64,000 bases of DNA from Thiomonas sp. FB-6 (GTDB lineage: Bacteria; Pseudomonadota; Gammaproteobacteria; Burkholderiales; Burkholderiaceae_C), in the NCBI RefSeq assembly GCF_000377645.1, contig NZ_KB898476.1, forward strand, positions 62,001 through 126,000. The letters are read 5' to 3'. The notes beneath the pieces are model-generated. The model saw nothing but the letters and a program-made list of their open reading frames with translations, searched no databases and had not been told where the DNA came from. The position numbers were made by a program, and so were the translations under genes. Shown here piece by piece: positions 1-64,000 of the stretch (the first letter of the stretch is position 1; each line of letters opens with the position of its first letter).

Positions 1-470
1 TCGGATTGCACCAGGTGCACGCCGTCGGCCTGGCCCATCGTGCCCTCGACCTCCGGGTGCCCGGCGTGCCCGATCATCACCAGGTGCAGGCCGTCGCGGC
101 GCATGCGCGCCACTTCCACGTGCACCTTGGTCACCAGCGGACAGGTGGCGTCGAACACCTTCAGGCCGCGGGCCTGCGCCTGCTCGCGCACGGCCTGCGA
201 CACGCCGTGCGCGGAGAACACCAGCGTGGCCCCCGGCGGCACGTCGTCGATCTCGTCCACGAACACCGCGCCCTTGGCGCGCAGGCTCTGCACCACGGTG
301 GTGTTGTGCACGATCTCGTGGCGCACGTAGATGGGAGCGCCGAACAGTTCCAGCGCACGCTCGACGATGTCGATGGCCCGGTCCACGCCGGCGCAGAAGC
401 CGCGCGGGCTGGCCAGCAGCACGTCGAGCGCGCCGGCCTCGGAGGCCTCGTTGGACGGCGTCGGATTCAC
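1..470 (-). CDS. ispH: 4-hydroxy-3-methylbut-2-enyl diphosphate reductase (LytB/IspH), N-terminal part
   Basis: Last enzyme of the MEP isoprenoid pathway: a cytosolic 4Fe-4S enzyme that reduces HMBPP to IPP and DMAPP. About 156 codons are visible and the rest lies beyond the left edge. The reading begins at a GTG at 470 and contains the LytB hallmarks [12 protein letters not shown] (first cluster cysteine), [15 protein letters not shown] and [11 protein letters not shown] (second cysteine), followed by [15 protein letters not shown]. The GTG overlaps the stop of fkpB in a GTGA, so the two are translationally coupled. The fkpB-ispH neighbourhood is widely conserved in proteobacteria and supports the call. 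Confidence 0.95.
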
Positions 471-916
471 AGCACCCCCAGGATGTGCACGTCGAACACC
501 ACCGGCTTGCCCGCCAGCGGGTGGTTGAAATCCAGCTCCACCACCTGCTCGTCGGCGGCGGTCACGGTGGCGGCTGCGCTGGCGCCGCTGGGCGAGCTCA
601 GCCCGGCCAGTTGCACCGCGTCGCCCACCTTCAGGCGCACGTCGTCGGGCACGAACTGCTGCAGCATGCTGCGCGGCACGCGCTGCACGCGTTGCGGGTC
701 GTGCATGCCGAAGGCCGCGTCGGGCGCCAGCTCGAAGCGGGCCTGCGCGCCCTCCTCCAGGCCGATCAGGCATTGCTCCAGCACCGGCGCGAGCTGCTGC
801 TCGCCCAGGGTCAGGGTGGCGGGGTTGTGGCCGAAGGTATCCACCCAGGCGGGGCCGCCGGGGGCCGCCAGGCGGTAGTGAAGGGTCAGCAGGGAGTCGG
901 GGCGAACGTTGGGCAC
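467..916 (-). CDS. fkpB: FKBP-type peptidyl-prolyl isomerase, FkpB/SlpA type
   Basis: A small SlyD/SlpA-class prolyl isomerase with inserted-flap chaperone domain, cytosolic. The recognisable part runs LTLHYRLA, then [24 protein letters not shown], and [17 protein letters not shown], the SlpA order of FKBP half, IF domain, FKBP half. The reading stays open far upstream. I chose the GTG at 916 because it gives 149 residues, the usual family length, and avoids overlapping radC. An ATG at 976 (169 residues) would overlap the radC start codon on the other strand. Neither start has a good ribosome site. The gene ends in a GTGA overlap with ispH. Confidence 0.85.
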
Positions 917-974
917 GGTATCGATACACTGTGTCGTGGCGGCCAGGGCCGCACAAACCCCATTGTAGGGAAGC

Positions 975-1655
975 ATGTCCACCCGCATCGCCGACCTTCC
1001 CCCGGACGCGCGTCCGCGCGAGAAACTGCTCGCGCGCGGCCCCCAGGCGCTGGCCGACGCCGAGCTGGTGGCGCTGCTGCTGCGCAGCGGCGTGCGCGGC
1101 TGCAACGCGCTGCAGCTCGGCCAGCGCCTGCTCGACGCCTTCGGCGGCCTGCACGGGCTGTTGCACGCGCCGGCGGCCAGCCTGCGCGCGGTGAAGGGCC
1201 TGGGCGCGGCCAAGTACGCCGAGCTGGCCGCGGTGCTGGAAATGGCCCGCCGCGCGCTGGCCGAGCCGATGCGCGAACGCCGCCTGTTCGACAACCCTGA
1301 CGCTGTCGCGGATTATCTGCGCCTGTGGCTGGGGGGCTCGCCGGTGGAGGTGTTCGCGGCGCTGCTGCTCGACCACCGCCACCGCCTGCTGCACGCGCAG
1401 CAACTGTGGCGCGGCACGCTGGCGCATACCTCGGTGTACCCGCGCGAACTGGTCAAGCTGGCGCTGGCGCACGACGCGGCGGCGGTGATCGTGGCCCACA
1501 ACCATCCCTCGGGCGTGGCCGAGCCCTCCGATTGCGACCGCCAGGTCACGCAGCGCCTGAAGTCGGCGCTGGGGCTGCTGGACATCGCCCTGCTCGACCA
1601 CCTGGTGGTCACGCGCGCGCAGGCCTTCTCCTTCGCCCGCAACGGGCTGTTGTAG
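975..1655 (+). CDS. radC: RadC family JAB-domain protein
   Basis: 226 residues, the usual RadC length. The N-terminal third holds a helix-hairpin-helix-like region ([28 protein letters not shown]). The C-terminal half is the JAB/MPN domain with the metal site HNHPSG (His175, His177) and Asp186 in PSDCD, all in place. RadC was named for DNA repair, but its true role is unsettled; the metallopeptidase-like fold is what the sequence shows. Divergent from fkpB-ispH. The Smr gene follows after 12 bp, so the two are probably co-transcribed. Confidence 0.93.
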
Positions 1656-1667
1656 GAGCGCGGCGGA

Positions 1668-2375
1668 ATGAGCACGCGGATTCCTCGCCGCTCGCGCAGC
1701 CGTGCCGTGCCCGCCGTGACGCCGCGGCCCGCGGCCGACGACGTGGCGCCTGCCGCGGATGCTCCGCGGCAGCCGGAGCCGCCGGATCTTCCGGCCGAGG
1801 CCGCGGCTGCCTCCCCGGAGGGCAACGACGAGACCCGCCTGTTCCTTCGCGCGGTGGCCGGCGCGCAGTTGCTGCCCGAGCCCGACCGCGTGCTGCTGCG
1901 CCCGGCGCCCCCGCCGCCGATCCCGCGCCAGCGCCTGCGCGACGAACGCGCGGCGCTGCACGAATCCCTGTCCGACAGCGTGGACCTGGACAGCCTGCTG
2001 GAGACCGACCAGGAACTGTCCTACCGCGCCCCTGGCATCGGCCCCGACGTGCTGCGCAAGCTGCGCCGCGGGCACTGGGTGATCCAGGCCGAACTCGACC
2101 TGCACGGCCTGCGGCGCGACGAGGCTCGCGCCGCGCTGCTGGAGTTCACCCACGCGGCGCAGCAGCGCGGCGCGCGCTGCCTGCGGGTGATCCACGGCAA
2201 GGGCCTGGGCTCGCCGGGGCGCGAGGGCGTGTTGCGCCACAAGGTGCGCGGCTGGCTGCTGCAGATGCGCGACGTGCTGGCCTTCTGCCAGGCCGGCCCG
2301 CACGACGGCGGAGCCGGCTCGCTGCTCGTGCTGCTGCGCGGGCAGCCGGCGCCGGGCCCGAGGCACCCGCGCTGA
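1668..2375 (+). CDS. Smr-domain protein (putative endonuclease)
   Basis: 235 residues. The first 80 or so are Ala/Pro/Arg-rich and look disordered. The conserved part starts near [22 protein letters not shown] and leads into an Smr domain: [16 protein letters not shown] (the LDLHG motif), then [19 protein letters not shown] (HGKG motif) and a hydrophobic C-terminus LLVLLRG. Stand-alone Smr proteins of the YfcN/SmrA/SmrB group are nucleases; SmrB cleaves mRNA at collided ribosomes. Which member this is cannot be decided by eye. It lies 12 bp after radC. Downstream lies the inverted-repeat element at 2439. Confidence 0.88.
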
Positions 2376-2438
2376 GCCCGGCCGAGCCGCTGCCGCGCTG
2401 TTGGGAATAACCGACACCACGGCGCCGTATCCTGGCCG

Positions 2439-2708
2439 AGCAGGCTGTTGAAGTACCGGAGGGGGCCGCGCGCAGGCACTGCGGGATGAGCTGCAAGGCG
2501 CCCAAGCCAAGGCCAGGCTGGACGCCTGGCCTGCTCGGGGCAGCCGCAGATCGCCCGCAGCGCCTGCGCCCGAAGGGTTGGTGCAGAATCGGGCGCTGGC
2601 CGCACCCCGGATCTTGCGCGGGCGTCCAGCCCGCGCTGCGATCCGGCGCACGCCCATCATCCCGATTCTGCACCAACGCGACCCCCTCCGGTATTTCAAC
2701 AGCCTGCT
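2439..2708. mobile_element. 270-bp non-coding element with 27-bp terminal inverted repeats (MITE-like)
   Basis: The left end (2439-2465) and right end (2682-2708) are inverted repeats matching at 26 of 27 positions, beginning AGCAGGCTGTTGAA. A second, perfect 16-bp inverted pair lies inside: TTGGTGCAGAATCGGG at 2578-2593 and its complement at 2661-2676. The arms continue with weaker similarity (GGGATGA at the same offset on both sides). No transposase or convincing reading frame is inside, and no clear target-site duplication flanks it. The right end lies 12 bp before the kynB start, so any kyn promoter must be inside or before the element. This accounts for the gene-free stretch 2376-2720. 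Confidence 0.65.
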
Positions 2709-2720
2709 AAGGTTCCGGCG

Positions 2721-3350
2721 ATGCGAAGCCCTGCCCTTTACGACATCTCGCCCACCGTCGACCCGGCGGCGCCGCTGTTCCCCGGCGACCTGCCCTACGC
2801 GCTGCAGTGGACGGCGCGCATTGCCGGCGGCAGCTCGGTGAACCTCAGCGCCGTGCAGCTGTCGCCGCACGCGGGCGCGCATGCGGACGCGCCGCTGCAC
2901 TACGCCGACGGCGCGGCTTCCATCGAGGCCGTGGACCTGGCGCCCTACCTGGGCCCCTGCCGCGTGATCCACGCCATCGACTGCGGGCCCCTGGTGGGGG
3001 TGGAACACCTGCAGCGCGCCGAACGCGGCCTTCCCCCGCGCGTGCTGGTGCGCACCTGCCGGCGCGCGCCCACCGTGTGGGATCCCGGCTTCACCGCCTA
3101 CGCCCCGCAGGCGCTGGCATGGCTGGGCGAGCGCGGGGTGCGCCTGGCCGGCATCGACACGCCCTCGGTGGACCCGGCCGACAGCAAGGGCCTGGAGGCC
3201 CACCACACGCTGCTGCGCCTGGACATGCGCGTGCTGGAGAACCTGGTGCTCGACGAGGTGCCCGAGGGCGACTACGAGCTCATCGCGCTGCCGCTCAAAC
3301 TCGCGGGCGCCTGCGCCTCGCCGGTGCGCGCGGTGCTGCGCGCGCTGTGA
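2721..3350 (+). CDS. kynB: Kynurenine formamidase
   Basis: Hydrolyses N-formylkynurenine to kynurenine and formate, the second step of tryptophan breakdown. 209 residues, cyclase-like (KynB) family. It opens with [18 protein letters not shown] and has the metal-binding motif [12 protein letters not shown], the family HxGTHxDxPxH pattern with Ala for Thr. Later signatures are [24 protein letters not shown] and [17 protein letters not shown]. First gene of a kynB-kynU-kynA operon, 31 bp before kynU. The start has only a weak AAGG at 2709-2712, directly after the inverted-repeat element. Confidence 0.95.
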
Positions 3351-3381
3351 ACCTCCCATCCTCCCGACCCGGAACCCCAGC

Positions 3382-4686
3382 ATGAAGCATCCCCTCACCC
3401 GCAGCGCCTGCGCCGCGCGCGACGCGGCCGACCCGCTGGCGCCGCTGCGAGGCCAGTTCGACCTGCCCCCCGGCGTCATCTACCTGGACGGCAACTCCCT
3501 GGGGGTTCTGCCCGCGGCCACCGCGGAACGCGTGCGGCAGGTGATCACCGACGAATGGGGCCGCGGCCTGATCCGCAGCTGGAACGACGCGGCCTGGATC
3601 GACCTGCCGCGCCGCGTGGGCGACAAGATCGCCCGCCTGGTGGGCGCGCGCGCGGGCGAACTGGTGGTGGCGGACTCCACCTCGGTGAACCTGTACAAGG
3701 TGCTGAGCGCGGCGCTGCGCATCGCGCAGGAGCAGCCGGATGCGCGCGCGCGCAAGGTGGTGCTGTCCGAGCGCAGCAACTTCCCCACCGACCTGTACAT
3801 CGCCCAGTCCCTGGTCGAGCAGCGGGGCATGCGCCTGGAATTGCTGGACATCGACCAGATCCCGCAGCGCCTGGGCGAGGACGTGGCGGTGCTGATGCTC
3901 ACCCAGGTCAACTACCGCACCGGGCGCATGGCCGACATGGCCGCGCTCACCGCGCAGGCCCACGCGGCGGGCGCGCTGGCCTTGTGGGACCTGGCGCACT
4001 CGGCCGGCGCGGTTCCCGTGGACCTGCACGGCGCGGACGCGGATTTCGCGGTGGGCTGCGGCTACAAGTACCTCAACGGCGGCCCCGGCGCACCCGCCTT
4101 CTGCTGGGTGCACCCGCGCCACGTGGATCGTTTCCGGCAACCGCTGTCGGGCTGGATGGGGCATGCGGCGCCCTTCGTGTTCCAGCCCGGCTACGAACCC
4201 GCGCCGGGCATCGCCCGCTACCTGTGCGGCACGCCGCCGGTGCTGGGCATGGCGGCGCTGGAATGCGGCGTGGACACCGTGCTGGCCGCCGAAGCCCTGG
4301 GCGGCATGCCGGCGCTGCGCGCGAAGTCGGTGGAACTGGGCGAGCTGTTCATCGACCTGGTGCGCGAGCGCCTGGCCGGCAGCGGCCTGCGCCCCTTCGG
4401 CCCCGAGCAGGCCGCGCGGCGCGGCAGCCAGGTCTCGCTGGCGGTGCCCGCCGACGGGTCCATCGACGGCTACGCGCTGATGCAGGCGTTGATCGAAGGC
4501 GGCGTGATCGGCGACTACCGCGCCGGCGACGGCAGCGCGGAGCACCCGCACCTGCTGCGCTTCGGCTTCACCCCGCTGTACCTGCGATTCGTCGACGTGT
4601 TCGACGCCGTGCAGCGTCTCGCCGAGCTGCTCGAATCCGGGGCCTGGCGCGAAGCCCGTTTCGCGCGCAAGGCCGCGGTCACCTGA
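3382..4686 (+). CDS. kynU: Kynureninase
   Basis: PLP enzyme that splits kynurenine into anthranilate and alanine. 434 residues, close to the family length. Visible marks: [11 protein letters not shown] near residue 35, DSTSVNLYK near 98, [10 protein letters not shown] with the PLP-contact Asp203, and [16 protein letters not shown] with the Schiff-base Lys229. The C-terminus [22 protein letters not shown] is typical. It is the middle gene of the kyn operon; kynA follows 25 bp later. With KynA and KynB it makes the tryptophan-to-anthranilate route. No anthranilate-degrading genes are present in the window. Confidence 0.96.
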
Positions 4687-4711
4687 ACCCCAGCCGGACG
4701 GAGTCCTTGCG

Positions 4712-5581
4712 ATGAGCTGCCCCCACCACGATGCCGCCGCGCCCTCGCGCGGCGAGGCCGTCGTCGCCGCCGAAGGCGCGCAACTCGATTTCTCGCGCGA
4801 CATGAGCTATGGCGACTACCTGCTGCTCGACCGCCTGCTCGACGCGCAGCGCCCGCTGTCGCCCGAACACGACGAGATGCTGTTCATCGTGCAGCACCAG
4901 ACCTCGGAGCTGTGGATGAAGCTGCTGCTGCACGAACTGCACGCGGCCTGCGATCACCTGGCGCGCGACGTGCTGCCTCCGGCCTTCAAGATGATGGCCC
5001 GGGTGTCCAAGATCCTCGAGCAGCTGGTGCATGCCTGGGACGTGCTGGCGACGATGACCCCGCCCGAATACACGGCGATCCGTCCCTACCTGGGCCATTC
5101 CAGCGGTTTCCAGAGCTGGCAGTACCGCTGCATCGAGTTCGCGCTGGGCAACAAGAACCGCGCCATGCTGCAGCCCCACGCGCACCGCCCCGAGCTGCTC
5201 GCGCGGGTGGAGGCCGCATGGCGCGCGCCCAGCCTGTACGACCAGGCGCTGCGCCTGCTGGCGCGCCGCGGCATTGCCGTGCCGCCCGAGGCCGTCGAGC
5301 GCGACTGGACCCAGCCCTACGCCGCGAACCCCCAGGTGGAGGCCGCCTGGCTGCAGGTGTACCGCGACCCGCAGGCCTGGTGGGATCTGTACCAGCTGGG
5401 CGAGAAGCTCGCCGACATCGAGGACGCCATGCGCCTGTGGCGCTTCCGGCACGTGACCACGGTCGAGCGCGTGATCGGCTTCAAGCGCGGAACCGGAGGC
5501 ACCGGCGGGGTCAGCTACCTGCGCAAGATGCTCGACACCGTACTGTTCCCGGAGATCTGGAGCCTGCGCACCCAGCTGTGA
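4712..5581 (+). CDS. kynA: Tryptophan 2,3-dioxygenase
   Basis: Haem enzyme that oxidises tryptophan to N-formylkynurenine, the first step of the pathway. 289 residues. Active-site His62 lies in [19 protein letters not shown]-like sequence, the haem ligand is His247 in [14 protein letters not shown], and the glycine-rich [13 protein letters not shown] loop is complete. Last gene of the kyn operon although it acts first. Its stop is followed by 21 bp and then the convergent haemoglobin gene. Confidence 0.97.
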
Positions 5582-5602
5582 GGGGCGCGGCGCGGGCGCG
5601 GC

Positions 5603-6025
5603 TCAGGCGGCGCCCTGCCCCGGCTCGGCGCGGTTGCGCATCCAGTCGGCGGTGCCGCCGAAGGCTTGCTGCAGGCGCGCGCCCAGGGTCTCGTCGACCC
5701 CCTCCTCGCGCATGGCCTGGCGCATGCAGTCCAGCCAGGCGTCGCGCTCGGCCACGCCGATGGCGTAGGGAAAATGCCGCATGCGCAGGCGCGGGTGGCC
5801 GAACTGCTGCTGGTACAGGTCGGGGCCGCCGAGCCAGCCGCTGAGGAACCAGAACAGCTTGTCGCGGGAGCCTTCCAGCGTGGTGGGGTGGAGCGCGCGC
5901 AGCGCGGCGAAGCGCGGCTCCAGGTCCATCAGGTCGTAGAAGCGATCCACCAGCGCGCGCACGCCGCGCTCGCCGCCGAGTTGTTCATAGGGCGTGGGGC
6001 CTTGGGCCTGGTCTTCGGAGGACAT
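5603..6025 (-). CDS. Truncated haemoglobin, group II type
   Basis: 140 residues starting MSSEDQAQG. Globin signatures are PYEQLGGERGVRALVDRFYDLM, LFWFLSGWLGGPDLY, then HPRLRMRHFPYAIG with the probable proximal histidine, and RDAWLDCMRQAM. This pattern (the SGWLGGPxLY and HPxLRxRH segments) is that of group II truncated haemoglobins, which bind oxygen or NO. The reading frame is open far upstream, but the upstream part is only a shadow of the permease gene. The gene is monocistronic and convergent with kynA; the next gene (a permease) is 98 bp upstream. Confidence 0.9.
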   Translation of the reverse strand: MSSEDQAQGPTPYEQLGGERGVRALVDRFYDLMDLEPRFAALRALHPTTLEGSRDKLFWFLSGWLGGPDLYQQQFGHPRLRMRHFPYAIGVAERDAWLDCMRQAMREEGVDETLGARLQQAFGGTADWMRNRAEPGQGAA

Positions 6026-6123
6026 CGGTGCGCGGGAGTCGGTGAACAGGGAGGGAATTGTCGCGCGCGGCGCATGCGCGGCGTTGCGCGAGGTCAAGGC
6101 AAGGCCTGCTGTCGCGGGAAGTC

Positions 6124-8640
6124 TCAATCGGCGGCGCGCAGCAGGCGCAGCGGCGGCACCCGCAGCACCCGCCGCAGGCTCAGCCAGCCCACGGCCAGCG
6201 CCAGCAGCGCGCCGCCCAGCAGGCCGGCGGGCAGCCAGGCGGGCGACGGAACCCAGGCGAACTCGAACACCTTGCGCGCCAGCAGCCAGGCCGCGGCCAT
6301 GGCGCCGGCGGCGCCGAGCAGCCCCGCGAGCGCGCCCGCGAGCAGAAGTTCGGCGGCCATGACCCGGCGCAGCAGCCCGTCGGAGGCGCCGAGCACGCGC
6401 CACAGCGCGGTCTCGCGCTCGCGCTCGCGGCGCCCGATGAACAGGCAGGCCACCAGCACGGTCAGGCCGGCGCCCAGCGCGAAGGCGAACAGCCACTGCA
6501 CCGCCGTGCCCACCTGCACAAGCAGGTGGCGCAACTGGGCCAGCAGTTCGGCCAGGTCGATGATGGTGATGTCCGGGAAACGCCGCCCCAGATCCGCATC
6601 CAGCGCGGGCGGGGCCTCGGCCCCCTCGTGGAAGGCGGCCAGGTAGGTGAAGGGCTGGCGCTCCAGCATCGCGCGCGGCGCCAGCACGAAGAAGTTGGCA
6701 TGCATGGAGGCCCAGTCCACCTTGCGCAGGCTGCCGATGCGCGCGTCCAGCGTGCCGCCGGCGATGTCGAAGCGCAGGCGGTCGCCCAGTTTCAGGCCCA
6801 GCGTGGAGGCGATGCCCTGGTCCACCGAAAGCTCGCCACCGCGGGGCCCCGCGGTGGCGGCCCAGCGGCCGGCCACGATGCGGTTGTTCGCCGGCAGCGA
6901 CTGCGCGGTGGACAGGTTGAACTCGCGGTCGATCAAGCGGCGCGCGCGTTCGTCGTGGTAGTCGCGCCCGAACACCGCGCGGCCGTTCACCGCCACCAGG
7001 CGCGCGCGCACCATCGGGTACCAGTCGTAGCCCCGGATGCCCGCCTGCGCCAGCGCCGCGCGGAAGGCCGGCCCCTGCGCGGGCTGCACGTTGATGACGA
7101 AGCGGTCGGGCGCGTTGGCGGGCAGCGAGGCCTGCCAGCCCGCGAGCAGGCCGTCGCGCAGCATGCCCACCAGCAGCAACGCCATCAGCGCCAGGCCCAG
7201 CGCGGTGATCTGCGCCACCGCGCCCCAGCCCCGCGCGCCCAGCTGGCGCGCCGCCAGCGCGGCCGCGCCGCGCCCGCGCTCGCCGGCCGCGCGCAGCAGG
7301 GGCATCAGCGCCCACGAAGCCGCGGCCAGCAGCGCGGCGGCCGCGGCGAAGGCGCCCAGCGCGATCCAGCCCAGCCAGCCGCGCCCGCCCAGCAGCAGGC
7401 AGACCAGCGCGAACAGCGCCAGGCCGGCGGCCCCGAGCAGGCGCGCCGCGCCCCCCGCCGCCACGGCCTCGCGGCGCAGCACCCGCAGCGGGGGCACGCC
7501 GGCCAGGCGCAGCAGCGCCGGCAGCGCAAAGGCCAGCAGCAGGCTGCCCATGCTCAGCAGCGCCAGCGCGGCCGGCTGCCAGCCGGGCGGACCCAGCTGG
7601 CCGGCATCCACCAGGCGATGCAGCAGGCCCAGCAACAGGGCCTGCAGGCCCAGGCCCGCCAGGCTGCCCAGCAGCGCGGCGCTGAGTCCCAGCAATGCGA
7701 GTTCCGCGCCCACCAGGGCCAGCACGCCGCGCCGCGGCATGCCCAGCGCCTTGAGCAGGGCGACCACCTGCTGGCGCCGGCGCGAGAAATCCTGCGCCGC
7801 CACCGCCACGGCCACCGCGGCGAGCAGCGCCGCCAGCAGCGCCACCAGGCGCAGGTAGTCGGCGCCGCGCTGCAGGTTGCGGTCGAAGCCGTTGCCCGCC
7901 GCGTCCGGCGCGCTCAGGTGCAGGCCGCGCAGCGCCTCCCCGGTGATGCGCGCGCGCGCCCACGCGGCGTAGGCGTCGACGGCCGGCTGGGGTCCCACCA
8001 GCGCCAGCGCGTATTCCACGCGGCTGGCCGGCTGGATCAGCCCGGTGGAGTCCAGGTCGGCCTGGTTGAGCATCACCCGCGGCGCCAGCCCGGGGATGCC
8101 GGCCCCGCGGTCGGGTTCGCCGGTCACCAGCGCGGCGATGCGCAGGCTGCGCTGGCCGAGCAGGATCGGGCCCTGCGGCGGCGCGCCCAGGCGCTGCGCC
8201 AGTCGCGGCGACACCCAGACGGTTCCGGGACTCGGGATCGGCGTGGCCGGCAAGGCCTCTCCGGGTCGCACCGGGCGCAGCGTGACGTGCCCCAGCAGCG
8301 GATAGCCCGGCCCCACCACCTTCACCGCGACCAGTTGGGTGCGCCCCTGCGCGCCCGGGCCGAGGGCCATGCTGGCGAACAGTTCGCTGTGCGCCATGCG
8401 CAGGCCCAGTGCACGCGCACGCTGCTCGAAGGGCGCCGGCAGCGGATGGTCGCCGCGCAGCAGCAACTGGCCGCCGAGCAGTTGCGCGGCGTCGCGCTGC
8501 AGGCCGGCGTGCAGGCGCTGCGCGACGAAGCCCACGCCCGACAAGGCGGTGGCCGCCAGCACCAGCGCCAGCCAGATCAGGCCCATCTGCGCGGAGCGCA
8601 GTTCGGCCAGCAACAGGGATGCGAAGCCGCGGGCGCGCAT
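6124..8640 (-). CDS. FtsX-family ABC transporter permease, YbbP type
   Basis: 838 residues. The architecture is that of YbbP: an N-terminal membrane helix (MGLIWLALVLAATALSGV), a large periplasmic domain to about residue 250, three helices with LVALLAALLAAVAVAVAAQDF and RRRQQVVALLKALGMPRRGVL, a linker helix pair, a second periplasmic domain, and a C-terminal FtsX domain (AFALGAGLTVLVACLFIGRRERERETALWRVLGAS). FtsX-like permeases of this class work with a small YbbA-type ATPase on lipoproteins or envelope substrates. No ATPase gene is adjacent, which is unusual. prfC lies 16 bp upstream on the same strand. Confidence 0.9.
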   Translation of the reverse strand: MRARGFASLLLAELRSAQMGLIWLALVLAATALSGVGFVAQRLHAGLQRDAAQLLGGQLLLRGDHPLPAPFEQRARALGLRMAHSELFASMALGPGAQGRTQLVAVKVVGPGYPLLGHVTLRPVRPGEALPATPIPSPGTVWVSPRLAQRLGAPPQGPILLGQRSLRIAALVTGEPDRGAGIPGLAPRVMLNQADLDSTGLIQPASRVEYALALVGPQPAVDAYAAWARARITGEALRGLHLSAPDAAGNGFDRNLQRGADYLRLVALLAALLAAVAVAVAAQDFSRRRQQVVALLKALGMPRRGVLALVGAELALLGLSAALLGSLAGLGLQALLLGLLHRLVDAGQLGPPGWQPAALALLSMGSLLLAFALPALLRLAGVPPLRVLRREAVAAGGAARLLGAAGLALFALVCLLLGGRGWLGWIALGAFAAAAALLAAASWALMPLLRAAGERGRGAAALAARQLGARGWGAVAQITALGLALMALLLVGMLRDGLLAGWQASLPANAPDRFVINVQPAQGPAFRAALAQAGIRGYDWYPMVRARLVAVNGRAVFGRDYHDERARRLIDREFNLSTAQSLPANNRIVAGRWAATAGPRGGELSVDQGIASTLGLKLGDRLRFDIAGGTLDARIGSLRKVDWASMHANFFVLAPRAMLERQPFTYLAAFHEGAEAPPALDADLGRRFPDITIIDLAELLAQLRHLLVQVGTAVQWLFAFALGAGLTVLVACLFIGRRERERETALWRVLGASDGLLRRVMAAELLLAGALAGLLGAAGAMAAAWLLARKVFEFAWVPSPAWLPAGLLGGALLALAVGWLSLRRVLRVPPLRLLRAAD

Positions 8641-8656
8641 CGCCGGCCGCCCCGCC

Positions 8657-10279
8657 TCAGGCCGCCAGGTCGGTCTGGAACACCCGGCCCGCGTGCTCGC
8701 GCAGCGCGTGGAAGGACACCTGCGGCCAGCGCTCCTGCAGCACGCGCAGCTCCGCGGCGTGGGTCAGCAGCACGGCCGGCGCGTCGACCACGTCGTAGGC
8801 GATGCGGTGGGCGTTCTCGTCGATGAAGCGCTTGAGGTCGCGCTCGTCGTCGCAGTGGATCCAGCGCGCCACGCGGTACGGCGTGGACCCCAGGCGCGCG
8901 GCCACGTTGTATTCGCCGCTGAGCCGGTGCAGCACCACGTCGAACTGCAGCGCGCCCACCGCGCCGAGCAGCAGGCTGCCGCTGAAATGCGGGCGGAACA
9001 CCTGGATCGCGCCCTCCTCGCCCAGTTGCATCAGGCCCGTGCGCAACTGCTTGCTGCGCAGCGGGTCGGCGATCTCCACGGCCTGGAACAGTTCCGGCGC
9101 GAAAAACGGCAGGCCCGTGAACTGCAGGTTCTCGCCCTCGGTGAGGCTGTCGCCCAAGCGCAGCGTGCCGTGGTTGGGAATGCCGATGATGTCCCCGGCC
9201 CAGGCTTCCTCGAGCAGCTCGCGGCGCTGGGACATGAAGGCCACCACCGTGTTCGGGCGGATCTCCTTGCCGCTGCGCCCGACGCGCAGGCGCATGCCGC
9301 GGGTGAAGCGCCCGGAACACACGCGCACGAAGGCGATGCGGTCGCGGTGGGCCGGATCCATGTTGGCCTGGATCTTGAACACCACGCCGCTGAAGCGCGA
9401 TTCGTCCGGCTGCACCACGCGTTGCACCGCGGGGCGCGGTTGCGGCGGGGGCGCCAGGTCCACCAGCGCGTCGAGCACCTCGCGCACGCCGAAGTTGTTG
9501 ATGGCCGAGCCGAAGAACAGCGGCGACTGGCGCCCGGCGCGGAAGGCCTGCGGGTCGAGTTCGGCCGTGGCCTCGTGCAGCAGTTCCAGCTCCTCGCTGG
9601 CCTGCGCGTGCTCGGGACCGAAGCGCTCGGCCAGTTGCGGGTTGTCCAGGCCGTCGATGACCTCGTCGTCGGTGTCGTCCAGGCGGTCCTCGCCGGCGCG
9701 GAACACGCGCATGCGCTGCAGGCGCAGGTCCAGCACGCCGTGGAAGTTCTTGCCCATGCCCACCGGCCAGCTCAGCGGCACGGCGTCCATGCCCAGATGG
9801 CGCTCGATCTCGTCCATCAGGTCCAGCGGGGCGCGCACCTCGCGGTCCATCTTGTTGACGAAGGTGATGATCGGCGTGTTGCGCGCGCGGCAGACCTCCA
9901 GCAGGCGCAGGGTCTGCGCCTCCACGCCGTTGGCCGCGTCGATGACCATCAAGGCCGCGTCCACCGCGGTGAGCACGCGGTAGGTGTCCTCGGAGAAGTC
10001 CTGGTGCCCGGGGGTGTCGAGCAGGTTGATGACGCAGTCGCGCCATTCCATCTGCATCACCGAAGAGGCCACCGAGATGCCCCGCTGCTTCTCGATTTCC
10101 ATCCAGTCCGAGGTCGCATGGCGGCTGGCCTTGCGCGCCTTCACCGAACCGGCGATCTGGATCGCTCCCGAGAACAGCAGGAGCTTTTCCGTCAAGGTGG
10201 TCTTGCCGGCGTCGGGGTGGGAAATGATGGCGAAGGTTCTCCTGCGCCGGATTGCATCGGGGTTCGCGCCGCTCGACAT
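8657..10279 (-). CDS. prfC: Peptide chain release factor 3
   Basis: GTPase that recycles RF1 and RF2 from the ribosome after termination. 540 residues from the ATG at 10279, which has an AGGAGAGG ribosome site 7-8 nt upstream; an in-frame ATG at 10300 has none, so the shorter start is preferred. G1 is SHPDAGKTT, G3 is DTPGH, G4 is NKMD. The RF3-specific region includes ATSDWMEIEKQRGISVASSVMQ and, late, QFDVVLHRLSGEYNV. A YbbP-type permease follows after 16 bp. Confidence 0.97.
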   Translation of the reverse strand: MSSGANPDAIRRRRTFAIISHPDAGKTTLTEKLLLFSGAIQIAGSVKARKASRHATSDWMEIEKQRGISVASSVMQMEWRDCVINLLDTPGHQDFSEDTYRVLTAVDAALMVIDAANGVEAQTLRLLEVCRARNTPIITFVNKMDREVRAPLDLMDEIERHLGMDAVPLSWPVGMGKNFHGVLDLRLQRMRVFRAGEDRLDDTDDEVIDGLDNPQLAERFGPEHAQASEELELLHEATAELDPQAFRAGRQSPLFFGSAINNFGVREVLDALVDLAPPPQPRPAVQRVVQPDESRFSGVVFKIQANMDPAHRDRIAFVRVCSGRFTRGMRLRVGRSGKEIRPNTVVAFMSQRRELLEEAWAGDIIGIPNHGTLRLGDSLTEGENLQFTGLPFFAPELFQAVEIADPLRSKQLRTGLMQLGEEGAIQVFRPHFSGSLLLGAVGALQFDVVLHRLSGEYNVAARLGSTPYRVARWIHCDDERDLKRFIDENAHRIAYDVVDAPAVLLTHAAELRVLQERWPQVSFHALREHAGRVFQTDLAA

Positions 10280-10405
10280 GCGAAATCCTCTCCTGGGCAT
10301 CGCGCCCCCGCCCTAGCGCGCGCGCGGCCATGCACGGCCGCCGGCAATGCGGGGGAACCGCTCAGTATAAACCCGGCCGTGCGCCCGCGTGCGGCGGCCC
10401 GGCCA

Positions 10406-12016
10406 CTATGCCACCCGGCTCGCCATCCGCCCCGATCCCGCCGCCAGCCCGCCCGCCGCGGTCCGCAGCGCTTCCAGCGCGCGGGCTTCCAGCCAGGCTC
10501 GCAGCGCCGGCATCGGCGTACCCGCCTGCGCCGCCTCCTGCAGCAGGCGTTCGGCGTCGTGCCAGTCTCCCAGCTGGGTCTGCAGCGACGCGGCCAGCTT
10601 GCCGGCATGCTGCTGGCGCTGGCGCGACCCGTGCTGCAGCAGCCCGGCCATGCGCTCGGCCGACAGGCGCAGGCGCTTGGAGGCGATGCGCAGCGCGTGC
10701 AGGCGCGCCGCCGCCTCGCCCTGCGGCGGCTGCCCGTCCGCGGCGGCCCGCAACGCACCGGCGCAGGCGCGCGCAGCCGCGCGCCAGGCCCGGGAATCAT
10801 CGCGCAGCGCGCGCGCCGCCAGGCGCCGCAAGGCTCCGCGCCCGCGCTCGGCCTCGGCGTGCGGGCCCCCGCGCCTCGCGGGCTCGCGCTGCGCCGTGCA
10901 CGCGCTGCACCGGCCCAACGCCAGCAGCAGGCGCCCGAAGCGAGCGCTCCCAAGATAGGCGCACAGCGCGGCGCGGTGCTGCGTGCGCTGCGTCTCGATG
11001 CGCTGGGCCAGCACCGCGGCCTGCGCCGCCGCATCCACCTCGATGCTCTCGACCTGGCGCAGCAGGTGCAGCGCCACGTCGGCGTCGCGCACCAGACCGG
11101 CGAGCTGATGCGCCCAGCGCAGTTCGGCGCGCAGCCAGCGCGCGGCCTGCGCGCCCAGTTGCGGGGCCAGCCAGCGCAGCGCGGTACGCAGTCGCCGCAG
11201 CACCACGCGGAACTGGTGCACGTCGCGCTCCTCGTCGGCCGAGCCGATGCGCTCCGACCACACCGCGAGCTGCGCGCAGGCCGTCAGCAGCCAATCCTGC
11301 GCGGCCTGGCGCAGCGTGGCGCCGCGCGCCAGCGCTCCGGGCTCCGGCAGCGCCCGTGGGCGTTCGCCGGCCAGCAGCGCGGCCGCGCGCCGAGCCTTGT
11401 CCACCGGGCTCAGGCGCAGTGCCAGGTCCTGCGCCAGGGTCCAGGCCAGATCCCAGGCCGGCTCCAGCGTCCCGTCCAGCACCTCGAGCTCGAGTTCGCA
11501 CAGCGCCGTATCGGCCATGCCATCCCCGCGCCGCGCCTGGCAGACCCCGCGGTCCAGGGCCAGTTCGATGCGCGCCCCGTTCCATTCCAGCTGCCAGGTG
11601 TCGCGTTCGAAGCGCGTACCGAAGCGCGGCTCCAGGTGCCGGCGCAGCTCCCGCGCATCCAGCCCGAGTCCGTCGGCGGCGCCGCCCAGCGCGGTGGCGC
11701 GCAGCGCATGGCGCAGGTCGCGCGGCCCCAGGCCGCCGGCCGCGCTGCTGTCCAGCGCCCGCCACTCCCATTCGCTGCGTTCGGCCCCCAGCGCGTCGGC
11801 GCCGCGCGCCTTCACCGTGACCACGCTGCCGCCCGCGGCATCGCGCACGCGCAGCACCATGCCCGCCGCGCCCAGATCCAGTTCCGGCGTATCGAAATAC
11901 CAGCTCTGCAACAGTTCCCGCCGCGGCGCTCCCGCCAGCAGCAGCAAGGCATGCCCCTCGACCGCCCGCGCCGTGTCCTCCGACACCGAAAACTTGAGCT
12001 CCCGCTCCACCCCCAT
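10406..12016 (-). CDS. CYTH-CHAD domain protein (putative inorganic triphosphatase)
   Basis: 536 residues with two domains. Residues 1 to about 200 are a CYTH tunnel domain: the catalytic ExExK motif is Glu4-Glu6-Lys8 in VERELKF, followed by SWYFDTPELDL, MVLRVRD and TVKARG. From about residue 230 there is a CHAD helical bundle rich in Arg and His (VHQFRVVLRRLRTALRWL; LHALRIASKRLRLSAERM). CYTH proteins hydrolyse triphosphate and CHAD domains bind polyphosphate granules, so a role in polyphosphate metabolism is likely by family. A GGGAGG site precedes the ATG. Monocistronic. Confidence 0.92.
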   Translation of the reverse strand: MGVERELKFSVSEDTARAVEGHALLLLAGAPRRELLQSWYFDTPELDLGAAGMVLRVRDAAGGSVVTVKARGADALGAERSEWEWRALDSSAAGGLGPRDLRHALRATALGGAADGLGLDARELRRHLEPRFGTRFERDTWQLEWNGARIELALDRGVCQARRGDGMADTALCELELEVLDGTLEPAWDLAWTLAQDLALRLSPVDKARRAAALLAGERPRALPEPGALARGATLRQAAQDWLLTACAQLAVWSERIGSADEERDVHQFRVVLRRLRTALRWLAPQLGAQAARWLRAELRWAHQLAGLVRDADVALHLLRQVESIEVDAAAQAAVLAQRIETQRTQHRAALCAYLGSARFGRLLLALGRCSACTAQREPARRGGPHAEAERGRGALRRLAARALRDDSRAWRAAARACAGALRAAADGQPPQGEAAARLHALRIASKRLRLSAERMAGLLQHGSRQRQQHAGKLAASLQTQLGDWHDAERLLQEAAQAGTPMPALRAWLEARALEALRTAAGGLAAGSGRMASRVA

Positions 12017-12232
12017 GGTCGCCTCCCCGTCGCAACCCGGACATTGTGCCCACCCCTACCGGCCCCCACCTTGCGCCGGCGCAAGCACCATCCTCGCAAC
12101 CGCACCCAAACGCCCGCGGCAGCCACCTCGCACGAGCGGCAGCCGCGGCCGAGGGAGCCGTCACCCTCCCCCGCCTGAAAGCCTCACTTCCACGCACCCC
12201 GCCCCGCTGCCCAGAGCACACCCGCCGCAGGG

Positions 12233-12289
12233 CCGCCCCAAGGCGGGGTGCGTCCCCCTCGGGGGGACGGAGCGGGGGCCGCCCCCCGC
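12233..12289. repeat. Cluster of three GC-rich hairpins between ETF-QO and the CYTH-CHAD gene
   Basis: Three hairpins stand side by side: CCGCC/GGCGG at 12233-12246, GTCCCCC/GGGGGAC at 12252-12268 and GCGGGGG/CCCCCGC at 12272-12289. They lie just after the 3' end of the ETF-QO gene (minus strand). Such stacked CCCCC-GGGGG units resemble dispersed intergenic repeats of Burkholderiales; they may end transcription, but no T run follows. The rest of 12017-12304 shows nothing else. Confidence 0.55.
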
Positions 12290-12304
12290 GACGGAGGGGG
12301 CAAC

Positions 12305-13981
12305 CTACATCCCCACGTAGTTCGGCCCGCCGCCGCCCTCGGGCGCGACCCAGACGATGTTCTGGGTGGGATCCTTGATGTCGCAGGTCTTGCAGTGCAC
12401 GCAGTTCTGCGCGTTGATCTGCAGGCGCTCGCCGCCGCCTTCGGCCGGCACGAACTCGTACACGCCGGCAGGGCAATAGCGCTGCTCGGGCCCGGCGTAG
12501 CGGGCCAGGTTCACCGACACGGGAACCGAGGCGTCGCGCAGCGTGAGGTGCGCGGGCTGGTTCTCCTCGTGGTTGGTGTTGCTCAGGAACACCGAGGACA
12601 GGCGGTCGAAGCTGACCCTGCCGTCGGGCTTGGGGTAGTCGATGCGCGGCATGGCCTCGGCCGGCTGCAGCGCCTTGTAGTCCGGCTCGGTGCGGTGCAG
12701 GGTCCAGGGCACGCGCCCGCCGAGCAGCAGCTGCTCGACGCCGGTCATCAGCGTGCCGACGGTGCGTCCCTTCTTGAACCACTGCTTGAAATTGCGCGCG
12801 CGGTGCAGTTCCTCGTGCAGCCACGAGGACTCGAAGGCCCGCGGGTAGGCCTCCAGCAGGTCGGCACGGCGGTCGGCCGCCACCGCCGGCGCGATGGCCT
12901 CGGCGGCCAGCATGCCCGACTTGATGGCCGCGTGGCTGCCCTTGATACGCGAGGCGTTGAGAAAACCCGCCTCGCAGCCCACCAGGCAGCCGCCCGGAAA
13001 CACCAGGCGCGGCAGCGACAGCAGGCCGCCGGCGGTCAGCGCGCGGGCGCCGTAGCCGATGCGCTTGCCGCTTTCGAGCATCGGGCGGATCGACGGATGG
13101 GTCTTGAAGCGCTGGAATTCCTCGAAGGGGCTGAGCCAGGGGTTGCGATAGTCCAGCCCCACCACCAGGCCCACCGTCACCTTGCGCTCGTCCAGGTGGT
13201 AGAGGAAGGCGCCTCCGTAGGTGCGGCTGTCCAGCGGCCAGCCGGCGGCGTGCATCACCAGCCCGGGCTGGGCCTGCTCCGCGGGGACTTCCCACAGTTC
13301 CTTGATGCCGATGGCGTAGGTCTGCGGATCACGCCCTTCGTCGAGCTTGTAGCGCGCGATGAGCTCGCGCCCCAGCTGGCCGCGCGCGCCCTCGGCGAAC
13401 ACGGTGTAGCGGGCCTGCAGTTCCATGCCCAGCTGGAAGGAGCCGCCGGGCTCGCCGTCCTTGCCCACGCCCTGGTTGCCGGTGGCCACGCCGCGCACCG
13501 CGCCGGCCTCGTCGAACAGCAGCTCGGCGGCTGCGAAGCCGGAGAAGATCTCCACGCCCAGCGCCTCGGCCTGCTGCGCCAGCCAGCGCGTGAGCTCGCC
13601 CAGGCTGATCACGTAGTTGCCATGGTTGCGAAAGCAGGCCGGCTGCAGCGCGGCGGGCACCGCGCGGTGGCCGCTCTCGTTGAGGAACCAGAACAGGTCC
13701 TCGGTGACCGGCTGGCGCAGCGGAGCCCCCTGCTGCTGCCAGTCGGGCAGCAGCTCGCCCAGCGCACGCGGGTCCATCACGGCGCCCGACAGGATGTGCG
13801 CGCCGGGCTCGGAGCCCTTCTCCAGCACGCACACCGAAATCTCGCTGCCGGACTGCGCGGCGAGTTGCTTGAGCCGGATGGCGGTGGCCAGGCCGGCCGG
13901 GCCGGCTCCGGCGATCACCACGTCGTATTCCATGGCCTCTCGGGGCCCGTACTGCTGAAGCCACTGCTCCGGGGTTGGCAT
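12305..13981 (-). CDS. Electron transfer flavoprotein-ubiquinone oxidoreductase
   Basis: Inner-membrane-associated FAD and 4Fe-4S enzyme that passes electrons from acyl-CoA dehydrogenases, via ETF, to ubiquinone. 558 residues. FAD motif MEYDVVIAGAGPAGLATAIRL near residue 17, PGAHILSGAVMDP, the quinone-site region, LPRLVFPGGCLVGCEAGFLN, and the C-terminal cluster cysteines YCPAGVYE plus NCVHCKTCDIKDPTQN. A GGAG site precedes the ATG. The upstream acyl-CoA dehydrogenase and CoA-transferase on the same strand fit a fatty or branched-chain acid oxidation role. The promoter region holds a 20-bp palindrome. Confidence 0.97.
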   Translation of the reverse strand: MPTPEQWLQQYGPREAMEYDVVIAGAGPAGLATAIRLKQLAAQSGSEISVCVLEKGSEPGAHILSGAVMDPRALGELLPDWQQQGAPLRQPVTEDLFWFLNESGHRAVPAALQPACFRNHGNYVISLGELTRWLAQQAEALGVEIFSGFAAAELLFDEAGAVRGVATGNQGVGKDGEPGGSFQLGMELQARYTVFAEGARGQLGRELIARYKLDEGRDPQTYAIGIKELWEVPAEQAQPGLVMHAAGWPLDSRTYGGAFLYHLDERKVTVGLVVGLDYRNPWLSPFEEFQRFKTHPSIRPMLESGKRIGYGARALTAGGLLSLPRLVFPGGCLVGCEAGFLNASRIKGSHAAIKSGMLAAEAIAPAVAADRRADLLEAYPRAFESSWLHEELHRARNFKQWFKKGRTVGTLMTGVEQLLLGGRVPWTLHRTEPDYKALQPAEAMPRIDYPKPDGRVSFDRLSSVFLSNTNHEENQPAHLTLRDASVPVSVNLARYAGPEQRYCPAGVYEFVPAEGGGERLQINAQNCVHCKTCDIKDPTQNIVWVAPEGGGGPNYVGM

Positions 13982-14017
13982 TCGAGTCTCCGTCGTCGTG
14001 TTCGTGTCGTGGAGCGC

Positions 14018-14058
14018 ATTGTAGGGGGCCGCACGAATAATAGAACGATCGTTCTATT
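14018..14058 (-). promoter_or_regulatory. ETF-QO promoter with a perfect 20-bp palindrome (TetR-type operator candidate)
   Basis: The palindrome AATAGAACGATCGTTCTATT at 14039-14058 is perfect over 20 bp. On the minus strand a TACAAT box (14023-14018) lies 16 nt after TTCTAT (14045-14040), so the palindrome overlaps the candidate -35 and would block RNA polymerase if bound. The centre AACGATCGTT is the shape recognised by many TetR-family regulators of acyl-CoA metabolism. No TetR gene is in the window. The palindrome also abuts the stop codon of the CoA-transferase gene (14059-14061). Confidence 0.65.
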
Positions 14059-15213
14059 TTAATCCCCGCCGCCGCCCGGATCGGCCGCCAGCTCGGACGC
14101 CAACGCCGCGTCGAGCCCCCACGCGCGCAACGCCTCGGCGTCGGCCTGCACGGGGCGCCGCGGCAGGGGCGCCGGGGTGGCGCCGAAGCGTGGCGCGGGC
14201 GCGGCCTGGCGCACGCCGCCCAGGTCCACGAAGGCGCCGCGCGCCGCGTGGTGCGGGTGGCGCGGCGCCTCGTCGAAGTCCAGCACCGGGCTCACGCAGG
14301 CCTCGCTGCCGGCGAAGAGCTCGCACCAGGCCTCGCGGCTGCGCGTGGCGAACACCGCCGCGAGGCGTTGCCGGCGCTGCGGCCACAGCGCGCACTCGTG
14401 CTGGCCCTCGAACTCGGCCGGGTCGAGGCCCAGGCCGCGCAGCAGGCGCTCGTGGAATTCCGGCTCGATCGCGCCGACGGCCACGTGGCGCCCGTCGGCG
14501 CAGGCATAGGTGGCGTAGAAGTAGGCGCCGCCGTCGAGCAGGTTGTCGCCGCGCCGGCCGTTCCAGCTGCCCATGGCGCGCAGGGTGTGGATCATCGAGC
14601 CCAGCAGCGCGCAGCCCTCGGCCATCGCCGCGTCCACCACCTGGCCCTGCCCGGTGGCGCGGGCGTGGGTCAGCGCGGCGAGCACGCCGAAGGCCAGCAT
14701 CATGCCGCCGGCACCGCCGTCGGCCACCAGGTTCAGCGGCACCACGGGCTTGCCGCCGGGCTCGCCGATCGCGTGCAGCATGCCCGACAGCGCCAGGTAG
14801 TTGATGTCGTGCCCGGCGCTGGCGGCCAGGGGCCCGTGCTGGCCCCAGCCGGTCATGCGCGCGTACACCAGGCGCGGGTTGCTCCGCAGGCAGTCCTCCG
14901 GGCCCAGCCCCAGGCGTTCCATGACTCCGGGGCGGAAACCCTCGATCAGCACCTCGGCGCCCTCGGCCAGGCGGCGCGCCGCCTGCAGTTCGCGCGCCTG
15001 CTTGAGGTCCAGGCGCAGCACGCGCCGGTTGCGGCGCAGCACGTCCCGCTCCGGCTCGAACACCGCCTGCGCGCCCCGCCCCGGCGGCGCCGCGCGCTCG
15101 ATGCTCAGCACCTGCGCGCCCAGGTCGGCCAGCAGCATGGCCCCCAGCGGCGCCGGGCCCAGCGCGGCGAACTCCAGCACGCGCAGGCCCTGCAGCGGGC
15201 CGCCCGAGGCCAT
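14059..15213 (-). CDS. Class III CoA-transferase / alpha-methylacyl-CoA racemase family protein
   Basis: 384 residues from MASGGPLQGL. Family III (CaiB/BaiF, Frc, Amacr) signatures: GLRVLEFAALGPAPLGAMLLADLGAQVLSIER, RRNRRVLRLDLKQ, VLIEGFRPGVMERLGLGPEDC, ARMTGWGQHGP, HDINYLALSG and VDAAMAEG. The AGHDINYLALSGMLHAIG segment and the overall shape are closest to racemase-type members acting on 2-methylacyl-CoA, which fits the adjacent acyl-CoA dehydrogenase 5 bp upstream and the ETF-QO downstream. Racemase versus transferase cannot be settled by eye. Confidence 0.9.
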   Translation of the reverse strand: MASGGPLQGLRVLEFAALGPAPLGAMLLADLGAQVLSIERAAPPGRGAQAVFEPERDVLRRNRRVLRLDLKQARELQAARRLAEGAEVLIEGFRPGVMERLGLGPEDCLRSNPRLVYARMTGWGQHGPLAASAGHDINYLALSGMLHAIGEPGGKPVVPLNLVADGGAGGMMLAFGVLAALTHARATGQGQVVDAAMAEGCALLGSMIHTLRAMGSWNGRRGDNLLDGGAYFYATYACADGRHVAVGAIEPEFHERLLRGLGLDPAEFEGQHECALWPQRRQRLAAVFATRSREAWCELFAGSEACVSPVLDFDEAPRHPHHAARGAFVDLGGVRQAAPAPRFGATPAPLPRRPVQADAEALRAWGLDAALASELAADPGGGGD

Positions 15214-15218
15214 GGCGC

Positions 15219-16355
15219 TCAGGCCTCGGCGATGGCACGCCCGATGAGCATGCGCTGGATGTCGTTGGCGCCTTCGTAGATCTGGCACACGCGGACGTCG
15301 CGATAGATGCGCTCCACCGGGAAGTCCGCCACGTAGCCGTAGCCGCCGTGGATCTGGATGGCGTCGGAGCACACCGACTCGGCCATCTCGGAGGCGTACA
15401 TCTTGGCCATCGAGGCCTCCTTCAGGCAGGGCTTGCCGGCGTCGCGCAGCATCGCGGCGCGCCACACCAGCAATCGCGCGGCGTCCAGGCGCGTGGCCAT
15501 GTCGGCCAGGCGAAAGCTCACCGCCTGGTGCTCGATCAGGGTGCTGCCGAAGGACTTGCGCTGGCGCGCATAGTCCACCGCCGCCTCGAAGGCCGCGCGC
15601 GCCATGCCCACCGATTGCGCGGCGATGCCGATGCGCCCGGCTTCCAGGTTGGACAGGGCGATGCGGTAGCCCTCGCCGGGGCGGCCCAGCAGCGCGGAGT
15701 CGGGCACGCGGCAATCCTCGAACACGATCTGCGCGGTGTCGGAGGCATGCTGGCCCATCTTGTCCTCCAGGCGGGCGACCACGTAGCCGGGCGTGGAGGT
15801 GGGCACCAGGAAGGCCGAGATGCCGCGCTTGCCGGCGGCCTTGTCGGTGACCGCGATGACGATGGCCACGTCGGCATGCTTGCCGGTGGTGATGAACTGC
15901 TTGACTCCGCGCAGTACCCAGGAGTCGCCGTCGCGCTCGGCGCGGGTGCTGATGGCCGCGGCGTCGGAGCCGGTGTGCGGCTCGGTCAGGCAAAAGCATC
16001 CCAGGGCCTCGCCACGCGCGAGAGGCTTGAGCCACTGCTCGCGCTGCGCCTCGCTGCCGAAGCGCTGGGTGATGCCGCAGGCCAGTGAATTCTGCACGCT
16101 GACGATGGTCGAGGTGGCGCCGTCGCCGGCGGCGATCTCCTCCAGCATGAGCACCAGGCTCATGGTGTCCAGGCCCGCGCCGCCCCACTCCTCGGGCACG
16201 GTCACGCCCATCGCGCCGAGCTGCCCGAGCTCGCGCAAGGCCTCGCGCGGGAAGCGGCGCTCGCGGTCCCACTGGGCGGCGAAAGGGGCCAGGCGCTCGC
16301 GCGCGAAATCGCGCATCGAGTCGCGGATCATTTCCTGTTCGGCTGTCAGCATCAT
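15219..16355 (-). CDS. Acyl-CoA dehydrogenase
   Basis: 378 residues. FAD enzyme of beta-oxidation or branched-chain acyl-CoA oxidation; electrons go to ETF. Marks: LTEPHTGSDAAAI, VLRGVKQFITTG, GYRIALSNLEAGRIGIAAQSVG, RKSFGSTLIEHQAV and the C-terminal QIYEGANDIQRMLIGRAI, which holds the catalytic glutamate. The start MMLTAEQEMIRDSM fits the family. It is the first gene of a run with the CoA-transferase (gap 5 bp) and ETF-QO. Substrate chain length cannot be read from sequence alone. Nothing notable is seen in 16356-16504. Confidence 0.95.
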   Translation of the reverse strand: MMLTAEQEMIRDSMRDFARERLAPFAAQWDRERRFPREALRELGQLGAMGVTVPEEWGGAGLDTMSLVLMLEEIAAGDGATSTIVSVQNSLACGITQRFGSEAQREQWLKPLARGEALGCFCLTEPHTGSDAAAISTRAERDGDSWVLRGVKQFITTGKHADVAIVIAVTDKAAGKRGISAFLVPTSTPGYVVARLEDKMGQHASDTAQIVFEDCRVPDSALLGRPGEGYRIALSNLEAGRIGIAAQSVGMARAAFEAAVDYARQRKSFGSTLIEHQAVSFRLADMATRLDAARLLVWRAAMLRDAGKPCLKEASMAKMYASEMAESVCSDAIQIHGGYGYVADFPVERIYRDVRVCQIYEGANDIQRMLIGRAIAEA

Positions 16356-16504
16356 GGTGGTCGTTCCGGCGGATGGACAGGCGCCGCCGCCCGCGTCCCG
16401 GTCGGACAGGGCGGCGCGCCGCCGCGGCGGGTGGCCGCGACAGCGCGAACATACTGCATCCGGCCTCCCCGGGGCAGGCCGCGGCCCCGCCCGCGGGGGA
16501 GGAC

Positions 16505-18109
16505 TCAGGCCGCCTGGGCCTCGGGCTCCACCGCGTCCTCGGCGCCTTGCGGCGCGGGCAGGCGGATCAGGTGGTCGAAGGCGCTGAGCGCCGCCTTCGC
16601 GCCCTCGCCCATGGCGATGACGATCTGCTTGAAGGGCGTGGTGGTCACGTCGCCGGCGGCGAACACCCCCGGCACCGAGGTGGCGCCGCGCGCGTCCACC
16701 TCCACCTCGCCGCGCGCGGACAGCGCCACCGCGCCGCGCAGCCATTCGGCGTTCGGCAGCAGGCCGATCTGCACGAACACGCCCTCGAGCTCCAGGCGCT
16801 GCGAGGCGCCGCTGGCGCGATCGGTGTAGAGCAGGCCCTGCACCTTGCTGCCGTCGCCGACCACCTCGGTGGTCTGGGCCTGCGTGATCACGCGCACGTT
16901 GGGCAGGCTGCGCAGCTTGCGCTGCAGCACCTCGTCGGCGCGCAGCCGGGCGTCGAACTCGAGCAGCGTGACGTGCTGCACCACGCCGGCCAGGTCGATG
17001 GCAGCCTCCACGCCGGAGTTGCCGCCGCCGATCACCGCCACGCGCTTGCCCTTGAACAGCGGGCCGTCGCAGTGGGGGCAGTAGGTGACGCCCTTGTTGC
17101 GGTATTCCTGTTCGCCGGGAACGTTCATGTTGCGCCAGCGCGCGCCGGTGGCCAGCACCACGCTGCGCGCCCGCAGGGTCGCGCCGCTTTGCAGGCGCAC
17201 GCCGATGGGCTCGCCGAGCGCGGCCGCGGGCAGCAGTTGCGCCGCCTGCTGGCCGCGCATCACGTCCACGTCGTAGGCCTGCACATGCTGCTCCAGCGCG
17301 GCGCTCAGGCGCGGGCCCTCGGTGTAGGGCACGGAAATCAGGTTCTCGATGGACAGGGTGTCGGCCACCTGGCCGCCCATGCGCTCGGCCAGCATCCCGG
17401 TGCGGATGCCCTTGCGCGCGGCGTACACGGCGGCGGCCGCGCCGGCGGGTCCGCCGCCCACCACCAGCACGTCGAACACCTCGCGCGCATCCAGCGCGCG
17501 CGCCTCGCGCTGCGCCGCGCCGCGGTCCAGGCGCGCCACGATCTGCTCCACGCTCATGCGCCCCTGGTCGAAGGGCTCGCCGTCCAGGAACACGCTGGGC
17601 ACGGCCATCACCTGGCGCGACTCCACCTCCTGCGGGAACAGCGCGCCGTCGATGGCGACGTGGCGGATGCGCGGGTTGAGCACGCTGAGCATGTTCAGCG
17701 CCTGCACGGTGTCGGGGCAGCTGTGGCAGGACAGGGACATGAAGGTCTCGAAGCGCCAATCGCCTTCGAGCGCACGCACCTGCTCGGCCAGTTCCGGGTC
17801 GATGCGCGGCGGGTAGCCGCCCACCTGCAGCAGCGCCAGCACCAGCGAGGTGAACTCGTGGCCCAGCGGGATGCCGGCGAAGCTCACCTCGACGTCGCTG
17901 CCGCTGCGCACGATGCGGAAGGACGGCTTGCGTGCGTCGCCGCCGTCCTCGCGCAGGCTCAGCAGCGGGCTGAGCTCGGCGATCTCGCGCAGCAGTTCGC
18001 GCAATTCCGCGGATTTGGCGCCATCGTCCAGCGAGGCCACGAGTTCCACGGGCCGCTCGAGTTTTTGCAAATGGGAGCGCAGCGCGTCCCGGAGATCGGC
18101 TTCCAGCAT
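16505..18109 (-). CDS. ahpF: Alkyl hydroperoxide reductase subunit F
   Basis: Flavoprotein that passes electrons from NADH or NADPH to AhpC. 534 residues. Two N-terminal thioredoxin-like folds carry CHSCP (Cys128, Cys131). The thioredoxin-reductase-like half has [20 protein letters not shown], the redox centre [25 protein letters not shown] and [13 protein letters not shown]. It follows ahpC by 64 bp on the same strand; together they remove peroxides in the cytosol. Confidence 0.97.
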
Positions 18110-18173
18110 GTTCGTTTCCTGTACGGGCGATGGCGTTGCGGCCGCGCCGGCGGCGCGGCCGCGGGGCGGGAGA

Positions 18174-18737
18174 TCAGATCTTCCCGACCAGGTCCAGCGA
18201 GGGCTTCAGGGTCTTCTCGCCTTCCTTCCACTTGGCCGGGCACACTTCGCCCGGGTGGCTGGCCACGTACTGCGCGGCCTTGACCTTGCGCAGCAGTTCG
18301 GAGGCGTCGCGCCCGATCCCGTTGTCATGGATCTCGCACAGCTTGATCTGGCCTTCGGGGTTGATCAGGAAGGTGCCGCGCAACGCCAGGCCCTCTTCCT
18401 CGATCATCACGTCGAAGTTGCGCGTGATGGCGCCGGTGGGGTCGCCGATCATCACGTACTGCACCTTGCCGATGGCTTCGGAGGTGTCGTGCCAGGCCTT
18501 GTGCGCGAAATGGGTGTCGGTGGACACGCTGTACACCTCCACGCCCAGTTTCTTGAACTCGGCGTAGTGGTCGGCCAGGTCTTCCAGTTCGGTCGGGCAC
18601 ACGAAGGTGAAATCGGCCGGGTAGAACACGACCACCGACCAGTGCCCCTTCAGGGTGGCGTCCGTGACCTCGATGAACTTGCCGCTCTGGTAGGCGTTGG
18701 CCTTGAAGGGCTTGATTTCGGTGTTGATCAGCGACAT
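18174..18737 (-). CDS. ahpC: Alkyl hydroperoxide reductase subunit C (peroxiredoxin)
   Basis: 187 residues, a typical 2-Cys peroxiredoxin. Peroxidatic Cys47 lies in FTFVCPTEL, resolving Cys166 in [10 protein letters not shown]. It reduces hydrogen peroxide and organic peroxides with AhpF as its reductase. The ATG is preceded by GAGGAAAAC. The upstream stretch (18738-18830) has ATAG-N7-like fragments but no convincing OxyR box. Confidence 0.98.
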
Positions 18738-18935
18738 CGGTAGTTTTCCTCATCAGTTTGGAAGAGGTTTCATGCTATCCGGCGGCGCTCGATGGTTCCA
18801 ATTGATTTTTGGGATCAGGGTCATGCGCCAAGGCTATGAGGGGCTCCGGGCCCCGGATTTCCACGCTGGCGCGTGCCTCGAAGCCGCCCGCGGCGCGCGG
18901 CCGGTGCGACTCCACCAGCACCAGGCATCGCAGGG

Positions 18936-18990
18936 TGTACATCCGGCCGCGCCATGCATCTGTACCGCCCGCAAGCGCGACCAGCTGTAC
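18936..18990 (+). promoter_or_regulatory. Three TGTAC boxes at exact 25-bp spacing (operator candidate)
   Basis: TGTAC occurs at 18936-18940, 18961-18965 and 18986-18990, each exactly 25 bp from the next; the last two are extended to CTGTAC. They lie 37-91 bp before the start of the MocR-type regulator. MocR regulators are known to bind direct repeats upstream of their own or neighbouring genes, so these are candidate autoregulatory sites. The rest of the 18738-19026 gap shows only the ahpC ribosome site. Confidence 0.5.
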
Positions 18991-19026
18991 TGGGACAACA
19001 CAGTGGCAGTCTGCGATGATGGCGTC

Positions 19027-20469
19027 ATGGACGACAAGCAGCCGCTGTACCTGCAATTGGCCTCGAGCCTGGAGCACCAGGCCCGCAACGGTTCGCTGCG
19101 CGCGGGCACGCGGCTGCCCTCGGTACGCAACCATGCGCAGCAGCAAGGCGTGTCCATCAGCACCGTGCTGCAGGCCTACCGGGCGCTGGAGGACCGTGGG
19201 GTCATCGAGGCGCGGCCCAAGTCGGGGTTTTTCGTGCGCCGCGCGGCGCGCAGCCCGGCCGAGCCGCTGCCGTCGCGCCCCTCGTCGCGACCCGCCGCGG
19301 TGGGCAAGCCCGCGATCGCCCGCGTGGTGATGGAAGCCGCCGGCGACCCGGCCTACCACTCCTTCGGCGCCGCGCAGGCCAGCCCCGACCTGTACCCCAA
19401 CGAACGCATGCGCCGCTTCATCACGCGCGCCGCCGTGCGCCATGCGCCGTCGCTGGGGCGCTACCCGCGCCCCGCCGGCGCGGAGCCCCTGCGCCAGGCC
19501 ATCGCGCGCCACGCCCTGCCCCTGGCTTGCAACCTGCATTGGCGCGACGTGCTGGTCACCCACGGCTGCCGCGAGGCGGTGGCGCTGTGCCTGCGCGCGG
19601 TGACCCGCCCGGGCGACGTGGTGGCCATCGAATCCCCGGCGTACTTCGGCTTCCTGGAACTGCTGCAGTCGCTGCAATTGCGCGCGCTGGAAATCCCCAC
19701 GCATCCGCGCCATGGCATCTCGCTGGACGCGCTGGAATTCGCGCTGGACACGCAGCCGGTGCGCGCGCTGCTGGTCGTGCCCACGGTGTCCAACCCGCTG
19801 GGCTCGATCATGCCGGTGGCGGCCAAGCGCCGCCTGGCCGCGCTGGCCGCGGCCCGCGACCTGCCGGTGATCGAGGACGTGATCTGCAACGAACTGGCCG
19901 CCAGCGCCGACGCGCGCCGCGCCGTGCGCAGCTTCGACCCTACGGCGCGGGTGATGCTGTGCGGCTCCTTCAGCAAGACCCTCGCGCCCGGCCTGGCGCT
20001 GGGCTGGGTCGACGCCGGCCCGCGCGCCGCCGAACTGCTGGCCTGCAAGACGGCCAACAGCGCGGGCAGCGCGGAATTGCTCGAATGGGGCCTGGCCGAC
20101 ATGCTCGACGCGGGGGGCTACGAGCCCGCGCTGCGGCGCCTGCGGGGTTTTTTCGCCAGGCAGGTGCAGTTCGCGCGCGGCGTGATCGGCGAGAGCTTCC
20201 CGGCGGGAACCCGGGTGACCAACCCGGACGCCGGCTTTTTCCTCTGGCTGGAACTGCCCGCACCGGTCTGCGCGCTGAGCCTGTACGAGGCCTGCCTGGC
20301 CCGCCAGGTGGTGATCGCCCCCGGCCCGCTGTTCGGCGCGTCGGCGCGCTACGCGCATTGCCTGCGACTGAGCGTGGGCGAGCATTTCACCCCGGCGCGC
20401 ATCCAGGCGCTGCGCGACATCGGCGCGCTGGCCTGCGACCAATTGCGCCGGGCGGCCGGCAAGCCGTGA
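19027..20469 (+). CDS. MocR-type regulator: GntR helix-turn-helix fused to an aminotransferase domain
   Basis: 480 residues from MDDKQPLYLQLA. Residues 1-75 are a GntR winged helix (LYLQLASSLEHQARNGSLRAGTRLPSVRNHA, VSISTVLQAYRALEDRGVIEARPKSGFFV). The rest is a fold-type I aminotransferase domain with LVTHGCREAVALCLRA, VPTVSNPLGS, VIEDVICNEL and the PLP-lysine motif GSFSKTLAPGLALGW. MocR proteins sense a PLP-linked ligand, but which one is unknown here. It has no PLP or GABA genes beside it; the next gene, a TonB-like protein, overlaps its stop codon (GTGA). Confidence 0.92.
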   Translation: MDDKQPLYLQLASSLEHQARNGSLRAGTRLPSVRNHAQQQGVSISTVLQAYRALEDRGVIEARPKSGFFVRRAARSPAEPLPSRPSSRPAAVGKPAIARVVMEAAGDPAYHSFGAAQASPDLYPNERMRRFITRAAVRHAPSLGRYPRPAGAEPLRQAIARHALPLACNLHWRDVLVTHGCREAVALCLRAVTRPGDVVAIESPAYFGFLELLQSLQLRALEIPTHPRHGISLDALEFALDTQPVRALLVVPTVSNPLGSIMPVAAKRRLAALAAARDLPVIEDVICNELAASADARRAVRSFDPTARVMLCGSFSKTLAPGLALGWVDAGPRAAELLACKTANSAGSAELLEWGLADMLDAGGYEPALRRLRGFFARQVQFARGVIGESFPAGTRVTNPDAGFFLWLELPAPVCALSLYEACLARQVVIAPGPLFGASARYAHCLRLSVGEHFTPARIQALRDIGALACDQLRRAAGKP

Positions 20470-21371
20470 TCGCGGCGCGCGGCAGCGAAGCCAGGCGGCG
20501 CGCCATGGCCGCCCTGGCGGCGCTGCTGCTGCATGCGGCCGTATTGCTGGGGCTGCTGCGGGTCATGCAGGCGGCCGCGCCACGCACCCCGGTCCCGGCG
20601 GTGCTCGTGCGCATCGAGACGCAGCCTTCCGCCGCTTCGCCCGCCGGCCCCGCGCATGCCCCTGGCCAGACGTCGTCCGCGGCGCGGCGCTCGGCCGGGC
20701 TCGCACGACCGCGGGCCCCGCAGGGGGCCGCGCTCCAGCCGTCGGACGAATTCCGGCGAAGCCAGCCGCCTCGCGCAAGCGGCACCGGGCCGCTCCGGCG
20801 CGCCGCCCGGCCGCGGGAGCGCGAGCCCTCGCCGGCGTCGGGCGCGCAAGCGCGCCCGCCAGGCCGCATCACGGCACGCGCCACCTTGCCCGCGGGCTCG
20901 ACGTCCGCGGCTGCCGGCGGCAACGCCTCCCCCCACGCGGGCACCGCCCCCAGCGAGACGGCGAGCGTGACCGCCGGGGCGACGGCCGCCACGGAAATCC
21001 CGGCCGCGCCCGGGGAGCCGGCGCAAGCTCCCCCCGCCGCGCGCGCCGAGGCTTCGGCGGGCACGGCTTCGCCGGCGGCGCGGGCCGGCCCGGCGCGCAC
21101 GCCGGCCCCTTCCACCCCGCTGGCCGCGGAACTGGTCTGCCGCCAGCAGGTGCGCCCCGCCATGCCCGCGCTGGCGATCGAGGAAGGCGTGGGCGGCACG
21201 GTGGTGGCGCAGGCCCGGGTGGTGCACGGGCGCGTGAGCTCGGTCACCATCGTCTCCGGTCCGGAGATCTTCCACCGCGCCGTGCGCCAGGCCATGCTGC
21301 GCTACCGCTGCGAGGATCTGGGCGGGCGTGCCGTCACGGTGACGCAGGAATTCCGGTTCCAGCTGCGCTGA
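20466..21371 (+). CDS. TonB-family energy-transducer-like protein
   Basis: 301 residues from a GTG overlapping the stop of the upstream regulator (GTGA). The layout is that of TonB: one N-terminal membrane helix (ALAALLLHAAVLLGLL), a long Pro/Ala/Arg/Ser-rich spacer (about 40-220), and a C-terminal domain with VGGTVVAQARVVHGRVSSVTIVSGPEIFHRAVRQAMLRYRC, the TonB C-terminal repeat pattern. No ExbB, ExbD or outer-membrane receptor is adjacent, so it may be a TonB-like orphan with another task. Confidence 0.75.
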   Translation: MIAARGSEARRRAMAALAALLLHAAVLLGLLRVMQAAAPRTPVPAVLVRIETQPSAASPAGPAHAPGQTSSAARRSAGLARPRAPQGAALQPSDEFRRSQPPRASGTGPLRRAARPREREPSPASGAQARPPGRITARATLPAGSTSAAAGGNASPHAGTAPSETASVTAGATAATEIPAAPGEPAQAPPAARAEASAGTASPAARAGPARTPAPSTPLAAELVCRQQVRPAMPALAIEEGVGGTVVAQARVVHGRVSSVTIVSGPEIFHRAVRQAMLRYRCEDLGGRAVTVTQEFRFQLR

Positions 21372-21489
21372 TCGCAGGGGCCGCGGCCCCGCGGGCTCAG
21401 CGCCTGCAATGGGTCAAGGACCGGCACCAGAATCCGCCGCATGATGCGCATCACGCCGTCCACCCCACGCCGTCCGCGCCCCGACCTTC

Positions 21490-23469
21490 ATGCCCTTCGC
21501 CATCGACCGCCCCGCCGCCGCGTTGCCGTCGCCCGCGGCGAGCGTGCCACCCTTTCTCGCAACCCTGCCGCCGAGTTCCGCGCAACGGCGGGCGGCCGCG
21601 GCGGTCCTGGCCGCGCTGCTGCTGCTCGCCGCGGCGGCGCTGCCCTGGCTGCACGTGCCGCTGGCGCCGCTGCGTGTGCTGGTTCCGGCCTACCAGACCG
21701 TCATGGCCCTGCTGGCGCTGCTCACCGGCTGGCTGCTGCTCGCGCAGGCCCGCATCCTGAGCTCGCGCGCGCTGCTCGTGCTCAGTGCGAGCTACGGCTT
21801 CTCCGCCGCCATGGCCCTGCTGCTGGCGCTGAGTTTCCCGGGTCTGCGCACGGGCGGAGGATCCTGGCTCGCGCAGGGCTACGCACAGACCACCGCCTGG
21901 CTGTACTTTCTCTGGCATGGCGGCTTCGCGCTGGGCATCGGCGGCTACGCGCTGGCGGCGCGCACGGGCCCGGCGGGAGGCAGGCCGCCTCTTCCGGCCG
22001 CCGCCGCGGCGCTGGCCTGGGGCCTGGCCGCCGCGGCCGCACTGGGCTGCGCGGCCTTCGCCACGGTGGGCTCGGCCTGGGTGCCGCCGCTGATGAGCGG
22101 CGACAGCGACCTTCCCGCGAGGACCTGGGCCGCGCTCGGCGCCTTCGCCACGGGAGCGCTGATGCTGGGGCTGCTGGCATGGCGCCGCCGCACGCGCACC
22201 GTGCTGGACCTCTGGCTGCAGCTGACCCTCGCCGCCTGGGCGCTGGCCGTGCTGCTGGCCGGGGTGCTCAACCACGGCCGCTTCGACCTGGGCTGGTACG
22301 TCGGCCGGCTGTGCAGCCTGGCGGCCGATCTCACGGTGCTGCTCGCGCTGCTGCTGGAGAACAGCGTGCTCTACGCCCGTCTGGCTGAGCAGCATCGCCG
22401 GGAGCACGCCTCGAATCGCCAGCGCCTGCAGGACAGCGAGCAGCGCTTTCGCACCGTGTTCGACCACGCGACGGTGGCCATCAGCGTGCACGACGCCGCC
22501 ACCGGCGCCCTGCTGCAGGCCAACGCCCGCGCCCTGCAGACCTGCGGCGGCGACATGGAGCAGGCGCCGGCGCAAGGCTCGTGGCCCTTCGCCTGCGCGG
22601 CGCCCGCCGCACCCATCCGCGCCGCCGCGGCCGGGCCCAGCCGCATCGAGTGGCGCAGCCAGCGCTCCGACGGCACCGACTACTGGGAGGAGGTGCTGTT
22701 GACACCGGTCCAGCTCGACGGACACCCGCGCGTGCTCGCGGTGGCCAGCGACATCACCGAACGCAAGGAATTGCAGCGCCAGATCCTCGAAGTCAGCACG
22801 GCCGAGCAGGAGCGCATCGGGCGCGAGGTGCACGACGGCATCGGCCAGCAGCTCACCGCGCTCACCATGCTGGCCGGTGCCCTGCAGCGCCGGCTGCGGC
22901 TGGCCGGCCACGAGCCCGAGGCCGAGGCCCTGGGGCAGTTGCAACTGCATCTGCAGTCCACGCTGGAGCAGGCGCGCGCACTCGCACGCGGCCTGGCACC
23001 GGTGGACATCGACCGCCACGACCTGCCCGACGCCTTGCGCGAACTGGCCGCACGGGTGCGCGAAAGCACCGGACTGCACTGCGACTACGCGGGGCTGCTG
23101 CAACTCGAACTGCCGCGGGCCGCGCTGGCGCGCCACCTGTTCCGCATCGCGCAGGAAGGCGTGGCCAACGCGCTGCGCCACGCCGAGGCGACGCGGGTGC
23201 AGATCCGCCTCGAGGCGCACACACCCGGAATCGTGCTGCAGGTGCTGGACGACGGGCGCGGCGTGCAGGTCCCCGGCGCGCGCCGGGGGCGCCTCGGGTT
23301 GCACATCATGGCCTACCGGGCCGACGCGCTGGGCGCACGCCTGTACGTGCGCCGCCGCGCCGCCGGCGGAACCGAGGTGCGCTGCGAATTGCCGCTGGCC
23401 GAGGCGGCAAGGCCGGAGGCCGAGGCCGAGCCCCCGCGAAGCGGTGGCTGTGCCGCCCCGGATGCTTGA
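21490..23469 (+). CDS. Membrane sensor histidine kinase, MASE-type input, PAS, HisKA_3 (NarX/UhpB class)
   Basis: 659 residues. An N-terminal integral membrane sensor of about seven to eight helices (residues 35-300) is followed by a coiled stretch (LAEQHRREHASNRQRLQDSEQRF), a PAS/PAC domain (RTVFDHATVAISVHDA to VLAVASDITERKEL), and a HisKA_3 dimerisation domain with the phosphorylated His in EQERIGREVHDGIGQQLTAL. The ATPase part has LFRIAQEGVANALRHAEA, VLDDGRG and GRLGLHIMAYRA. This class pairs with NarL/LuxR-type regulators, but none is adjacent. The signal is unknown. Confidence 0.92.
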   Translation: MPFAIDRPAAALPSPAASVPPFLATLPPSSAQRRAAAAVLAALLLLAAAALPWLHVPLAPLRVLVPAYQTVMALLALLTGWLLLAQARILSSRALLVLSASYGFSAAMALLLALSFPGLRTGGGSWLAQGYAQTTAWLYFLWHGGFALGIGGYALAARTGPAGGRPPLPAAAAALAWGLAAAAALGCAAFATVGSAWVPPLMSGDSDLPARTWAALGAFATGALMLGLLAWRRRTRTVLDLWLQLTLAAWALAVLLAGVLNHGRFDLGWYVGRLCSLAADLTVLLALLLENSVLYARLAEQHRREHASNRQRLQDSEQRFRTVFDHATVAISVHDAATGALLQANARALQTCGGDMEQAPAQGSWPFACAAPAAPIRAAAAGPSRIEWRSQRSDGTDYWEEVLLTPVQLDGHPRVLAVASDITERKELQRQILEVSTAEQERIGREVHDGIGQQLTALTMLAGALQRRLRLAGHEPEAEALGQLQLHLQSTLEQARALARGLAPVDIDRHDLPDALRELAARVRESTGLHCDYAGLLQLELPRAALARHLFRIAQEGVANALRHAEATRVQIRLEAHTPGIVLQVLDDGRGVQVPGARRGRLGLHIMAYRADALGARLYVRRRAAGGTEVRCELPLAEAARPEAEAEPPRSGGCAAPDA

Positions 23470-23565
23470 TTACAGTAGCTGAGGAGTGCGTATCGCGGGC
23501 AGGACGGCACCCGCGCCGCGCCGCTTGAACACACAGGGAAAACACGGGGACATCGACACCAAACC

Positions 23566-24519
23566 ATGGGCCTGCTCGACATTGCACGCCGTCTGGGCCT
23601 GCGCGGCGCCGCGCAGCCGGACCACCCGCCCGTCGCCTCATCCCCCGCGCAGCCCGCAGCCGCCGTCCCGCGCGGCCCCGTTCCGGGGCCAGCCGTCGCC
23701 GCCGCGCAACGCATGCCTCCCGCTCCGGGCGACGCCTGCCGCTTTTTCGTCTACGCGACAGGCCAGTCCTGCGTGGCCGGGCGCGGCATGAGCGCGAAGG
23801 AACGCGAGGTGCTGCGCACCCTGGACCAGGCGCTGGAAAAGCCGCGCGCCTTGGCCAACTGGATTCCGCGCCCGCCGTCGGTGCTGCCGCGCCTGCTGGC
23901 CTGCCTGCGCGACGACGAAGCCTCGCTGCGCGAGGCCTGCTCGCTGATCCGCGCCGATCCTTACCTCGCCGCCGAGATCCTGCGCCTGGCCAACTCGGCG
24001 CGCCACCAGCACGGCGCGCCGGTCACCGAACTGGAACGCGCGGTGACCCGCGTGGGCATCGACGGCGTGCGCCGGACGGTCAGCGCCAGCCTGGTGCGCC
24101 CGCTGTTCGACAGCATGCGCGACCCGCTGCTCGGCCAGGCCCTGCCGCGCCTGTGGACCCACGCGCAGACCAAGAGCGACTGGTGCCAGGCGATGGCGGG
24201 CGAGCGCGGCGTCGACGCCTTCGATGCCTACCTCGCCGGGCTCACCCACAACCTGGGCTGGATCGGCGCGCTCAAGGCGCTCGGGCGCAGCCCCTCGGCG
24301 GGAACCGCCAGCGGCTACAGCGCCGAGTTCGCGCTGGCGCTGGGCCGGCGTAGCGAGCGCATGTTCGGCTGCAGCGCCGAGCAGTGGCAGATCAGCGAGG
24401 CCTTGTCGCGCCTGGGCGCGGCCTTGCGCGTGCGCAGCCTGGAGGAATTGCGCGAAGCCCTCGCCGATGTCCTGCGCCAGGCCGACGCGCAAGCCACGCG
24501 CGAACTCGCCGCGGCCTGA
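23566..24519 (+). CDS. HDOD-domain protein
   Basis: 317 residues. After a Pro/Ala-rich 80-residue lead there is an HDOD domain: ANWIPRPPSVLPRLLACLRDDEASLREACSLIRADPYLAAEILRLANSA, LERAVTRVGIDGVRR and LAGLTHNLGWIGALKAL. HDOD domains are HD-superfamily folds without phosphodiesterase residues and often act as scaffolds in signalling. It sits between an orphan kinase and the RpfC-like kinase; whether it belongs to the DSF circuit is unknown. Confidence 0.85.
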   Translation: MGLLDIARRLGLRGAAQPDHPPVASSPAQPAAAVPRGPVPGPAVAAAQRMPPAPGDACRFFVYATGQSCVAGRGMSAKEREVLRTLDQALEKPRALANWIPRPPSVLPRLLACLRDDEASLREACSLIRADPYLAAEILRLANSARHQHGAPVTELERAVTRVGIDGVRRTVSASLVRPLFDSMRDPLLGQALPRLWTHAQTKSDWCQAMAGERGVDAFDAYLAGLTHNLGWIGALKALGRSPSAGTASGYSAEFALALGRRSERMFGCSAEQWQISEALSRLGAALRVRSLEELREALADVLRQADAQATRELAAA

Positions 24520-24553
24520 ACCGGGGCGCGGCGCGGCCCGGCCCTGGGGGCCT

Positions 24554-26686
24554 TCAGAACCCTGCGGCCTGCTGCATGGTTTCGGCCACGATGCCGTGCA
24601 GCGCCTCGCGCGTGCGGGTGCTGGTGTCGCGCAGGTCCGCGGCGATGCGCCCGCGGTTTTCCAGCAGGTAGGCATCCTCGGTGCGCATCACGCCCAGCGC
24701 CATGTTCATCAGGCGCATGGCGCCGGTCTCCATGCACACGCCCTTGAGCGCGTGCCCGGCGTCGCGCGCTGCCTGCATGTCGCCGGCAGCCAGCGCGTCC
24801 AGGATGCGCTCCGTGTTGGCCTCGATGTCCTCGGAGGCGCGGTCCAGCAGTTCCTTGATGAACACCTGCCGGGTGCCGATCTGGCGCAGGCGGTCGATGA
24901 CGGCCAGGTCCACGAACACCACCGGCACCGGCCGCAGGTGCGAACTCCCCGCGGCGGCCGCGGGCGCCTGGGCGGAGGCGGCCGCCACCTCGCCCTGCAC
25001 GGGTGCCGCCGCCACGTCGCCGGCGTCCTCGCAGGCCTGGCGGATCGCCGCGCGCAATTCGCGCAGGCGCACCGGCTTGGTCAGCACCCCGAGCGCGCCG
25101 GTGTTGCGCAGCTTCTCGCCCGTCACCACGGTGGCGTCGGCCGTCAGGAAATAGGCCGGCGCCGCGTCGTGCCGGCCGAAGCGATAGGTCTGCAGCAACA
25201 CGCTGCCGTCCATCGCGCCGAGGTTGTAGTCCAGCAGCAGCAGGTCGAAACGGTCGGGCCCCGAGAGGATGTCCAGCGCCTGCTCGCCGCTGGCCGCCGT
25301 GACCACCGAATGCCCTTCGCGCTGCAGCAGTTCCTCCAGCAGGTAGCGGTTGGTCTGGTTGTCGTCGACCACCAGGATGCGCCGGCGGTCCACGTCCTCC
25401 GCCAGCAACTCGTCGTCCAGGGTGGCCGGGCGCTCCTCGGGCCTGGCCTTGCGCGAGCGCTGCATGCGCAGGTCGAACCAGAAGGTGCTGCCCATGCCGA
25501 TCTCCGAGATCAGGCGCAGGTCGCCGCCCATCAGTTCGACCGCCTGCTTGCTGATCGCCAGGCCCAGCCCGGCCCCCTCGGCATGGGCATTCGACTGCCC
25601 CGGCACCTGCACGAAGGGATCGAAGATGCGCTGCTGGAATTCCTTGGCGATGCCCATGCCGGTGTCGCGCACGCTGAAGCGGATGGTGTAGGCGTCGTCA
25701 TGCTGCTGCAGCATGGAGATCTGCAGGGCCACCGATCCGAATTCGGTGAACTTCACCGCGTTGCCCAGCAGGTTGATCAGGACCCGCACCAGCCAGTGCT
25801 GATCCCCGAGCACCGCGTCGGTGATGCGCGGATCCAGCGTGGCCGAGAAGGCCAGTCCCTTCTTCTGGGCCTTCATCTCCACCGAGGCGCGCACCACCTC
25901 GAGCTGCTGCTCCAGGTCCACCGTGTCGACCGACAGCGTGAGCTTGCCCACCGACAGGCGGCTCTGGTCGAGCAAGGCATTGATGTCCGCCAGCAGATGC
26001 GAACTCAGCGACAGGATGGTCTCGGCCAGGCGCTTCTGGCGCTGGTTCGGAATCTCGTTGCGCAGCAGTTCCGCGGCGTTCGAGATTCCCCCCAGCGGGG
26101 TGCGCAATTCATGGCTGGCGCGTGCCAGCAATTCGCTCTTGGCCATGCTTTCGCTTTCCGCGTAGCGCAGCGCCAGGTAGAGCTTGTCCATCAGGATCCC
26201 GACGTAGCCGGGAATGATCACGATGGAAATCATGCACGACAGCCAGAAGCTGAGGTGATCGCGCCAATACGGGACCAGCGGCCCCAGGGCCAGCCCCACC
26301 AGCGAGGCGACCTGCGAGCTGTGCATGATGCCCTTGCTTCCCGTGCGCATGCCGTAGCCGATGGCCGAAAACACGTAGAACGGAACCACCAGCTGCGCAT
26401 AGGGCCCCAGCACCAGGGTCCAGCCGGTCAGTACCGCAGCGTCGGCCACGGCGCAGGCGTGCAGCAGCCAGTCCGGGAAGCGGAACTTGCGTCGCAGGCC
26501 GATCGCGTAGACGGCCCCCGCGTACAGCATGTGCGCGATGCCCACGGCCACCGCGTAGCGCGGCATCGTGCGGGTGAAATGAAAGGCGCCGAGCCCCAGC
26601 AGGATGATCGCGCCGCCGAAGAACAGGCGCACGATCACCTGGCCGCGCAATGCGGCGACGCGGTCGAAGATGACGGGCCTTTGCAT
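24554..26686 (-). CDS. rpfC: RpfC-like hybrid sensor kinase (HisKA-HATPase-REC-Hpt), probable DSF sensor
   Basis: 710 residues, near the length of Xanthomonas RpfC. About five to six membrane helices (residues 18-165) lead into HisKA with the phospho-His192 in ARASHELRTPLGGI, an HATPase (LINLLGNAVKF, DTGMGIA, GAGLGLAISK), a receiver domain with Asp486 in LLLLDYNLGAMDG, and a C-terminal Hpt domain with His645 in AGHALKGVCMETGA. This order, plus the neighbouring HD-GYP regulator and RpfF-like synthase, is the RpfC arrangement: DSF sensing, phosphorelay to RpfG, and RpfF restraint through the receiver. Name by homology and context. Confidence 0.88.
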   Translation of the reverse strand: MQRPVIFDRVAALRGQVIVRLFFGGAIILLGLGAFHFTRTMPRYAVAVGIAHMLYAGAVYAIGLRRKFRFPDWLLHACAVADAAVLTGWTLVLGPYAQLVVPFYVFSAIGYGMRTGSKGIMHSSQVASLVGLALGPLVPYWRDHLSFWLSCMISIVIIPGYVGILMDKLYLALRYAESESMAKSELLARASHELRTPLGGISNAAELLRNEIPNQRQKRLAETILSLSSHLLADINALLDQSRLSVGKLTLSVDTVDLEQQLEVVRASVEMKAQKKGLAFSATLDPRITDAVLGDQHWLVRVLINLLGNAVKFTEFGSVALQISMLQQHDDAYTIRFSVRDTGMGIAKEFQQRIFDPFVQVPGQSNAHAEGAGLGLAISKQAVELMGGDLRLISEIGMGSTFWFDLRMQRSRKARPEERPATLDDELLAEDVDRRRILVVDDNQTNRYLLEELLQREGHSVVTAASGEQALDILSGPDRFDLLLLDYNLGAMDGSVLLQTYRFGRHDAAPAYFLTADATVVTGEKLRNTGALGVLTKPVRLRELRAAIRQACEDAGDVAAAPVQGEVAAASAQAPAAAAGSSHLRPVPVVFVDLAVIDRLRQIGTRQVFIKELLDRASEDIEANTERILDALAAGDMQAARDAGHALKGVCMETGAMRLMNMALGVMRTEDAYLLENRGRIAADLRDTSTRTREALHGIVAETMQQAAGF

Positions 26687-26714
26687 GTCTGTCGCTCTCT
26701 TTCGGCGTCCCGGT

Positions 26715-27785
26715 TTACTGGAAGGTGCGCTGGATGGTCAATATCCGCGATTTGTGCGACAGGAAGGCCTGCACGAAATCCGGATCCAGGTGTTTCCCGG
26801 ACTGCTCGCGCAGATAACCCTCGGCCTGCTCGTAGCTCCAGGGTTCCTTGTAGGGGCGCCGCGAGGTCAGCGCATCGTAGACGTCGACCACCGCCAGGAT
26901 GCGCGCGGAAACCGGAATGTCGTTTCCGGCCAGATGGTCCGGATAGCCGCTGCCGTCGAATTTCTCATGGTGCGAACGCGCGATTTCCGCGGCCACCATC
27001 AGGGGCTCCGAATCGCCTCCGGCCAGCATGGCGTGGCCGATGATGGTGTGCGTGCGCATCACCTCCCATTCCTCCACGGTCAGCGTGCGCCGGGCCAGCA
27101 GAATGCTGTCGGGAATCGCGACCTTGCCGATGTCGTGCAGCGGAGAAGCCAGTTCGATCATCGACGCATAGTTGTCGTCGAAACCCAGGCCACGCGAAAG
27201 CACGGAGGCGTAGCGCCCGATGCGCGACAGGTGCGCGCCGGTGTCGGTATCACGCTGCTCGGCCACCTTGGCCAGGCGCAGCAGCGTGTCCATCTTCTTC
27301 TTCTGCAGGTCCTGCACGACCTGCTCCACCTTGCGCTCCAGGGATTGGGCATGCTGCAGCGTGGCCAGCTGGAAACGCCGCATATTCAAGAGGTTGCGGC
27401 AGCGCGCGGCGCATTCCCGATAATCCAGCGGGCGATTCAGATAATCGTTCGCGCCGGCGTCGAAAGCTTCGTAGCGGATTTGCACGTCCTCCACCGCCGT
27501 GATGCACACGATGGGCGGTTCGTGCAAATGCTCCAGCCTTCTCAGCGCGCGCACCAGTTCGACGCCGGTCATTTGCGGCATGCGGTAATCGGTGAGCACC
27601 AGGTCCACGTCGTGACCCTGCGCGAATTCGACGGCCGCGAAGGGGTCGCAGAAAGCCACGATCTGCCCCTCCGGGCAGAAGCCGCGCGCGATTTCCGTCA
27701 ACAGGTGACAATTGGTCGGCTGATCATCGACGATCAGCACCACCGGCTTGCGCCCCCAGCGATCGCTCACGTTGCCAAGATCCAT
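26715..27785 (-). CDS. rpfG: RpfG-like response regulator with HD-GYP c-di-GMP phosphodiesterase domain
   Basis: 356 residues from the ATG at 27785, preceded by GAGG at 9 nt; a TTG at 27806 is less likely. The receiver domain carries phospho-Asp66 in LVLTDYRMP. A coiled linker (LERKVEQVVQDLQKKKMDTLLRLAKVAEQRD) leads to the HD-GYP domain with LASPLHDIGKVAIPD, HHEKFDGSGYPDHL and ALTSRRPYK, all expected metal and signature residues present. It would hydrolyse c-di-GMP when phosphorylated. It is 28 bp upstream of the RpfC-like gene on the same strand and divergent from the ACP gene. Confidence 0.92.
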   Translation of the reverse strand: MDLGNVSDRWGRKPVVLIVDDQPTNCHLLTEIARGFCPEGQIVAFCDPFAAVEFAQGHDVDLVLTDYRMPQMTGVELVRALRRLEHLHEPPIVCITAVEDVQIRYEAFDAGANDYLNRPLDYRECAARCRNLLNMRRFQLATLQHAQSLERKVEQVVQDLQKKKMDTLLRLAKVAEQRDTDTGAHLSRIGRYASVLSRGLGFDDNYASMIELASPLHDIGKVAIPDSILLARRTLTVEEWEVMRTHTIIGHAMLAGGDSEPLMVAAEIARSHHEKFDGSGYPDHLAGNDIPVSARILAVVDVYDALTSRRPYKEPWSYEQAEGYLREQSGKHLDPDFVQAFLSHKSRILTIQRTFQ

Positions 27786-27922
27786 TGCGACACACCTCGA
27801 TTTCAACAGGTTGGGAGGCTACCCACGGGAGCGCCCGCCGTACCATCGCCACACGCGCACCAAAGCACCGCCGCGAAGCCGCACCGGGCACTTGCCGGAT
27901 CAACGTCCGAGCGCGCCCGCGC

Positions 27923-27972
27923 TTGTCTTGTCACGCCATTTCGGTTAGGCTGGAGCAAACCATGTTACAGGA
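27923..27972 (+). promoter_or_regulatory. Promoter and ribosome site of the ACP-ketosynthase operon
   Basis: TTGTCT (27923-27928) and TAGGCT (27946-27951) are separated by 17 nt, a good sigma-70-type promoter for a GC-rich genome. The predicted transcript start is near 27958. An AGGA (27969-27972) lies 7 nt before the ATG at 27980, which decides the start of the ACP gene over the ATG at 27962. The rest of the divergent gap (27786-27922) shows no clear operator. Confidence 0.5.
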
Positions 27973-27979
27973 AAATTCA

Positions 27980-28246
27980 ATGGACGCCAGATGGACTGAA
28001 GAAAATATTATCGAACTCCTGAAGAAGACGGTTTTCGATACATTTGACATCGACCTCTCCGACGCCACTCCGCAAACTTCGGTTTCCGATATCGGACTCG
28101 ATTCCATGGCCGTGCTGGACGTGATCATGACCGTCGAGGACACGATCGGAATCAAGCTAGGCCGGATCGAACTTCCCAAGAACCCCTCGCTGCAGGACGT
28201 CGCGGCCATGGTCGCGCGCAACGTCGAGGCTCGCGCCAATGAGTGA
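27980..28246 (+). CDS. Acyl carrier protein, linked to the DSF locus
   Basis: 88 residues from MDARWTEENI. The phosphopantetheine-attachment motif is DIGLDSMAVLD with Ser42. Helix pattern and acidic composition are those of an ACP, but the sequence is not the housekeeping AcpP (it lacks EDSLDTVELVMALEE-like wording), so it is a specialised carrier. The ketosynthase gene overlaps its end in ATGAGTGA (28239-28246), so the two are translationally coupled. The gene is visibly less GC-rich than its neighbours. Probable role: carrying the acyl chain used by the RpfF-like enzyme 1.5 kb downstream (inference). Confidence 0.92.
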   Translation: MDARWTEENIIELLKKTVFDTFDIDLSDATPQTSVSDIGLDSMAVLDVIMTVEDTIGIKLGRIELPKNPSLQDVAAMVARNVEARANE

Positions 28247-29459
28247 CATCGCCATCACCGGGATCGGCGTGGTCTCGCCGATCGGCAACAGCCCGTCCGA
28301 GGTGTCCCAAAGCCTTTCGAACCTGCGTTCCGGGGTTCGTGTTTTCGAATCTCCGGATCTCTCCCGCCCCTTTCCGGTCGCCCCGGTCGAGGCCCAGTTC
28401 CGCGACCGCTTCAGCCGAATCGAACTGCCTTTCCTGGATCGTACAACCCAACTGGCCCTGGTTGCGGCGCGCCAGGCCGCGGAAAGTGCCGGAATTGTGG
28501 ACTATTCCACACTTGGCGAACGTGCCGGGGTGTTTTACGGCACCGTGCGAGGCGGCGGCACAACGGAATGGGAGGGAATCCGCCAGTTCTATATCGAAGG
28601 ACGGCGCACGACCAAGCCCTACGTGATCATGGGCTGCATGAACAATGCCGCCGCATCCTTCATCTCCATCCACCACAAGGTCTTCGGGCCCACCGCCTGC
28701 CATTCCTCGGCCTGCTCCTCCTCCGGCGCGGCGATCGCCGACGCCTGCCGGCACATCGCCAGCGGCGAGATCGACATCGCCTTCGCCGGCGGGGCCGAGT
28801 CGGCGCTGATGCCCGTGTTCCTCGGCGCCTGGGACGGCCTGCGCGCGCTGGCCGAGGTGGACGCCGACCCCTCGCGCAGCTGCAAGCCCTTCTCCGCCCA
28901 GCGCACCGGCCTGGTCCTCGGCGAAGGCAGCGTGTTCTTCATGCTGGAGTCGCGCGCCCACGCCGAGGCGCGCGGCGCGAACATCCTCGGCTTCGTCGAA
29001 GGCTGGGGCCTTGCCTCCGACGCCTATCACATCGGCGCGCCGCACCAGCGCGGGCAGATCGCCGCGCTGCGCGCGGCCTTGCGCCAGGCCGGCGCGGATC
29101 CCGGGCAGATCGACTACATCAACGCCCACGCCACGGCGACCAAGGGCGGCGATCCGGTGGAAGTAGCCTCGCTCAAGGAAGTGTTCGGCGAGCACAGCGC
29201 GAGCATTCCCGTCAGTTCCACCAAGTCGCTGCACGGGCACATGCTGGGGGCGGCCAGCGCCATGGAAATGCTGGCCTGCCTGCTGGCCATGCGCGACGGC
29301 TTCCTGCCGGCGACGGCCAACCTGGACGAGATCGACCCCGATTGCGCGGGGCTGAACCACGTCACCCAGGCCAACGTGCCCGGCACGGTGCGGCGCGCGC
29401 TGTCGCTGTCGGCCGGCTTCGGCGGCATCAACGCCGCGCTGGTGCTCCGCGCGGCTTGA
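28239..29459 (+). CDS. Beta-ketoacyl-ACP synthase (KAS I/II type), linked to the DSF locus
   Basis: 406 residues, thiolase fold. The catalytic triad is visible: Cys159 in CHSSACSSSGAA, His297 in NAHATATKGGD and His334 in STKSLHGHMLGAAS, with Lys329. The C-terminus SAGFGGINAALVL is typical. It condenses malonyl-ACP with acyl-ACP. It overlaps the ACP gene by 8 bp. The first 300-400 bases use more A/T codons than the rest. It is not fabF of the housekeeping fab cluster, which is absent here. Its place before an RpfF-like gene suggests a role in making the DSF acyl chain. Confidence 0.93.
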   Translation: MSDIAITGIGVVSPIGNSPSEVSQSLSNLRSGVRVFESPDLSRPFPVAPVEAQFRDRFSRIELPFLDRTTQLALVAARQAAESAGIVDYSTLGERAGVFYGTVRGGGTTEWEGIRQFYIEGRRTTKPYVIMGCMNNAAASFISIHHKVFGPTACHSSACSSSGAAIADACRHIASGEIDIAFAGGAESALMPVFLGAWDGLRALAEVDADPSRSCKPFSAQRTGLVLGEGSVFFMLESRAHAEARGANILGFVEGWGLASDAYHIGAPHQRGQIAALRAALRQAGADPGQIDYINAHATATKGGDPVEVASLKEVFGEHSASIPVSSTKSLHGHMLGAASAMEMLACLLAMRDGFLPATANLDEIDPDCAGLNHVTQANVPGTVRRALSLSAGFGGINAALVLRAA

Positions 29460-29461
29460 GC

Positions 29462-29484
29462 CCCTCGGCCCCGCGAGCCGAGGG
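29462..29484 (+). terminator. Hairpin after the ketosynthase gene
   Basis: CCCTCGGC (29462-29469) and GCCGAGGG (29477-29484) form an 8-bp GC stem with a 7-nt loop, 2 bp after the ketosynthase stop. No T run follows, so termination may be partial and some transcription may reach the RpfF-like gene. Confidence 0.45.
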
Positions 29485-29564
29485 CGGGACGCCGCGGGCC
29501 CGCGCCAAGGAGCCGACGCGCCGGGCCGCGCAGCGAGCCGAAGCGGCCCCACGCGGCCGCGCGT

Positions 29565-29580
29565 CGTCAAATTCTTGACG
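29565..29580. promoter_or_regulatory. Palindrome CGTCAA-N4-TTGACG before the RpfF-like gene
   Basis: A perfect 6+4+6 inverted repeat, CGTCAAATTCTTGACG, lies 131 bp before the preferred start of the DSF synthase gene. The right arm TTGACG is also a near-consensus -35 box, so a bound protein would cover a promoter. No good -10 is seen at 16-18 nt. The remainder of 29460-29711 holds nothing else clear. Confidence 0.35.
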
Positions 29581-29711
29581 GCAGCCGCTGCCCCGGGACC
29601 GGGTACGCCCCGGGGAGCGCGGTTGCCAGGGAGCCGGGCAAGGCCCCTGGCATCGTCCTTGCTTGAGGGATGCCGAGCGCCTGTGGAGGCGCATCGGCGA
29701 ATCCCCCGACC

Positions 29712-30605
29712 ATGATCCCGCAGCAGACTCTGTCCCGCCTGAAATACCTGCCGCAGTTGGCCCCGGCCGAGAGCGCGCTGGTGCAGACCCGCTTCGATGC
29801 CGCCAGTTCCGCGCTGTGGGTCTCCATGGTCCCGCGCGAGGGCAAGCCCCACAACTTCTCCCGCGAACTGCTGGGCTCCCTGCAGTCGCTCACCGAGCAT
29901 TTCGACGAACTGGGCCCGCGCTGGGAGACCGAGACCGGCGAGGAAGCGGTGCACTACGTGATCCTGCGTTCCCTGCACCCCGAGTACTTCAGCCTGGGCG
30001 GCGACCTGGCGCATTTCCTCGACTGCATCCGGGCCCGCGACAGCCATGCCCTGCAGCGCTATTCGATGCAGTGCCTGGACATGATCTACCGCTGGGCCAC
30101 CGTGCTCAACCGCAAGTCCACGACCGTTTCGCTGGTGCAGGGCCGCGCGCTGGGCGGCGGCTTCGAGGCCGCGCTGGCCGCCGATTTCATCATCGCCGAG
30201 GAACAGGCCGAGTTCGGCCTGCCGGAGATCCTGTTCGGGCTGTTCCCCTGCTCCGGGGGCATGAGCCTGCTGGCGCGCCGCATCGGCGTGGCCGCGGCCG
30301 AGCGCCTGATGCGCAGCGGCAAGATCTACTCCGCCGCCGAGATGCTCGAGATGGGCGTGATCGACGAGATCTGCCCGACCGGGCGCGGCGAAGCCGCGGT
30401 GCGCGAATTCCTCGCCGAGCACGCCAAGCGCCGCAAGGCGCGCATGGCCCTGCAGCGCGCACGCCTGCGCATGCAGCCGCTGGACTACGCCGAGCTGGCC
30501 ACCGTGGTGGACGAATGGGTGGACACGGCGCTGCAACTCGACGATGACGAGATCCGCGTGCTGGAAACCCTGGTGCGCATGCAGCGCACCGAGTTCGCCC
30601 ACTGA
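29712..30605 (+). CDS. rpfF: RpfF-like DSF synthase (crotonase family)
   Basis: 297 residues from MIPQQTL; an ATG at 29670 would add 14. RpfF enzymes dehydrate 3-hydroxyacyl-ACP and release the free cis-2-unsaturated fatty acid signal. The oxyanion and catalytic region is very close to the RpfF pattern: LVQGRALGGGFEAALAAD with Glu152, then EFGLPEILFGLFP with Glu172. The 20-residue spacing equals that of Glu141 and Glu161 in Xanthomonas RpfF. RSLHPEYFSLGGDLAHF and KSTTVSLVQG also fit. An ordinary enoyl-CoA hydratase is less likely given the FEAAL and LPE pair and the RpfC/RpfG neighbours. Confidence 0.9.
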   Translation: MIPQQTLSRLKYLPQLAPAESALVQTRFDAASSALWVSMVPREGKPHNFSRELLGSLQSLTEHFDELGPRWETETGEEAVHYVILRSLHPEYFSLGGDLAHFLDCIRARDSHALQRYSMQCLDMIYRWATVLNRKSTTVSLVQGRALGGGFEAALAADFIIAEEQAEFGLPEILFGLFPCSGGMSLLARRIGVAAAERLMRSGKIYSAAEMLEMGVIDEICPTGRGEAAVREFLAEHAKRRKARMALQRARLRMQPLDYAELATVVDEWVDTALQLDDDEIRVLETLVRMQRTEFAH

Positions 30606-30611
30606 ACCCGC

Positions 30612-30631
30612 GGCGCGGCCGCGGCCGCGCC
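30612..30631. terminator. Perfect 20-bp GC palindrome after the RpfF-like gene
   Basis: GGCGCGGCCG at 30612-30621 is followed directly by its complement at 30622-30631, 7 bp past the stop codon. It can form a cruciform or hairpin. There is no T tract, so this is a terminator only in a loose sense. Confidence 0.4.
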
Positions 30632-30755
30632 CTGCCTTGCCCCGCACTGCCTCGCAACGATTCGTTGCATCGCCGTGGGGAATGCGTATTCTCCCTTTTG
30701 TCATTTCTCGGAACTAGGCTGATCATCGGACGATCCGCTTCCATTCCCACACGAA

Positions 30756-32408
30756 ATGACCGTTGCCCAACGCCTGTACCTCCTGATCGCACTGGCGATC
30801 GCCGGCCTGCTGGGCCTGTCCGGCTTCGGATCCTCGCAGATCCACCAGGTGTTCGAGTCCACCAATTTCGCCAACGTCCACACGGTGCCCGCGCTGGTCG
30901 ACCTCGACCTGCTGCGCGACCATTTCCTGCGCGTGCGCCGCTGGACCAACGACGTCGTCAACCGCCCCGGCCCCGACGAGCTTCGCAACGCGCGCACCCG
31001 CATCCAGCAGGATTCGCGCATCGTCGAGCAATCCCTGGCCGACTACGCCAGGACCGCCGACGACCCGCGCGACAAGCAGTTGCTCCAGACCGAGAGCGCC
31101 TCCTGGCAGGCCTACTCCAAGAGCGTTTCGCAGATCCTCGCCGCCATCGCGGGCGGCAACATGGACCTGACCCAGCAGCTGCAGCCCGGCAACAACGCCG
31201 ACGCGGACCGCCTGGCCAGGCAGATCGACGCGCATTTCGACTTCAACGTGAAGCAGGCCCACGCCGGCGCCGCTACCGCGCAGCAGGCCATGGCCAGCAG
31301 CATGCTGCGCTTCCTGCTGGTCAGCGCCGTGCTGGCCGTGGTGCTGCTCGCCGGCGGCTGGCTGATCGTGCGCGCGCTGCTGCGCCAGCTCGGCGGCGAA
31401 CCGGCGATCGCCGCGGACATCGTGCGCAAGGTCGCCGCCGGCGACCTCACCGTGCACGTGCCCACGCGCGCCGGAGACACCCGCAGCATGCTCGCCGCGG
31501 TGCGCGAGATGGTGGAGAAGCTCGCCGTCACGCTGGGCTCCGTGCGCGCCGCGGCGGACAACCTTTCTGCGGCCTCGGTGCAGGTGTCCAGCACATCGCA
31601 AAGCCTGTCCCAGGGCGCCTCCGAACAGGCCGCCTCGGTGGAACAGACCTCGGCCACGCTGGAGCAGTCGGCCGCCTCCATCAAGCAGAACGCCGACAAC
31701 GCGCGCCTGACCGCGGGCATGGCCCGCCAGGCCGCGCAGCAGGCCCGCGACGGCGGCACCGCGGTGCGCAAGACCGTCGACGACATGCAGGCCATCGCCG
31801 AACGCATCGGCATCGTCGACGACATCGCCTACCAGACCAACATGCTGGCGCTCAACGCCGCCATCGAGGCGGCGCGCGCCGGCGAGCACGGCAAGGGCTT
31901 CGCCGTGGTGGCCGCCGAGGTGCGCAAGCTGGCCGAGAGCGCGCAAGTCGCCGCGCGCGAGATCGGCGAGCTCGCCTCCAGCTCGGTCAGGCAGGCCGAG
32001 GCCGCGGGCGAACTTCTGGACCAGGTGGTGCCGGCCATCACCCGCACCAGCGAACTCATCGAGGAAATCGACGCCGCCAGCGCCGAGCAGTCGACGGGCA
32101 TCGAACAGATCAACCAGGCGATGTCCCAGCTCAACGGCACCACCCAGCAGAACGCCTCGGCCTCCGAGCAGCTGGCGGCCACCGCCGAGCAGCTCCACGG
32201 CCAGTCGGCCGAGCTGCAGTCGCAGGTGGTGCAGTTCCGCCTGCCGGGGCCCGGGGGCATCGTCGCGTCCGACGCCGGCGCGCTGCGCCCGGCGCAGGGC
32301 CACGTCCCGCGGGCGGCGACGCAAGCTGCCGCGCGCCCGGCTTCGGCCCCAGCGGCCGGCCCCGCCGCCGCGCAGGCGCTGGCGCAGGAGCAGTTCGTCA
32401 AGTTCTAG
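30756..32408 (+). CDS. Methyl-accepting chemotaxis protein
   Basis: 550 residues. Helix 1 ([18 protein letters not shown]), a four-helix-bundle periplasmic domain to about residue 190 ([27 protein letters not shown]), helix 2 ([20 protein letters not shown]), HAMP, and the cytoplasmic signalling domain with [37 protein letters not shown] at the tip. The C-terminus ends [12 protein letters not shown] after an Ala/Pro linker, with no NWETF-type pentapeptide. It is the next gene after the DSF synthase, 150 bp away. Ligand unknown; no che genes are nearby. Confidence 0.95.
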
Positions 32409-32449
32409 TGTTCTAGCCGAGGACTCCGCAGCCCCCGGGGCCGCCGGGT

Positions 32450-32971
32450 TCAGGGGCCGGACGGATCGACGGGAATCACGGCGATCGGCCGCCGCTGCCC
32501 GGACGCAGATTGAGCGCCGTCGCCCGGCGCACCGATTCCGAGGATGCTCGCCACCACCGAAGGCGCCGCGACCGCATCGGCCAGCGTCGCCTTGTCGAGC
32601 TCGAACATGAAGGCGTCGACCGCGCGCCGCAGCACCCGCTTGAGGTTGCACACCTGGGCGATCGCGCAATCGGGCTCCGCGGCCGCGTCATGGCATTCCA
32701 CGACGGCAAAATCCTTCTCCACCATGCGCACGATCTCCCCGATGGAGATCGAAGCGGGGTCTCGGGTCAGGCGCACGCCGCCGGCCCGGCCGCGCGCCGT
32801 TTCCAGCACCCCATGGTGCGCGAGTTCGTTGACCACCTTCTTCAGGTGGCTGCGGGAGATCCGGTAGGCATCGGCGATTTCGTCGATGGTGCCGCTGCCC
32901 TGGCCGCAGCGCTCCAGGCTCAGGTAGATCAGAACACGCAGCGCATAGTCGGTGCGCATGGTCAGCCGCAT
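32450..32971 (-). CDS. nsrR: Rrf2-family regulator, NsrR type (nitric-oxide sensing repressor)
   Basis: 173 residues. N-terminal Rrf2 winged helix MRLTMRTDYALRVLIYLSL and SRSHLKKVVNELAHHGVLET, followed by GRAGGVRLTRDP. The cluster ligands are three cysteines in VECHDAAAEPDCAIAQVCNLKRVL, the NsrR spacing of C-x8-C-x5-C. NsrR holds a 4Fe-4S cluster that NO destroys, lifting repression. An AAGGAGA site precedes the ATG. It is divergent from nnrS, a classic NsrR target, which supports the name. The tail after residue 140 is longer than usual. Confidence 0.9.
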   Translation of the reverse strand: MRLTMRTDYALRVLIYLSLERCGQGSGTIDEIADAYRISRSHLKKVVNELAHHGVLETARGRAGGVRLTRDPASISIGEIVRMVEKDFAVVECHDAAAEPDCAIAQVCNLKRVLRRAVDAFMFELDKATLADAVAAPSVVASILGIGAPGDGAQSASGQRRPIAVIPVDPSGP

Positions 32972-33075
32972 GGCGTGGTCTCCTTATCGTTCCTCAGGAA
33001 GTGATCTTATTCCTGCCCCGGGCACAAGCGCCTGCGACGCAGCTTCTTGCTGGGTGCTTGGTACGGAGCCCGGAG

Positions 33076-33122
33076 TTGCAAGCGACGATCGCCTTTCTAT
33101 AATAGACATTCTACATGAATGT
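33076..33122 (+). promoter_or_regulatory. nnrS promoter with an overlapping NsrR-like inverted repeat
   Basis: TTGCAA (33076-33081) and consensus TATAAT (33098-33103) are 16 nt apart. Just after the -10 lies the inverted repeat ACATTC-TACAT-GAATGT (33106-33122), 6-bp arms around 5 nt, over the predicted transcription start. Its position and the divergent nsrR gene make it a likely NsrR operator, though the arms differ from the enteric consensus. Confidence 0.6.
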
Positions 33123-33136
33123 TTTGGAGGGCCATC

Positions 33137-34342
33137 GTGGCTCGATTACAGGTTTCCGCGGAAACTGCCGCGCACCCCGCCGCCACGGGATGGCCGCTGC
33201 TGCGCCTGGGCTTTCGGCCCTTCTACCTGGGCGCGTCGGCCTATGCCGTGCTCGCGATGGGGCTCTGGTTCCTCGTCTTCACCGGTCGCATGGAGGTCGC
33301 ACCGCGGCTGAGCCCGGTGCTGTGGCACGCGCACGAGATGCTCTACGGCTTCGTCGTGGCCGTGATCGTGGGCTTCCTGCTCACCGCCGGCCGGGTCTGG
33401 ACCCAGCTGTCGACCCCGCGCGGGCCCGCGCTGGGCGCGCTGTTCGCGCTGTGGGCGGCCGGCCGCGTCGCCGCGGCCAGCGGCCCCTACATGCTCTTCT
33501 TCCTGCTCGATGGATCCTTCCTGATCATCGTCGCCGCCGTGTTCGCGGGGCTGCTGCTGCGCGCGGGGAACCGGCGCAATGCCGCGGTCGGCGGCGTGCT
33601 GGCCCTGCTGGCCCTGCTGGCCCTGGCCAACGTGCTGTTCCATCTCGCCGTCCTGGCGGTCGTACCCATCGATCCGATGCGCGCCATCTACGCGGCCATC
33701 GCCCTCGTGGTCCTGCTCGAGTGCATCATCGGCGGGCGCGTGATCCCGCAGTTCAGCCGCAACGCCGTGCCCGGTCTGCAACTGGCGGTGTCGCCACGGC
33801 GCGAACTGCTGGCGGCCGCCGTGACCGGCATCGGGCTGCTGGCCTGGGTCCTGGGAGCGCCGGCGACCGCCACCGCGGTGCTGCTCGCCGCCACCGCGGT
33901 GCTGCAGGCGTTGCGCCTGCTGTCGTGGAAACCGTGGCGCAGCCTGGGGCGCCCGATCCTGTGGGTGCTGCACCTGGGGTATGCCTGGATCCCGGTCGGG
34001 CTGGCACTGCTGGCGGCCGCGCAGGTGGGATGGATTCCAGCGTCGCCGGCGCTGCACGCGTTGACCGTGGGCTCGATGGGAGGACTGATCATCGGCATGC
34101 TCACCCGCACCGCGCGCGGCCATACCGCACGCCCCTTGCAGGCGGGCCCGGTCGAGGTGGCCGCCTATGCGGCGCTGCTCCTCGCCGCCCTCGTGCGGGT
34201 GGCAGCCCCCTTGCTGCTGCCTGCGCTGAGCGTGCCGGCGCTGCTGGCTTCAGGACTTCTGTGGATGCTCGGTTTCGCCGCCTACCTCGCGCGCTTCGCG
34301 CCCTGGCTGCTCGCGACCCGCCTCGACGGGCGCGACGGTTGA
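33137..34342 (+). CDS. nnrS: NnrS family membrane protein
   Basis: 401 residues, about twelve membrane helices, haem-copper protein induced by NO and linked to nitrosative stress. Signatures: LLRLGFRPFYLGASAYAVL, LWHAHEMLYGFVVAVIVGFLLTAGRVWT, GGRVIPQFSRNAV and LHALTVGSMGGLIIGMLTRTARGHTARPL, which supply the conserved histidines. The GTG at 33137 is chosen because GGAGG (33126-33130) stands 6 nt before it; an ATG at 33119 would overlap the operator region. Confidence 0.94.
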   Translation: MARLQVSAETAAHPAATGWPLLRLGFRPFYLGASAYAVLAMGLWFLVFTGRMEVAPRLSPVLWHAHEMLYGFVVAVIVGFLLTAGRVWTQLSTPRGPALGALFALWAAGRVAAASGPYMLFFLLDGSFLIIVAAVFAGLLLRAGNRRNAAVGGVLALLALLALANVLFHLAVLAVVPIDPMRAIYAAIALVVLLECIIGGRVIPQFSRNAVPGLQLAVSPRRELLAAAVTGIGLLAWVLGAPATATAVLLAATAVLQALRLLSWKPWRSLGRPILWVLHLGYAWIPVGLALLAAAQVGWIPASPALHALTVGSMGGLIIGMLTRTARGHTARPLQAGPVEVAAYAALLLAALVRVAAPLLLPALSVPALLASGLLWMLGFAAYLARFAPWLLATRLDGRDG

Positions 34343-34396
34343 GCCGAGCCGCCCGATGAGGGCCGGCGCGGGCCCGGGGCCGCGCGGGATGGAGGT

Positions 34397-34720
34397 TCAG
34401 CGCAGAAGCTTGTCGCGCTTGCGCTGCACGGCCGCCCACTCGTCCGCATCGGGCAGAGCCCGCTTGGTCTTCACGATAGGCTTCCACGCGCGCGCCAGCT
34501 CGGCGTTCAGTGCGATGTATTCCTGCTGGTCGCCGGGCACGTCGTCGTCGGCGAAGATGGCGCCCACCGGACATTCGGGCACGCACACGGCGCAGTCGAT
34601 GCATTCGTCGGGGTCGATGGCCAGGAAATTCGGCCCTTCGCGAAAGGCATCCACCGGGCACACGTCCACGCAGTCGGTGTACTTGCAGGCGACGCAGGCC
34701 TCGGTGACAACGTAGGTCAT
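34397..34720 (-). CDS. fdxA: Ferredoxin FdxA (7Fe type)
   Basis: 107 residues from [17 protein letters not shown]. The cysteines [19 protein letters not shown] and [17 protein letters not shown] give one 3Fe-4S and one 4Fe-4S cluster, as in Azotobacter ferredoxin I. The C-terminal extension of some 50 residues is normal for this family. It is the last gene after the suf run on the same strand, 46 bp after sufT, and may be co-transcribed with it. Confidence 0.95.
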
Positions 34721-34766
34721 GATGCAAGGGTCTCCATGGCTGCGCATGCGGGCAGCGCCCGCCGCC

Positions 34767-35318
34767 TCACAGCAGCCCCAGTGAAAGCCGGGCCGCCTCG
34801 CTCATCATCGAGCGGTTCCAGGGCGGATCGAACACCACGTCGACCTCGGCGCGGGCCACCCGCGGCAGCGCGAGCAGCCGCTCGGCCACCTCGTCGGCCA
34901 GTTGCCGGCCCATGCCGCAGCCCGCTGCGGTCAAGGTCATCTCGATGCGCAGGTCGAAGCGGCCGTCATCCTGCCTGCGAAGGTCGCAGCGGTACACCAG
35001 GCCGAGCTCGACGATGCTGCAGGGAATCTCGGGGTCGTAGATCTCCCCCAGTTCCTCCCACACCCATCGCTGCAATTCCTCGTCGCTGGGCTCGGTCGGG
35101 CGCCGCGCCGCCTCGCGGCACGGCATCCCGATGGCGTCGCCGTCGCTGCCGTCGATGCGCCACAACAGGCCGTCGGCCAGCACGGTGTAGCTCGATCCCA
35201 GCGCCTGGGTCAGCACCCCCTCCAATCCGGGCTCGAGCAGGTACCAGTCTCCCGACGGCACCTGCTGCGCCCTCACCTGCCGCCGCACCGCCACGGCTTC
35301 ACGCGCGCCCGGCTTCAT
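34767..35318 (-). CDS. sufT: SufT-like iron-sulfur assembly protein (MIP18/DUF59)
   Basis: 183 residues from MKPGAREAV. The N-terminal part ([30 protein letters not shown]) is the stretch peculiar to bacterial SufT, and the C-terminal DUF59 domain reads [40 protein letters not shown] and [24 protein letters not shown]. SufT helps mature iron-sulfur proteins under high demand. The start overlaps the end of sufU by 20 bp, so it belongs to the operon. Confidence 0.9.
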
Positions 35319-35775
35319 CGCCTTGCTCCCGCTCCTGTGTCCCGGCCGCCGGCTCGCCCAGGCACTTGCCCAGCGCGTGCCAGGCCAGCGCGGCGCACTT
35401 GATGCGCGACGGGAAACGCCGCACCCCCTGCAGCAGGGCCAGCTTGCCGAGCACGGGCTCGTCGACCTCGCCGTCAAGCGTCAGCATGCGATGCATCGCC
35501 CGCAAGGCCACGCGCGCGTCGACCAGCCTGGCGCCATGCACCGCCTCGGTCATCAGCGAGGCCGAGGCCATGCAGATCGCACAGCCCTGGCCCTCGAAGG
35601 CGATGTCCTCGATGCGCTCGCCACGCGTGCGCAGGCGCAAGGTGATGGTGTCTCCGCATAGCGGGTTGTGGCCGTGGGACTCGCAGGTGGCATCCGGCAG
35701 GGGACCGTAGTGCCGCGGGTGGCGCTTGTGGTCCAGCACCACGTCCTGGTAGAGCAGGCTGAGTTCGTCGTTCAT
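35299..35775 (-). CDS. sufU: SufU-type iron-sulfur scaffold / sulfur-transfer protein
   Basis: 158 residues from MNDELSLLYQDVVLDHKRHPRHYG. The zinc and sulfur-acceptor ligands are present: Cys40 and Asp42 in NPLCGDTITL, Cys65 in GQGCAICMAS and Cys127 in RIKCAALAWHAL. SufU takes sulfur from SufS. It overlaps sufS in ATGA (35772-35775). The presence of SufU in place of SufE resembles the Firmicute-type SUF arrangement. Confidence 0.94.
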   Translation of the reverse strand: MNDELSLLYQDVVLDHKRHPRHYGPLPDATCESHGHNPLCGDTITLRLRTRGERIEDIAFEGQGCAICMASASLMTEAVHGARLVDARVALRAMHRMLTLDGEVDEPVLGKLALLQGVRRFPSRIKCAALAWHALGKCLGEPAAGTQEREQGDEAGRA

Positions 35776-37007
35776 CGCAGTCTCTCGCAGGTTTCGCGCA
35801 CGCCATCGAGCAGCGCCTGCACGTCCTCGAGGGTGTTGTGCACGCTGAGCGAGGCGCGCACGGTGGCGGGCACCCCGAAGCGCCGCATCACGGGCATCGC
35901 GCAATGATGGCCGACACGCACCGCGATGCCGCGGCGGTCGAGGACGGTACCGACGTCGTGCGCGTGCACGCCGTCGACGACAAAGGAAAGCGCTCCCTGC
36001 TTGGGCGTGCCGGCGGCCAGCACGCGCACTCCGGGCAGCGCGCTCAGGCCGCGTTCCATCGCCGCCAGCAGCTGGTGCTCGGCCTGGAGCAGCCTGGCCC
36101 GGTCGAAGCTCTCCAGGAAGGCGATGGCCGCGTGCAGGCCCACGGCTCCCGAGATGTTGGGCGTGCCGGCCTCCAGCCGAGCCGGCAGAGGCGCGTAGGT
36201 CGCGGACTCCAGCGTGACGGTCTCGATCATGTCTCCCCCGCCGAACAAGGGAGGAATGCGCTCGAGAACGGATTCACGGCCGTAGAGCACGCCGATTCCC
36301 GTCGGGCCGTACATCTTGTGGGCCGAGAAGGCGTAGAAATCGCAACCCAGCGCCTGCACGTCGACCTCGGCATGCGCGACCGCCTGCGCCCCGTCGACCA
36401 CCGTCACCAGCCCGGCGGCGCGGGCGCGCGCGAGCAGCGCGGCCAGGTCGACCACCGTACCCAGCACGTTGGACACCTGGGTGAGCGCAAGCACGCGCGA
36501 GCGCGGACCGAGCAGGGCCTCGAAAGCCTCCACGGCGAGCAGGCCGTCGTCGCGCACCGGGATGAAGCGAAGGCGCGCACCGCTGCGCGCGCAGGCCATC
36601 TGCCACGGCACCAGGTTGGCATGGTGCTCGAGCGCCGTGACGATCACTTCGTCGCCCGGCCTCAGCCCCGCGCCCAGTCCGATGGCCGCGAGGTTGAGCG
36701 CCTCGGTGGCGCCGCGCGTGAAAATGATCTCGCGCGTCGCCGAGGCATGCACGAAGGCGCGCACAGCCTCGCGGGCGTCCTCGAAGCGCGTCGTCGCACG
36801 TTCGGCCAGGGCGTGCACGCCGCGGTGCACGTTGGCATGGTCGAAGGACTGGTAGTGCGCGATCGCCTCGATCACGCAGCGCGGCGTGAGCGTCGATGCC
36901 GCTCCGTCCAGGTACACCAGCCGCTGCCCGTGCACGGTCTGCGCCAGCGCTGGAAAGCTGGAGGCGGCCGCCCCAGGCAGCGCGGCGGGGAGATCGCGAG
37001 GGTTCAT
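35772..37007 (-). CDS. sufS: Cysteine desulfurase SufS
   Basis: 411 residues. PLP enzyme that takes sulfur from cysteine. RLVYLDGAASTLTPRCV, HANVHRGVHALAERAT, the PLP lysine Lys231 in FSAHKMYGPTGIGVLYG, and the persulfide Cys369 in RVGHHCAMPVM. The GHHCAMPVM wording marks the SufS (group II) type. It overlaps sufD by 4 bp (ATGA) upstream and sufU by 4 bp downstream. Confidence 0.96.
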   Translation of the reverse strand: MNPRDLPAALPGAAASSFPALAQTVHGQRLVYLDGAASTLTPRCVIEAIAHYQSFDHANVHRGVHALAERATTRFEDAREAVRAFVHASATREIIFTRGATEALNLAAIGLGAGLRPGDEVIVTALEHHANLVPWQMACARSGARLRFIPVRDDGLLAVEAFEALLGPRSRVLALTQVSNVLGTVVDLAALLARARAAGLVTVVDGAQAVAHAEVDVQALGCDFYAFSAHKMYGPTGIGVLYGRESVLERIPPLFGGGDMIETVTLESATYAPLPARLEAGTPNISGAVGLHAAIAFLESFDRARLLQAEHQLLAAMERGLSALPGVRVLAAGTPKQGALSFVVDGVHAHDVGTVLDRRGIAVRVGHHCAMPVMRRFGVPATVRASLSVHNTLEDVQALLDGVRETCERLR

Positions 37008-38314
37008 GGCGCGCCGCCTCCAGGCTCGCCGAGCGCGCGGTCCAGCGCTCCTTGCAGCAGGCTTCGCACCAGGGCGTCGAGCGCCTCGTCGCCAGTCTCG
37101 GGAAAGGCCTGCCGCAACTGCGCGGCGACCAGCATGCGCCGCGCCTGGGCGAGGTCCAGGCCGCGGCTGCGCAGGTAGAACAGCTGGTCCTGCGCCAGGG
37201 CCGCGGTGGTCGCGCCGTGCCTGCTGTCGACGTCGTCGGAGCGGATCGCCAGACGTGGCCGCAACGCGACGTCGCAGCCGGGCTCCAGCAGCACCGCGCG
37301 CAGGGACTGCCGCGAAACCACGCGCCGCCTCCCCGGCGGCACCATGACCTCGGAATCCACGGTCGCGCGGGCGCGTGCCGCCAGCACCTGGACGGTTTGT
37401 TCGCTGCGCGTCGCGTCGGCTTCGTGTTCGGCGAGCAGTCGCAGGTCGAGGTCGGAGCCGAGGCCCGCGAAGGCGCCCGCATGCAAGGCGGCACGCGAAC
37501 CGTCGCCGGCGAGGCGCACGGCCTGCGTGCTGCGCAGCACGCCGGCCGGGGCGATCAGGCTGCGCTCGACATATTCGGCGTCGCGGCCGATTTCCACCTG
37601 AAGGGTGTCGACCAGGTGCGCGCGATGCGTCGGCGCGACCAGCCGCAGGTGCAGCAGGCGGCTGGACGTGCCCAGCTCGATGCTCAGTTCGCTGAGCAGG
37701 GTGAAGTCCGGCTCCGAGCGGTCATCGTGGAACTCGACCAGGATGGCCGACGCGCCCGGCTCGAGACACAGCCGGTGCGACACACAGGCCGTCGCGGCCC
37801 CCGTGCGCGAGCCGATGTGCTCGAGCACCAGCGGGCGGCGCGGCGTGCGCCCGCGCAGCACCAGCATCTGCGCGCCGTCGGCTCCGGCCGCACGCCCCAG
37901 CAGGGCCAGGCGCAGGTCGCCGGCGAGCCCGCGATGCGGCGCCAGCCCCGGCAATCCCGGGCCGTCGGGGCTGGTGGCCGCGCCGAGCCGGCCGGCGCAT
38001 ACCGCGTCGTCGCCGCCGAGGCGACTCGGCGCCGGCGCGAAGCGGCCGCCGTCGAAGCACAGGTGGGTGTGGGCGTGCAACCGTGCCAGGCCCGGCGTGG
38101 CCTCCACGCCCCCTGGCGCCCGCGCCGGCGCGGCGCCAAAGGCACCGCGTGTCGCGCCGGCCAGGAAGCGCAGGTCCGCGCGCCTCCAATGTTCATCCTG
38201 GTTGCCGGGAAGCCCCAGCTGGGCCAGCAGCTCGCGGGCCTGCGCACGCCAGCGCGCGACGGGCCCGGATTCGTCGGAGGGCGCGAGCACCGCGCAGAGA
38301 TCGGATGCGTCCAT
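37004..38314 (-). CDS. sufD: Iron-sulfur assembly protein SufD
   Basis: 436 residues, partner of SufB in the SufBC2D scaffold. The beta-helix core is visible in LHLRLVAPTHRAHLVDTLQVEIGRDAEYVERSL and ATVDSEVMVPPGRRRVVSRQSLRAVLLEPGCDVALRPRLAIRSDDVDSRHGATTAALAQDQLFYLRSRGL, which matches the conserved SufB/SufD C-terminal signature. The N-terminus is Ala/Pro-rich and divergent, usual for SufD. It sits 7 bp after sufC and overlaps sufS. Confidence 0.93.
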   Translation of the reverse strand: MDASDLCAVLAPSDESGPVARWRAQARELLAQLGLPGNQDEHWRRADLRFLAGATRGAFGAAPARAPGGVEATPGLARLHAHTHLCFDGGRFAPAPSRLGGDDAVCAGRLGAATSPDGPGLPGLAPHRGLAGDLRLALLGRAAGADGAQMLVLRGRTPRRPLVLEHIGSRTGAATACVSHRLCLEPGASAILVEFHDDRSEPDFTLLSELSIELGTSSRLLHLRLVAPTHRAHLVDTLQVEIGRDAEYVERSLIAPAGVLRSTQAVRLAGDGSRAALHAGAFAGLGSDLDLRLLAEHEADATRSEQTVQVLAARARATVDSEVMVPPGRRRVVSRQSLRAVLLEPGCDVALRPRLAIRSDDVDSRHGATTAALAQDQLFYLRSRGLDLAQARRMLVAAQLRQAFPETGDEALDALVRSLLQGALDRALGEPGGGAP

Positions 38315-38321
38315 GGTGCGG

Positions 38322-39092
38322 CTACTCCCCCACCGCCTCGGGCTGCAGGGCCCACTCGTAGCCCTGGCGCTCCAGGCGCTCGGCCAGTTCGATGCCGCCC
38401 GACGCGGCGATGCGCCCGTCGACCATCACGTGCACCCGGTCCACCGGCACCAGGTCGAGCAGCCGCCGGTAGTGGGTGACGAGAACGAAGCTGCGCCGTC
38501 CGTCGCGCAGGCCCTGCAAGGCGGCGCCGACCTGCTTGAGTGCGTCGATGTCCAGGCCCGAATCGATTTCATCGAGGATCGCCAGCCGCGGCTGCAGCAG
38601 CGCGAGTTGCAGGACCTCGTTGCGCTTTTTCTCCCCGCCCGAGAACCCGTCGTTGACGTCGCGCTGAAGCAGATCCTCCCCCAGACCCAGGGTCTTGGCG
38701 AGCGCGCGCGCCGATCGCAGGAAGTCGTAGGCGTCCACCTCGGCCAGGCCCTGGTCGCGGCGCACGGCGTTCAGGGCGCTGCGCAGCAAAAGCAGGTTGT
38801 GCACCCCCGGCAGTTCCACCGGGTACTGGAATCCCAGGAACAGGCCCTTGCAGGCCCGCTGCTCCGGCGTGCGCCCGAGCAGGGGCTCGCCGTCGAACAG
38901 CGCGGCGTCCGCCTCGACGGCGACGTCCGGGCGCCCGGCGAGGGCCGCGGCCAGCGTGCTCTTGCCCGCGCCGTTGGGCCCCATGATGGCATGCACCTCG
39001 CCGGCGCCGACGTCGAGGTCGACACCGCGCAGCACCTGGCGGCCGCCGACGCTGGCGCGCAGATTGCGCAGTCGCAACACGGGGGGGGTCAT
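38322..39092 (-). CDS. sufC: Iron-sulfur assembly ATPase SufC
   Basis: 256 residues, ABC-type ATPase. Walker A is [18 protein letters not shown], the signature is [17 protein letters not shown], Walker B is [17 protein letters not shown], and the switch His is in [11 protein letters not shown]. The [10 protein letters not shown] wording is specific to SufC. The start overlaps the sufB stop by 4 bp (ATGA, 39089-39092). Confidence 0.97.
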
Positions 39093-40534
39093 GCGGTGGC
39101 TCCTTCCAGACTCACGTTCAGCAGGTTCTGCGCCTCGACGGCGAACTCCATCGGCAGCTGCTGGAACACCGATTTGCAAAAACCGTTGACCACCAGCGCC
39201 AGCGCCTCCTCGGCGCTCAGCCCGCGCTGCCGGCAGTAGAAGAGCTGCTCGTCGCTGACCCGCGAGGTGGTGGCTTCGTGTTCGAAGCAGGCGCCGGGAT
39301 TGCGGCTGTCGATGTAGGGATGGGTGTGGGCCTCGCACCGGCTGCCGAGCAGCAGCGAGTCGCACTGGGTGAAATTGCGCGCGCCCGACGCAGTCTGCGC
39401 CGCCTTGATCTGCCCCCGGTAGGTGCTGCGGCCGTGCCCCGCCGAGATCCCCTTGGAGATCACCGTGCTGCGGGTGTCGCGGCCGATATGCACCATCTTG
39501 GTCCCGGTATCGGCCTGCTGGTGATGGTTCGACAGCGCCACCGAGTAGAACTCGCCCACGGAACCCTCGCCGATCAGCCAGCAACTGGGATATTTCCAGG
39601 TGATGGCCGCGCCGGTCTCGACCTGGGTCCAGGTGATGCGCGAACGCTTGCCCCGGGCATGCGCCCGCTTGGTGACGAAGTTGTAGATGCCGCCGACACC
39701 GTGTTCGTCGCCGGGGTACCAGTTCTGCACCGTGGAGTACCTGATCTGTGCGTCGTCCAGCGCGACGAGCTCGACCACCGCTGCGTGCAACTGATTCTCG
39801 TCGCGCCTGGGTGCCGTGCAACCTTCCAGATAGCTCACGGACGCGCCTTCCTCGGCAATGATCAGGGTGCGCTCGAACTGCCCGGTCTTCGCCGCGTTGA
39901 TGCGGAAATACGAGGACAGTTCCATCGGACAGCGCACGCCCCTGGGCACGTAGACGAACGACCCGTCGGAGAACACCGCCGAGTTCAGGGCGGCGTAGAA
40001 GTTGTCGTCGCTCGGCACCACCGAGCCCAGGTATTGCCGAACCAGTTCGGGATGGGTCTGCAAGGCCTCCGACAGGCTGCAGAAGATGACCCCCGCCTCG
40101 GCCAGTTGCCTGCGGAAGGTCGTGACCACCGACACCGAGTCGAACACCGCATCCACGGCCACGCCGGCCAGGGCGGCGCGCTCGTGCAGCGGGATTCCCA
40201 GCTTCTCGTAGGTCTCCAGCAGCTTCGGGTCGACCTCGTCGAGGCTTTTCGGCGCCTCGCCGGCGGAGCGCGGGCGGGAGAAATACGAAATGGCCTGGTA
40301 GTCGATGGCCGCCTGTTCGAGGTTTGCCCAGCGCGGAGGACGCATGCGCAGCCAGGCCTCATAGGCCTTGAGCCGCCACTCCAGCATGAAGGGGGGTTCG
40401 TTCCTGCGCCGCGAGATCAGGCGGATCACCTCGTCCGACAGGCCGGGGGGGATGGTCTCCGCGGCGATGTCCGTGACGAAACCGGCCGCATAGGGGGCCG
40501 ACAGCGATCGTTCGAGGGAAGCATCGAGGTTCAT
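39089..40534 (-). CDS. sufB: Iron-sulfur assembly protein SufB
   Basis: 481 residues, first gene of the sufBCDSUT operon. [119 protein letters not shown] and [33 protein letters not shown] are all canonical SufB. It is the scaffold on which 4Fe-4S clusters form. No Shine-Dalgarno is obvious; a 16-bp inverted repeat occupies that place. Downstream genes are coupled by short overlaps. Confidence 0.97.
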
Positions 40535-40540
40535 GGATCA

Positions 40541-40572
40541 ATCGTACATCTACGATGCCCCTTTGATATCAA
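40541..40572. promoter_or_regulatory. Two palindromes upstream of sufB
   Basis: ATCGTA-CATC-TACGAT (40541-40556, 6-bp arms) and TTGATATCAA (40563-40572, perfect) lie 7 and 29 bp before the sufB start, in a visibly less GC-rich stretch. They are candidate operators for the suf operon. Neither matches the SufR or IscR consensus as I know it. The rest of the divergent gap to 40719 holds the GAGG site of the serA-like gene (40711-40714). Confidence 0.45.
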
Positions 40573-40719
40573 TAAGCCTGTCGTCAACAAGGGCATCGCG
40601 GGCGGCGGCATCCGAACCCGAAACACCTGGTTCAATGAGGCAAATACGCAACCCACCAGCTCATCCCTTGCGCGGATGGAGTTCCTCGCGCATGCATCCC
40701 CCTGCCGACAGAGGCCTCA

Positions 40720-41991
<1,272 letters not shown>

Positions 41992-42017
41992 CTTGCGCAA
42001 GCGCTGCCAGGACTCGC

Positions 42018-42329
42018 TCAGGCGCCCTCGACCGCCGCCTCGGCGGCGAGCCAGAAGGCCTCGGCGGCCCTGCCCAGCGCGGCACGCCCCCGGTAGAGGC
42101 GAACCTCCAGATCGATGGACCACTCCTCGGGCGCCGCCACCACCAGCCTGCCCCCTTCGATGTCCTCGCCGACCAGCAGTTGCGGCAGCCACGCCAGGCC
42201 GCGGCCGTCCAGGGTCATGGTGCGCAGCACCGAAGCCAGATGCGCCGTCAGCACCTTCGAGCCGTGCAGGCGGTCCAGGGCCTGTCCCTGCAATTCACTA
42301 TCCAGTTCCTCCGGCAATTCGATCGCCAA
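42018..42329 (-). pseudogene. C-terminal remnant of a LysR-family regulator
   Basis: Only the last 75 or so residues of a LysR effector domain remain: LTAHLASVLRTMTLDGRGLAWLPQLLVGEDIEGGRLVVA and WSIDLEVRLYRG, ending with EAFWLAAE. The DNA-binding half is missing and the frame is closed by a TGA (42363-42365) a short way upstream. The part before LTAHL (ELPEELDSELQGQALDRLHGSK) is not clearly LysR. It marks the edge of a disturbed region that runs to the tRNA-Arg. Confidence 0.7.
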
Positions 42330-42451
42330 CCCGGCCGCGGTGGCCGCGCTCGATCTGCACGGTCACCCCTTCGTGCAGCAGGCCACCGTGGAAATCGCGG
42401 CCTCCGTCGTGCTGACCGCCATCCTGGTACCGGGAGGGAGCGCCGCCGGTC

Positions 42452-42766
42452 CTATCTTGCTCCGGCGCTCGAACCTTTCCGACGTCGCCTTGGTACGCCG
42501 GCGTCATAGACCAACGGGCCAGGCTGCTCGACCTTCGTGAGCGCTACTGTCTGAACCCCAACAATCGCGCCTGGAAGCAATTCTGCAGGCGTAGGGCCCA
42601 CAGCTGTTGCAGCAAACTGAAGACGAAGTCCCACGTGCCACAAGCCAGACGTAATGCCCCTCTCCCTAAACAGCGCACGCGCCACTTCCTCCCACTGAAA
42701 CTCATGAAGTGGTGTCGTTCGGGGCAACTGAACGGGACCAGGATCGTGCGCTGATTGGTCGCTCAT
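42452..42766 (-). CDS. Conserved hypothetical protein
   Basis: 104 residues. I do not recognise a named family, though small proteins with FQWEEVARALFRERGITSGLWHVGLRLQFAA and GAIVGVQTVALTKVEQPGPLVYDAG recur near toxin-antitoxin and phage-type loci in Burkholderiales, as far as I recall. No membrane segment. The last fifteen residues (RRRRKGSSAGAR) are basic and may be out of frame relative to an ancestral protein. It is 34 bp downstream of the higA gene on the same strand. Confidence 0.5.
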   Translation of the reverse strand: MSDQSAHDPGPVQLPRTTPLHEFQWEEVARALFRERGITSGLWHVGLRLQFAATAVGPTPAELLPGAIVGVQTVALTKVEQPGPLVYDAGVPRRRRKGSSAGAR

Positions 42767-42800
42767 GCTTTACCTCATTGATGCTGATATCACATCGACA

Positions 42801-43394
42801 CTAAACCCGCGGGGCGCACGAAAGCCACCCATACGACGGCGCGTATACGATCATCTCGGCCGACGCCGTATCCGCCGTCGTGTCGTCCGACAACACGACA
42901 CACGCCCCTGCAGCGCCAACTGTAGAAGTTCTGAGGTCCGCGATTTCTTCAGCGGTGCGCGGTGATTCTTCGACTTCCACGATGAAGGCTGCCGGATCCA
43001 CCCTAAAGCGATGCGCAAGGGCAACCGCCTGGCGTGCATTGATCTGACGATGGCCGCGCAGCAGATCGCTTACGACCGATTGACCTCCGACTAGGTCAGC
43101 CAAGTCCTGCTGGCGCAGATCGTTCTCCTCCATCAGGTAGCGCAGCAACTCCCGCCCGGACATGCCTGGCACTGGAACCTTCATACGCTCATACTCGCCG
43201 ACCCAGTCCGACAGCGCCGCGAGCAAGCGATGGAGGGCCTCTGGCGCCCGCGGGGCCTCGGCCATGTCCAGCAAAGAGTCAACGCGGGCCATCATTGCGT
43301 CGGCATTCTCGGGCGTGAACGCCAGCCCGATCGGCCCCAGGTTGGTCTCGAGCGTCTGCCATGCATCCGCAACTGCGCGCCAATCGATCTTCAT
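42801..43394 (-). CDS. higA: HigA-type antitoxin / XRE regulator
   Basis: 197 residues from MKIDWRAVADAWQ. The helical N-terminal part (LGPIGLAFTPENADAMMARVDSLLDM, LHRLLAALSDWVGEYE) is followed by an XRE helix-turn-helix: LLRYLMEENDLRQQDLADLVGGQSVVSDLLRGHRQINARQAVALAHRFRVDPAAFI. Such proteins neutralise a HigB toxin and repress their own promoter. About 45 residues after AAFIVEVEE exceed the usual length and have no clear counterpart, so the original stop may be lost. The start overlaps the toxin stop (ATGA). Toxin-first order is typical of higBA. Confidence 0.85.
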   Translation of the reverse strand: MKIDWRAVADAWQTLETNLGPIGLAFTPENADAMMARVDSLLDMAEAPRAPEALHRLLAALSDWVGEYERMKVPVPGMSGRELLRYLMEENDLRQQDLADLVGGQSVVSDLLRGHRQINARQAVALAHRFRVDPAAFIVEVEESPRTAEEIADLRTSTVGAAGACVVLSDDTTADTASAEMIVYAPSYGWLSCAPRV

Positions 43395-43684
43395 TCCCAC
43401 GGGTCTTCCTTGGGTGTCCATCGGTCGTATTGCGGGTGAGTCATCACCTCACGGATGAACACCTTCCCATCCTGATAGCGAATCTTCGTCACGATCCGAA
43501 AGCTGTTCACGTTAAAGACGACAAACGTGCCAACGACGTCTGCGGATCGGTAGGTCTGGCGGACGTCTTCGAAGCAGCCCCATCGAGCATGCTCGACGGC
43601 CGCGTGCCACTTCTCCATCGGCCCCTTGGCCTTCGAGTGAGCCGTCCAGAAGGCTGCGAGCCTAGTGCGAGAGATCACGTGCAC
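43391..43684 (-). CDS. higB: HigB-type mRNA interferase toxin
   Basis: 97 residues from a GTG at 43684 (a second GTG is at 43678). RelE-like HigB pattern: MHVISRTRLAAFWTAH, AVEHARWGCFEDVRQTYRSADVV, TFVVFNVNSFRIVTKIRYQDGKVFIREVMTHPQYDRW. HigB toxins cut mRNA on the ribosome. No ribosome site precedes it and the promoter lies so close that the message may be leaderless. It overlaps higA by 4 bp. Codon use is less GC-rich than the surrounding chromosome. Confidence 0.88.
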   Translation of the reverse strand: MHVISRTRLAAFWTAHSKAKGPMEKWHAAVEHARWGCFEDVRQTYRSADVVGTFVVFNVNSFRIVTKIRYQDGKVFIREVMTHPQYDRWTPKEDPWE

Positions 43685-43688
43685 AGCA

Positions 43689-43717
43689 AATATAGCACTT
43701 CGCTATAGTTCTTGACA
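43689..43717 (-). promoter_or_regulatory. higBA promoter with autoregulatory palindrome
   Basis: On the minus strand TGTCAA and TATATT (43694-43689) are separated by 17 nt. The inverted repeat TATAGC-ACTTC-GCTATA (43691-43707) covers the -10 and part of the spacer, a usual place for a HigA operator. Confidence 0.55.
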
Positions 43718-43744
43718 GCAAAGCTCGCCGAGCCTTGCTCGAGT

Positions 43745-43934
43745 TCGGGCTACTGGGGTCAGACTGAGGGCCAGCGCCTGCAGGCGCGCATCGGCGACCG
43801 TGCCTGGCCTGACGATTTGTGACCCTTTGGGGTCGCCTTGACTCGAGCCCATGCGCTACCCGGCGTTGAGCTTGGCGCCACCGTCCGATTCTCCGGAATT
43901 GCGGTGAAGTTCTCAGGGACGGACACGATTTCCT
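43745..43934. other. Gene-free stretch with possible mobile-element remnants
   Basis: Between the higBA promoter and tRNA-Arg no gene is visible. GGGGTCAGACTGAGGG (about 43755) and GGGACGGACACGATTTCC (about 43916-43933) resemble the ends of REP or IS200-like elements that I have seen near transposases in related bacteria; no transposase is present. This is a weak call from memory of sequence style. Confidence 0.3.
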
Positions 43935-44011
43935 TGGCCTGCCCGGAGGGAATCGAACCCCCGACCCACAGCTTAGAAGGCTGTTGCTCTATCCAGCTGA
44001 GCTACGGGCAG
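43935..44011 (-). tRNA. tRNA-Arg (TCT)
   Basis: 77 nt with encoded CCA. Acceptor CTGCCCG pairs with CGGGCAG; D arm GCTC/GAGC; anticodon arm ACAGC-CTTCTAA-GCTGT gives anticodon TCT; T arm GGGGG-TTCGATT-CCCTC. The 3' end points to the higBA region, as expected if an element once integrated here. Confidence 0.96.
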
Positions 44012-44080
44012 CATGCGCCCGCCGGGCGCGTCGCAAGTGTAGTGGGCCCCGCGCGGCGCGCCGCGGCGCGGGGCCTTGGC

Positions 44081-45211
44081 TCAGGCGGCCAGGGGCATCG
44101 CCAGGCCCGCGGCGGCGCGGGCCAGCGCCTCGGTGGCCGGGGCCGGCGCCGGCTGCGCGGTGCTGAAGCGCAGCACGCCGTCGGCGTCGGCCTCGCGGCG
44201 CAGCGCGCCGACGGCCCACAGGCGGTTGGCGTGGGCGATGGCCTCGCCCAGCGCGAAACTCAGCTGGTGGGTGTCCAGCTGACGCTTGAACAACAGCGGA
44301 ATCAGTTCGGCTGAACTCAGCGCGCGCTGCGCGCAGGCCTGCAGCACCGCCTGCAGGCGATCGGCATGGTGTTCGCGCAACTGGCGCACCCGCCCGTGCA
44401 CGCCGGTGAAGGGGAAACCATGCGAGGGCAGCACCCGCGTGCTCGCATCGAGCGCGTCGAAACGCTCCAGCGAGCGCAGGTAGCGGCCCAGCGCGTCGGC
44501 ATCCGGTTCGATGGCGTACACCGACACGTTGGTGGAGATGCGCGGCAGCAGCAGGTCGCCGGAGATCAGCACGCGGTGCTCCGCGCACCACAGCGACGCA
44601 TGCTCCGGGCAGTGGCCTCCGCCCTCGATCACCTGCCATTCGGCCGCGCCGATGCGCAGGCGCTGCCCGGCTTCCAGACGCTGGAAGGACTGGGGCAGCG
44701 TCGGCACCATGCGCATGTAGAAATTGCCCCGTCCGGCCAGCGCCTGCAGGTGTTCCTGCGAGGCGCCATGGGCCCGGAACAGGCCCAGCAGGCCCTCGGT
44801 GCCGGTGGGTTCCATGCCGGCGCTGACCAGGCGCGCGCTGAGGTACTCGCCCTGGGTCATCAGCAGCGGGGCGTTCCAGCGCTTGCACAGCCAGTCGGCC
44901 AGGCCGACGTGGTCGGGGTGCATGTGGGTGCAGATCACCCGGCGCACCGGGCGGCCCTGCAGGTGGTTCGCGAACACCTGTTCCCAGGCCTCGCGCGTGG
45001 CATCGTTGCACAGGCCGGTGTCGACCACGGTCCAGCCGTCACCGTCCTCGAGCAGCCACAAGTTGATGTGGTCGAGCACCATCGGCATGGGCATGCGCAG
45101 CCAGTGCACGCCGGGCGCGATGGGCACCGGCACGCCGGGCGCGGGCGCCTCGGTGCCCGCGTAATAGTCGGGCTGATACGCCGTCTCGTTCGGGCGGTTT
45201 CGGGAATCCAT
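44081..45211 (-). CDS. Metallo-beta-lactamase fold hydrolase
   Basis: 376 residues. The metal motif is THMHPDHVGLADWL (HxHxDH), with further ligands in EGGGHCPEHASLW, ISGDLLLP and LPSHGFPFTGVHGRV. A C-terminal helical extension (about 290-376: ALSSAELIPLLFKRQLDTHQLSFALGEAIAHANRLWAVGALRREADADGVLRF) is a winged-helix-like LACTB2/BLACT region seen in larger family members. The substrate cannot be told. It stands 29 bp after the DUF4404-like gene end on the same strand. Confidence 0.9.
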   Translation of the reverse strand: MDSRNRPNETAYQPDYYAGTEAPAPGVPVPIAPGVHWLRMPMPMVLDHINLWLLEDGDGWTVVDTGLCNDATREAWEQVFANHLQGRPVRRVICTHMHPDHVGLADWLCKRWNAPLLMTQGEYLSARLVSAGMEPTGTEGLLGLFRAHGASQEHLQALAGRGNFYMRMVPTLPQSFQRLEAGQRLRIGAAEWQVIEGGGHCPEHASLWCAEHRVLISGDLLLPRISTNVSVYAIEPDADALGRYLRSLERFDALDASTRVLPSHGFPFTGVHGRVRQLREHHADRLQAVLQACAQRALSSAELIPLLFKRQLDTHQLSFALGEAIAHANRLWAVGALRREADADGVLRFSTAQPAPAPATEALARAAAGLAMPLAA

Positions 45212-45240
45212 GGGCTTGGGGCGGCTCGCGCCGCCGGGTT

Positions 45241-45507
45241 TCAGGCGCCGATGCCTTCGAGCAGCACGCCGAGTTCGCGCAGCACCGCGGCCGCGGTGGG
45301 GTGTTGTTGCGCGAAGCGCAGGGACATTTCACGCACGCGCTGCGCCAGCCCCTGGGCCTGTTCGGCCTGGGCGGTGCCGAGGGCGCGGCGGATGTCGGCG
45401 TCCAGCGCGGCCAGGTCGGCGCGCAGGCCGGCATCGAGCGGGGCGCCCGATTCCAGCGCCTCGCGCAGGCGGTCCAGGCTTTGCTTCACGGAGGAGGAAG
45501 ATTCCAC
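45241..45507 (-). CDS. DUF4404-like small protein
   Basis: 88 residues from a GTG at 45507 with GAGG 7 nt upstream. Sequence VKQSLDRLREALESGAPLDAGLRADLAALDADIRRAL and RVREMSLRFAQQHPTAAAVLRELGVLLEGIGA matches the helical pattern of the DUF4404 family, whose function is unknown. It is soluble and mostly helical. The MBL-fold gene follows on the same strand. Confidence 0.75.
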   Translation of the reverse strand: MESSSSVKQSLDRLREALESGAPLDAGLRADLAALDADIRRALGTAQAEQAQGLAQRVREMSLRFAQQHPTAAAVLRELGVLLEGIGA

Positions 45508-45662
45508 GGCGGGCCTCGTCGTTGCATGCGTCGAAAGTCGAAGGGCCCATCTTACGGCCTCGCGCAATCGCCCGCGGTGCGCGGGCGCGGCGCTTGCTAC
45601 GATCCCGCCCTGCCCTTTCGCTTCCAGCCCGCGGCGCCGGCACGGCGCGGCGGCCCCACCAG

Positions 45663-46040
45663 ATGCCTCCTGTCACTCCTCCCGCCCGCGTGATGCTGCG
45701 CGCCAAGTTGCACCGCGCCACGCTCACCGGCGCCGACCTGCATTACGAAGGCTCCTGCGGCATCGACCAGTCCCTGCTCGACGCCTGCGACATCCTGCCC
45801 GGCGAACAGATCGAGATCTACAACGTCACCAACGGAGCCCGCCTGAGCACCTACGCGATCTCCGAGCCCGCCGGCAGCGGGCACATCACCCTCAACGGCT
45901 CGGCCGCGCGCCACGCCGCGCTGGGCGACCTGCTGATCATCTGCACCTACGCCGCCATGGACGACGCCACCGCGCGCGCCTTCCGGCCGCGCATCGCGCT
46001 GCTGGACGGCGAGAACCGCATCGCGTCGATGAAGGCTTGA
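45663..46040 (+). CDS. panD: Aspartate 1-decarboxylase
   Basis: Makes beta-alanine for pantothenate and CoA. 125 residues; a pyruvoyl enzyme that self-cleaves. Cleavage site Gly30-Ser31 lies in DLHYEGSCGID, preceded by LRAKLHRATLTGA. Later NVTNGARLSTYAI, GSAARHAALGDLLIICTYAAM are canonical. A start at the ATG 45693 would give 115 residues and is equally possible, since neither has a clear ribosome site. Confidence 0.95.
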   Translation: MPPVTPPARVMLRAKLHRATLTGADLHYEGSCGIDQSLLDACDILPGEQIEIYNVTNGARLSTYAISEPAGSGHITLNGSAARHAALGDLLIICTYAAMDDATARAFRPRIALLDGENRIASMKA

Positions 46041-46093
46041 AGACGCACGCCCGCGCCGGCGCAGCGGGCTGACGCCCCAGCCCGGACGGCGCC

Positions 46094-46714
46094 TCAGCGC
46101 CCGTACACGGCCTGCATGCGCGCCACGCCCAGGGCCTGGGCGGACGCCCGTTCGGCCAGTTGCGCCGCGTCGGCATCGGGCGCGAGATCCAGTCGCGCCA
46201 TGGGCAGCGCCCACAGCGTGAACTCGTAGTGGTGCTGGCCGCTGCCCGGCGGCGGGCAAGGGCCGCCGTAGGCCTGGTTGCCGAAGCTGCTGCGCAGTTG
46301 CCGGGCGCCCGCCGGCAGCGCGGCGCCGCCGGCCGCCCCCGCGCCCAGCGCCAGCCCCGGTGCCGATGCGGGGATATCGGCCACGGCCCAGTGCCACCAG
46401 CCGGCGCCCTTGCGCGCGTCGCGGTCGAACACGGTCAGCGCCAGGCTGCGGGTTCCGGGCGGCAAGCCGCTCCAGTCGATGCGCGGCGACACGTCGGAGC
46501 CGCCGCATCCGGGGCCGTCGTAGCGCTGCTGCGCCGGCACGCCGTCGCGCAGCGTGGGGCTCCACACGCGGAACTCCCCCGCCTTCGCAGCGCCAGGCGC
46601 CACGCCGAGGGCCCCGCCGATCAGCAGGCCGGCCAGCAGGCCCGCCCGCACGCCCGCGCGCACGCGCCGCGCCGGCGACGGCCCGCAGGCGGCAATTCCT
46701 GGTTTCGGTGGCAT
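46094..46714 (-). CDS. YbhB/YbcL-family PEBP-like protein, exported
   Basis: 206 residues. A signal peptide is likely (RAGLLAGLLIGGALGVAPGAAKAG). The PEBP fold reads FRVWSPTLRDGVPAQQRYDGPGCGGSDVSPRIDWSGLPPGTRSLALTVFDRDARKGAGWWHWAVADIP, then GNQAYGGPCPPPGSGQHHYEFTLWAL, all hallmarks of the Raf-kinase-inhibitor-like family. Function in bacteria is unclear; probably a periplasmic ligand-binding protein. It is divergent from the HupK-like gene. Confidence 0.93.
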   Translation of the reverse strand: MPPKPGIAACGPSPARRVRAGVRAGLLAGLLIGGALGVAPGAAKAGEFRVWSPTLRDGVPAQQRYDGPGCGGSDVSPRIDWSGLPPGTRSLALTVFDRDARKGAGWWHWAVADIPASAPGLALGAGAAGGAALPAGARQLRSSFGNQAYGGPCPPPGSGQHHYEFTLWALPMARLDLAPDADAAQLAERASAQALGVARMQAVYGR

Positions 46715-46833
46715 CGCGCAAGCTCCCCGGCGGAATGCGATCGCGGCCGGCCCACGACGGGCAGGCCCGCACGGTCGATTATGCTACGCATACCCCCCGC
46801 GCCACGCCGGCGCGTCGTCCGGAGACCCTTTCG

Positions 46834-48006
46834 ATGGCCGCACTGGGCGTCGCATCCGCGGCCGCCACCCTGCTGAGCGAACACCGTCTGCGCATGGTGC
46901 TGCGCCCGGACGGGCATGGGCTCACCCTGGTGGAGCCGCTGCCCCGGCGCCCCTCGCAGGCCCATCGCATGCTCATCGGGCGCAACGCGCAACAGGCGCT
47001 GGCCCTGCTTCCCAATCTGGTTCCGGTCAGCGGCAAGGCGCACCGGGCGGCCGCTGCCGCGGCCCTCGGAACCCTGCAGCCGGACCACGGGCGCAATGTG
47101 TGGATCGACCAGCGCCCGCTGCTGCTCGAGCGCCTGCACGAACACCTGCTGCCGCTGCACCGCGACTGGCCCCTGTGCATGGCGCAGGCGCCTTCCCAGA
47201 GCACGCTGCAGGACATCGACTCCGTGGCGCGCTCGCTGGACGCTCCGCGCGCCGAGCCCCAGGCGCTGGCCGCGCTGCGCGAACTCGTGGAGTCGCGCAG
47301 CCTGGGCATGCCGGCGCGGGACTTTCTGCAGATCGACAGCGCCGACGCCCTGCTGCGCTGGGCTCGCGAGCACGACACCCTCACCCCGGCGCGCTTCATC
47401 GCCTGGCTGGCCGATCAGCCGCTGGCGCTGGCCGCCGCCGCACTGCCGCCGCCGCTGGGCACGCCCCCGCCCGGCGAGTTCGCGGCCAGGCTGCTCGGCG
47501 ACCCGACGGGGCGTTTCCAGAGCGATCCGCAGTGGCACGGAAGCTGCCGCGAGACCGGGCCGTGGGCGCGGCTGCAGCAGCGCGCGCTGCTGCGCGACCT
47601 GGCCGGCGACGGTGCGCCGGCCGCGGCGCCGCTGGTCGCGCGCTTTGCCGCGCGCCTGCTGGAACTGGCCGAGACCCTGCTGGCCTGGATGGGCGAGGCC
47701 GACATGCCGCCGACCATGAAGGCCGCCGCGGGCCTGGGCCTGGCCGACTCCGCGCGCGGCCTGCTCGCCTATGGTGTGGAACTCGACCACGGCGAGCGCA
47801 TCGCGCGCTGCCTGATCCTCGCGCCGGCGCAGTGGAATTTCCACCCCCAGGGAACGGCTGCGCAGTTGCTGCGTTCGATCGCGTGGACCACGCCGCGCCA
47901 GGTGGCGCAGACGGCCAGCCTGGTGGCCTGCGCGGTGGATCCCTTCGTACGCTGCGATTTCGCGCTGCCCGGCGCGGCTTCGGCCGGAGTCAGCGCGGGC
48001 GGATGA
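46834..48006 (+). CDS. HupK-like protein (hydrogenase large-subunit relative), orphan
   Basis: 390 residues with GGAG 9 nt before the ATG. It resembles HupK, a degenerate nickel-hydrogenase large subunit used in hydrogenase maturation: AHRMLIGRNAQQALALLPNLVPVSGKAHRAA replaces the L1 RxCGxC..AH segment with no cysteines, and the end has APAQWNFHPQGTAAQLLRS and VACAVDPFVRCDFAL, which mimics DPCxxC but keeps only Cys374 of the pair. HAMP and catalytic metal binding are therefore not expected. No hydrogenase genes are near. It overlaps the convergent thioesterase gene by 17 bp. Confidence 0.65.
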   Translation: MAALGVASAAATLLSEHRLRMVLRPDGHGLTLVEPLPRRPSQAHRMLIGRNAQQALALLPNLVPVSGKAHRAAAAAALGTLQPDHGRNVWIDQRPLLLERLHEHLLPLHRDWPLCMAQAPSQSTLQDIDSVARSLDAPRAEPQALAALRELVESRSLGMPARDFLQIDSADALLRWAREHDTLTPARFIAWLADQPLALAAAALPPPLGTPPPGEFAARLLGDPTGRFQSDPQWHGSCRETGPWARLQQRALLRDLAGDGAPAAAPLVARFAARLLELAETLLAWMGEADMPPTMKAAAGLGLADSARGLLAYGVELDHGERIARCLILAPAQWNFHPQGTAAQLLRSIAWTTPRQVAQTASLVACAVDPFVRCDFALPGAASAGVSAGG

Positions 48007-48775
48007 ACAGGGTGTGCAGGCTGCGCCCGAAGGCGCCGTCGGCGTCGAACACCGTGGTATGGCTGGTGCCCACGCCGGCATCGTCGATGGTCGTGCGCGC
48101 GTCGATGCCCAGCCAGGGGTGGCGAGGCTCGCGCTGCAGGCTGAGTTGCAGGTCCACCGGCACGAAACTCCACGAATGCACGGGCAACTCGGCGCTCAGG
48201 CCGTTGGCCGAATCGAGCAGCAGCAACAGGCGTTCCAGCCCGGACTCGGCCTGGCCGCGCACCAGGGGAATGCGCGGCCGCGCCCACACGGTGGCCGGCC
48301 CCAGGCTGGCAAAGCCGCCGCGGGTGAAGCGCCACTCGATGGCCTCGCCGTAGGGAAAGCTGCCGACGCCTTCGAACAACTGCTGCGCCTGGGGCCCGGG
48401 CAACGCGGGAGGCTCGAAGGGCTCGGGCACCGCGCCCACGCAGCCCGGCTCGCGCTGCAGGCGCCAGGCGCGGGCCAGCAACACCTCGCGCCCGCCCGCG
48501 CTCATGCGCGCCTCGACCAGTTCGACCCGGCGTCCGGGCCGCGCCATGCGCACTTCCACGCGGCACGGAGCCAGCGGCACGGGGCTGAGGATTTCCACGC
48601 CCAGGCGCGCGATCTGCAGTTCCTCGCGCGGCTCGAAGCCCCGGATCGCATGGCTGAGCAAGGCGATGGGCGGACCGCCGTGCAACAGCTCCGGGGCCCA
48701 GGGGCCGACCGCCGCCACCGTGGGCTCGTAGTCCTGCTCACCGGTCTGCAGATAGAAGGCTTCGGGAAGTTCCAT
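47990..48775 (-). CDS. Acyl-CoA thioesterase family protein (double hotdog)
   Basis: 261 residues from [19 protein letters not shown]. Two hotdog repeats: the first has [21 protein letters not shown] and [34 protein letters not shown], the second [45 protein letters not shown] and [23 protein letters not shown]. This matches the TesB-like thioesterase superfamily (4HBT_3 type). Substrate unknown. Alternative upstream starts lack support. It is convergent with the HupK-like gene. Confidence 0.87.
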
Positions 48776-48962
48776 GGAACCAGGCAGGCGGGCTGCGCCG
48801 CGCGACGAATGGGGGTCCGGCCATGCTAGCCGCGTCGGCGCCGGCGCGTGCGCGGCGCGCAGGAAGGCTTCACGTTGCGGCAATGCGCCAGCAACACGTC
48901 GAGGCTACGCTGCTCACCAGGTTGTCTCCCCTGCTCCTGCTCTGGATGGCGAGCGAGCTTCA

Positions 48963-48991
48963 CCCAGCCCCGGCGCTGGGTTTCTTTTTTT
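48963..48991 (+). terminator. Intrinsic terminator with no gene before it
   Basis: CCCAGC (48963-48968), loop CCCGGC, GCTGGG (48975-48980), then TTTCTTTTTTT (48981-48991). It is a classic factor-independent terminator on the plus strand. The plus strand upstream (48007-48962) has no gene except the minus-strand thioesterase, so it may end a small RNA starting within 48780-48960. The gap 48776-49062 holds nothing else I can support. Confidence 0.65.
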
Positions 48992-49062
48992 GGGGCTGGC
49001 GTTCAGCCAGTGGCGACGCGGTGGATCCCATGGCGTGATGCAGCGCTTGTTCATGGGTAGAC

Positions 49063-49269
49063 ATGGGTCCGCACATGGGCAAGCGGGTCAGGGGCTTCGA
49101 CCGGGACAATGCGATGCGATTCGAGATCGCCAGGAAGGAAGCGGCGCTGAACATGCGCATCCCCGCGGCGTGGCTGGATGCGATCAAGGCCAAGGCGGCC
49201 AGCAAGGGCCTGCCCTGTTCGCGTTACGTGCGGATGCTGCTGGAGGCCGATATCGCTCGGTCACGCTAA
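49063..49269 (+). CDS. Ribbon-helix-helix (CopG-like) protein, orphan antitoxin candidate
   Basis: 68 residues (or 64 from the ATG at 49075). The C-terminal half [36 protein letters not shown] reads as a beta strand and two helices of an RHH DNA-binding fold, as in CopG/BrnA antitoxins. No toxin gene precedes or follows. It may be a stray antitoxin or a regulator. Confidence 0.6.
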
Positions 49270-49346
49270 TCGCCTCATCGGGCATCCGATGGTGCGCCGG
49301 GCCGCGGCCCGGCGGAATCGGACCTTGCTCCAGGACACATGAAATT

Positions 49347-49423
<77 letters not shown>

Positions 49424-49480
49424 AAGCTGGTATTCTAGGCGAGGGTTTGTACCCGTCCCTTGCCAAGCCTCATTCCACCC

Positions 49481-50008
49481 ATGCAGCTCTCGCGAAATCG
49501 CTCCGTTTCCCCGTGGTTCCTGGTGATCAACCTGCTCGTGGCGCTGGCCTGCGTGGCCATCCTGGGCGGCGCGGTGTGGGTGCAGCAGGCGCAAGGCGCC
49601 CTGCCCTGCGCGCTGTGCGTGCTGCAGCGCATGGCCTACCTGGGGGTGCTGGTTTTTTCCCTGCTGGCGGCGCTGGGCTTCGGCATGCGTAGCCCGGGGC
49701 TGAGCCGCGCGGCCTTGTGGCTGGGGCTGCTGGCGGTGCTGGGCGGCGTGATCTTCGCCGCCAAGCACGTGTGGCTGCTCTATCACCCCGAGCAGACCTG
49801 CGGGCTGGACCCGCTGGCCACGCGCATCAATGCCTGGGGGGTGACGGCGCTCGCGCCCTGGCTGCTGCGCGCGGACGGCCTGTGCAGCGACATTCCCTAT
49901 CTGTTCGGCATTCCCCTGCCCATGCTGTCGGGCGTCGGCCTGCTGGGCCTGGGTGTGCTGATGGGCGCCAGCCTGCCGGCCGCGCGGCGCCTGGGCTCGC
50001 GGCGCTGA
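49481..50008 (+). CDS. dsbB: Disulfide bond formation protein B
   Basis: 175 residues from the ATG at 49481; an in-frame TTG at 49460 is less likely. Four membrane helices. First redox pair in [14 protein letters not shown], second pair in the periplasmic loop [10 protein letters not shown] and [16 protein letters not shown]. DsbB reoxidises DsbA and passes electrons to quinone. Monocistronic. Confidence 0.95.
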
Positions 50009-50077
50009 CACCGCCGCGCGCGCGGCGCGAGGGCGGCCGCGCGCATGCGGCCCGCGCGCCGGCGCGGGCCCCGGGGC

Positions 50078-50860
50078 TTACTGCATGAACCAGCCGTGGC
50101 TGACCACCAGCGACTGGCCGGTCAGCGCGTTGGACTCGAAGCCCGCGAACAGCAGCGCCACCTCGGCCACGTCCTGCACGGTGGTGAACTCGCCGTCCAC
50201 GGTTTCCTTGAGCATCACCTTGGCGATGACGTCGGCCTCGCTGATGCCGAGTTCCTTGGCCTGCTCGGGAATCTGCTTGTCCACCAGCGGCGTGCGCACG
50301 AAGCCGGGGCAGATCACGTTGGCGCGGATGCCGTGCTTGCCGCCTTCCTTGGACACTGTCTTGCACAGGCCGATCAGGCCGTGCTTGGCGGTCACGTAGG
50401 CCGACTTGAGCACCGAGGCTTCCTTGGAGTGCACCGAGCCCATGTAGATGATGCTGCCGCCGCGCCCCGAGGCCTTCATGTGGGGCACGCAGGCCTTGGT
50501 GGTGAGGAAGGCGCCGTCGAGGTGGATGGCCAGCATCTTCTTCCATTCGGCGAAGGGGAACTCCTCCACCGGGTGCACGATCTGCACGCCGGCGTTGCTG
50601 ACCAGCACGTCCACGCCACCCCAGGCCTTCACCACCTTGTCCACCGCTGCGTTCACCTCGGACTCACTGGTGACGTCCATGGTCACCGCCATGGCCTGGC
50701 CGCCGGCCTTCTGGATCTCGTCCACCACCGCCTGCGCGGCCTGCAGGTTGATGTCGGCGATCACCACCTTGCCGCCCTCGCGCGCATAGGTCAGCGCGAT
50801 CTGCTTGCCGATGCCGCTGGCCGCGCCGGTGACGATGCAAACCTTGTCCTTGAGTTTCAT
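50078..50860 (-). CDS. bdhA: 3-hydroxybutyrate dehydrogenase
   Basis: 260 residues from [26 protein letters not shown] enzyme that interconverts 3-hydroxybutyrate and acetoacetate with NAD. NAD motif [11 protein letters not shown] motif [16 protein letters not shown], catalytic [26 protein letters not shown] with Tyr and Lys, [20 protein letters not shown], and the end [14 protein letters not shown], all typical of BdhA. It is the third gene after the patatin and adc genes, so the set handles PHB breakdown products. Confidence 0.94.
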
Positions 50861-50916
50861 GGCTGATCTCCGTGTCGTTGTAGGTTGGTAGAGCGAGTTG
50901 CGAGGGTTGCGCGGCT

Positions 50917-51657
50917 TCAGGCCAGGTAGTCGTGCACGACGCGGCCCAGGCCCAGCGTGAGGTCGGTGAGCACGTGCACGCCCGACACCACTTCCAGCAC
51001 CGGCAGGCGGGCCACCGGGGCCAACGCATGCTCGGCCAGCTGCAGGGCCGCGGGGCCGGTCCACGCGCCCTTCACCACCACGTCTTCCAGATGGTATTCA
51101 ACCAGCTCGCAAATACGCGCGCTTCCGTCGACGTGGGGGATGATCTTCAGCAGGTAGTTCGGCTCCAGCAGGCCCGGCAGCAGCGCCTGCGCGTCGAGCG
51201 CGCGGTGCTTGTACCCCATGGTGGCGGTGGCCACGCGCACGCTGCCGTAGTCCAGCGTGCCCAGCAGGGTGTCGGTCTGCACCTGCAGCAAGGGGGCCGC
51301 CAGCTTCTTGGGAAAACCCCAGAGCTCGCGCCCGCCGGCGATCGGGGCCTCGTCGTTGAGGAACATCGAGTGCACGTAGCTGCCCTTGCGCCCCTGGTAC
51401 AGCACCGGGATCACCTGGCCGGACTCGGTGTAGTCGCCGAAGCCCGTGGAGTCGGGCATGCGGATGAATTCGTACTTGACCAGCGGCTCGTCGGGAATCT
51501 GCAGCGGCTCCGGCACCACCGCGCGCAGGGCGTCGGGGTCGGTGCGGTAGGTGACCACCAGGAACTCGCGGTCGACGAAGCGGTAGGGCCCCGGCGGAAA
51601 GGCCGGGCTGGTCAGGGGCATCGCGAAGGCATTGCGTCGTACGTCATCGAGCTTCAT
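50917..51657 (-). CDS. adc: Acetoacetate decarboxylase
   Basis: 246 residues. [40 protein letters not shown] fits the family. Schiff-base lysine is Lys117 in [12 protein letters not shown] (GFPKK, with Lys118 beside it, as in Clostridium Adc). The start overlaps the patatin stop in ATGA (51654-51657). Acts on acetoacetate, the product of the adjacent BdhA. Confidence 0.92.
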
Positions 51658-52892
51658 GCTTGGGGTCCTCCTGGTTTCTCGTCGGCCGCGGGCACGTCGA
51701 ATACGTGGACGCCGTCGGCCTCCGGATCGTGGTTGCGCCAACTCGGATCGCCGAGGGTGCGGGTCATGTCGGCCACGCCGGCCTGCCAGTGCTCGGCCAT
51801 CGAGCGGCGCGAGAACTCGTAGTCCTTCGACTGGCCTTCGTAGCCCTTGCTGCGGTAGATGAGGTGCACGATGTCCATGCCCGCGCGGCGCTGGTGCAGG
51901 CGCGCCAGCGCCTGCACGTCGGGGTCGTCGCGCAGCTGCGCGGGCAGCTTGTCCAGCAGCCTGCGCGCGGCCTGGGCCAGGCGCTGGCGTTCCAGCGCGT
52001 GGGTGGTGTTCAGGCGCGTGCGGCTGGAAAAGCGGATGTCCTTCTCGCGCGCCACCACCTCGCCCATGGTGCCGGGCACGGGGCCCAGCGCCGAGAACAG
52101 GTCGACCTGGAACACCACGCGCCGTCGCTCGGCCGGCTGGTCGAGCACGTACTGCAGCGGCGTGTTGGACACCAGGCCGCCGTCCCAGTAGGACTCGCCG
52201 TCGATCTCCACCGGCGGGAAGCCCGGCGGCAGCGCGCCGCTGGCCATGATGTGGCGCGCGTCCAGGCGCCGCGTGGTGGAGTCGAAATACTCGAAGTTGC
52301 CGGTACGCACGTTCACCGCGCCCACGGAAAGCCGGGTCGGCCCGTCGTTGATGCGATCGAAGTCGACCAGGCGCTCGAGCGTGCGCTGGAGCGGCGAGGT
52401 GTCGTAGTGGCTGACCGCGCCGTCGGTGCCGCGGGGATGCCAGCCCGCCGGAGGGATGCGGGGCATGAAAAAGCCCGGCACGCCGAATAGCACGCCGCGC
52501 AAGGCGCTGGCCTCGTTGAAGGCGCCGCGCAAGTCTCCGTCGAGCACGTGGGCCAGGCCGGCGGGCATCGGCGAGCTGACCACGTCCCAGAACTCGCGCA
52601 GGCGCTCCAGGCGCTTGCCCGGCGGGTTGCCGGCGATCAGCGCGGCGTTGATGGCTCCGATGGACACCCCGGCCACCCAGTCGGGGTCGCGGTGGACCGC
52701 GCGCAGGACCTCGTAGACGCCGCCCTGGTAGGCCCCCAGCGCGCCGCCGCCTTGCAGCACCAGGATGCATTCGGACTCGGCGCAGCGCTGGTCGGTGGTT
52801 TCGGCGACGGCAGGCTGGGCGGATCGGGCCGATCGGGAGGGCCTGGACGATCGGGAGGAGCTGGAGGAAGTACTTGCTTTCTTGGTCGGCAT
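51654..52892 (-). CDS. Patatin-like phospholipase family protein
   Basis: 412 residues from [11 protein letters not shown], with a Ser/Arg-rich low-complexity lead of some 30 residues. Patatin domain: [20 protein letters not shown] (oxyanion hole), nucleophile Ser in [14 protein letters not shown], catalytic Asp in [11 protein letters not shown]. First gene of the run with adc and bdhA; linked in many betaproteobacteria to PHB metabolism, so a PHB depolymerase-like or lipid acyl hydrolase role is plausible by context. Confidence 0.9.
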
Positions 52893-53010
52893 GTTCGCCT
52901 CGCTCTTGGGCTCGTACGGCAGGCAACGCGGGATCGCGTCGTGTCTGCTGCAGTGCACAAGGTTAACAGCGAGGCGCTGCCGTCCGTGTTACAGAATCCT
53001 CTCGGGCATG

Positions 53011-53042
53011 AAAAAACCCCCACGCCGTCATGGTCGTGGGGG
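53011..53042 (-). terminator. Intrinsic terminator of ctaD
   Basis: On the minus strand CCCCCACG, a 10-nt loop and CGTGGGGG are followed by six T (53016-53011). It lies 36 bp past the ctaD stop, so the gene is transcribed alone on this side. Confidence 0.88.
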
Positions 53043-53077
53043 TCGATGCGGGCGAACTCGCGCGGATCAGTCGCGGA

Positions 53078-54706
53078 TCAGTCGTGCAGCACGCGGGTGG
53101 CCGCCTCGTTGAGCCGCGGCGGGGTCTCGAAGGTGTGGAAGGGCGGCGGCGAAGGCACTTCCCATTCCAGGCCCTCGGCACCGTCCCAGGGGCGCTGCGG
53201 CGCCTTCACGCCCTGGTGGCGCAGCATCGGCAGCACCACGGCGAACAGGAAGTACACCTGCGCCAGGCCGAAGATGAAGGCCCCGATCGACGACAGCTGG
53301 TTGAAGTCGGTGAACTGCAGCGGGTAGTCGGCGTAGCGCCGGACCATGCCGCCCAGGCCCAGGAAGAACTGCGGGAAGAAGGTCAGGTTGAAGCCGATCA
53401 TCGACAGCCAGAAGTGGATCTGGCCGGCGCGCTCGTCGTACATCACCCCGGACCACTTCGGGCCCCAGTAGTACACGGCCATGAAGATCGCGAACAGCGA
53501 GCCGGCGACCATCGTGTAGTGGAAGTGCGCCACCACGTAGTAGGTGTTGTGCACGGCGGTGTCGATGGGCACCATGGCCAGCACCAGGCCGGTGAAGCCG
53601 CCGATCAGGAACACCACGATGAAGCCGATGGCGAACAGCATCGGGGTCTCGAAGCTCAGCGCCCCGCGCCACATCGTGGCCACCCAGTTGAACACCTTCA
53701 CGCCGGTGGGCACCGCGATCAGCATGGTCGCGTACATGAAGAACAGCTGGCCGAAGGTCGGCATGCCGGCCGTGAACATGTGGTGGGCCCACACGATGAA
53801 CGACAGGATGGCGATCGACGCGGTCGCGTACACCATCGAGCTGTAGCCGAACAGGGGCTTGCGCGAGAAGGTGGGCACGACGGTGCTCATGACGCCGAAG
53901 GACGGCAGGATCAGCACGTACACCTCGGGGTGCCCCATGAACCAGAACAGATGCTGGTACAGCACGGGGTCGCCGCCGCCGGCGGTGTTGAAGAAGTTGG
54001 TCCCGAAGTGGCGGTCGGTCAGGGTCATCGTGACCGCGCCGGCCAGCACCGGCATGATGGCGATCAGCAGGTAGGCGGTGATCAGCCAGGTCCACGTGAA
54101 CATGGGCATCTTCATCAGCGTCATGCCCGGCGCGCGCATGTTCAGGATGGTGACGATGATGTTGATCGAACCCATGATCGACGACGCGCCCAGGATGTGC
54201 ACGGCGAAGATGGTCAGGTCCATGCTCATGCCCTGCTGCACGGTCAGCGGGGCATACAGGGTCCAGCCCACGTCCGGAGCGCCGCCCGGCACGAAGAAGG
54301 CCGACACCCCCAGGATGGCCGCCGGGATCAGCAGCCAGAAGCTGAGGTTGTTCATGCGCGGGAAGGCCATGTCCGGCGCGCCGATCTGCAGCGGGATCAT
54401 CCAGTTGGCCAGCCCCGTCAGCGCGGGCATCACGGCCATGAAGATCATGATCAGGCCGTGCATGGTCGAGAACGACAGGAACATCTGGGGATTCAGGAAC
54501 TGGATCCCCGGATCGAAGAGCTCGGCGCGGATGCCCATCGCCAGCAGGCCCCCGACGAACAGCATGGACAGCGCGAACACCAGGTACATCGTGCCGATGT
54601 CCTTGTGATTCGTCGAGAACAGCCAGCGCCGCCAGCCATGCGGGTGGTCGTGGGCATGGTCGGCATCATGTGCCGGCGCATGGACTGGATCGAGCACGAC
54701 GCTCAT
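53078..54706 (-). CDS. ctaD: Cytochrome c oxidase subunit I (aa3 type)
   Basis: 542 residues, twelve membrane helices. Low-spin haem and binuclear-centre ligands are seen: FSTMHGLIMIF, HPEVYVLILPSFG (His-Tyr pair), WAHHMFTAGM and HFHYTMVAG. D-channel Asp in GAPDMAFPRMNNLSFWL, Glu in GHPEVY and the K-channel lysine in PTGVKVFNW make it an A1-type oxidase. AAGGAGT precedes the ATG, behind an A/T-rich promoter zone (54717-54760). The usual partner genes (subunit II, assembly factor, subunit III) are absent on both sides. Confidence 0.97.
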   Translation of the reverse strand: MSVVLDPVHAPAHDADHAHDHPHGWRRWLFSTNHKDIGTMYLVFALSMLFVGGLLAMGIRAELFDPGIQFLNPQMFLSFSTMHGLIMIFMAVMPALTGLANWMIPLQIGAPDMAFPRMNNLSFWLLIPAAILGVSAFFVPGGAPDVGWTLYAPLTVQQGMSMDLTIFAVHILGASSIMGSINIIVTILNMRAPGMTLMKMPMFTWTWLITAYLLIAIMPVLAGAVTMTLTDRHFGTNFFNTAGGGDPVLYQHLFWFMGHPEVYVLILPSFGVMSTVVPTFSRKPLFGYSSMVYATASIAILSFIVWAHHMFTAGMPTFGQLFFMYATMLIAVPTGVKVFNWVATMWRGALSFETPMLFAIGFIVVFLIGGFTGLVLAMVPIDTAVHNTYYVVAHFHYTMVAGSLFAIFMAVYYWGPKWSGVMYDERAGQIHFWLSMIGFNLTFFPQFFLGLGGMVRRYADYPLQFTDFNQLSSIGAFIFGLAQVYFLFAVVLPMLRHQGVKAPQRPWDGAEGLEWEVPSPPPFHTFETPPRLNEAATRVLHD

Positions 54707-54889
54707 CGAAGACTCCTTTTTGCTTGCTGTAAATATCGAAAAATCAAAAACCGGAAAGCGCGATTCGTTTCATTCCCGCCAGGCTCGCGCATCCCGCGCG
54801 CGGCCCGCGCAACCCCGGCAGCATACACCTGACGGCACCGACGAACCGGTTTTCGCGCGGCTGCGAATCTGAGACTTTGTAGCCCCGAA

Positions 54890-54920
54890 GCCTCTCGACG
54901 GGCTCAGGGTTAACCCGGAT
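54890..54920. repeat. REP-like fragment with GGGTTAACCC palindrome
   Basis: CTCTCGACGGGCTCAGGG resembles the widespread proteobacterial repeat with TCGACAGGCTCAGGGCGAACGG. The 10-bp perfect palindrome GGGTTAACCC (54907-54916) lies within it. Nothing else is seen in 54707-54962 apart from the ctaD promoter. Confidence 0.35.
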
Positions 54921-54962
54921 CCCGCCTGATGGTGGTCAAGCCCGGCGACGATGCCCTGCCCC

Positions 54963-55799
54963 TCAGCTCCAGTTGTCCGATCCGGAGGAGTCGTCGCCCC
55001 AGGAACCGGAGGAGGAATCATCGGTCCACGAGCCCGGATCGCTGATGCCGAAATCCTGGTCGTCCGGCAGCGCCGCGCCGGGGTCCGCCATCGGCGGCGC
55101 CGCCTGGGCGTCGGGCAGCGCGGAGCCCCCGCGGTCGAAAAGCTTGTCCACCACCATCTGGCCGGCGGCCATGCCTGCGCCCACCGCCAGCCCGGTGCCC
55201 ACCGCGCCCAGGATGCCGCTGCCCTGCGCGCCGGGCGGGTAGGCGCCGTAAGGCGCCTGCCCCATCGGCTGCGGCGGGTAGCCGGGAGGATAGGGAGCCT
55301 GCCCCGGCGCACCGGGCGTGCCCGGCCAGCCGGGGGCCATCATCTGCACGGGCGGGCGGCGCGAGGCCCGGTACACGGCCCACAGCACGATCAGCGCCAG
55401 CACCACCAGCGCGATGCCCAGCGCCCCCATCGGGAAGCCGCGGCGCGCGGGTGCCGCGCGGCCCGCGTGGCCGGCCACCTGCTGCGTGAAGGCCTGCAGG
55501 GTGTCACGGCGCTCGAAGCCCAGGCCCGGGTCCAGGCTCTGCGCCTTGCCCAGTTCGCGCGAGGCCAGGGGCCAGTCGCCCTGCAGCGCGGCCACCCGCG
55601 CCGAGACGTAGTGCGCCTTGGCCGAGCCCGGGTAGGCTGCCAGCACCTGGTCGATCTCGCGGCGCGCCTGCGCCGCGTGGCCGGTGCTGGCCGCGGTGTA
55701 CACATCGTGGATCGAGGGCACCGCGGCCGGCGCCGCCTGGGCGGCCGTCAACCCCGCGACCAGCGCGGCGGCGCAAAGCAGTAGACGCAACAGTTTCAT
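54963..55799 (-). CDS. Exported tetratricopeptide-containing membrane protein
   Basis: 278 residues with GGAGG before the ATG. A signal peptide (LLRLLLCAAALVAGLTAAQAA), a TPR-like region (HAAQARREIDQVLAAYPGSAKAHYVSARVAALQGDWPLASRELGKAQSLDPG), one membrane helix (ALGIALVVLALIVLWAVY), then a Pro/Gly/Ala-rich spacer and a Ser/Asp-rich acidic tail (DDSSSGSWGDDSSGSDNWS). Similar proteins are found in Burkholderiales but have no known role that I can name. Monocistronic, convergent with ctaD is not the case: it is upstream of it. Confidence 0.7.
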   Translation of the reverse strand: MKLLRLLLCAAALVAGLTAAQAAPAAVPSIHDVYTAASTGHAAQARREIDQVLAAYPGSAKAHYVSARVAALQGDWPLASRELGKAQSLDPGLGFERRDTLQAFTQQVAGHAGRAAPARRGFPMGALGIALVVLALIVLWAVYRASRRPPVQMMAPGWPGTPGAPGQAPYPPGYPPQPMGQAPYGAYPPGAQGSGILGAVGTGLAVGAGMAAGQMVVDKLFDRGGSALPDAQAAPPMADPGAALPDDQDFGISDPGSWTDDSSSGSWGDDSSGSDNWS

Positions 55800-55905
55800 G
55801 GACGAGGCCTCCGGGGCTGCATTTTAGGCGAGCGGGGAGCCGCCGCGCCGGGCCTGCGCCGGCGCTCCTGCAAGGCTGCGCCGCGCGCTGCACAATCCGG
55901 TCATC

Positions 55906-56934
55906 ATGCAAGCCCTTTCCCGTATTCGTCTTTCCATGCTCGACCTGGTCGCGGTGCGCGAGGGCGGCAGCGTCGCCGACGCGCTGGCCGTCGCCTTGCG
56001 CACCGCGCGCCACGCCGAGAAGCTCGGCTTCGTGCGCTACTGGCTCGCCGAGCACCACAACATGCCGGGCATCGCCAGCTCGGCCACCGCCGTGCTGGTG
56101 GGCCACATCGCCGGCGGCACCCAGAGCATCCGCGTGGGCTCCGGGGGCGTCATGCTGCCCAACCACGCGCCGCTGGTCGTCGCCGAGGCCTTCGGCACCC
56201 TGGCCGAGCTGTACCCGGGACGCATCGACCTCGGCCTCGGCCGCGCGCCGGGCACCGACCCGCTGACCATGCGCGCCCTGCGCCGCGACCGCGTCGAGTC
56301 CGAGGACGACTTCCCCCGCGACGTGGCCGAGCTGCAGCAACTGCTGGCCCCGCCCGCGCCGGGCCAGCGCCTGGTCGCCACGCCGGGAGCCGGCACCCAG
56401 GTGCCCATCTGGCTGCTGGGCTCGAGCCTGTTCTCGGCTTCGCTGGCCGCGCAGATGGGCCTGCCCTTCGCCTTCGCCTCGCATTTCGCGCCGCGCCTGC
56501 TGCTGCCGGCGCTGGAGCTGTACCGCAAGCGCTTCCAGCCCTCGGAGCACCTGCGCGAACCCTATGTGGCCGTCGGCGTGCCGCTGATCGCCGCCGACGA
56601 CGACGAGCAGGCCGATTTCCTGGCCAGCAGCACCTACCAACGGGTGCTGGGCATCGTCACCGGACGGCGCGGCCTGCTGGCGCCGCCGGTACGGGGTTTC
56701 CTGCAGGGGCTGCACGCGCAGGAACGCGCGGCCATCGCCGACTTCCTGGGCGCCGCGGTGATCGGCGGCCCCGCCACCGTCCGCGCCGGTTTCGAGACCC
56801 TGGCCGAGGCCACGCGGGCGGACGAATTCGTCCTGGTCAGCGACGTATTCGACCCCGAGTTGCGCCTGCGCAGCCTGGACATCGGCGCGCGCGTGCTGCG
56901 CGAGGCGCAGCAGGCCCTGCCCGCCGAGGCCTGA
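55906..56934 (+). CDS. LLM-class flavin-dependent oxidoreductase (luciferase-like)
   Basis: 342 residues. Bacterial luciferase fold: [108 protein letters not shown] is the characteristic MsnO8/YhbW subgroup opening. It would use FMN and a reduced flavin; substrate unknown. The other half has [28 protein letters not shown] 10-bp hairpin follows. Confidence 0.9.
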
Positions 56935-56943
56935 CACCTCTGC

Positions 56944-56969
56944 CGCAGGCGCCAGGATCGGCGCCTGCG
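56944..56969 (+). terminator. GC hairpin after the LLM oxidoreductase gene
   Basis: CGCAGGCGCC (56944-56953), six-base loop, GGCGCCTGCG (56960-56969). A perfect 10-bp stem 10 bp after the stop, with no T run. It may end transcription together with other factors. Confidence 0.5.
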
Positions 56970-57087
56970 CGGCGGCCGGATTTGCGCCAGCACAAGGACA
57001 GCGCGGGCGCGGTCTCCTAGGCTTTGCGCAAGGGAGCCGCGAGGCACCGCGAGGGGTTCGCGGGCTGGCGCGGCCCGGGGGGAAGCA

Positions 57088-58308
57088 ATGGGTGCCGCAT
57101 GGCTGGACGAATGGTGGGCGGGCGGCGAAGCCGCGCCCGCCGCGGCGCCCATGGCCGCCTCCGAGCGCAGGCGCCTGCGCCGGCGCCGCGCCCACATGAG
57201 CACGCTGGTGGGCCTGAGCTATGCGGTCGACCTGGCCGTGCTGGCGCTGTTCCGCCTCGGCGGCGCCGTGCCGGGCAGCCTTCTGGCGCTGTACGCCGGC
57301 CTGGCCCTGTCGCACCTGGTGCTGTTCGGCGCGCTGCAACTCAGCGGCGCCACCGAACGCATGCGTCACCCGAACCTCACCGGCCTGCAGATGGCCTGGG
57401 CGCTGGCCATGCAGGTGGGCGCGATGTTGTGGGCGCCGGCGGTGGCCGGCTACTTCGTCGGCGTGATGTTCGTGGTGTTCTCCTTCGGCGCGCTGCGGCT
57501 GCCGCTGCGCTCGGCGCTGTGGATGTGGGCGGCCACCAGCGGCGCGCTGGCGCTGCTGATGTGGCGTTTCCCGCCGCTGGGCGCCATGGCGCCGGCGCTG
57601 CGCGAATCCACCTGGGTGCGCGCGGGCACGGTCGTGGGCTTTTCCACGCTGCTGCTGCGCTGCCTGGTGCTGAACTTCCGGGCCATGGCGCTGCACGCCC
57701 GCTCCACGCGCGAGGCCGCGAAACTCGCGGCCGAGGCGGCCGCGGCGCGCGAACGCGCCACGCGCGACGGACTCACGGGGGCGCTCAACCGCGACGGCCT
57801 GGCTCCGCTGCTGGAGCGCGAACTGGAGCGCCTGCGGGCCCATGGAGCCGACAGCTGCGTGGCGATGATCGACATCGACTGGTTCAAGAGCATCAACGAC
57901 GGCTGCGGCCACCTCACCGGAGACCGCGTGCTGCGCGCGCTGGTGGACCTGCTGCACGGGCATCTGCGCGCCAGCGACCGGCTGGCCCGTTTCGGTGGCG
58001 AGGAGTTCGTGCTGCTGATGCCCTCGACCGGCGAACTCGACGCGATGGAGATCGCCGAGCGCCTGCGCGAACTGGTGGAAGGCCAGGACTGGTCGGCCCT
58101 GGTGGCGCACCTGCGGCTGACGGTGTCCATCGGCGTGGCCCAGGCCCACCCTGCGGACCGCGCCGAGACCTTGATCGCACGCGCGGACACGGCGCTCTAC
58201 GGCGCCAAGGCCGCCGGGCGCAACCGCTGCTGCGCGGCCGTGCGGGTGGACGCCCTGCTGCAGGAATCCATTCCCATGCAGCTGGTGCATCTGGAGCGCC
58301 ACGGCTAG
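57088..58308 (+). CDS. Membrane-bound diguanylate cyclase (GGDEF)
   Basis: 406 residues with GGGGGGAAG before the ATG. Five to six membrane helices (residues 40-200) and a GGDEF domain: RDGLTGALNRDGLAPLLE, MIDIDWFKSINDGCGHLTGDRVLR, and the active motif GGEEF at 303-307. The I-site RxxD is Arg294-Asp297, five residues upstream, so product inhibition by c-di-GMP is expected. It makes c-di-GMP, which the RpfG-like HD-GYP protein could degrade. Confidence 0.94.
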   Translation: MGAAWLDEWWAGGEAAPAAAPMAASERRRLRRRRAHMSTLVGLSYAVDLAVLALFRLGGAVPGSLLALYAGLALSHLVLFGALQLSGATERMRHPNLTGLQMAWALAMQVGAMLWAPAVAGYFVGVMFVVFSFGALRLPLRSALWMWAATSGALALLMWRFPPLGAMAPALRESTWVRAGTVVGFSTLLLRCLVLNFRAMALHARSTREAAKLAAEAAAARERATRDGLTGALNRDGLAPLLERELERLRAHGADSCVAMIDIDWFKSINDGCGHLTGDRVLRALVDLLHGHLRASDRLARFGGEEFVLLMPSTGELDAMEIAERLRELVEGQDWSALVAHLRLTVSIGVAQAHPADRAETLIARADTALYGAKAAGRNRCCAAVRVDALLQESIPMQLVHLERHG

Positions 58309-58405
58309 CCGGCTGTCGACGTGGCGCAAGGGGGCTGCGCGTGCCCGGCAGGCTCGGCCGGGCGGTGCCATACTTGCGCTCGCCGCAGCTCTGCGCCCTG
58401 CTCCC

Positions 58406-60133
58406 ATGCCCTCCTCGTCCGCCTCGTCCGCCTCGTCCGCCTCGTCCGCCCTGCTCGCCCGCCCTCGCCGCCGCTCCTGCCTCCGCGGGCTCGCCGGCAC
58501 CGCCACGGGCCCGTTGTGGCTGGCCGCCGCGCTGGCCGCGGCGCACCCTGCGCTGGCGCAGAGCTCGGCGCCGCGCGCAGCTTTGCAGGTGGAGCCGGCC
58601 GACGGCGCGCAAGGCGTGCACAGGCTGGTGCAACCGCGGATTCGCCTGGCCTCGGCGGCGCAGGCGCGCGAGGCCCTGCATGCGGGGGTGGAACTGCTGG
58701 GGCCGCTGGGACTGCCGGTGCCGGGCGTGCTGCGCGTCGAAGGCGCCGAAATCAACTTCGAACCCGCCATGCCGCTGGCCGGCTGCACGCACTACAGGCT
58801 GGCGCCTGGCGGGGCCGGCCCGGCGCAGCCGGAGGTCGGGTTCACCACGGCCTGCAGCCGCTGGAGCGAACCGGTACAGATCGACGACCGGCGCAGCTCG
58901 CGGCGCCCTGACCGCGGCGCGGACGCCGTGCAGGTGGCCGCCAGCGCGGGCGGCGGAGCCTGGGCCGCCTGGTTCCAGAGCGACGGCCGGCGCAGCGCCA
59001 TCGAGGCCAGCCGTCTGAGCCCCGACACCGGCGCCTGGCAGGGCCCGCGGCGCATCGACCTGCGCGCAGGCGCTGGCGCCACGCTGCCGGCGCTGGCCAC
59101 GCTGGCCGACGGCCGCGTGCTGGCGGCCTGGCTGCAGGACCTGCACGGCCACGCGGCGGTGTTCGCCCGCGTGCTGGGCGACGACGCGCACGCTCCCGCC
59201 CGCCGCCTGGACGACCCGCGGGTGGCCGCCAGCCCCACCGCCGTGCAACTGGCCACCGACGCGGCCGGCAATGCGGTCGCTGTGTGGCAGCAGCCCGGGG
59301 CGCGGCGTACCGAGGCCTGGGCCGCGCACTGGAGCGCCGCGCAGGGGCGCTGGAGCGCGGCGAGGCGCCTCGATTCCGCGCCCGCGCCCGACTACGCGCC
59401 GGCGGTGGCCGGCGCGGGCGACGACCAGTTCGTGGCGGCCTGGGAGCGCGGAGCGGCTGGCCGCGAACGCGTCGCGGCCAGCCGCTGGACCGGCCGCGGC
59501 TGGTCGGCGCCGCGCCTGCTCAGCGCCCCCGGCGTGCGAGGCCGCCGCGTCGCGCTCGCGCTGGACGCGCAGGGTGAGTTGGCGGCGGCGTGGATCCAGG
59601 GCGACGCCGACGCCCGGCGCGTGGCCCTGCGCCGGCTGGCCCTTCCGGACTGGGACGGCGCTCCGGCGCGCCTGCTCGGCGGCGCCGGCCTGCAGGGCCC
59701 GGCCGTTTCCGCCGCCCTGGGGCTCGACCCCGCCGGCGACGCGGCGGTGGCCTGGGAGCAGCAGAGTTCCGCCCAGGGCGACTACGTGATCGAAGCCACG
59801 CGCTGGATGCGCGGCGCGCCGGCGCCCCAGCCGGGCGAACGCATCGATCCGCCCGGGCAACGCAATGCCGGCAACCCGGTGCTGGTCAGCGACCCGGCGG
59901 GCAACCTGGTCTGCGCCTGGTACCAGGACACACCGCAGGGCCTGCAAGTGTTCGCCACGCGCTTCGACGCCTCCAGCCGACGCTGGCAGCCGGCCCTGCT
60001 GCTGTCGGACCCGCGCGACACCGTGCAGGCCAGCTTCCCCGCCCTGGCAGTGGACGCGGCGGGCAGCGTCACCGCGGTCTGGCAGCAGTACAACGGCTGG
60101 CGCGACATCGTCATGGCGAGCCGGCTTCCCTGA
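58406..60133 (+). CDS. Secreted protein with repeated D-x-x-G-x-(A)-V-A-W motifs (beta-propeller-like)
   Basis: 575 residues. The 5' end has four 9-bp repeats CTCGTCCGC (58414-58449) giving a Ser-Ser-Ala run, then RRRSCLRGLAG and LWLAAALAAAHPALAQ, a Tat-like or Sec signal. Residues 60-145 look like a Big_5-type immunoglobulin domain (VEPADGAQGVHRLVQPRIRLA). From about 180 repeats with AAWFQSD, LAAWLQD, VAVWQQPG, VAAWERG, LAAAWIQGD, VAWEQQ, LVCAWYQD and VTAVWQQY recur about every 50-60 residues, which suggests beta-propeller blades. I do not recognise a named family. Confidence 0.7.
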   Translation: MPSSSASSASSASSALLARPRRRSCLRGLAGTATGPLWLAAALAAAHPALAQSSAPRAALQVEPADGAQGVHRLVQPRIRLASAAQAREALHAGVELLGPLGLPVPGVLRVEGAEINFEPAMPLAGCTHYRLAPGGAGPAQPEVGFTTACSRWSEPVQIDDRRSSRRPDRGADAVQVAASAGGGAWAAWFQSDGRRSAIEASRLSPDTGAWQGPRRIDLRAGAGATLPALATLADGRVLAAWLQDLHGHAAVFARVLGDDAHAPARRLDDPRVAASPTAVQLATDAAGNAVAVWQQPGARRTEAWAAHWSAAQGRWSAARRLDSAPAPDYAPAVAGAGDDQFVAAWERGAAGRERVAASRWTGRGWSAPRLLSAPGVRGRRVALALDAQGELAAAWIQGDADARRVALRRLALPDWDGAPARLLGGAGLQGPAVSAALGLDPAGDAAVAWEQQSSAQGDYVIEATRWMRGAPAPQPGERIDPPGQRNAGNPVLVSDPAGNLVCAWYQDTPQGLQVFATRFDASSRRWQPALLLSDPRDTVQASFPALAVDAAGSVTAVWQQYNGWRDIVMASRLP

Positions 60134-60270
60134 GCGCGCGCGGTCGCCGCGCGCCGGGGCGCCAGGATTGCCAGCGGCAACGCCAGGCTCTAGGCTACGG
60201 CCCAGCGAAATGACAGTTATTAGCGGGACAGAACACTAGGCCCGACAACACGGAATCCAGGGAGTCCTTC

Positions 60271-60591
60271 ATGCTGATCGTCACCACCGAGAACGTGCCC
60301 GGACACACGGTGCGCGAGGTCAAGGGCCAGGTGTTCGGCGTCACCGTGCGCAGCCGCGGCCTGGGCGGCAACATGATGGCCGGCCTGCGCACCATCGTCG
60401 GCGGCGAGATCCCCGAGTACACCCAGATGCTGGAGGAAGCCCGGCGCCACGCCATCGACCGCATGGTGGAGAACGCGCTGATGCGCAAGGCCAACGCCAT
60501 CGTGATGATGCGCTTCGATTCCTCCGAACTCGGCCAGTCGATGAGCGAGATCGTGGCCTACGGCACCGCCGTGGTGATCGACCCCGTCTGA
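60271..60591 (+). CDS. YbjQ family protein (UPF0145)
   Basis: 106 residues. VTTENVPGHTVREVKGQVFGVTVRSRGLGGNMMAGLRTIVGGEIPEYTQMLEEAR and ANAIVMMRFDSSELGQSMSEIVAYGTAVVI are the full YbjQ (DUF74) pattern. These small pentameric proteins may bind metals; function unclear. AGGGAGT precedes the ATG. The next gene is 22 bp downstream, probably co-transcribed. Confidence 0.93.
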   Translation: MLIVTTENVPGHTVREVKGQVFGVTVRSRGLGGNMMAGLRTIVGGEIPEYTQMLEEARRHAIDRMVENALMRKANAIVMMRFDSSELGQSMSEIVAYGTAVVIDPV

Positions 60592-60613
60592 GGCCGAGCG
60601 AGGGCTGCTTCCC

Positions 60614-60910
60614 ATGTTGCGCATGTTCGTGCTGTTGCTGGGCGCGGCGCTCAGCGTCGGCGGCGTGCTGGAACTGCTCGTGCACGGCCCGCGCGGCGCC
60701 GGTCTGCAGGCGCTGGTGCTGGGCCTGCTGCTGCTGGCGGGCACCCTGTTCGAGCGCCTGCGCTACGGCGAATCCGACGCGCCGCCCACCGGGCCGGACT
60801 GGGAGCGCACCGACGAAACCTTCGTCGACCCCGGCAGCGGACGCCCGATGGCCGTCTACCAGAACCGCAGCACCGGCAAGCGCCGCTACGTGCCGATCGG
60901 GCGCGCCTGA
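60614..60910 (+). CDS. Small membrane protein, hypothetical
   Basis: 98 residues. Two membrane helices ([19 protein letters not shown] and [17 protein letters not shown]) are followed by a soluble tail with [35 protein letters not shown]. The tail pattern recurs beside YbjQ proteins in related bacteria as far as I recall. No function assigned. It lies 22 bp after ybjQ and 44 bp before the next gene. Confidence 0.7.
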
Positions 60911-60954
60911 GGCGCGCCGTCACCGATTTCCCCAACCAGGTTCCTCCGCATTCG

Positions 60955-61602
60955 ATGAGCAGCTTTCCCGAAGACATCTACACCGAACCCGCGAATCTCG
61001 ATTTCGACACCCTGCGCTGCCTCGGCCCGCTGGCGCCGATGGCCGGCATCTGGGAAGGCCCGCGCGGCCTGGACGTCAAGCCCAAGGCCGACGGCCCCCG
61101 CAAGCAGGCCTTCATCGAGCGCATCGAACTGCAGCCCATCGACCCGCAGACCAACGGCCCCCAGTTGTTCTACGGCCTGCGCTATCACACCCACATCGTC
61201 AAGCCGGGCCAGGTCAAGACCTACCACGACCAGGTGGGCTACTGGCTGTGGGAGCCGGCCACCGGCACGCTGATCCAGACCCTGGCGATTCCGCGCGGGC
61301 AGATCGCCATGGCGGTGGGCCACGCGGCGCCCGACGCCACCGAGTTCGAACTGGCGGCGCGCCTGGGCGATGCCCACGCCAACATCAGTTCGAACCCGTT
61401 CCTGGACCACGCCTTCCGCACCATCGAGTAGCGCATCCGGGTCAGCATCCACGCCGATGGCACCTGGAGCTACGACGAGGACACGGTGATGATGATCCGC
61501 GGCCAGAGCGAGCCCTTCCACCACACCGACCGCAACCTGCTCAGCCGCGTGCAGGCACCGACGCCCAACCCGATGGCGGCGGCCGCGCAGCCGGCCGCCT
61601 GA
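60955..61602 (+). pseudogene. Nitrobindin-like (FABP) haem-binding protein, interrupted by one in-frame TAG
   Basis: The reading begins [35 protein letters not shown] and continues through [26 protein letters not shown] and [13 protein letters not shown] to a TAG at 61429-61431 (158 residues). It then continues in frame with [47 protein letters not shown] to a TGA at 61600-61602. Both parts match one family (FABP/DUF1794), for which about 215 residues and the distal [14 protein letters not shown] and FHHTDRN segments are expected. Tyr would suit at the stop position, so one base change (TAC or TAT to TAG) explains it. Readthrough or a sequencing error are alternatives. Confidence 0.85.
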
Positions 61603-61618
61603 GCCGGCGGCCCGCCCC

Positions 61619-63127
61619 ATGTTCGCCGAATACGCCGCGCTCGACGCCACGGCCCTGGCCGCGCTGATCGCGCGGCGCGAGGTGGCCAGCGTGGAGGTGC
61701 TGCAAGCCGCGCTGGCCCGGCTGGACGCGATCAATCCGCGCATCCGCGCCGTCGTGTCCGACTGGCGCGACAGCGCGCTGGAGCAGGCGCGCGCCTTCGA
61801 CGCGCTGCCGCCCGCCGCGCCCGAGCGCGCCCGGCCTTTCGCCGGCGTGCCGCTGCTGCTCAAGGACCTGGGGCAGGACCTGCGCGGGCGCCCCTCCACC
61901 TGGGGCAGCCGGGCCCGCGCCGGGGTGCTCGCGCGCGACACCTCGGGGGTCGTGGCGCGCTGGCAGGCGGCGGGCCTGCTGCCCTTCGGCAAGACCAACC
62001 TGCCGGAGTTCGCGCTCAAGGCGGTGACCGAACCGGCGCTGTTCGGCCCCTGCCGCAATCCCTGGGACCTCGAACGTACACCGGGCGGGTCCTCGGGAGG
62101 AGCCGCCGCCGCGGTGGCGGCCGGGATCGTGCCGGTGGCCGGGGCCTCCGACGGAGGCGGCTCCATCCGCATTCCCGCCGCCTACTGCGGGCTGTTCGGC
62201 CTGCGCCCCTCGCGCGGGCGCGTCAGCGAAGGCCCCGAGGCCGACGAATTCTGGGACGGCGCCAGCGCCACCCACGTGCTCACGCGCAGCGTGCGCGACA
62301 GCGCCGCGCTGCTGGATGCCGTGCTGGGCTCCACGCCGGGCGACCCCTTCACGGTGGCGCCTCCGGCGCGTGCCTACGCGTTCGACGCCCTCGCCGCCCC
62401 GCCGCGCCTGCGCATCGGCTTCAGCGTGGAGTCTCCGCTGGGCACCGAGGTGCACCCGGAGCACGCGGCCGCGGTGCTGCGCACGGTGGAGCTGCTGCGC
62501 GAGCTGGGCCACGCGGCCGAGCCGGCTGCGCCAGCCATCGACGGCGAGCAGCTGGCGCAAAGCTACCTCGGCATCTACTACGGCCACGTGGCGGCCGACC
62601 TGCGTCAATGCAAGCGGGAGTTCGGCGCGCGCGAGCGGGATTTCGAGCCGGACACGCGCGCCCTGGCGGCCATCGGCGAAAGCCTGGCGGCGCCGGCCTT
62701 CGTCGAACTGCGCCGGCGCTGGAACGGCTTCGCGCGCGCGCTGGCGGCCTTCCATGCACGCCATGACCTGTACCTCACTCCCACCACGGCCCAGCCCGCC
62801 GCGCGCATCGGCGAACTCGACGCTCCCGCATGGCAGCGCGCGGCGCTGCGCGCGCTGCTCGGGCTGGGGCTGGGCGGCCTGCTGCGCCACAGCGGCACGG
62901 TCGAGCAGCTGGCGCGCGCCAACCTCGCGCGCACGCCCTTCACGCAATTGGCCAACCTGACCGGCACGCCGGCCATGAGCGTGCCCCTGCACCAGGGGGC
63001 TGACGGCCTGCCGGTGGGCGTGCAGTTCATTGCCCCCTGGGGACGCGAGGACCTGCTGTTCCAGCTGGGCGCGCAGCTGGAGGCGGCGCGCCCATGGGCG
63101 CAGCGCCTGCCCGTCGGCACGGCCTGA
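61619..63127 (+). CDS. Amidase (amidase signature family)
   Basis: 502 residues. The Ser-cisSer-Lys triad is visible: Lys82 in LLLKDLGQD, Ser158 in [16 protein letters not shown], and Ser182 in [17 protein letters not shown]; the 24-residue gap between the two serines equals that of FAAH. Further motifs [12 protein letters not shown] and [24 protein letters not shown]. It hydrolyses amide bonds; substrate unknown. It starts 16 bp after the broken nitrobindin-like gene. Confidence 0.92.
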
Positions 63128-63312
63128 GGGAAGCTGCGCGAGGAGCAGCCGCCACGCCAGCTTCCTTGCGGGAGACATATCAGTACATTCTTATTTACTT
63201 ATTTTTTAGCTGTCCGGGATCGAAACTATGCGTTGGACGCCGCGCGGCGCCCCGGCGCAAACTGCTCGCCAGCCTTTCCGCTCCGCAGCCCGGAGTCCCG
63301 CACGAACCCCTG
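63128..63312 (+). promoter_or_regulatory. Less GC-rich upstream region of the exported protein
   Basis: The stretch ACATTCTTATTTACTTATTT near 63184-63206 is the most A/T-rich in this part of the window and probably holds a promoter for the gene at 63313. No operator is evident. Confidence 0.3.
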
Positions 63313-64000
63313 ATGCCCATGACCCAACGTCGTCAACTCTTCGTCCAGGCCGGCGCGGCCGCGGCCGCATTCGGCGGCCTGCTCGCCGCCGGCCCGGCCC
63401 GTGCCGCCGCCCACGCCTCGGCTTCGCTCGACCTGGCCCAGCCCGGCGCCTCCACCCTGCAGGCGCTGCACCTCCAGCTCGAGCGCGCAAGGCGCCGGCG
63501 TGATTTCAAGACCGTGCCCATGATCCTCACCGATCGCGCCGACTGGGACGACGAGGCCCTTCGCCTGCTGCGCGCCTATACCGGCGGGCCCAAGCAGGTC
63601 TGGGACAACACCGACGTGAAAAGTCCGTGGCTGAACCTGATGCGCAACGCGCTCAACGCCCAGGTCTGGTCCTGGGGCCATCCGGACTTCCTGGCCGTGT
63701 CGGCCACGCACGGCTCGGCCCATCTGGCGCTGTACGACGAGCATGTGTGGGCCAAGTACAAGCTCGCCGCGCTGATCGGCGCCAAGGCCGGCGGCAACAG
63801 CTACCTGGACACTCCGGCCGCCGCCGGGGCCGCGGCCTCGGATTTCGAGAACCCGGTCGGCGCCTTCTCCCCGGCGGACAACTCGGTCACGGTGCTGCAA
63901 CGCCGCGGCGTGGTGTTCCTGGCCTGTCACAACGCCATCTGGGAATTCAGCGGGGCGCTGATCGCCAAGGGCAACAATCCCGACAAGCTCAGCCACGAGC
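63313..64000 (+). CDS. Tat-exported protein of the thiosulfate/DsrE-neighbour type, N-terminal part
   Basis: 229 codons are visible before the right edge. The signal is a twin-arginine type: MTQRRQLFVQAGAAAAAFGGLLAAGPARAAA, start at 63313 or 63319. The mature part, beginning DLAQPGASTLQALHLQLERARRRRDFKTVPMILTDRADWDDEALRLLRAYTGGPKQVWDNTDVKSPWLNLMRNALNAQVWSWGHPDFLAVSATHGSAHLALYDEHVW and RRGVVFLACHNAIWE, resembles secreted proteins annotated as transcriptional-initiation Tat proteins in sulfur-oxidising betaproteobacteria. One conserved Cys in LACHNAIWE. Function not known. Confidence 0.6.
   Translation, partial: MPMTQRRQLFVQAGAAAAAFGGLLAAGPARAAAHASASLDLAQPGASTLQALHLQLERARRRRDFKTVPMILTDRADWDDEALRLLRAYTGGPKQVWDNTDVKSPWLNLMRNALNAQVWSWGHPDFLAVSATHGSAHLALYDEHVWAKYKLAALIGAKAGGNSYLDTPAAAGAAASDFENPVGAFSPADNSVTVLQRRGVVFLACHNAIWEFSGALIAKGNNPDKLSHE

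Follow-up and report, generated by a model that had tools for sequence, protein, structure and literature searches.

The window, i.e., the whole stretch of 64,000 nucleotides analysed here, carries a locus in which the genes of a hybrid histidine kinase and an HD-GYP response regulator are divergent from those of an acyl carrier protein (ACP), a ketosynthase and a crotonase (Table 1). An earlier note on this DNA had placed kinase, regulator and crotonase within 6 kb, in agreement with the coordinates and with Pfam, which identified HisKA, HATPase_c and Response_reg in the kinase, Response_reg and HD_5 in the regulator, and ECH_1 in the crotonase; all residues listed there were also found (His192, Asp486 and His645 in the kinase, Asp66, HD at 217 and GYP at 280 in the regulator, Glu152 and Glu172 in the crotonase). 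Its description of a 'complete DSF locus' in a Burkholderiales-like setting is supported as to the setting and to a DSF-type set of synthase, receptor and output, but 'complete DSF' is too strong, because the identity of the signal rests on inference. The ACP and ketosynthase genes (27962-29459) were not mentioned in it. The ketosynthase and synthase genes are separated by 252 bases, and a shared operon for them is hypothetical. The HDOD-domain gene is tentatively regarded as an optional member of the system; it also lies nearby at loci L051-L055, L057, L060, L163 and L164, and was not found near L045, L062, L067 and L068. A plus-strand ORF (26604-28022) opposite the kinase and regulator was rejected: its DNA matched the rest of the genome only at three short, partial stretches, and it looks like the complementary strand of the two genes opposite.

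Table 1. Features of the locus, with positions in the window
Feature	Position	Strand	Remarks
HDOD-domain gene adjoining the kinase	23566..24519	+	PF08668
RpfC-like hybrid histidine kinase	24554..26686	-	N-terminal membrane sensor, HisKA, HATPase, receiver, HPt-like end
RpfG-like response regulator with HD-GYP domain	26715..27785	-	ORF list extends the start to TTG at 27806
Divergent intergenic region between regulator and ACP genes	27786..27961		putative site of both promoters (presumed)
Acyl carrier protein (ACP)	27962..28246	+	Ser48 in GLDSM; alternative start 27980; PF00550, E 3.4e-8
FabF-like ketosynthase	28239..29459	+	overlaps the ACP stop; Cys159, His297, Lys329, His334
RpfF-like crotonase, DSF-type synthase	29712..30605	+	start in ORF list 29670

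An ordinary enoyl-CoA hydratase was rejected as the identity of the crotonase on the basis of RpfF-model scores, fold matches and its position in the synthase tree. With the RpfF equivalog model NF053515 it scored 183 bits, below the cut-off of 550, and it passed the broader model NF006452 (286 bits, cut-off 177); other crotonases of the same genome reached at most 47 bits with NF053515, which gave a weak signal in 11 of 14 control genomes, in none of them above the cut-off. Xcc RpfF was the top PDB match by sequence as well as by fold (Xanthomonas RpfF 3m6m/3m6n, best E 6.0e-24), followed in the fold search by 5fus, 6dgn and 7zq7; other crotonases began at E 1.7e-16. The protein shares with Xanthomonas RpfF the fold and the glutamate pair (Glu141/Glu161 in Xcc numbering), and Glu152 and Glu172 are invariant in 15 aligned relatives. 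We reconstructed synthase trees from a set reduced by de-duplication from 176 to 123 rows (ketosynthases, 70 to 43). In a 50-row tree with seven hydratase-side rows and 17 non-subfamily rows hand-picked to span families, six crotonases of the window's genome and P. aeruginosa DspI (entered as the 5wyb row) form one side of a branch (100/99), which places the synthase outside the hydratase group in the phylogenetic check that had been proposed earlier; 18 ordinary RpfF rows and B. cenocepacia RpfF form one side of another branch (99/100). The hydratases join inside the subfamily of the window synthase, which forms one side in just 14% of bootstrap trees. A 71-row tree with one distant outgroup row and 44 hand-picked non-subfamily rows, again spanning families, separates the 24 subfamily rows from all others at a branch with SH-aLRT 99. 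On these trees either the subfamily or ordinary RpfF may be the derived group; B. cenocepacia RpfF lies across a branch from the subfamily in both.

Eight of the ten active-site and pocket positions compared with RpfF are unchanged in the window synthase, which, like the crotonase fold closest to RpfF and a retained Gln22 in the sensor of the kinase, favours an ordinary DSF/BDSF system, in which the ACP and ketosynthase would boost the usual 3-hydroxyacyl-ACP, the changes would be drift and the product a known cis-2-enoic acid. However, the two substitutions (Gly169 to Cys and Met170 to Ser) recur in most subfamily rows, with Ser or Thr at position 170, and this position is altered in 15/15 subfamily rows against Met in 10/10 ordinary rows compared; one further ordinary locus, L114, is also non-Met. 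Met170 and Trp258 of the RpfF pocket may contact the precursor, according to PMC9864630; Trp258 is retained in the window synthase, whereas Met170 is replaced. The sensor argues against an ordinary system as well. Xanthomonas RpfC has the sensor residues Arg15, Asp17, Ser18, Glu19 and Gln22, and Asp17, Ser18 and Glu19 are reported to be required for DSF sensing (PMC5391125); among 11 aligned subfamily kinases Gln22 is kept in all, these three in none, and Arg15 in the window's row alone. Among ordinary kinases, 27 rows had a sensor-like match, 23 of them with Glu19 as judged by eye (exceptions L012, L090, L095 and L142), and nine further rows gave no such match; the H-box pattern missed the kinases of L048, L128, L163, L166 and L167. 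Structure prediction of the sensor, suggested in the earlier note, yielded an all-helical model, but Foldseek found no structure matching it at the 0.001 threshold, the lowest E being 1.1. The kinase has five hydrophobic segments, two of them overlapping, and its His192, Asp486 and His645 are invariant in 12 aligned relatives; the Pfam scan of the kinase reported no HPt domain, and the HALKG stretch around His645 is a putative HPt by its motif.

The ACP and ketosynthase resemble housekeeping AcpP and FabF of type II fatty-acid synthesis in that a Cys-His-His ketosynthase adjoins an ACP; the ACP serine (Ser48 in the window) is invariant in 8 aligned ACPs, and Cys159, His297, Lys329 and His334 in 13 aligned ketosynthases. 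Unlike housekeeping FabF, however, the window ketosynthase belongs to a separate clade of 19 module rows (partial sequences, e.g., L063 and L066, were dropped by a length filter) and shares at most 42% identity with the three further ketosynthases encoded in its genome and no more than 46% with non-module ketosynthases in the six genomes searched. With this separation added to the changes in pocket and sensor, we consider an ordinary DSF/BDSF system unlikely. Distances between ketosynthases and between synthases correlate (13 pairs, Mantel r 0.69, 0/9999 permutations as high), which is only indicative since the pairs are related.

A ketosynthase lies within 6 kb in 17 of the 18 proteobacterial relatives that the synthase search retrieved, including Lysobacter and Luteimonas (the contig of the 18th stops 2.1 kb upstream), compared with 6/64 ordinary RpfF loci in the window's taxonomic order; because of this difference the ACP and ketosynthase appear to be part of the signalling system. 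The genes are present in Lysobacter xinjiangensis and Luteimonas suaedae, which are culturable environmental relatives. Among 23 subfamily loci, in which two pairs are, to judge from their length, the same contigs counted twice, kinase and ketosynthase were each found within 6 kb at 22, with the ketosynthase directly upstream of the synthase at 20 of the 22 loci having one (ordinary loci, 0/64). That the ACP and ketosynthase stand there by accident is a far-fetched explanation: some ketosynthases close to ordinary RpfF do look coincidental (L100 and L111, in a gene run that we take to be aryl-polyene-like), but the arrangement survives rearrangement (the same five genes occur in a different order in G049), spans genera, reaches the Lysobacteraceae and is rare at ordinary loci. 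An ACP was detected by BLAST or HMM in 16 of 24 fetched stretches; the HMM was limited to ORFs of 150-700 bases and missed the ACP of L164, which BLAST found, and counts at ordinary loci may be too low for the same reason. At the type-B-only loci L058, L059, L064/L162 and L165 no ACP was found in the fetched stretch; G695, the sole type-B-only case with a known ACP, has it about 29 kb away. L049 has an ACP-ketosynthase pair beside rpfG-rpfC, and L076 a ketosynthase at the contig end in the same setting, yet both have an ordinary synthase and sensor, so such neighbours can occur without changes in either. The Bacteroidota relatives L069 and L070 (30-32%) showed no partner genes by BLAST in the 20 kb fetched, and a protein search of plasmids gave five records at 37-38%. 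Elsewhere in these genomes, too, ACP-ketosynthase pairs are found, in clusters that look biosynthetic (L203, L204 and L205), as might be expected if the three enzymes made a non-signal lipid or small metabolite, with the kinase and HD-GYP protein controlling it or sensing something else; the retention of an RpfC-like kinase at 22/23 subfamily loci and the lack of any further tailoring genes recurring next to the synthase (genes called in eight inspected sequences) make this quite improbable.

The earlier note had found a Xanthomonas-style RpfC/RpfG pair surprising here, but this reason for interest is weak, because such pairs outside Xanthomonas, Betaproteobacteria included, have already been published: according to a 2015 review, Methylophaga, Leptospirillum, Thiobacillus and Methylobacillus have rpfF-rpfG-rpfC clusters (PMC4504480), and an RpfC-like kinase stands within 6 kb at 24, and an RpfG-like gene at 16, of the 64 ordinary RpfF loci from the window's order. 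We therefore rejected the pair itself as a novelty. The membrane hybrid kinase with receiver, the receiver-HD-GYP output and the relay residues are as in Xanthomonas; however, judged from its sequence, the locus is not a plain Xanthomonas-type one, since synthase pocket (positions 169 and 170), receptor sensor (Asp17, Ser18 and Glu19 absent in the window's lineage) and the ACP and ketosynthase alongside all differ. From the Burkholderia/Cronobacter RpfF-RpfR (BDSF) system, which likewise has a DSF-type crotonase (5fus and 6dgn), the window differs in that its synthase adjoins an RpfC/RpfG-like pair; GGDEF/EAL domains, which the PAS-GGDEF-EAL receptor RpfR contains, were not found in the neighbouring proteins scanned at the locus, three of which are wrong reading frames. 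What is new is the dedicated ACP-ketosynthase pair and the way in which synthase and receptor have changed together; among the open-licence PMC papers listed by the literature searches, no title or abstract beginning describes an ACP-ketosynthase pair in an rpf locus.

Our somewhat favoured reading, on the gene content and residues above, is quorum sensing of a DSF-like type that has a fatty-acid branch dedicated to it, i.e., its own carrier and elongation enzyme. By the same comparisons the system is a putative lineage separate from Xanthomonas DSF, with its own ACP and chain-building enzyme, and it would probably make and sense a fatty acid other than the known DSF/BDSF acids, as suggested by the differences in position 170, in three sensor residues and in the neighbouring biosynthetic genes. 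The module ketosynthase would extend an acyl chain carried by the ACP of the module itself, and a housekeeping reductase would yield 3-hydroxyacyl-ACP, the substrate of RpfF (PMC5941067); the crotonase, in which the catalytic residues are present, would dehydrate it to cis-2-enoyl-ACP and then cleave the thioester, like Xanthomonas RpfF. The free acid would be sensed by the N-terminal strip and membrane bundle of the kinase, and phosphate would pass from His192 through Asp486 and His645, all present, and end on Asp66 in the HD-GYP protein, the regulator that would lower c-di-GMP. Two genomes (L060, L065) have two ketosynthase-synthase pairs and one kinase, and might produce, besides one signal, either a second one or an antagonist.

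In Xanthomonas, DSF synthases are reported to be supplied from the general fatty-acid pool, and DSF synthesis to be fed by a special reductase, FabG2 (PMC5941067); supply from a general pool leaves the question of how a species obtains its own signal. It is possible, and we propose it tentatively, that the private ACP and ketosynthase line of each system builds a chain which general metabolism does not supply, the receptor sensor having changed in step. RpfF, RpfC and RpfG together are no proof that DSF itself is the signal. A lineage with joint differences in pocket, sensor and neighbouring carrier/elongation pair would illustrate signal divergence in nature, with the prediction of a fatty-acid signal open to direct search.

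The locus comprises five genes: an RpfC-like hybrid kinase, an RpfG-like HD-GYP regulator, an acyl carrier protein (ACP), a FabF-like ketosynthase and an RpfF-like crotonase (the synthase). The earlier note, which claimed a complete DSF quorum-sensing locus in a Burkholderiales-like genome, had named the kinase, the regulator and the synthase but missed the ACP and the ketosynthase; all of the key residues that it listed were found in the window sequences. Its placement of the genome (4.2 Mb in 79 contigs, completeness given as 99.7%; the window is C6:62001-126000) also fits, because NCBI puts Thiomonas in the Burkholderiales and the synthase of G049, a genome of the same family, is very close to that of a Thiomonas sp. 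locus (L061) in a synthase tree of uncertain rooting.

Features of the five-gene locus and its surroundings
Feature	Position	Strand	Remark
MASE4-domain histidine kinase	21490-23469		adjoins HDOD gene, upstream of locus
HDOD gene	23566-24519		flanks five-gene locus
RpfC-like hybrid kinase	24554-26686	minus
RpfG-like receiver/HD-GYP protein	26715-27785	minus
ACP	27962-28246	plus	divergent from kinase/regulator genes
FabF-like ketosynthase	28239-29459	plus	start overlaps ACP stop
RpfF-like crotonase	29712-30605	plus
Chemotaxis receptor	30756-32408		flanks five-gene locus
Rrf2 regulator, NnrS protein, class-V aminotransferase	32450-36935		gene run, presumably serving iron-sulphur assembly

Xanthomonas RpfF is the closest relative of the synthase among solved structures, both by sequence (E 2.6e-46) and by fold of the predicted model (mean pLDDT 86; E 6.0e-24). 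The synthase scored 183 bits with the RpfF model, versus at most 47 bits for the other crotonases of the genome, and lies above the cut-off of the broad model NF006452 but below that of NF053515. Eight of the ten Xcc positions compared are kept (Gly85, Leu136, Gly137, Gly138, Glu141, Glu161, Trp258 and Leu276), and two are changed, Gly169 to Cys and Met170 to Ser. In the subfamily (this synthase and its close relatives) 14 of 15 rows have Cys at position 169, and all 15 have Ser, Thr, Asn or Gly instead of Met at position 170, whereas all ten rows compared from ordinary RpfF-like loci have both Gly169 and Met170. Met170 and Trp258 of RpfF may touch the precursor, according to an excerpt of a mini-review (PMC9864630). 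Of all fetched loci, several of which cover the same gene, 97 have the motif GMGAY past the second Glu and nine others have a variant of this motif (GNGAY in L114, for example); subfamily loci read C-(S/T/N/G)-G, with one exception, GNG in the first copy of L060.

The kinase sensor differs as well. DSF sensing by Xcc RpfC involves a 22-residue N-terminal strip in which Arg15, Asp17, Ser18, Glu19 and Gln22 matter (PMC5391125, in excerpt). A sensor-like match was obtained for 27 ordinary kinase rows, of which, counted by eye, 23 have Glu19 and 12 have RPD(S/T)E. The 11 aligned module kinases all retain Gln22 and the Arg four residues later; Asp17, Ser18 and Glu19 are absent from those positions in all 11 (Leu, Met, Ile or Val replaces Glu19), and Arg occurs at position 15 only in the window's row. 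Five hydrophobic segments lie N-terminal to the kinase core; the predicted sensor model is all-helical (mean pLDDT 86), and a structure search with it returned no PDB relative.

The ACP and the ketosynthase appear to belong to the synthase/kinase system. Within 6 kb of the synthase, the kinase was found in 22 of 23 subfamily loci, the ketosynthase likewise in 22 (in 20 of them directly upstream on the same strand) and an HD-GYP gene in 12; the only locus without a kinase (L063) is on a 3.7 kb contig, and the only one without a ketosynthase (L061) has an upstream flank of just 2.1 kb. The ACP was recovered by BLAST in 14 of the 23 loci, by HMM in 15 of 24 stretches (the 23 loci plus L202) and by both combined in 16 of 24; the HMM found none near the synthase in the fetched stretches of the type-B-only loci (L058, L059, L064/L162 and L165). 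In the order, 64 ordinary RpfF loci were compared: 24 have a kinase, 16 an HD-GYP gene and six a ketosynthase within the same distance, none has a ketosynthase directly upstream, and four have an ACP anywhere in the stretch (HMM); the six ordinary loci of the class have six kinases, four HD-GYP genes and no ketosynthase. By BLAST, 40 of these 64 order loci are without an RpfC-like kinase within 6 kb (e.g., L072, L073, L077, L079-L081, L084-L088). Module ketosynthases form one clade (19 rows), with the FabF-like and other ketosynthases of the window's genome outside it; Cys159, His297, Lys329 and His334 are invariant in 13 aligned copies, and ketosynthase and synthase distances are correlated (Mantel r 0.69, 13 pairs).

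Two ordinary loci bear on this association. L049 has an ACP-ketosynthase pair just upstream of rpfG-rpfC (179-5425), yet an ordinary synthase and sensor, and L076, an ordinary RpfF locus, has a ketosynthase at the contig's end beside rpfG-rpfC (2849-7135); such neighbours can therefore be recruited without the pocket and sensor changes. The L049 case looks like a separate recruitment, since its ketosynthase falls outside the module clade.

Profile searches placed the subfamily in five of 399 genomes sampled from the family (436-491 bits), namely four of the six searched genomes of the window's genus and G049. Besides the window's genome, 35 of 369 class-sampled genomes reach E 1e-70, with a top score of 288 bits; 24 of them were fetched, and GMG was read in 23 (L153 was unreadable). 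A single scan of named genomes, with patterns from two synthases, found 20 relatives. The record titles of 16 give Proteobacteria, Betaproteobacteria or Thiomonas; the other four are Lysobacter xinjiangensis, Luteimonas suaedae and two Bacteroidota. Aquimarina and Flavobacterium (L069, L070) have distant RpfF-like crotonases (30-32%), around which BLAST found no partner genes within the 20 kb fetched.

Gene order varies. G049 has the same five genes in a different order; the Lysobacter and Luteimonas loci run ketosynthase, synthase, kinase (on the opposite strand) and ACP, and BLAST found no HD-GYP gene in them. Two loci, L060 and L065, each have two ketosynthase-synthase pairs and a single kinase; G049 looks like the L060 layout minus one synthase and one ketosynthase. 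The first synthase copies (L060:5512-6429; L065:1651-2601) have lost glycines near the active site and kept both catalytic Glu, reading GVD/LGAGFE and GAD/LGTGFE, against GGD/LGGGFE in the second copies; they are possibly a changed or dying enzyme. G547 has the complete set plus a second kinase/ketosynthase/synthase set, and in G695 an HD-GYP gene, an ACP and a ketosynthase, with no synthase among them, are separated by about 29 kb from a set of kinase, ketosynthase and synthase. Judged from these layouts, the genomes seen each retain one or more synthases that look intact, accompanied by a kinase.

RpfF carries out 3-hydroxyacyl-ACP dehydration and then thioester cleavage, and DSF synthesis also draws on a special reductase, FabG2 (both PMC5941067, in excerpt). 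In the window locus, the module ketosynthase would build the chain on the ACP of the module, from which the synthase would release the acid, and the altered kinase would read this acid and control c-di-GMP via the HD-GYP protein; what is seen in the sequence is the conserved gene content, the catalytic and relay residues, and the pocket and sensor differences. No RpfR receptor was seen beside the window synthase. The locus is not classed with the Xanthomonas type, because its sensor residues, Met170 position and equivalog score all differ from that type; it probably works like a DSF system and is best called a sister variant.
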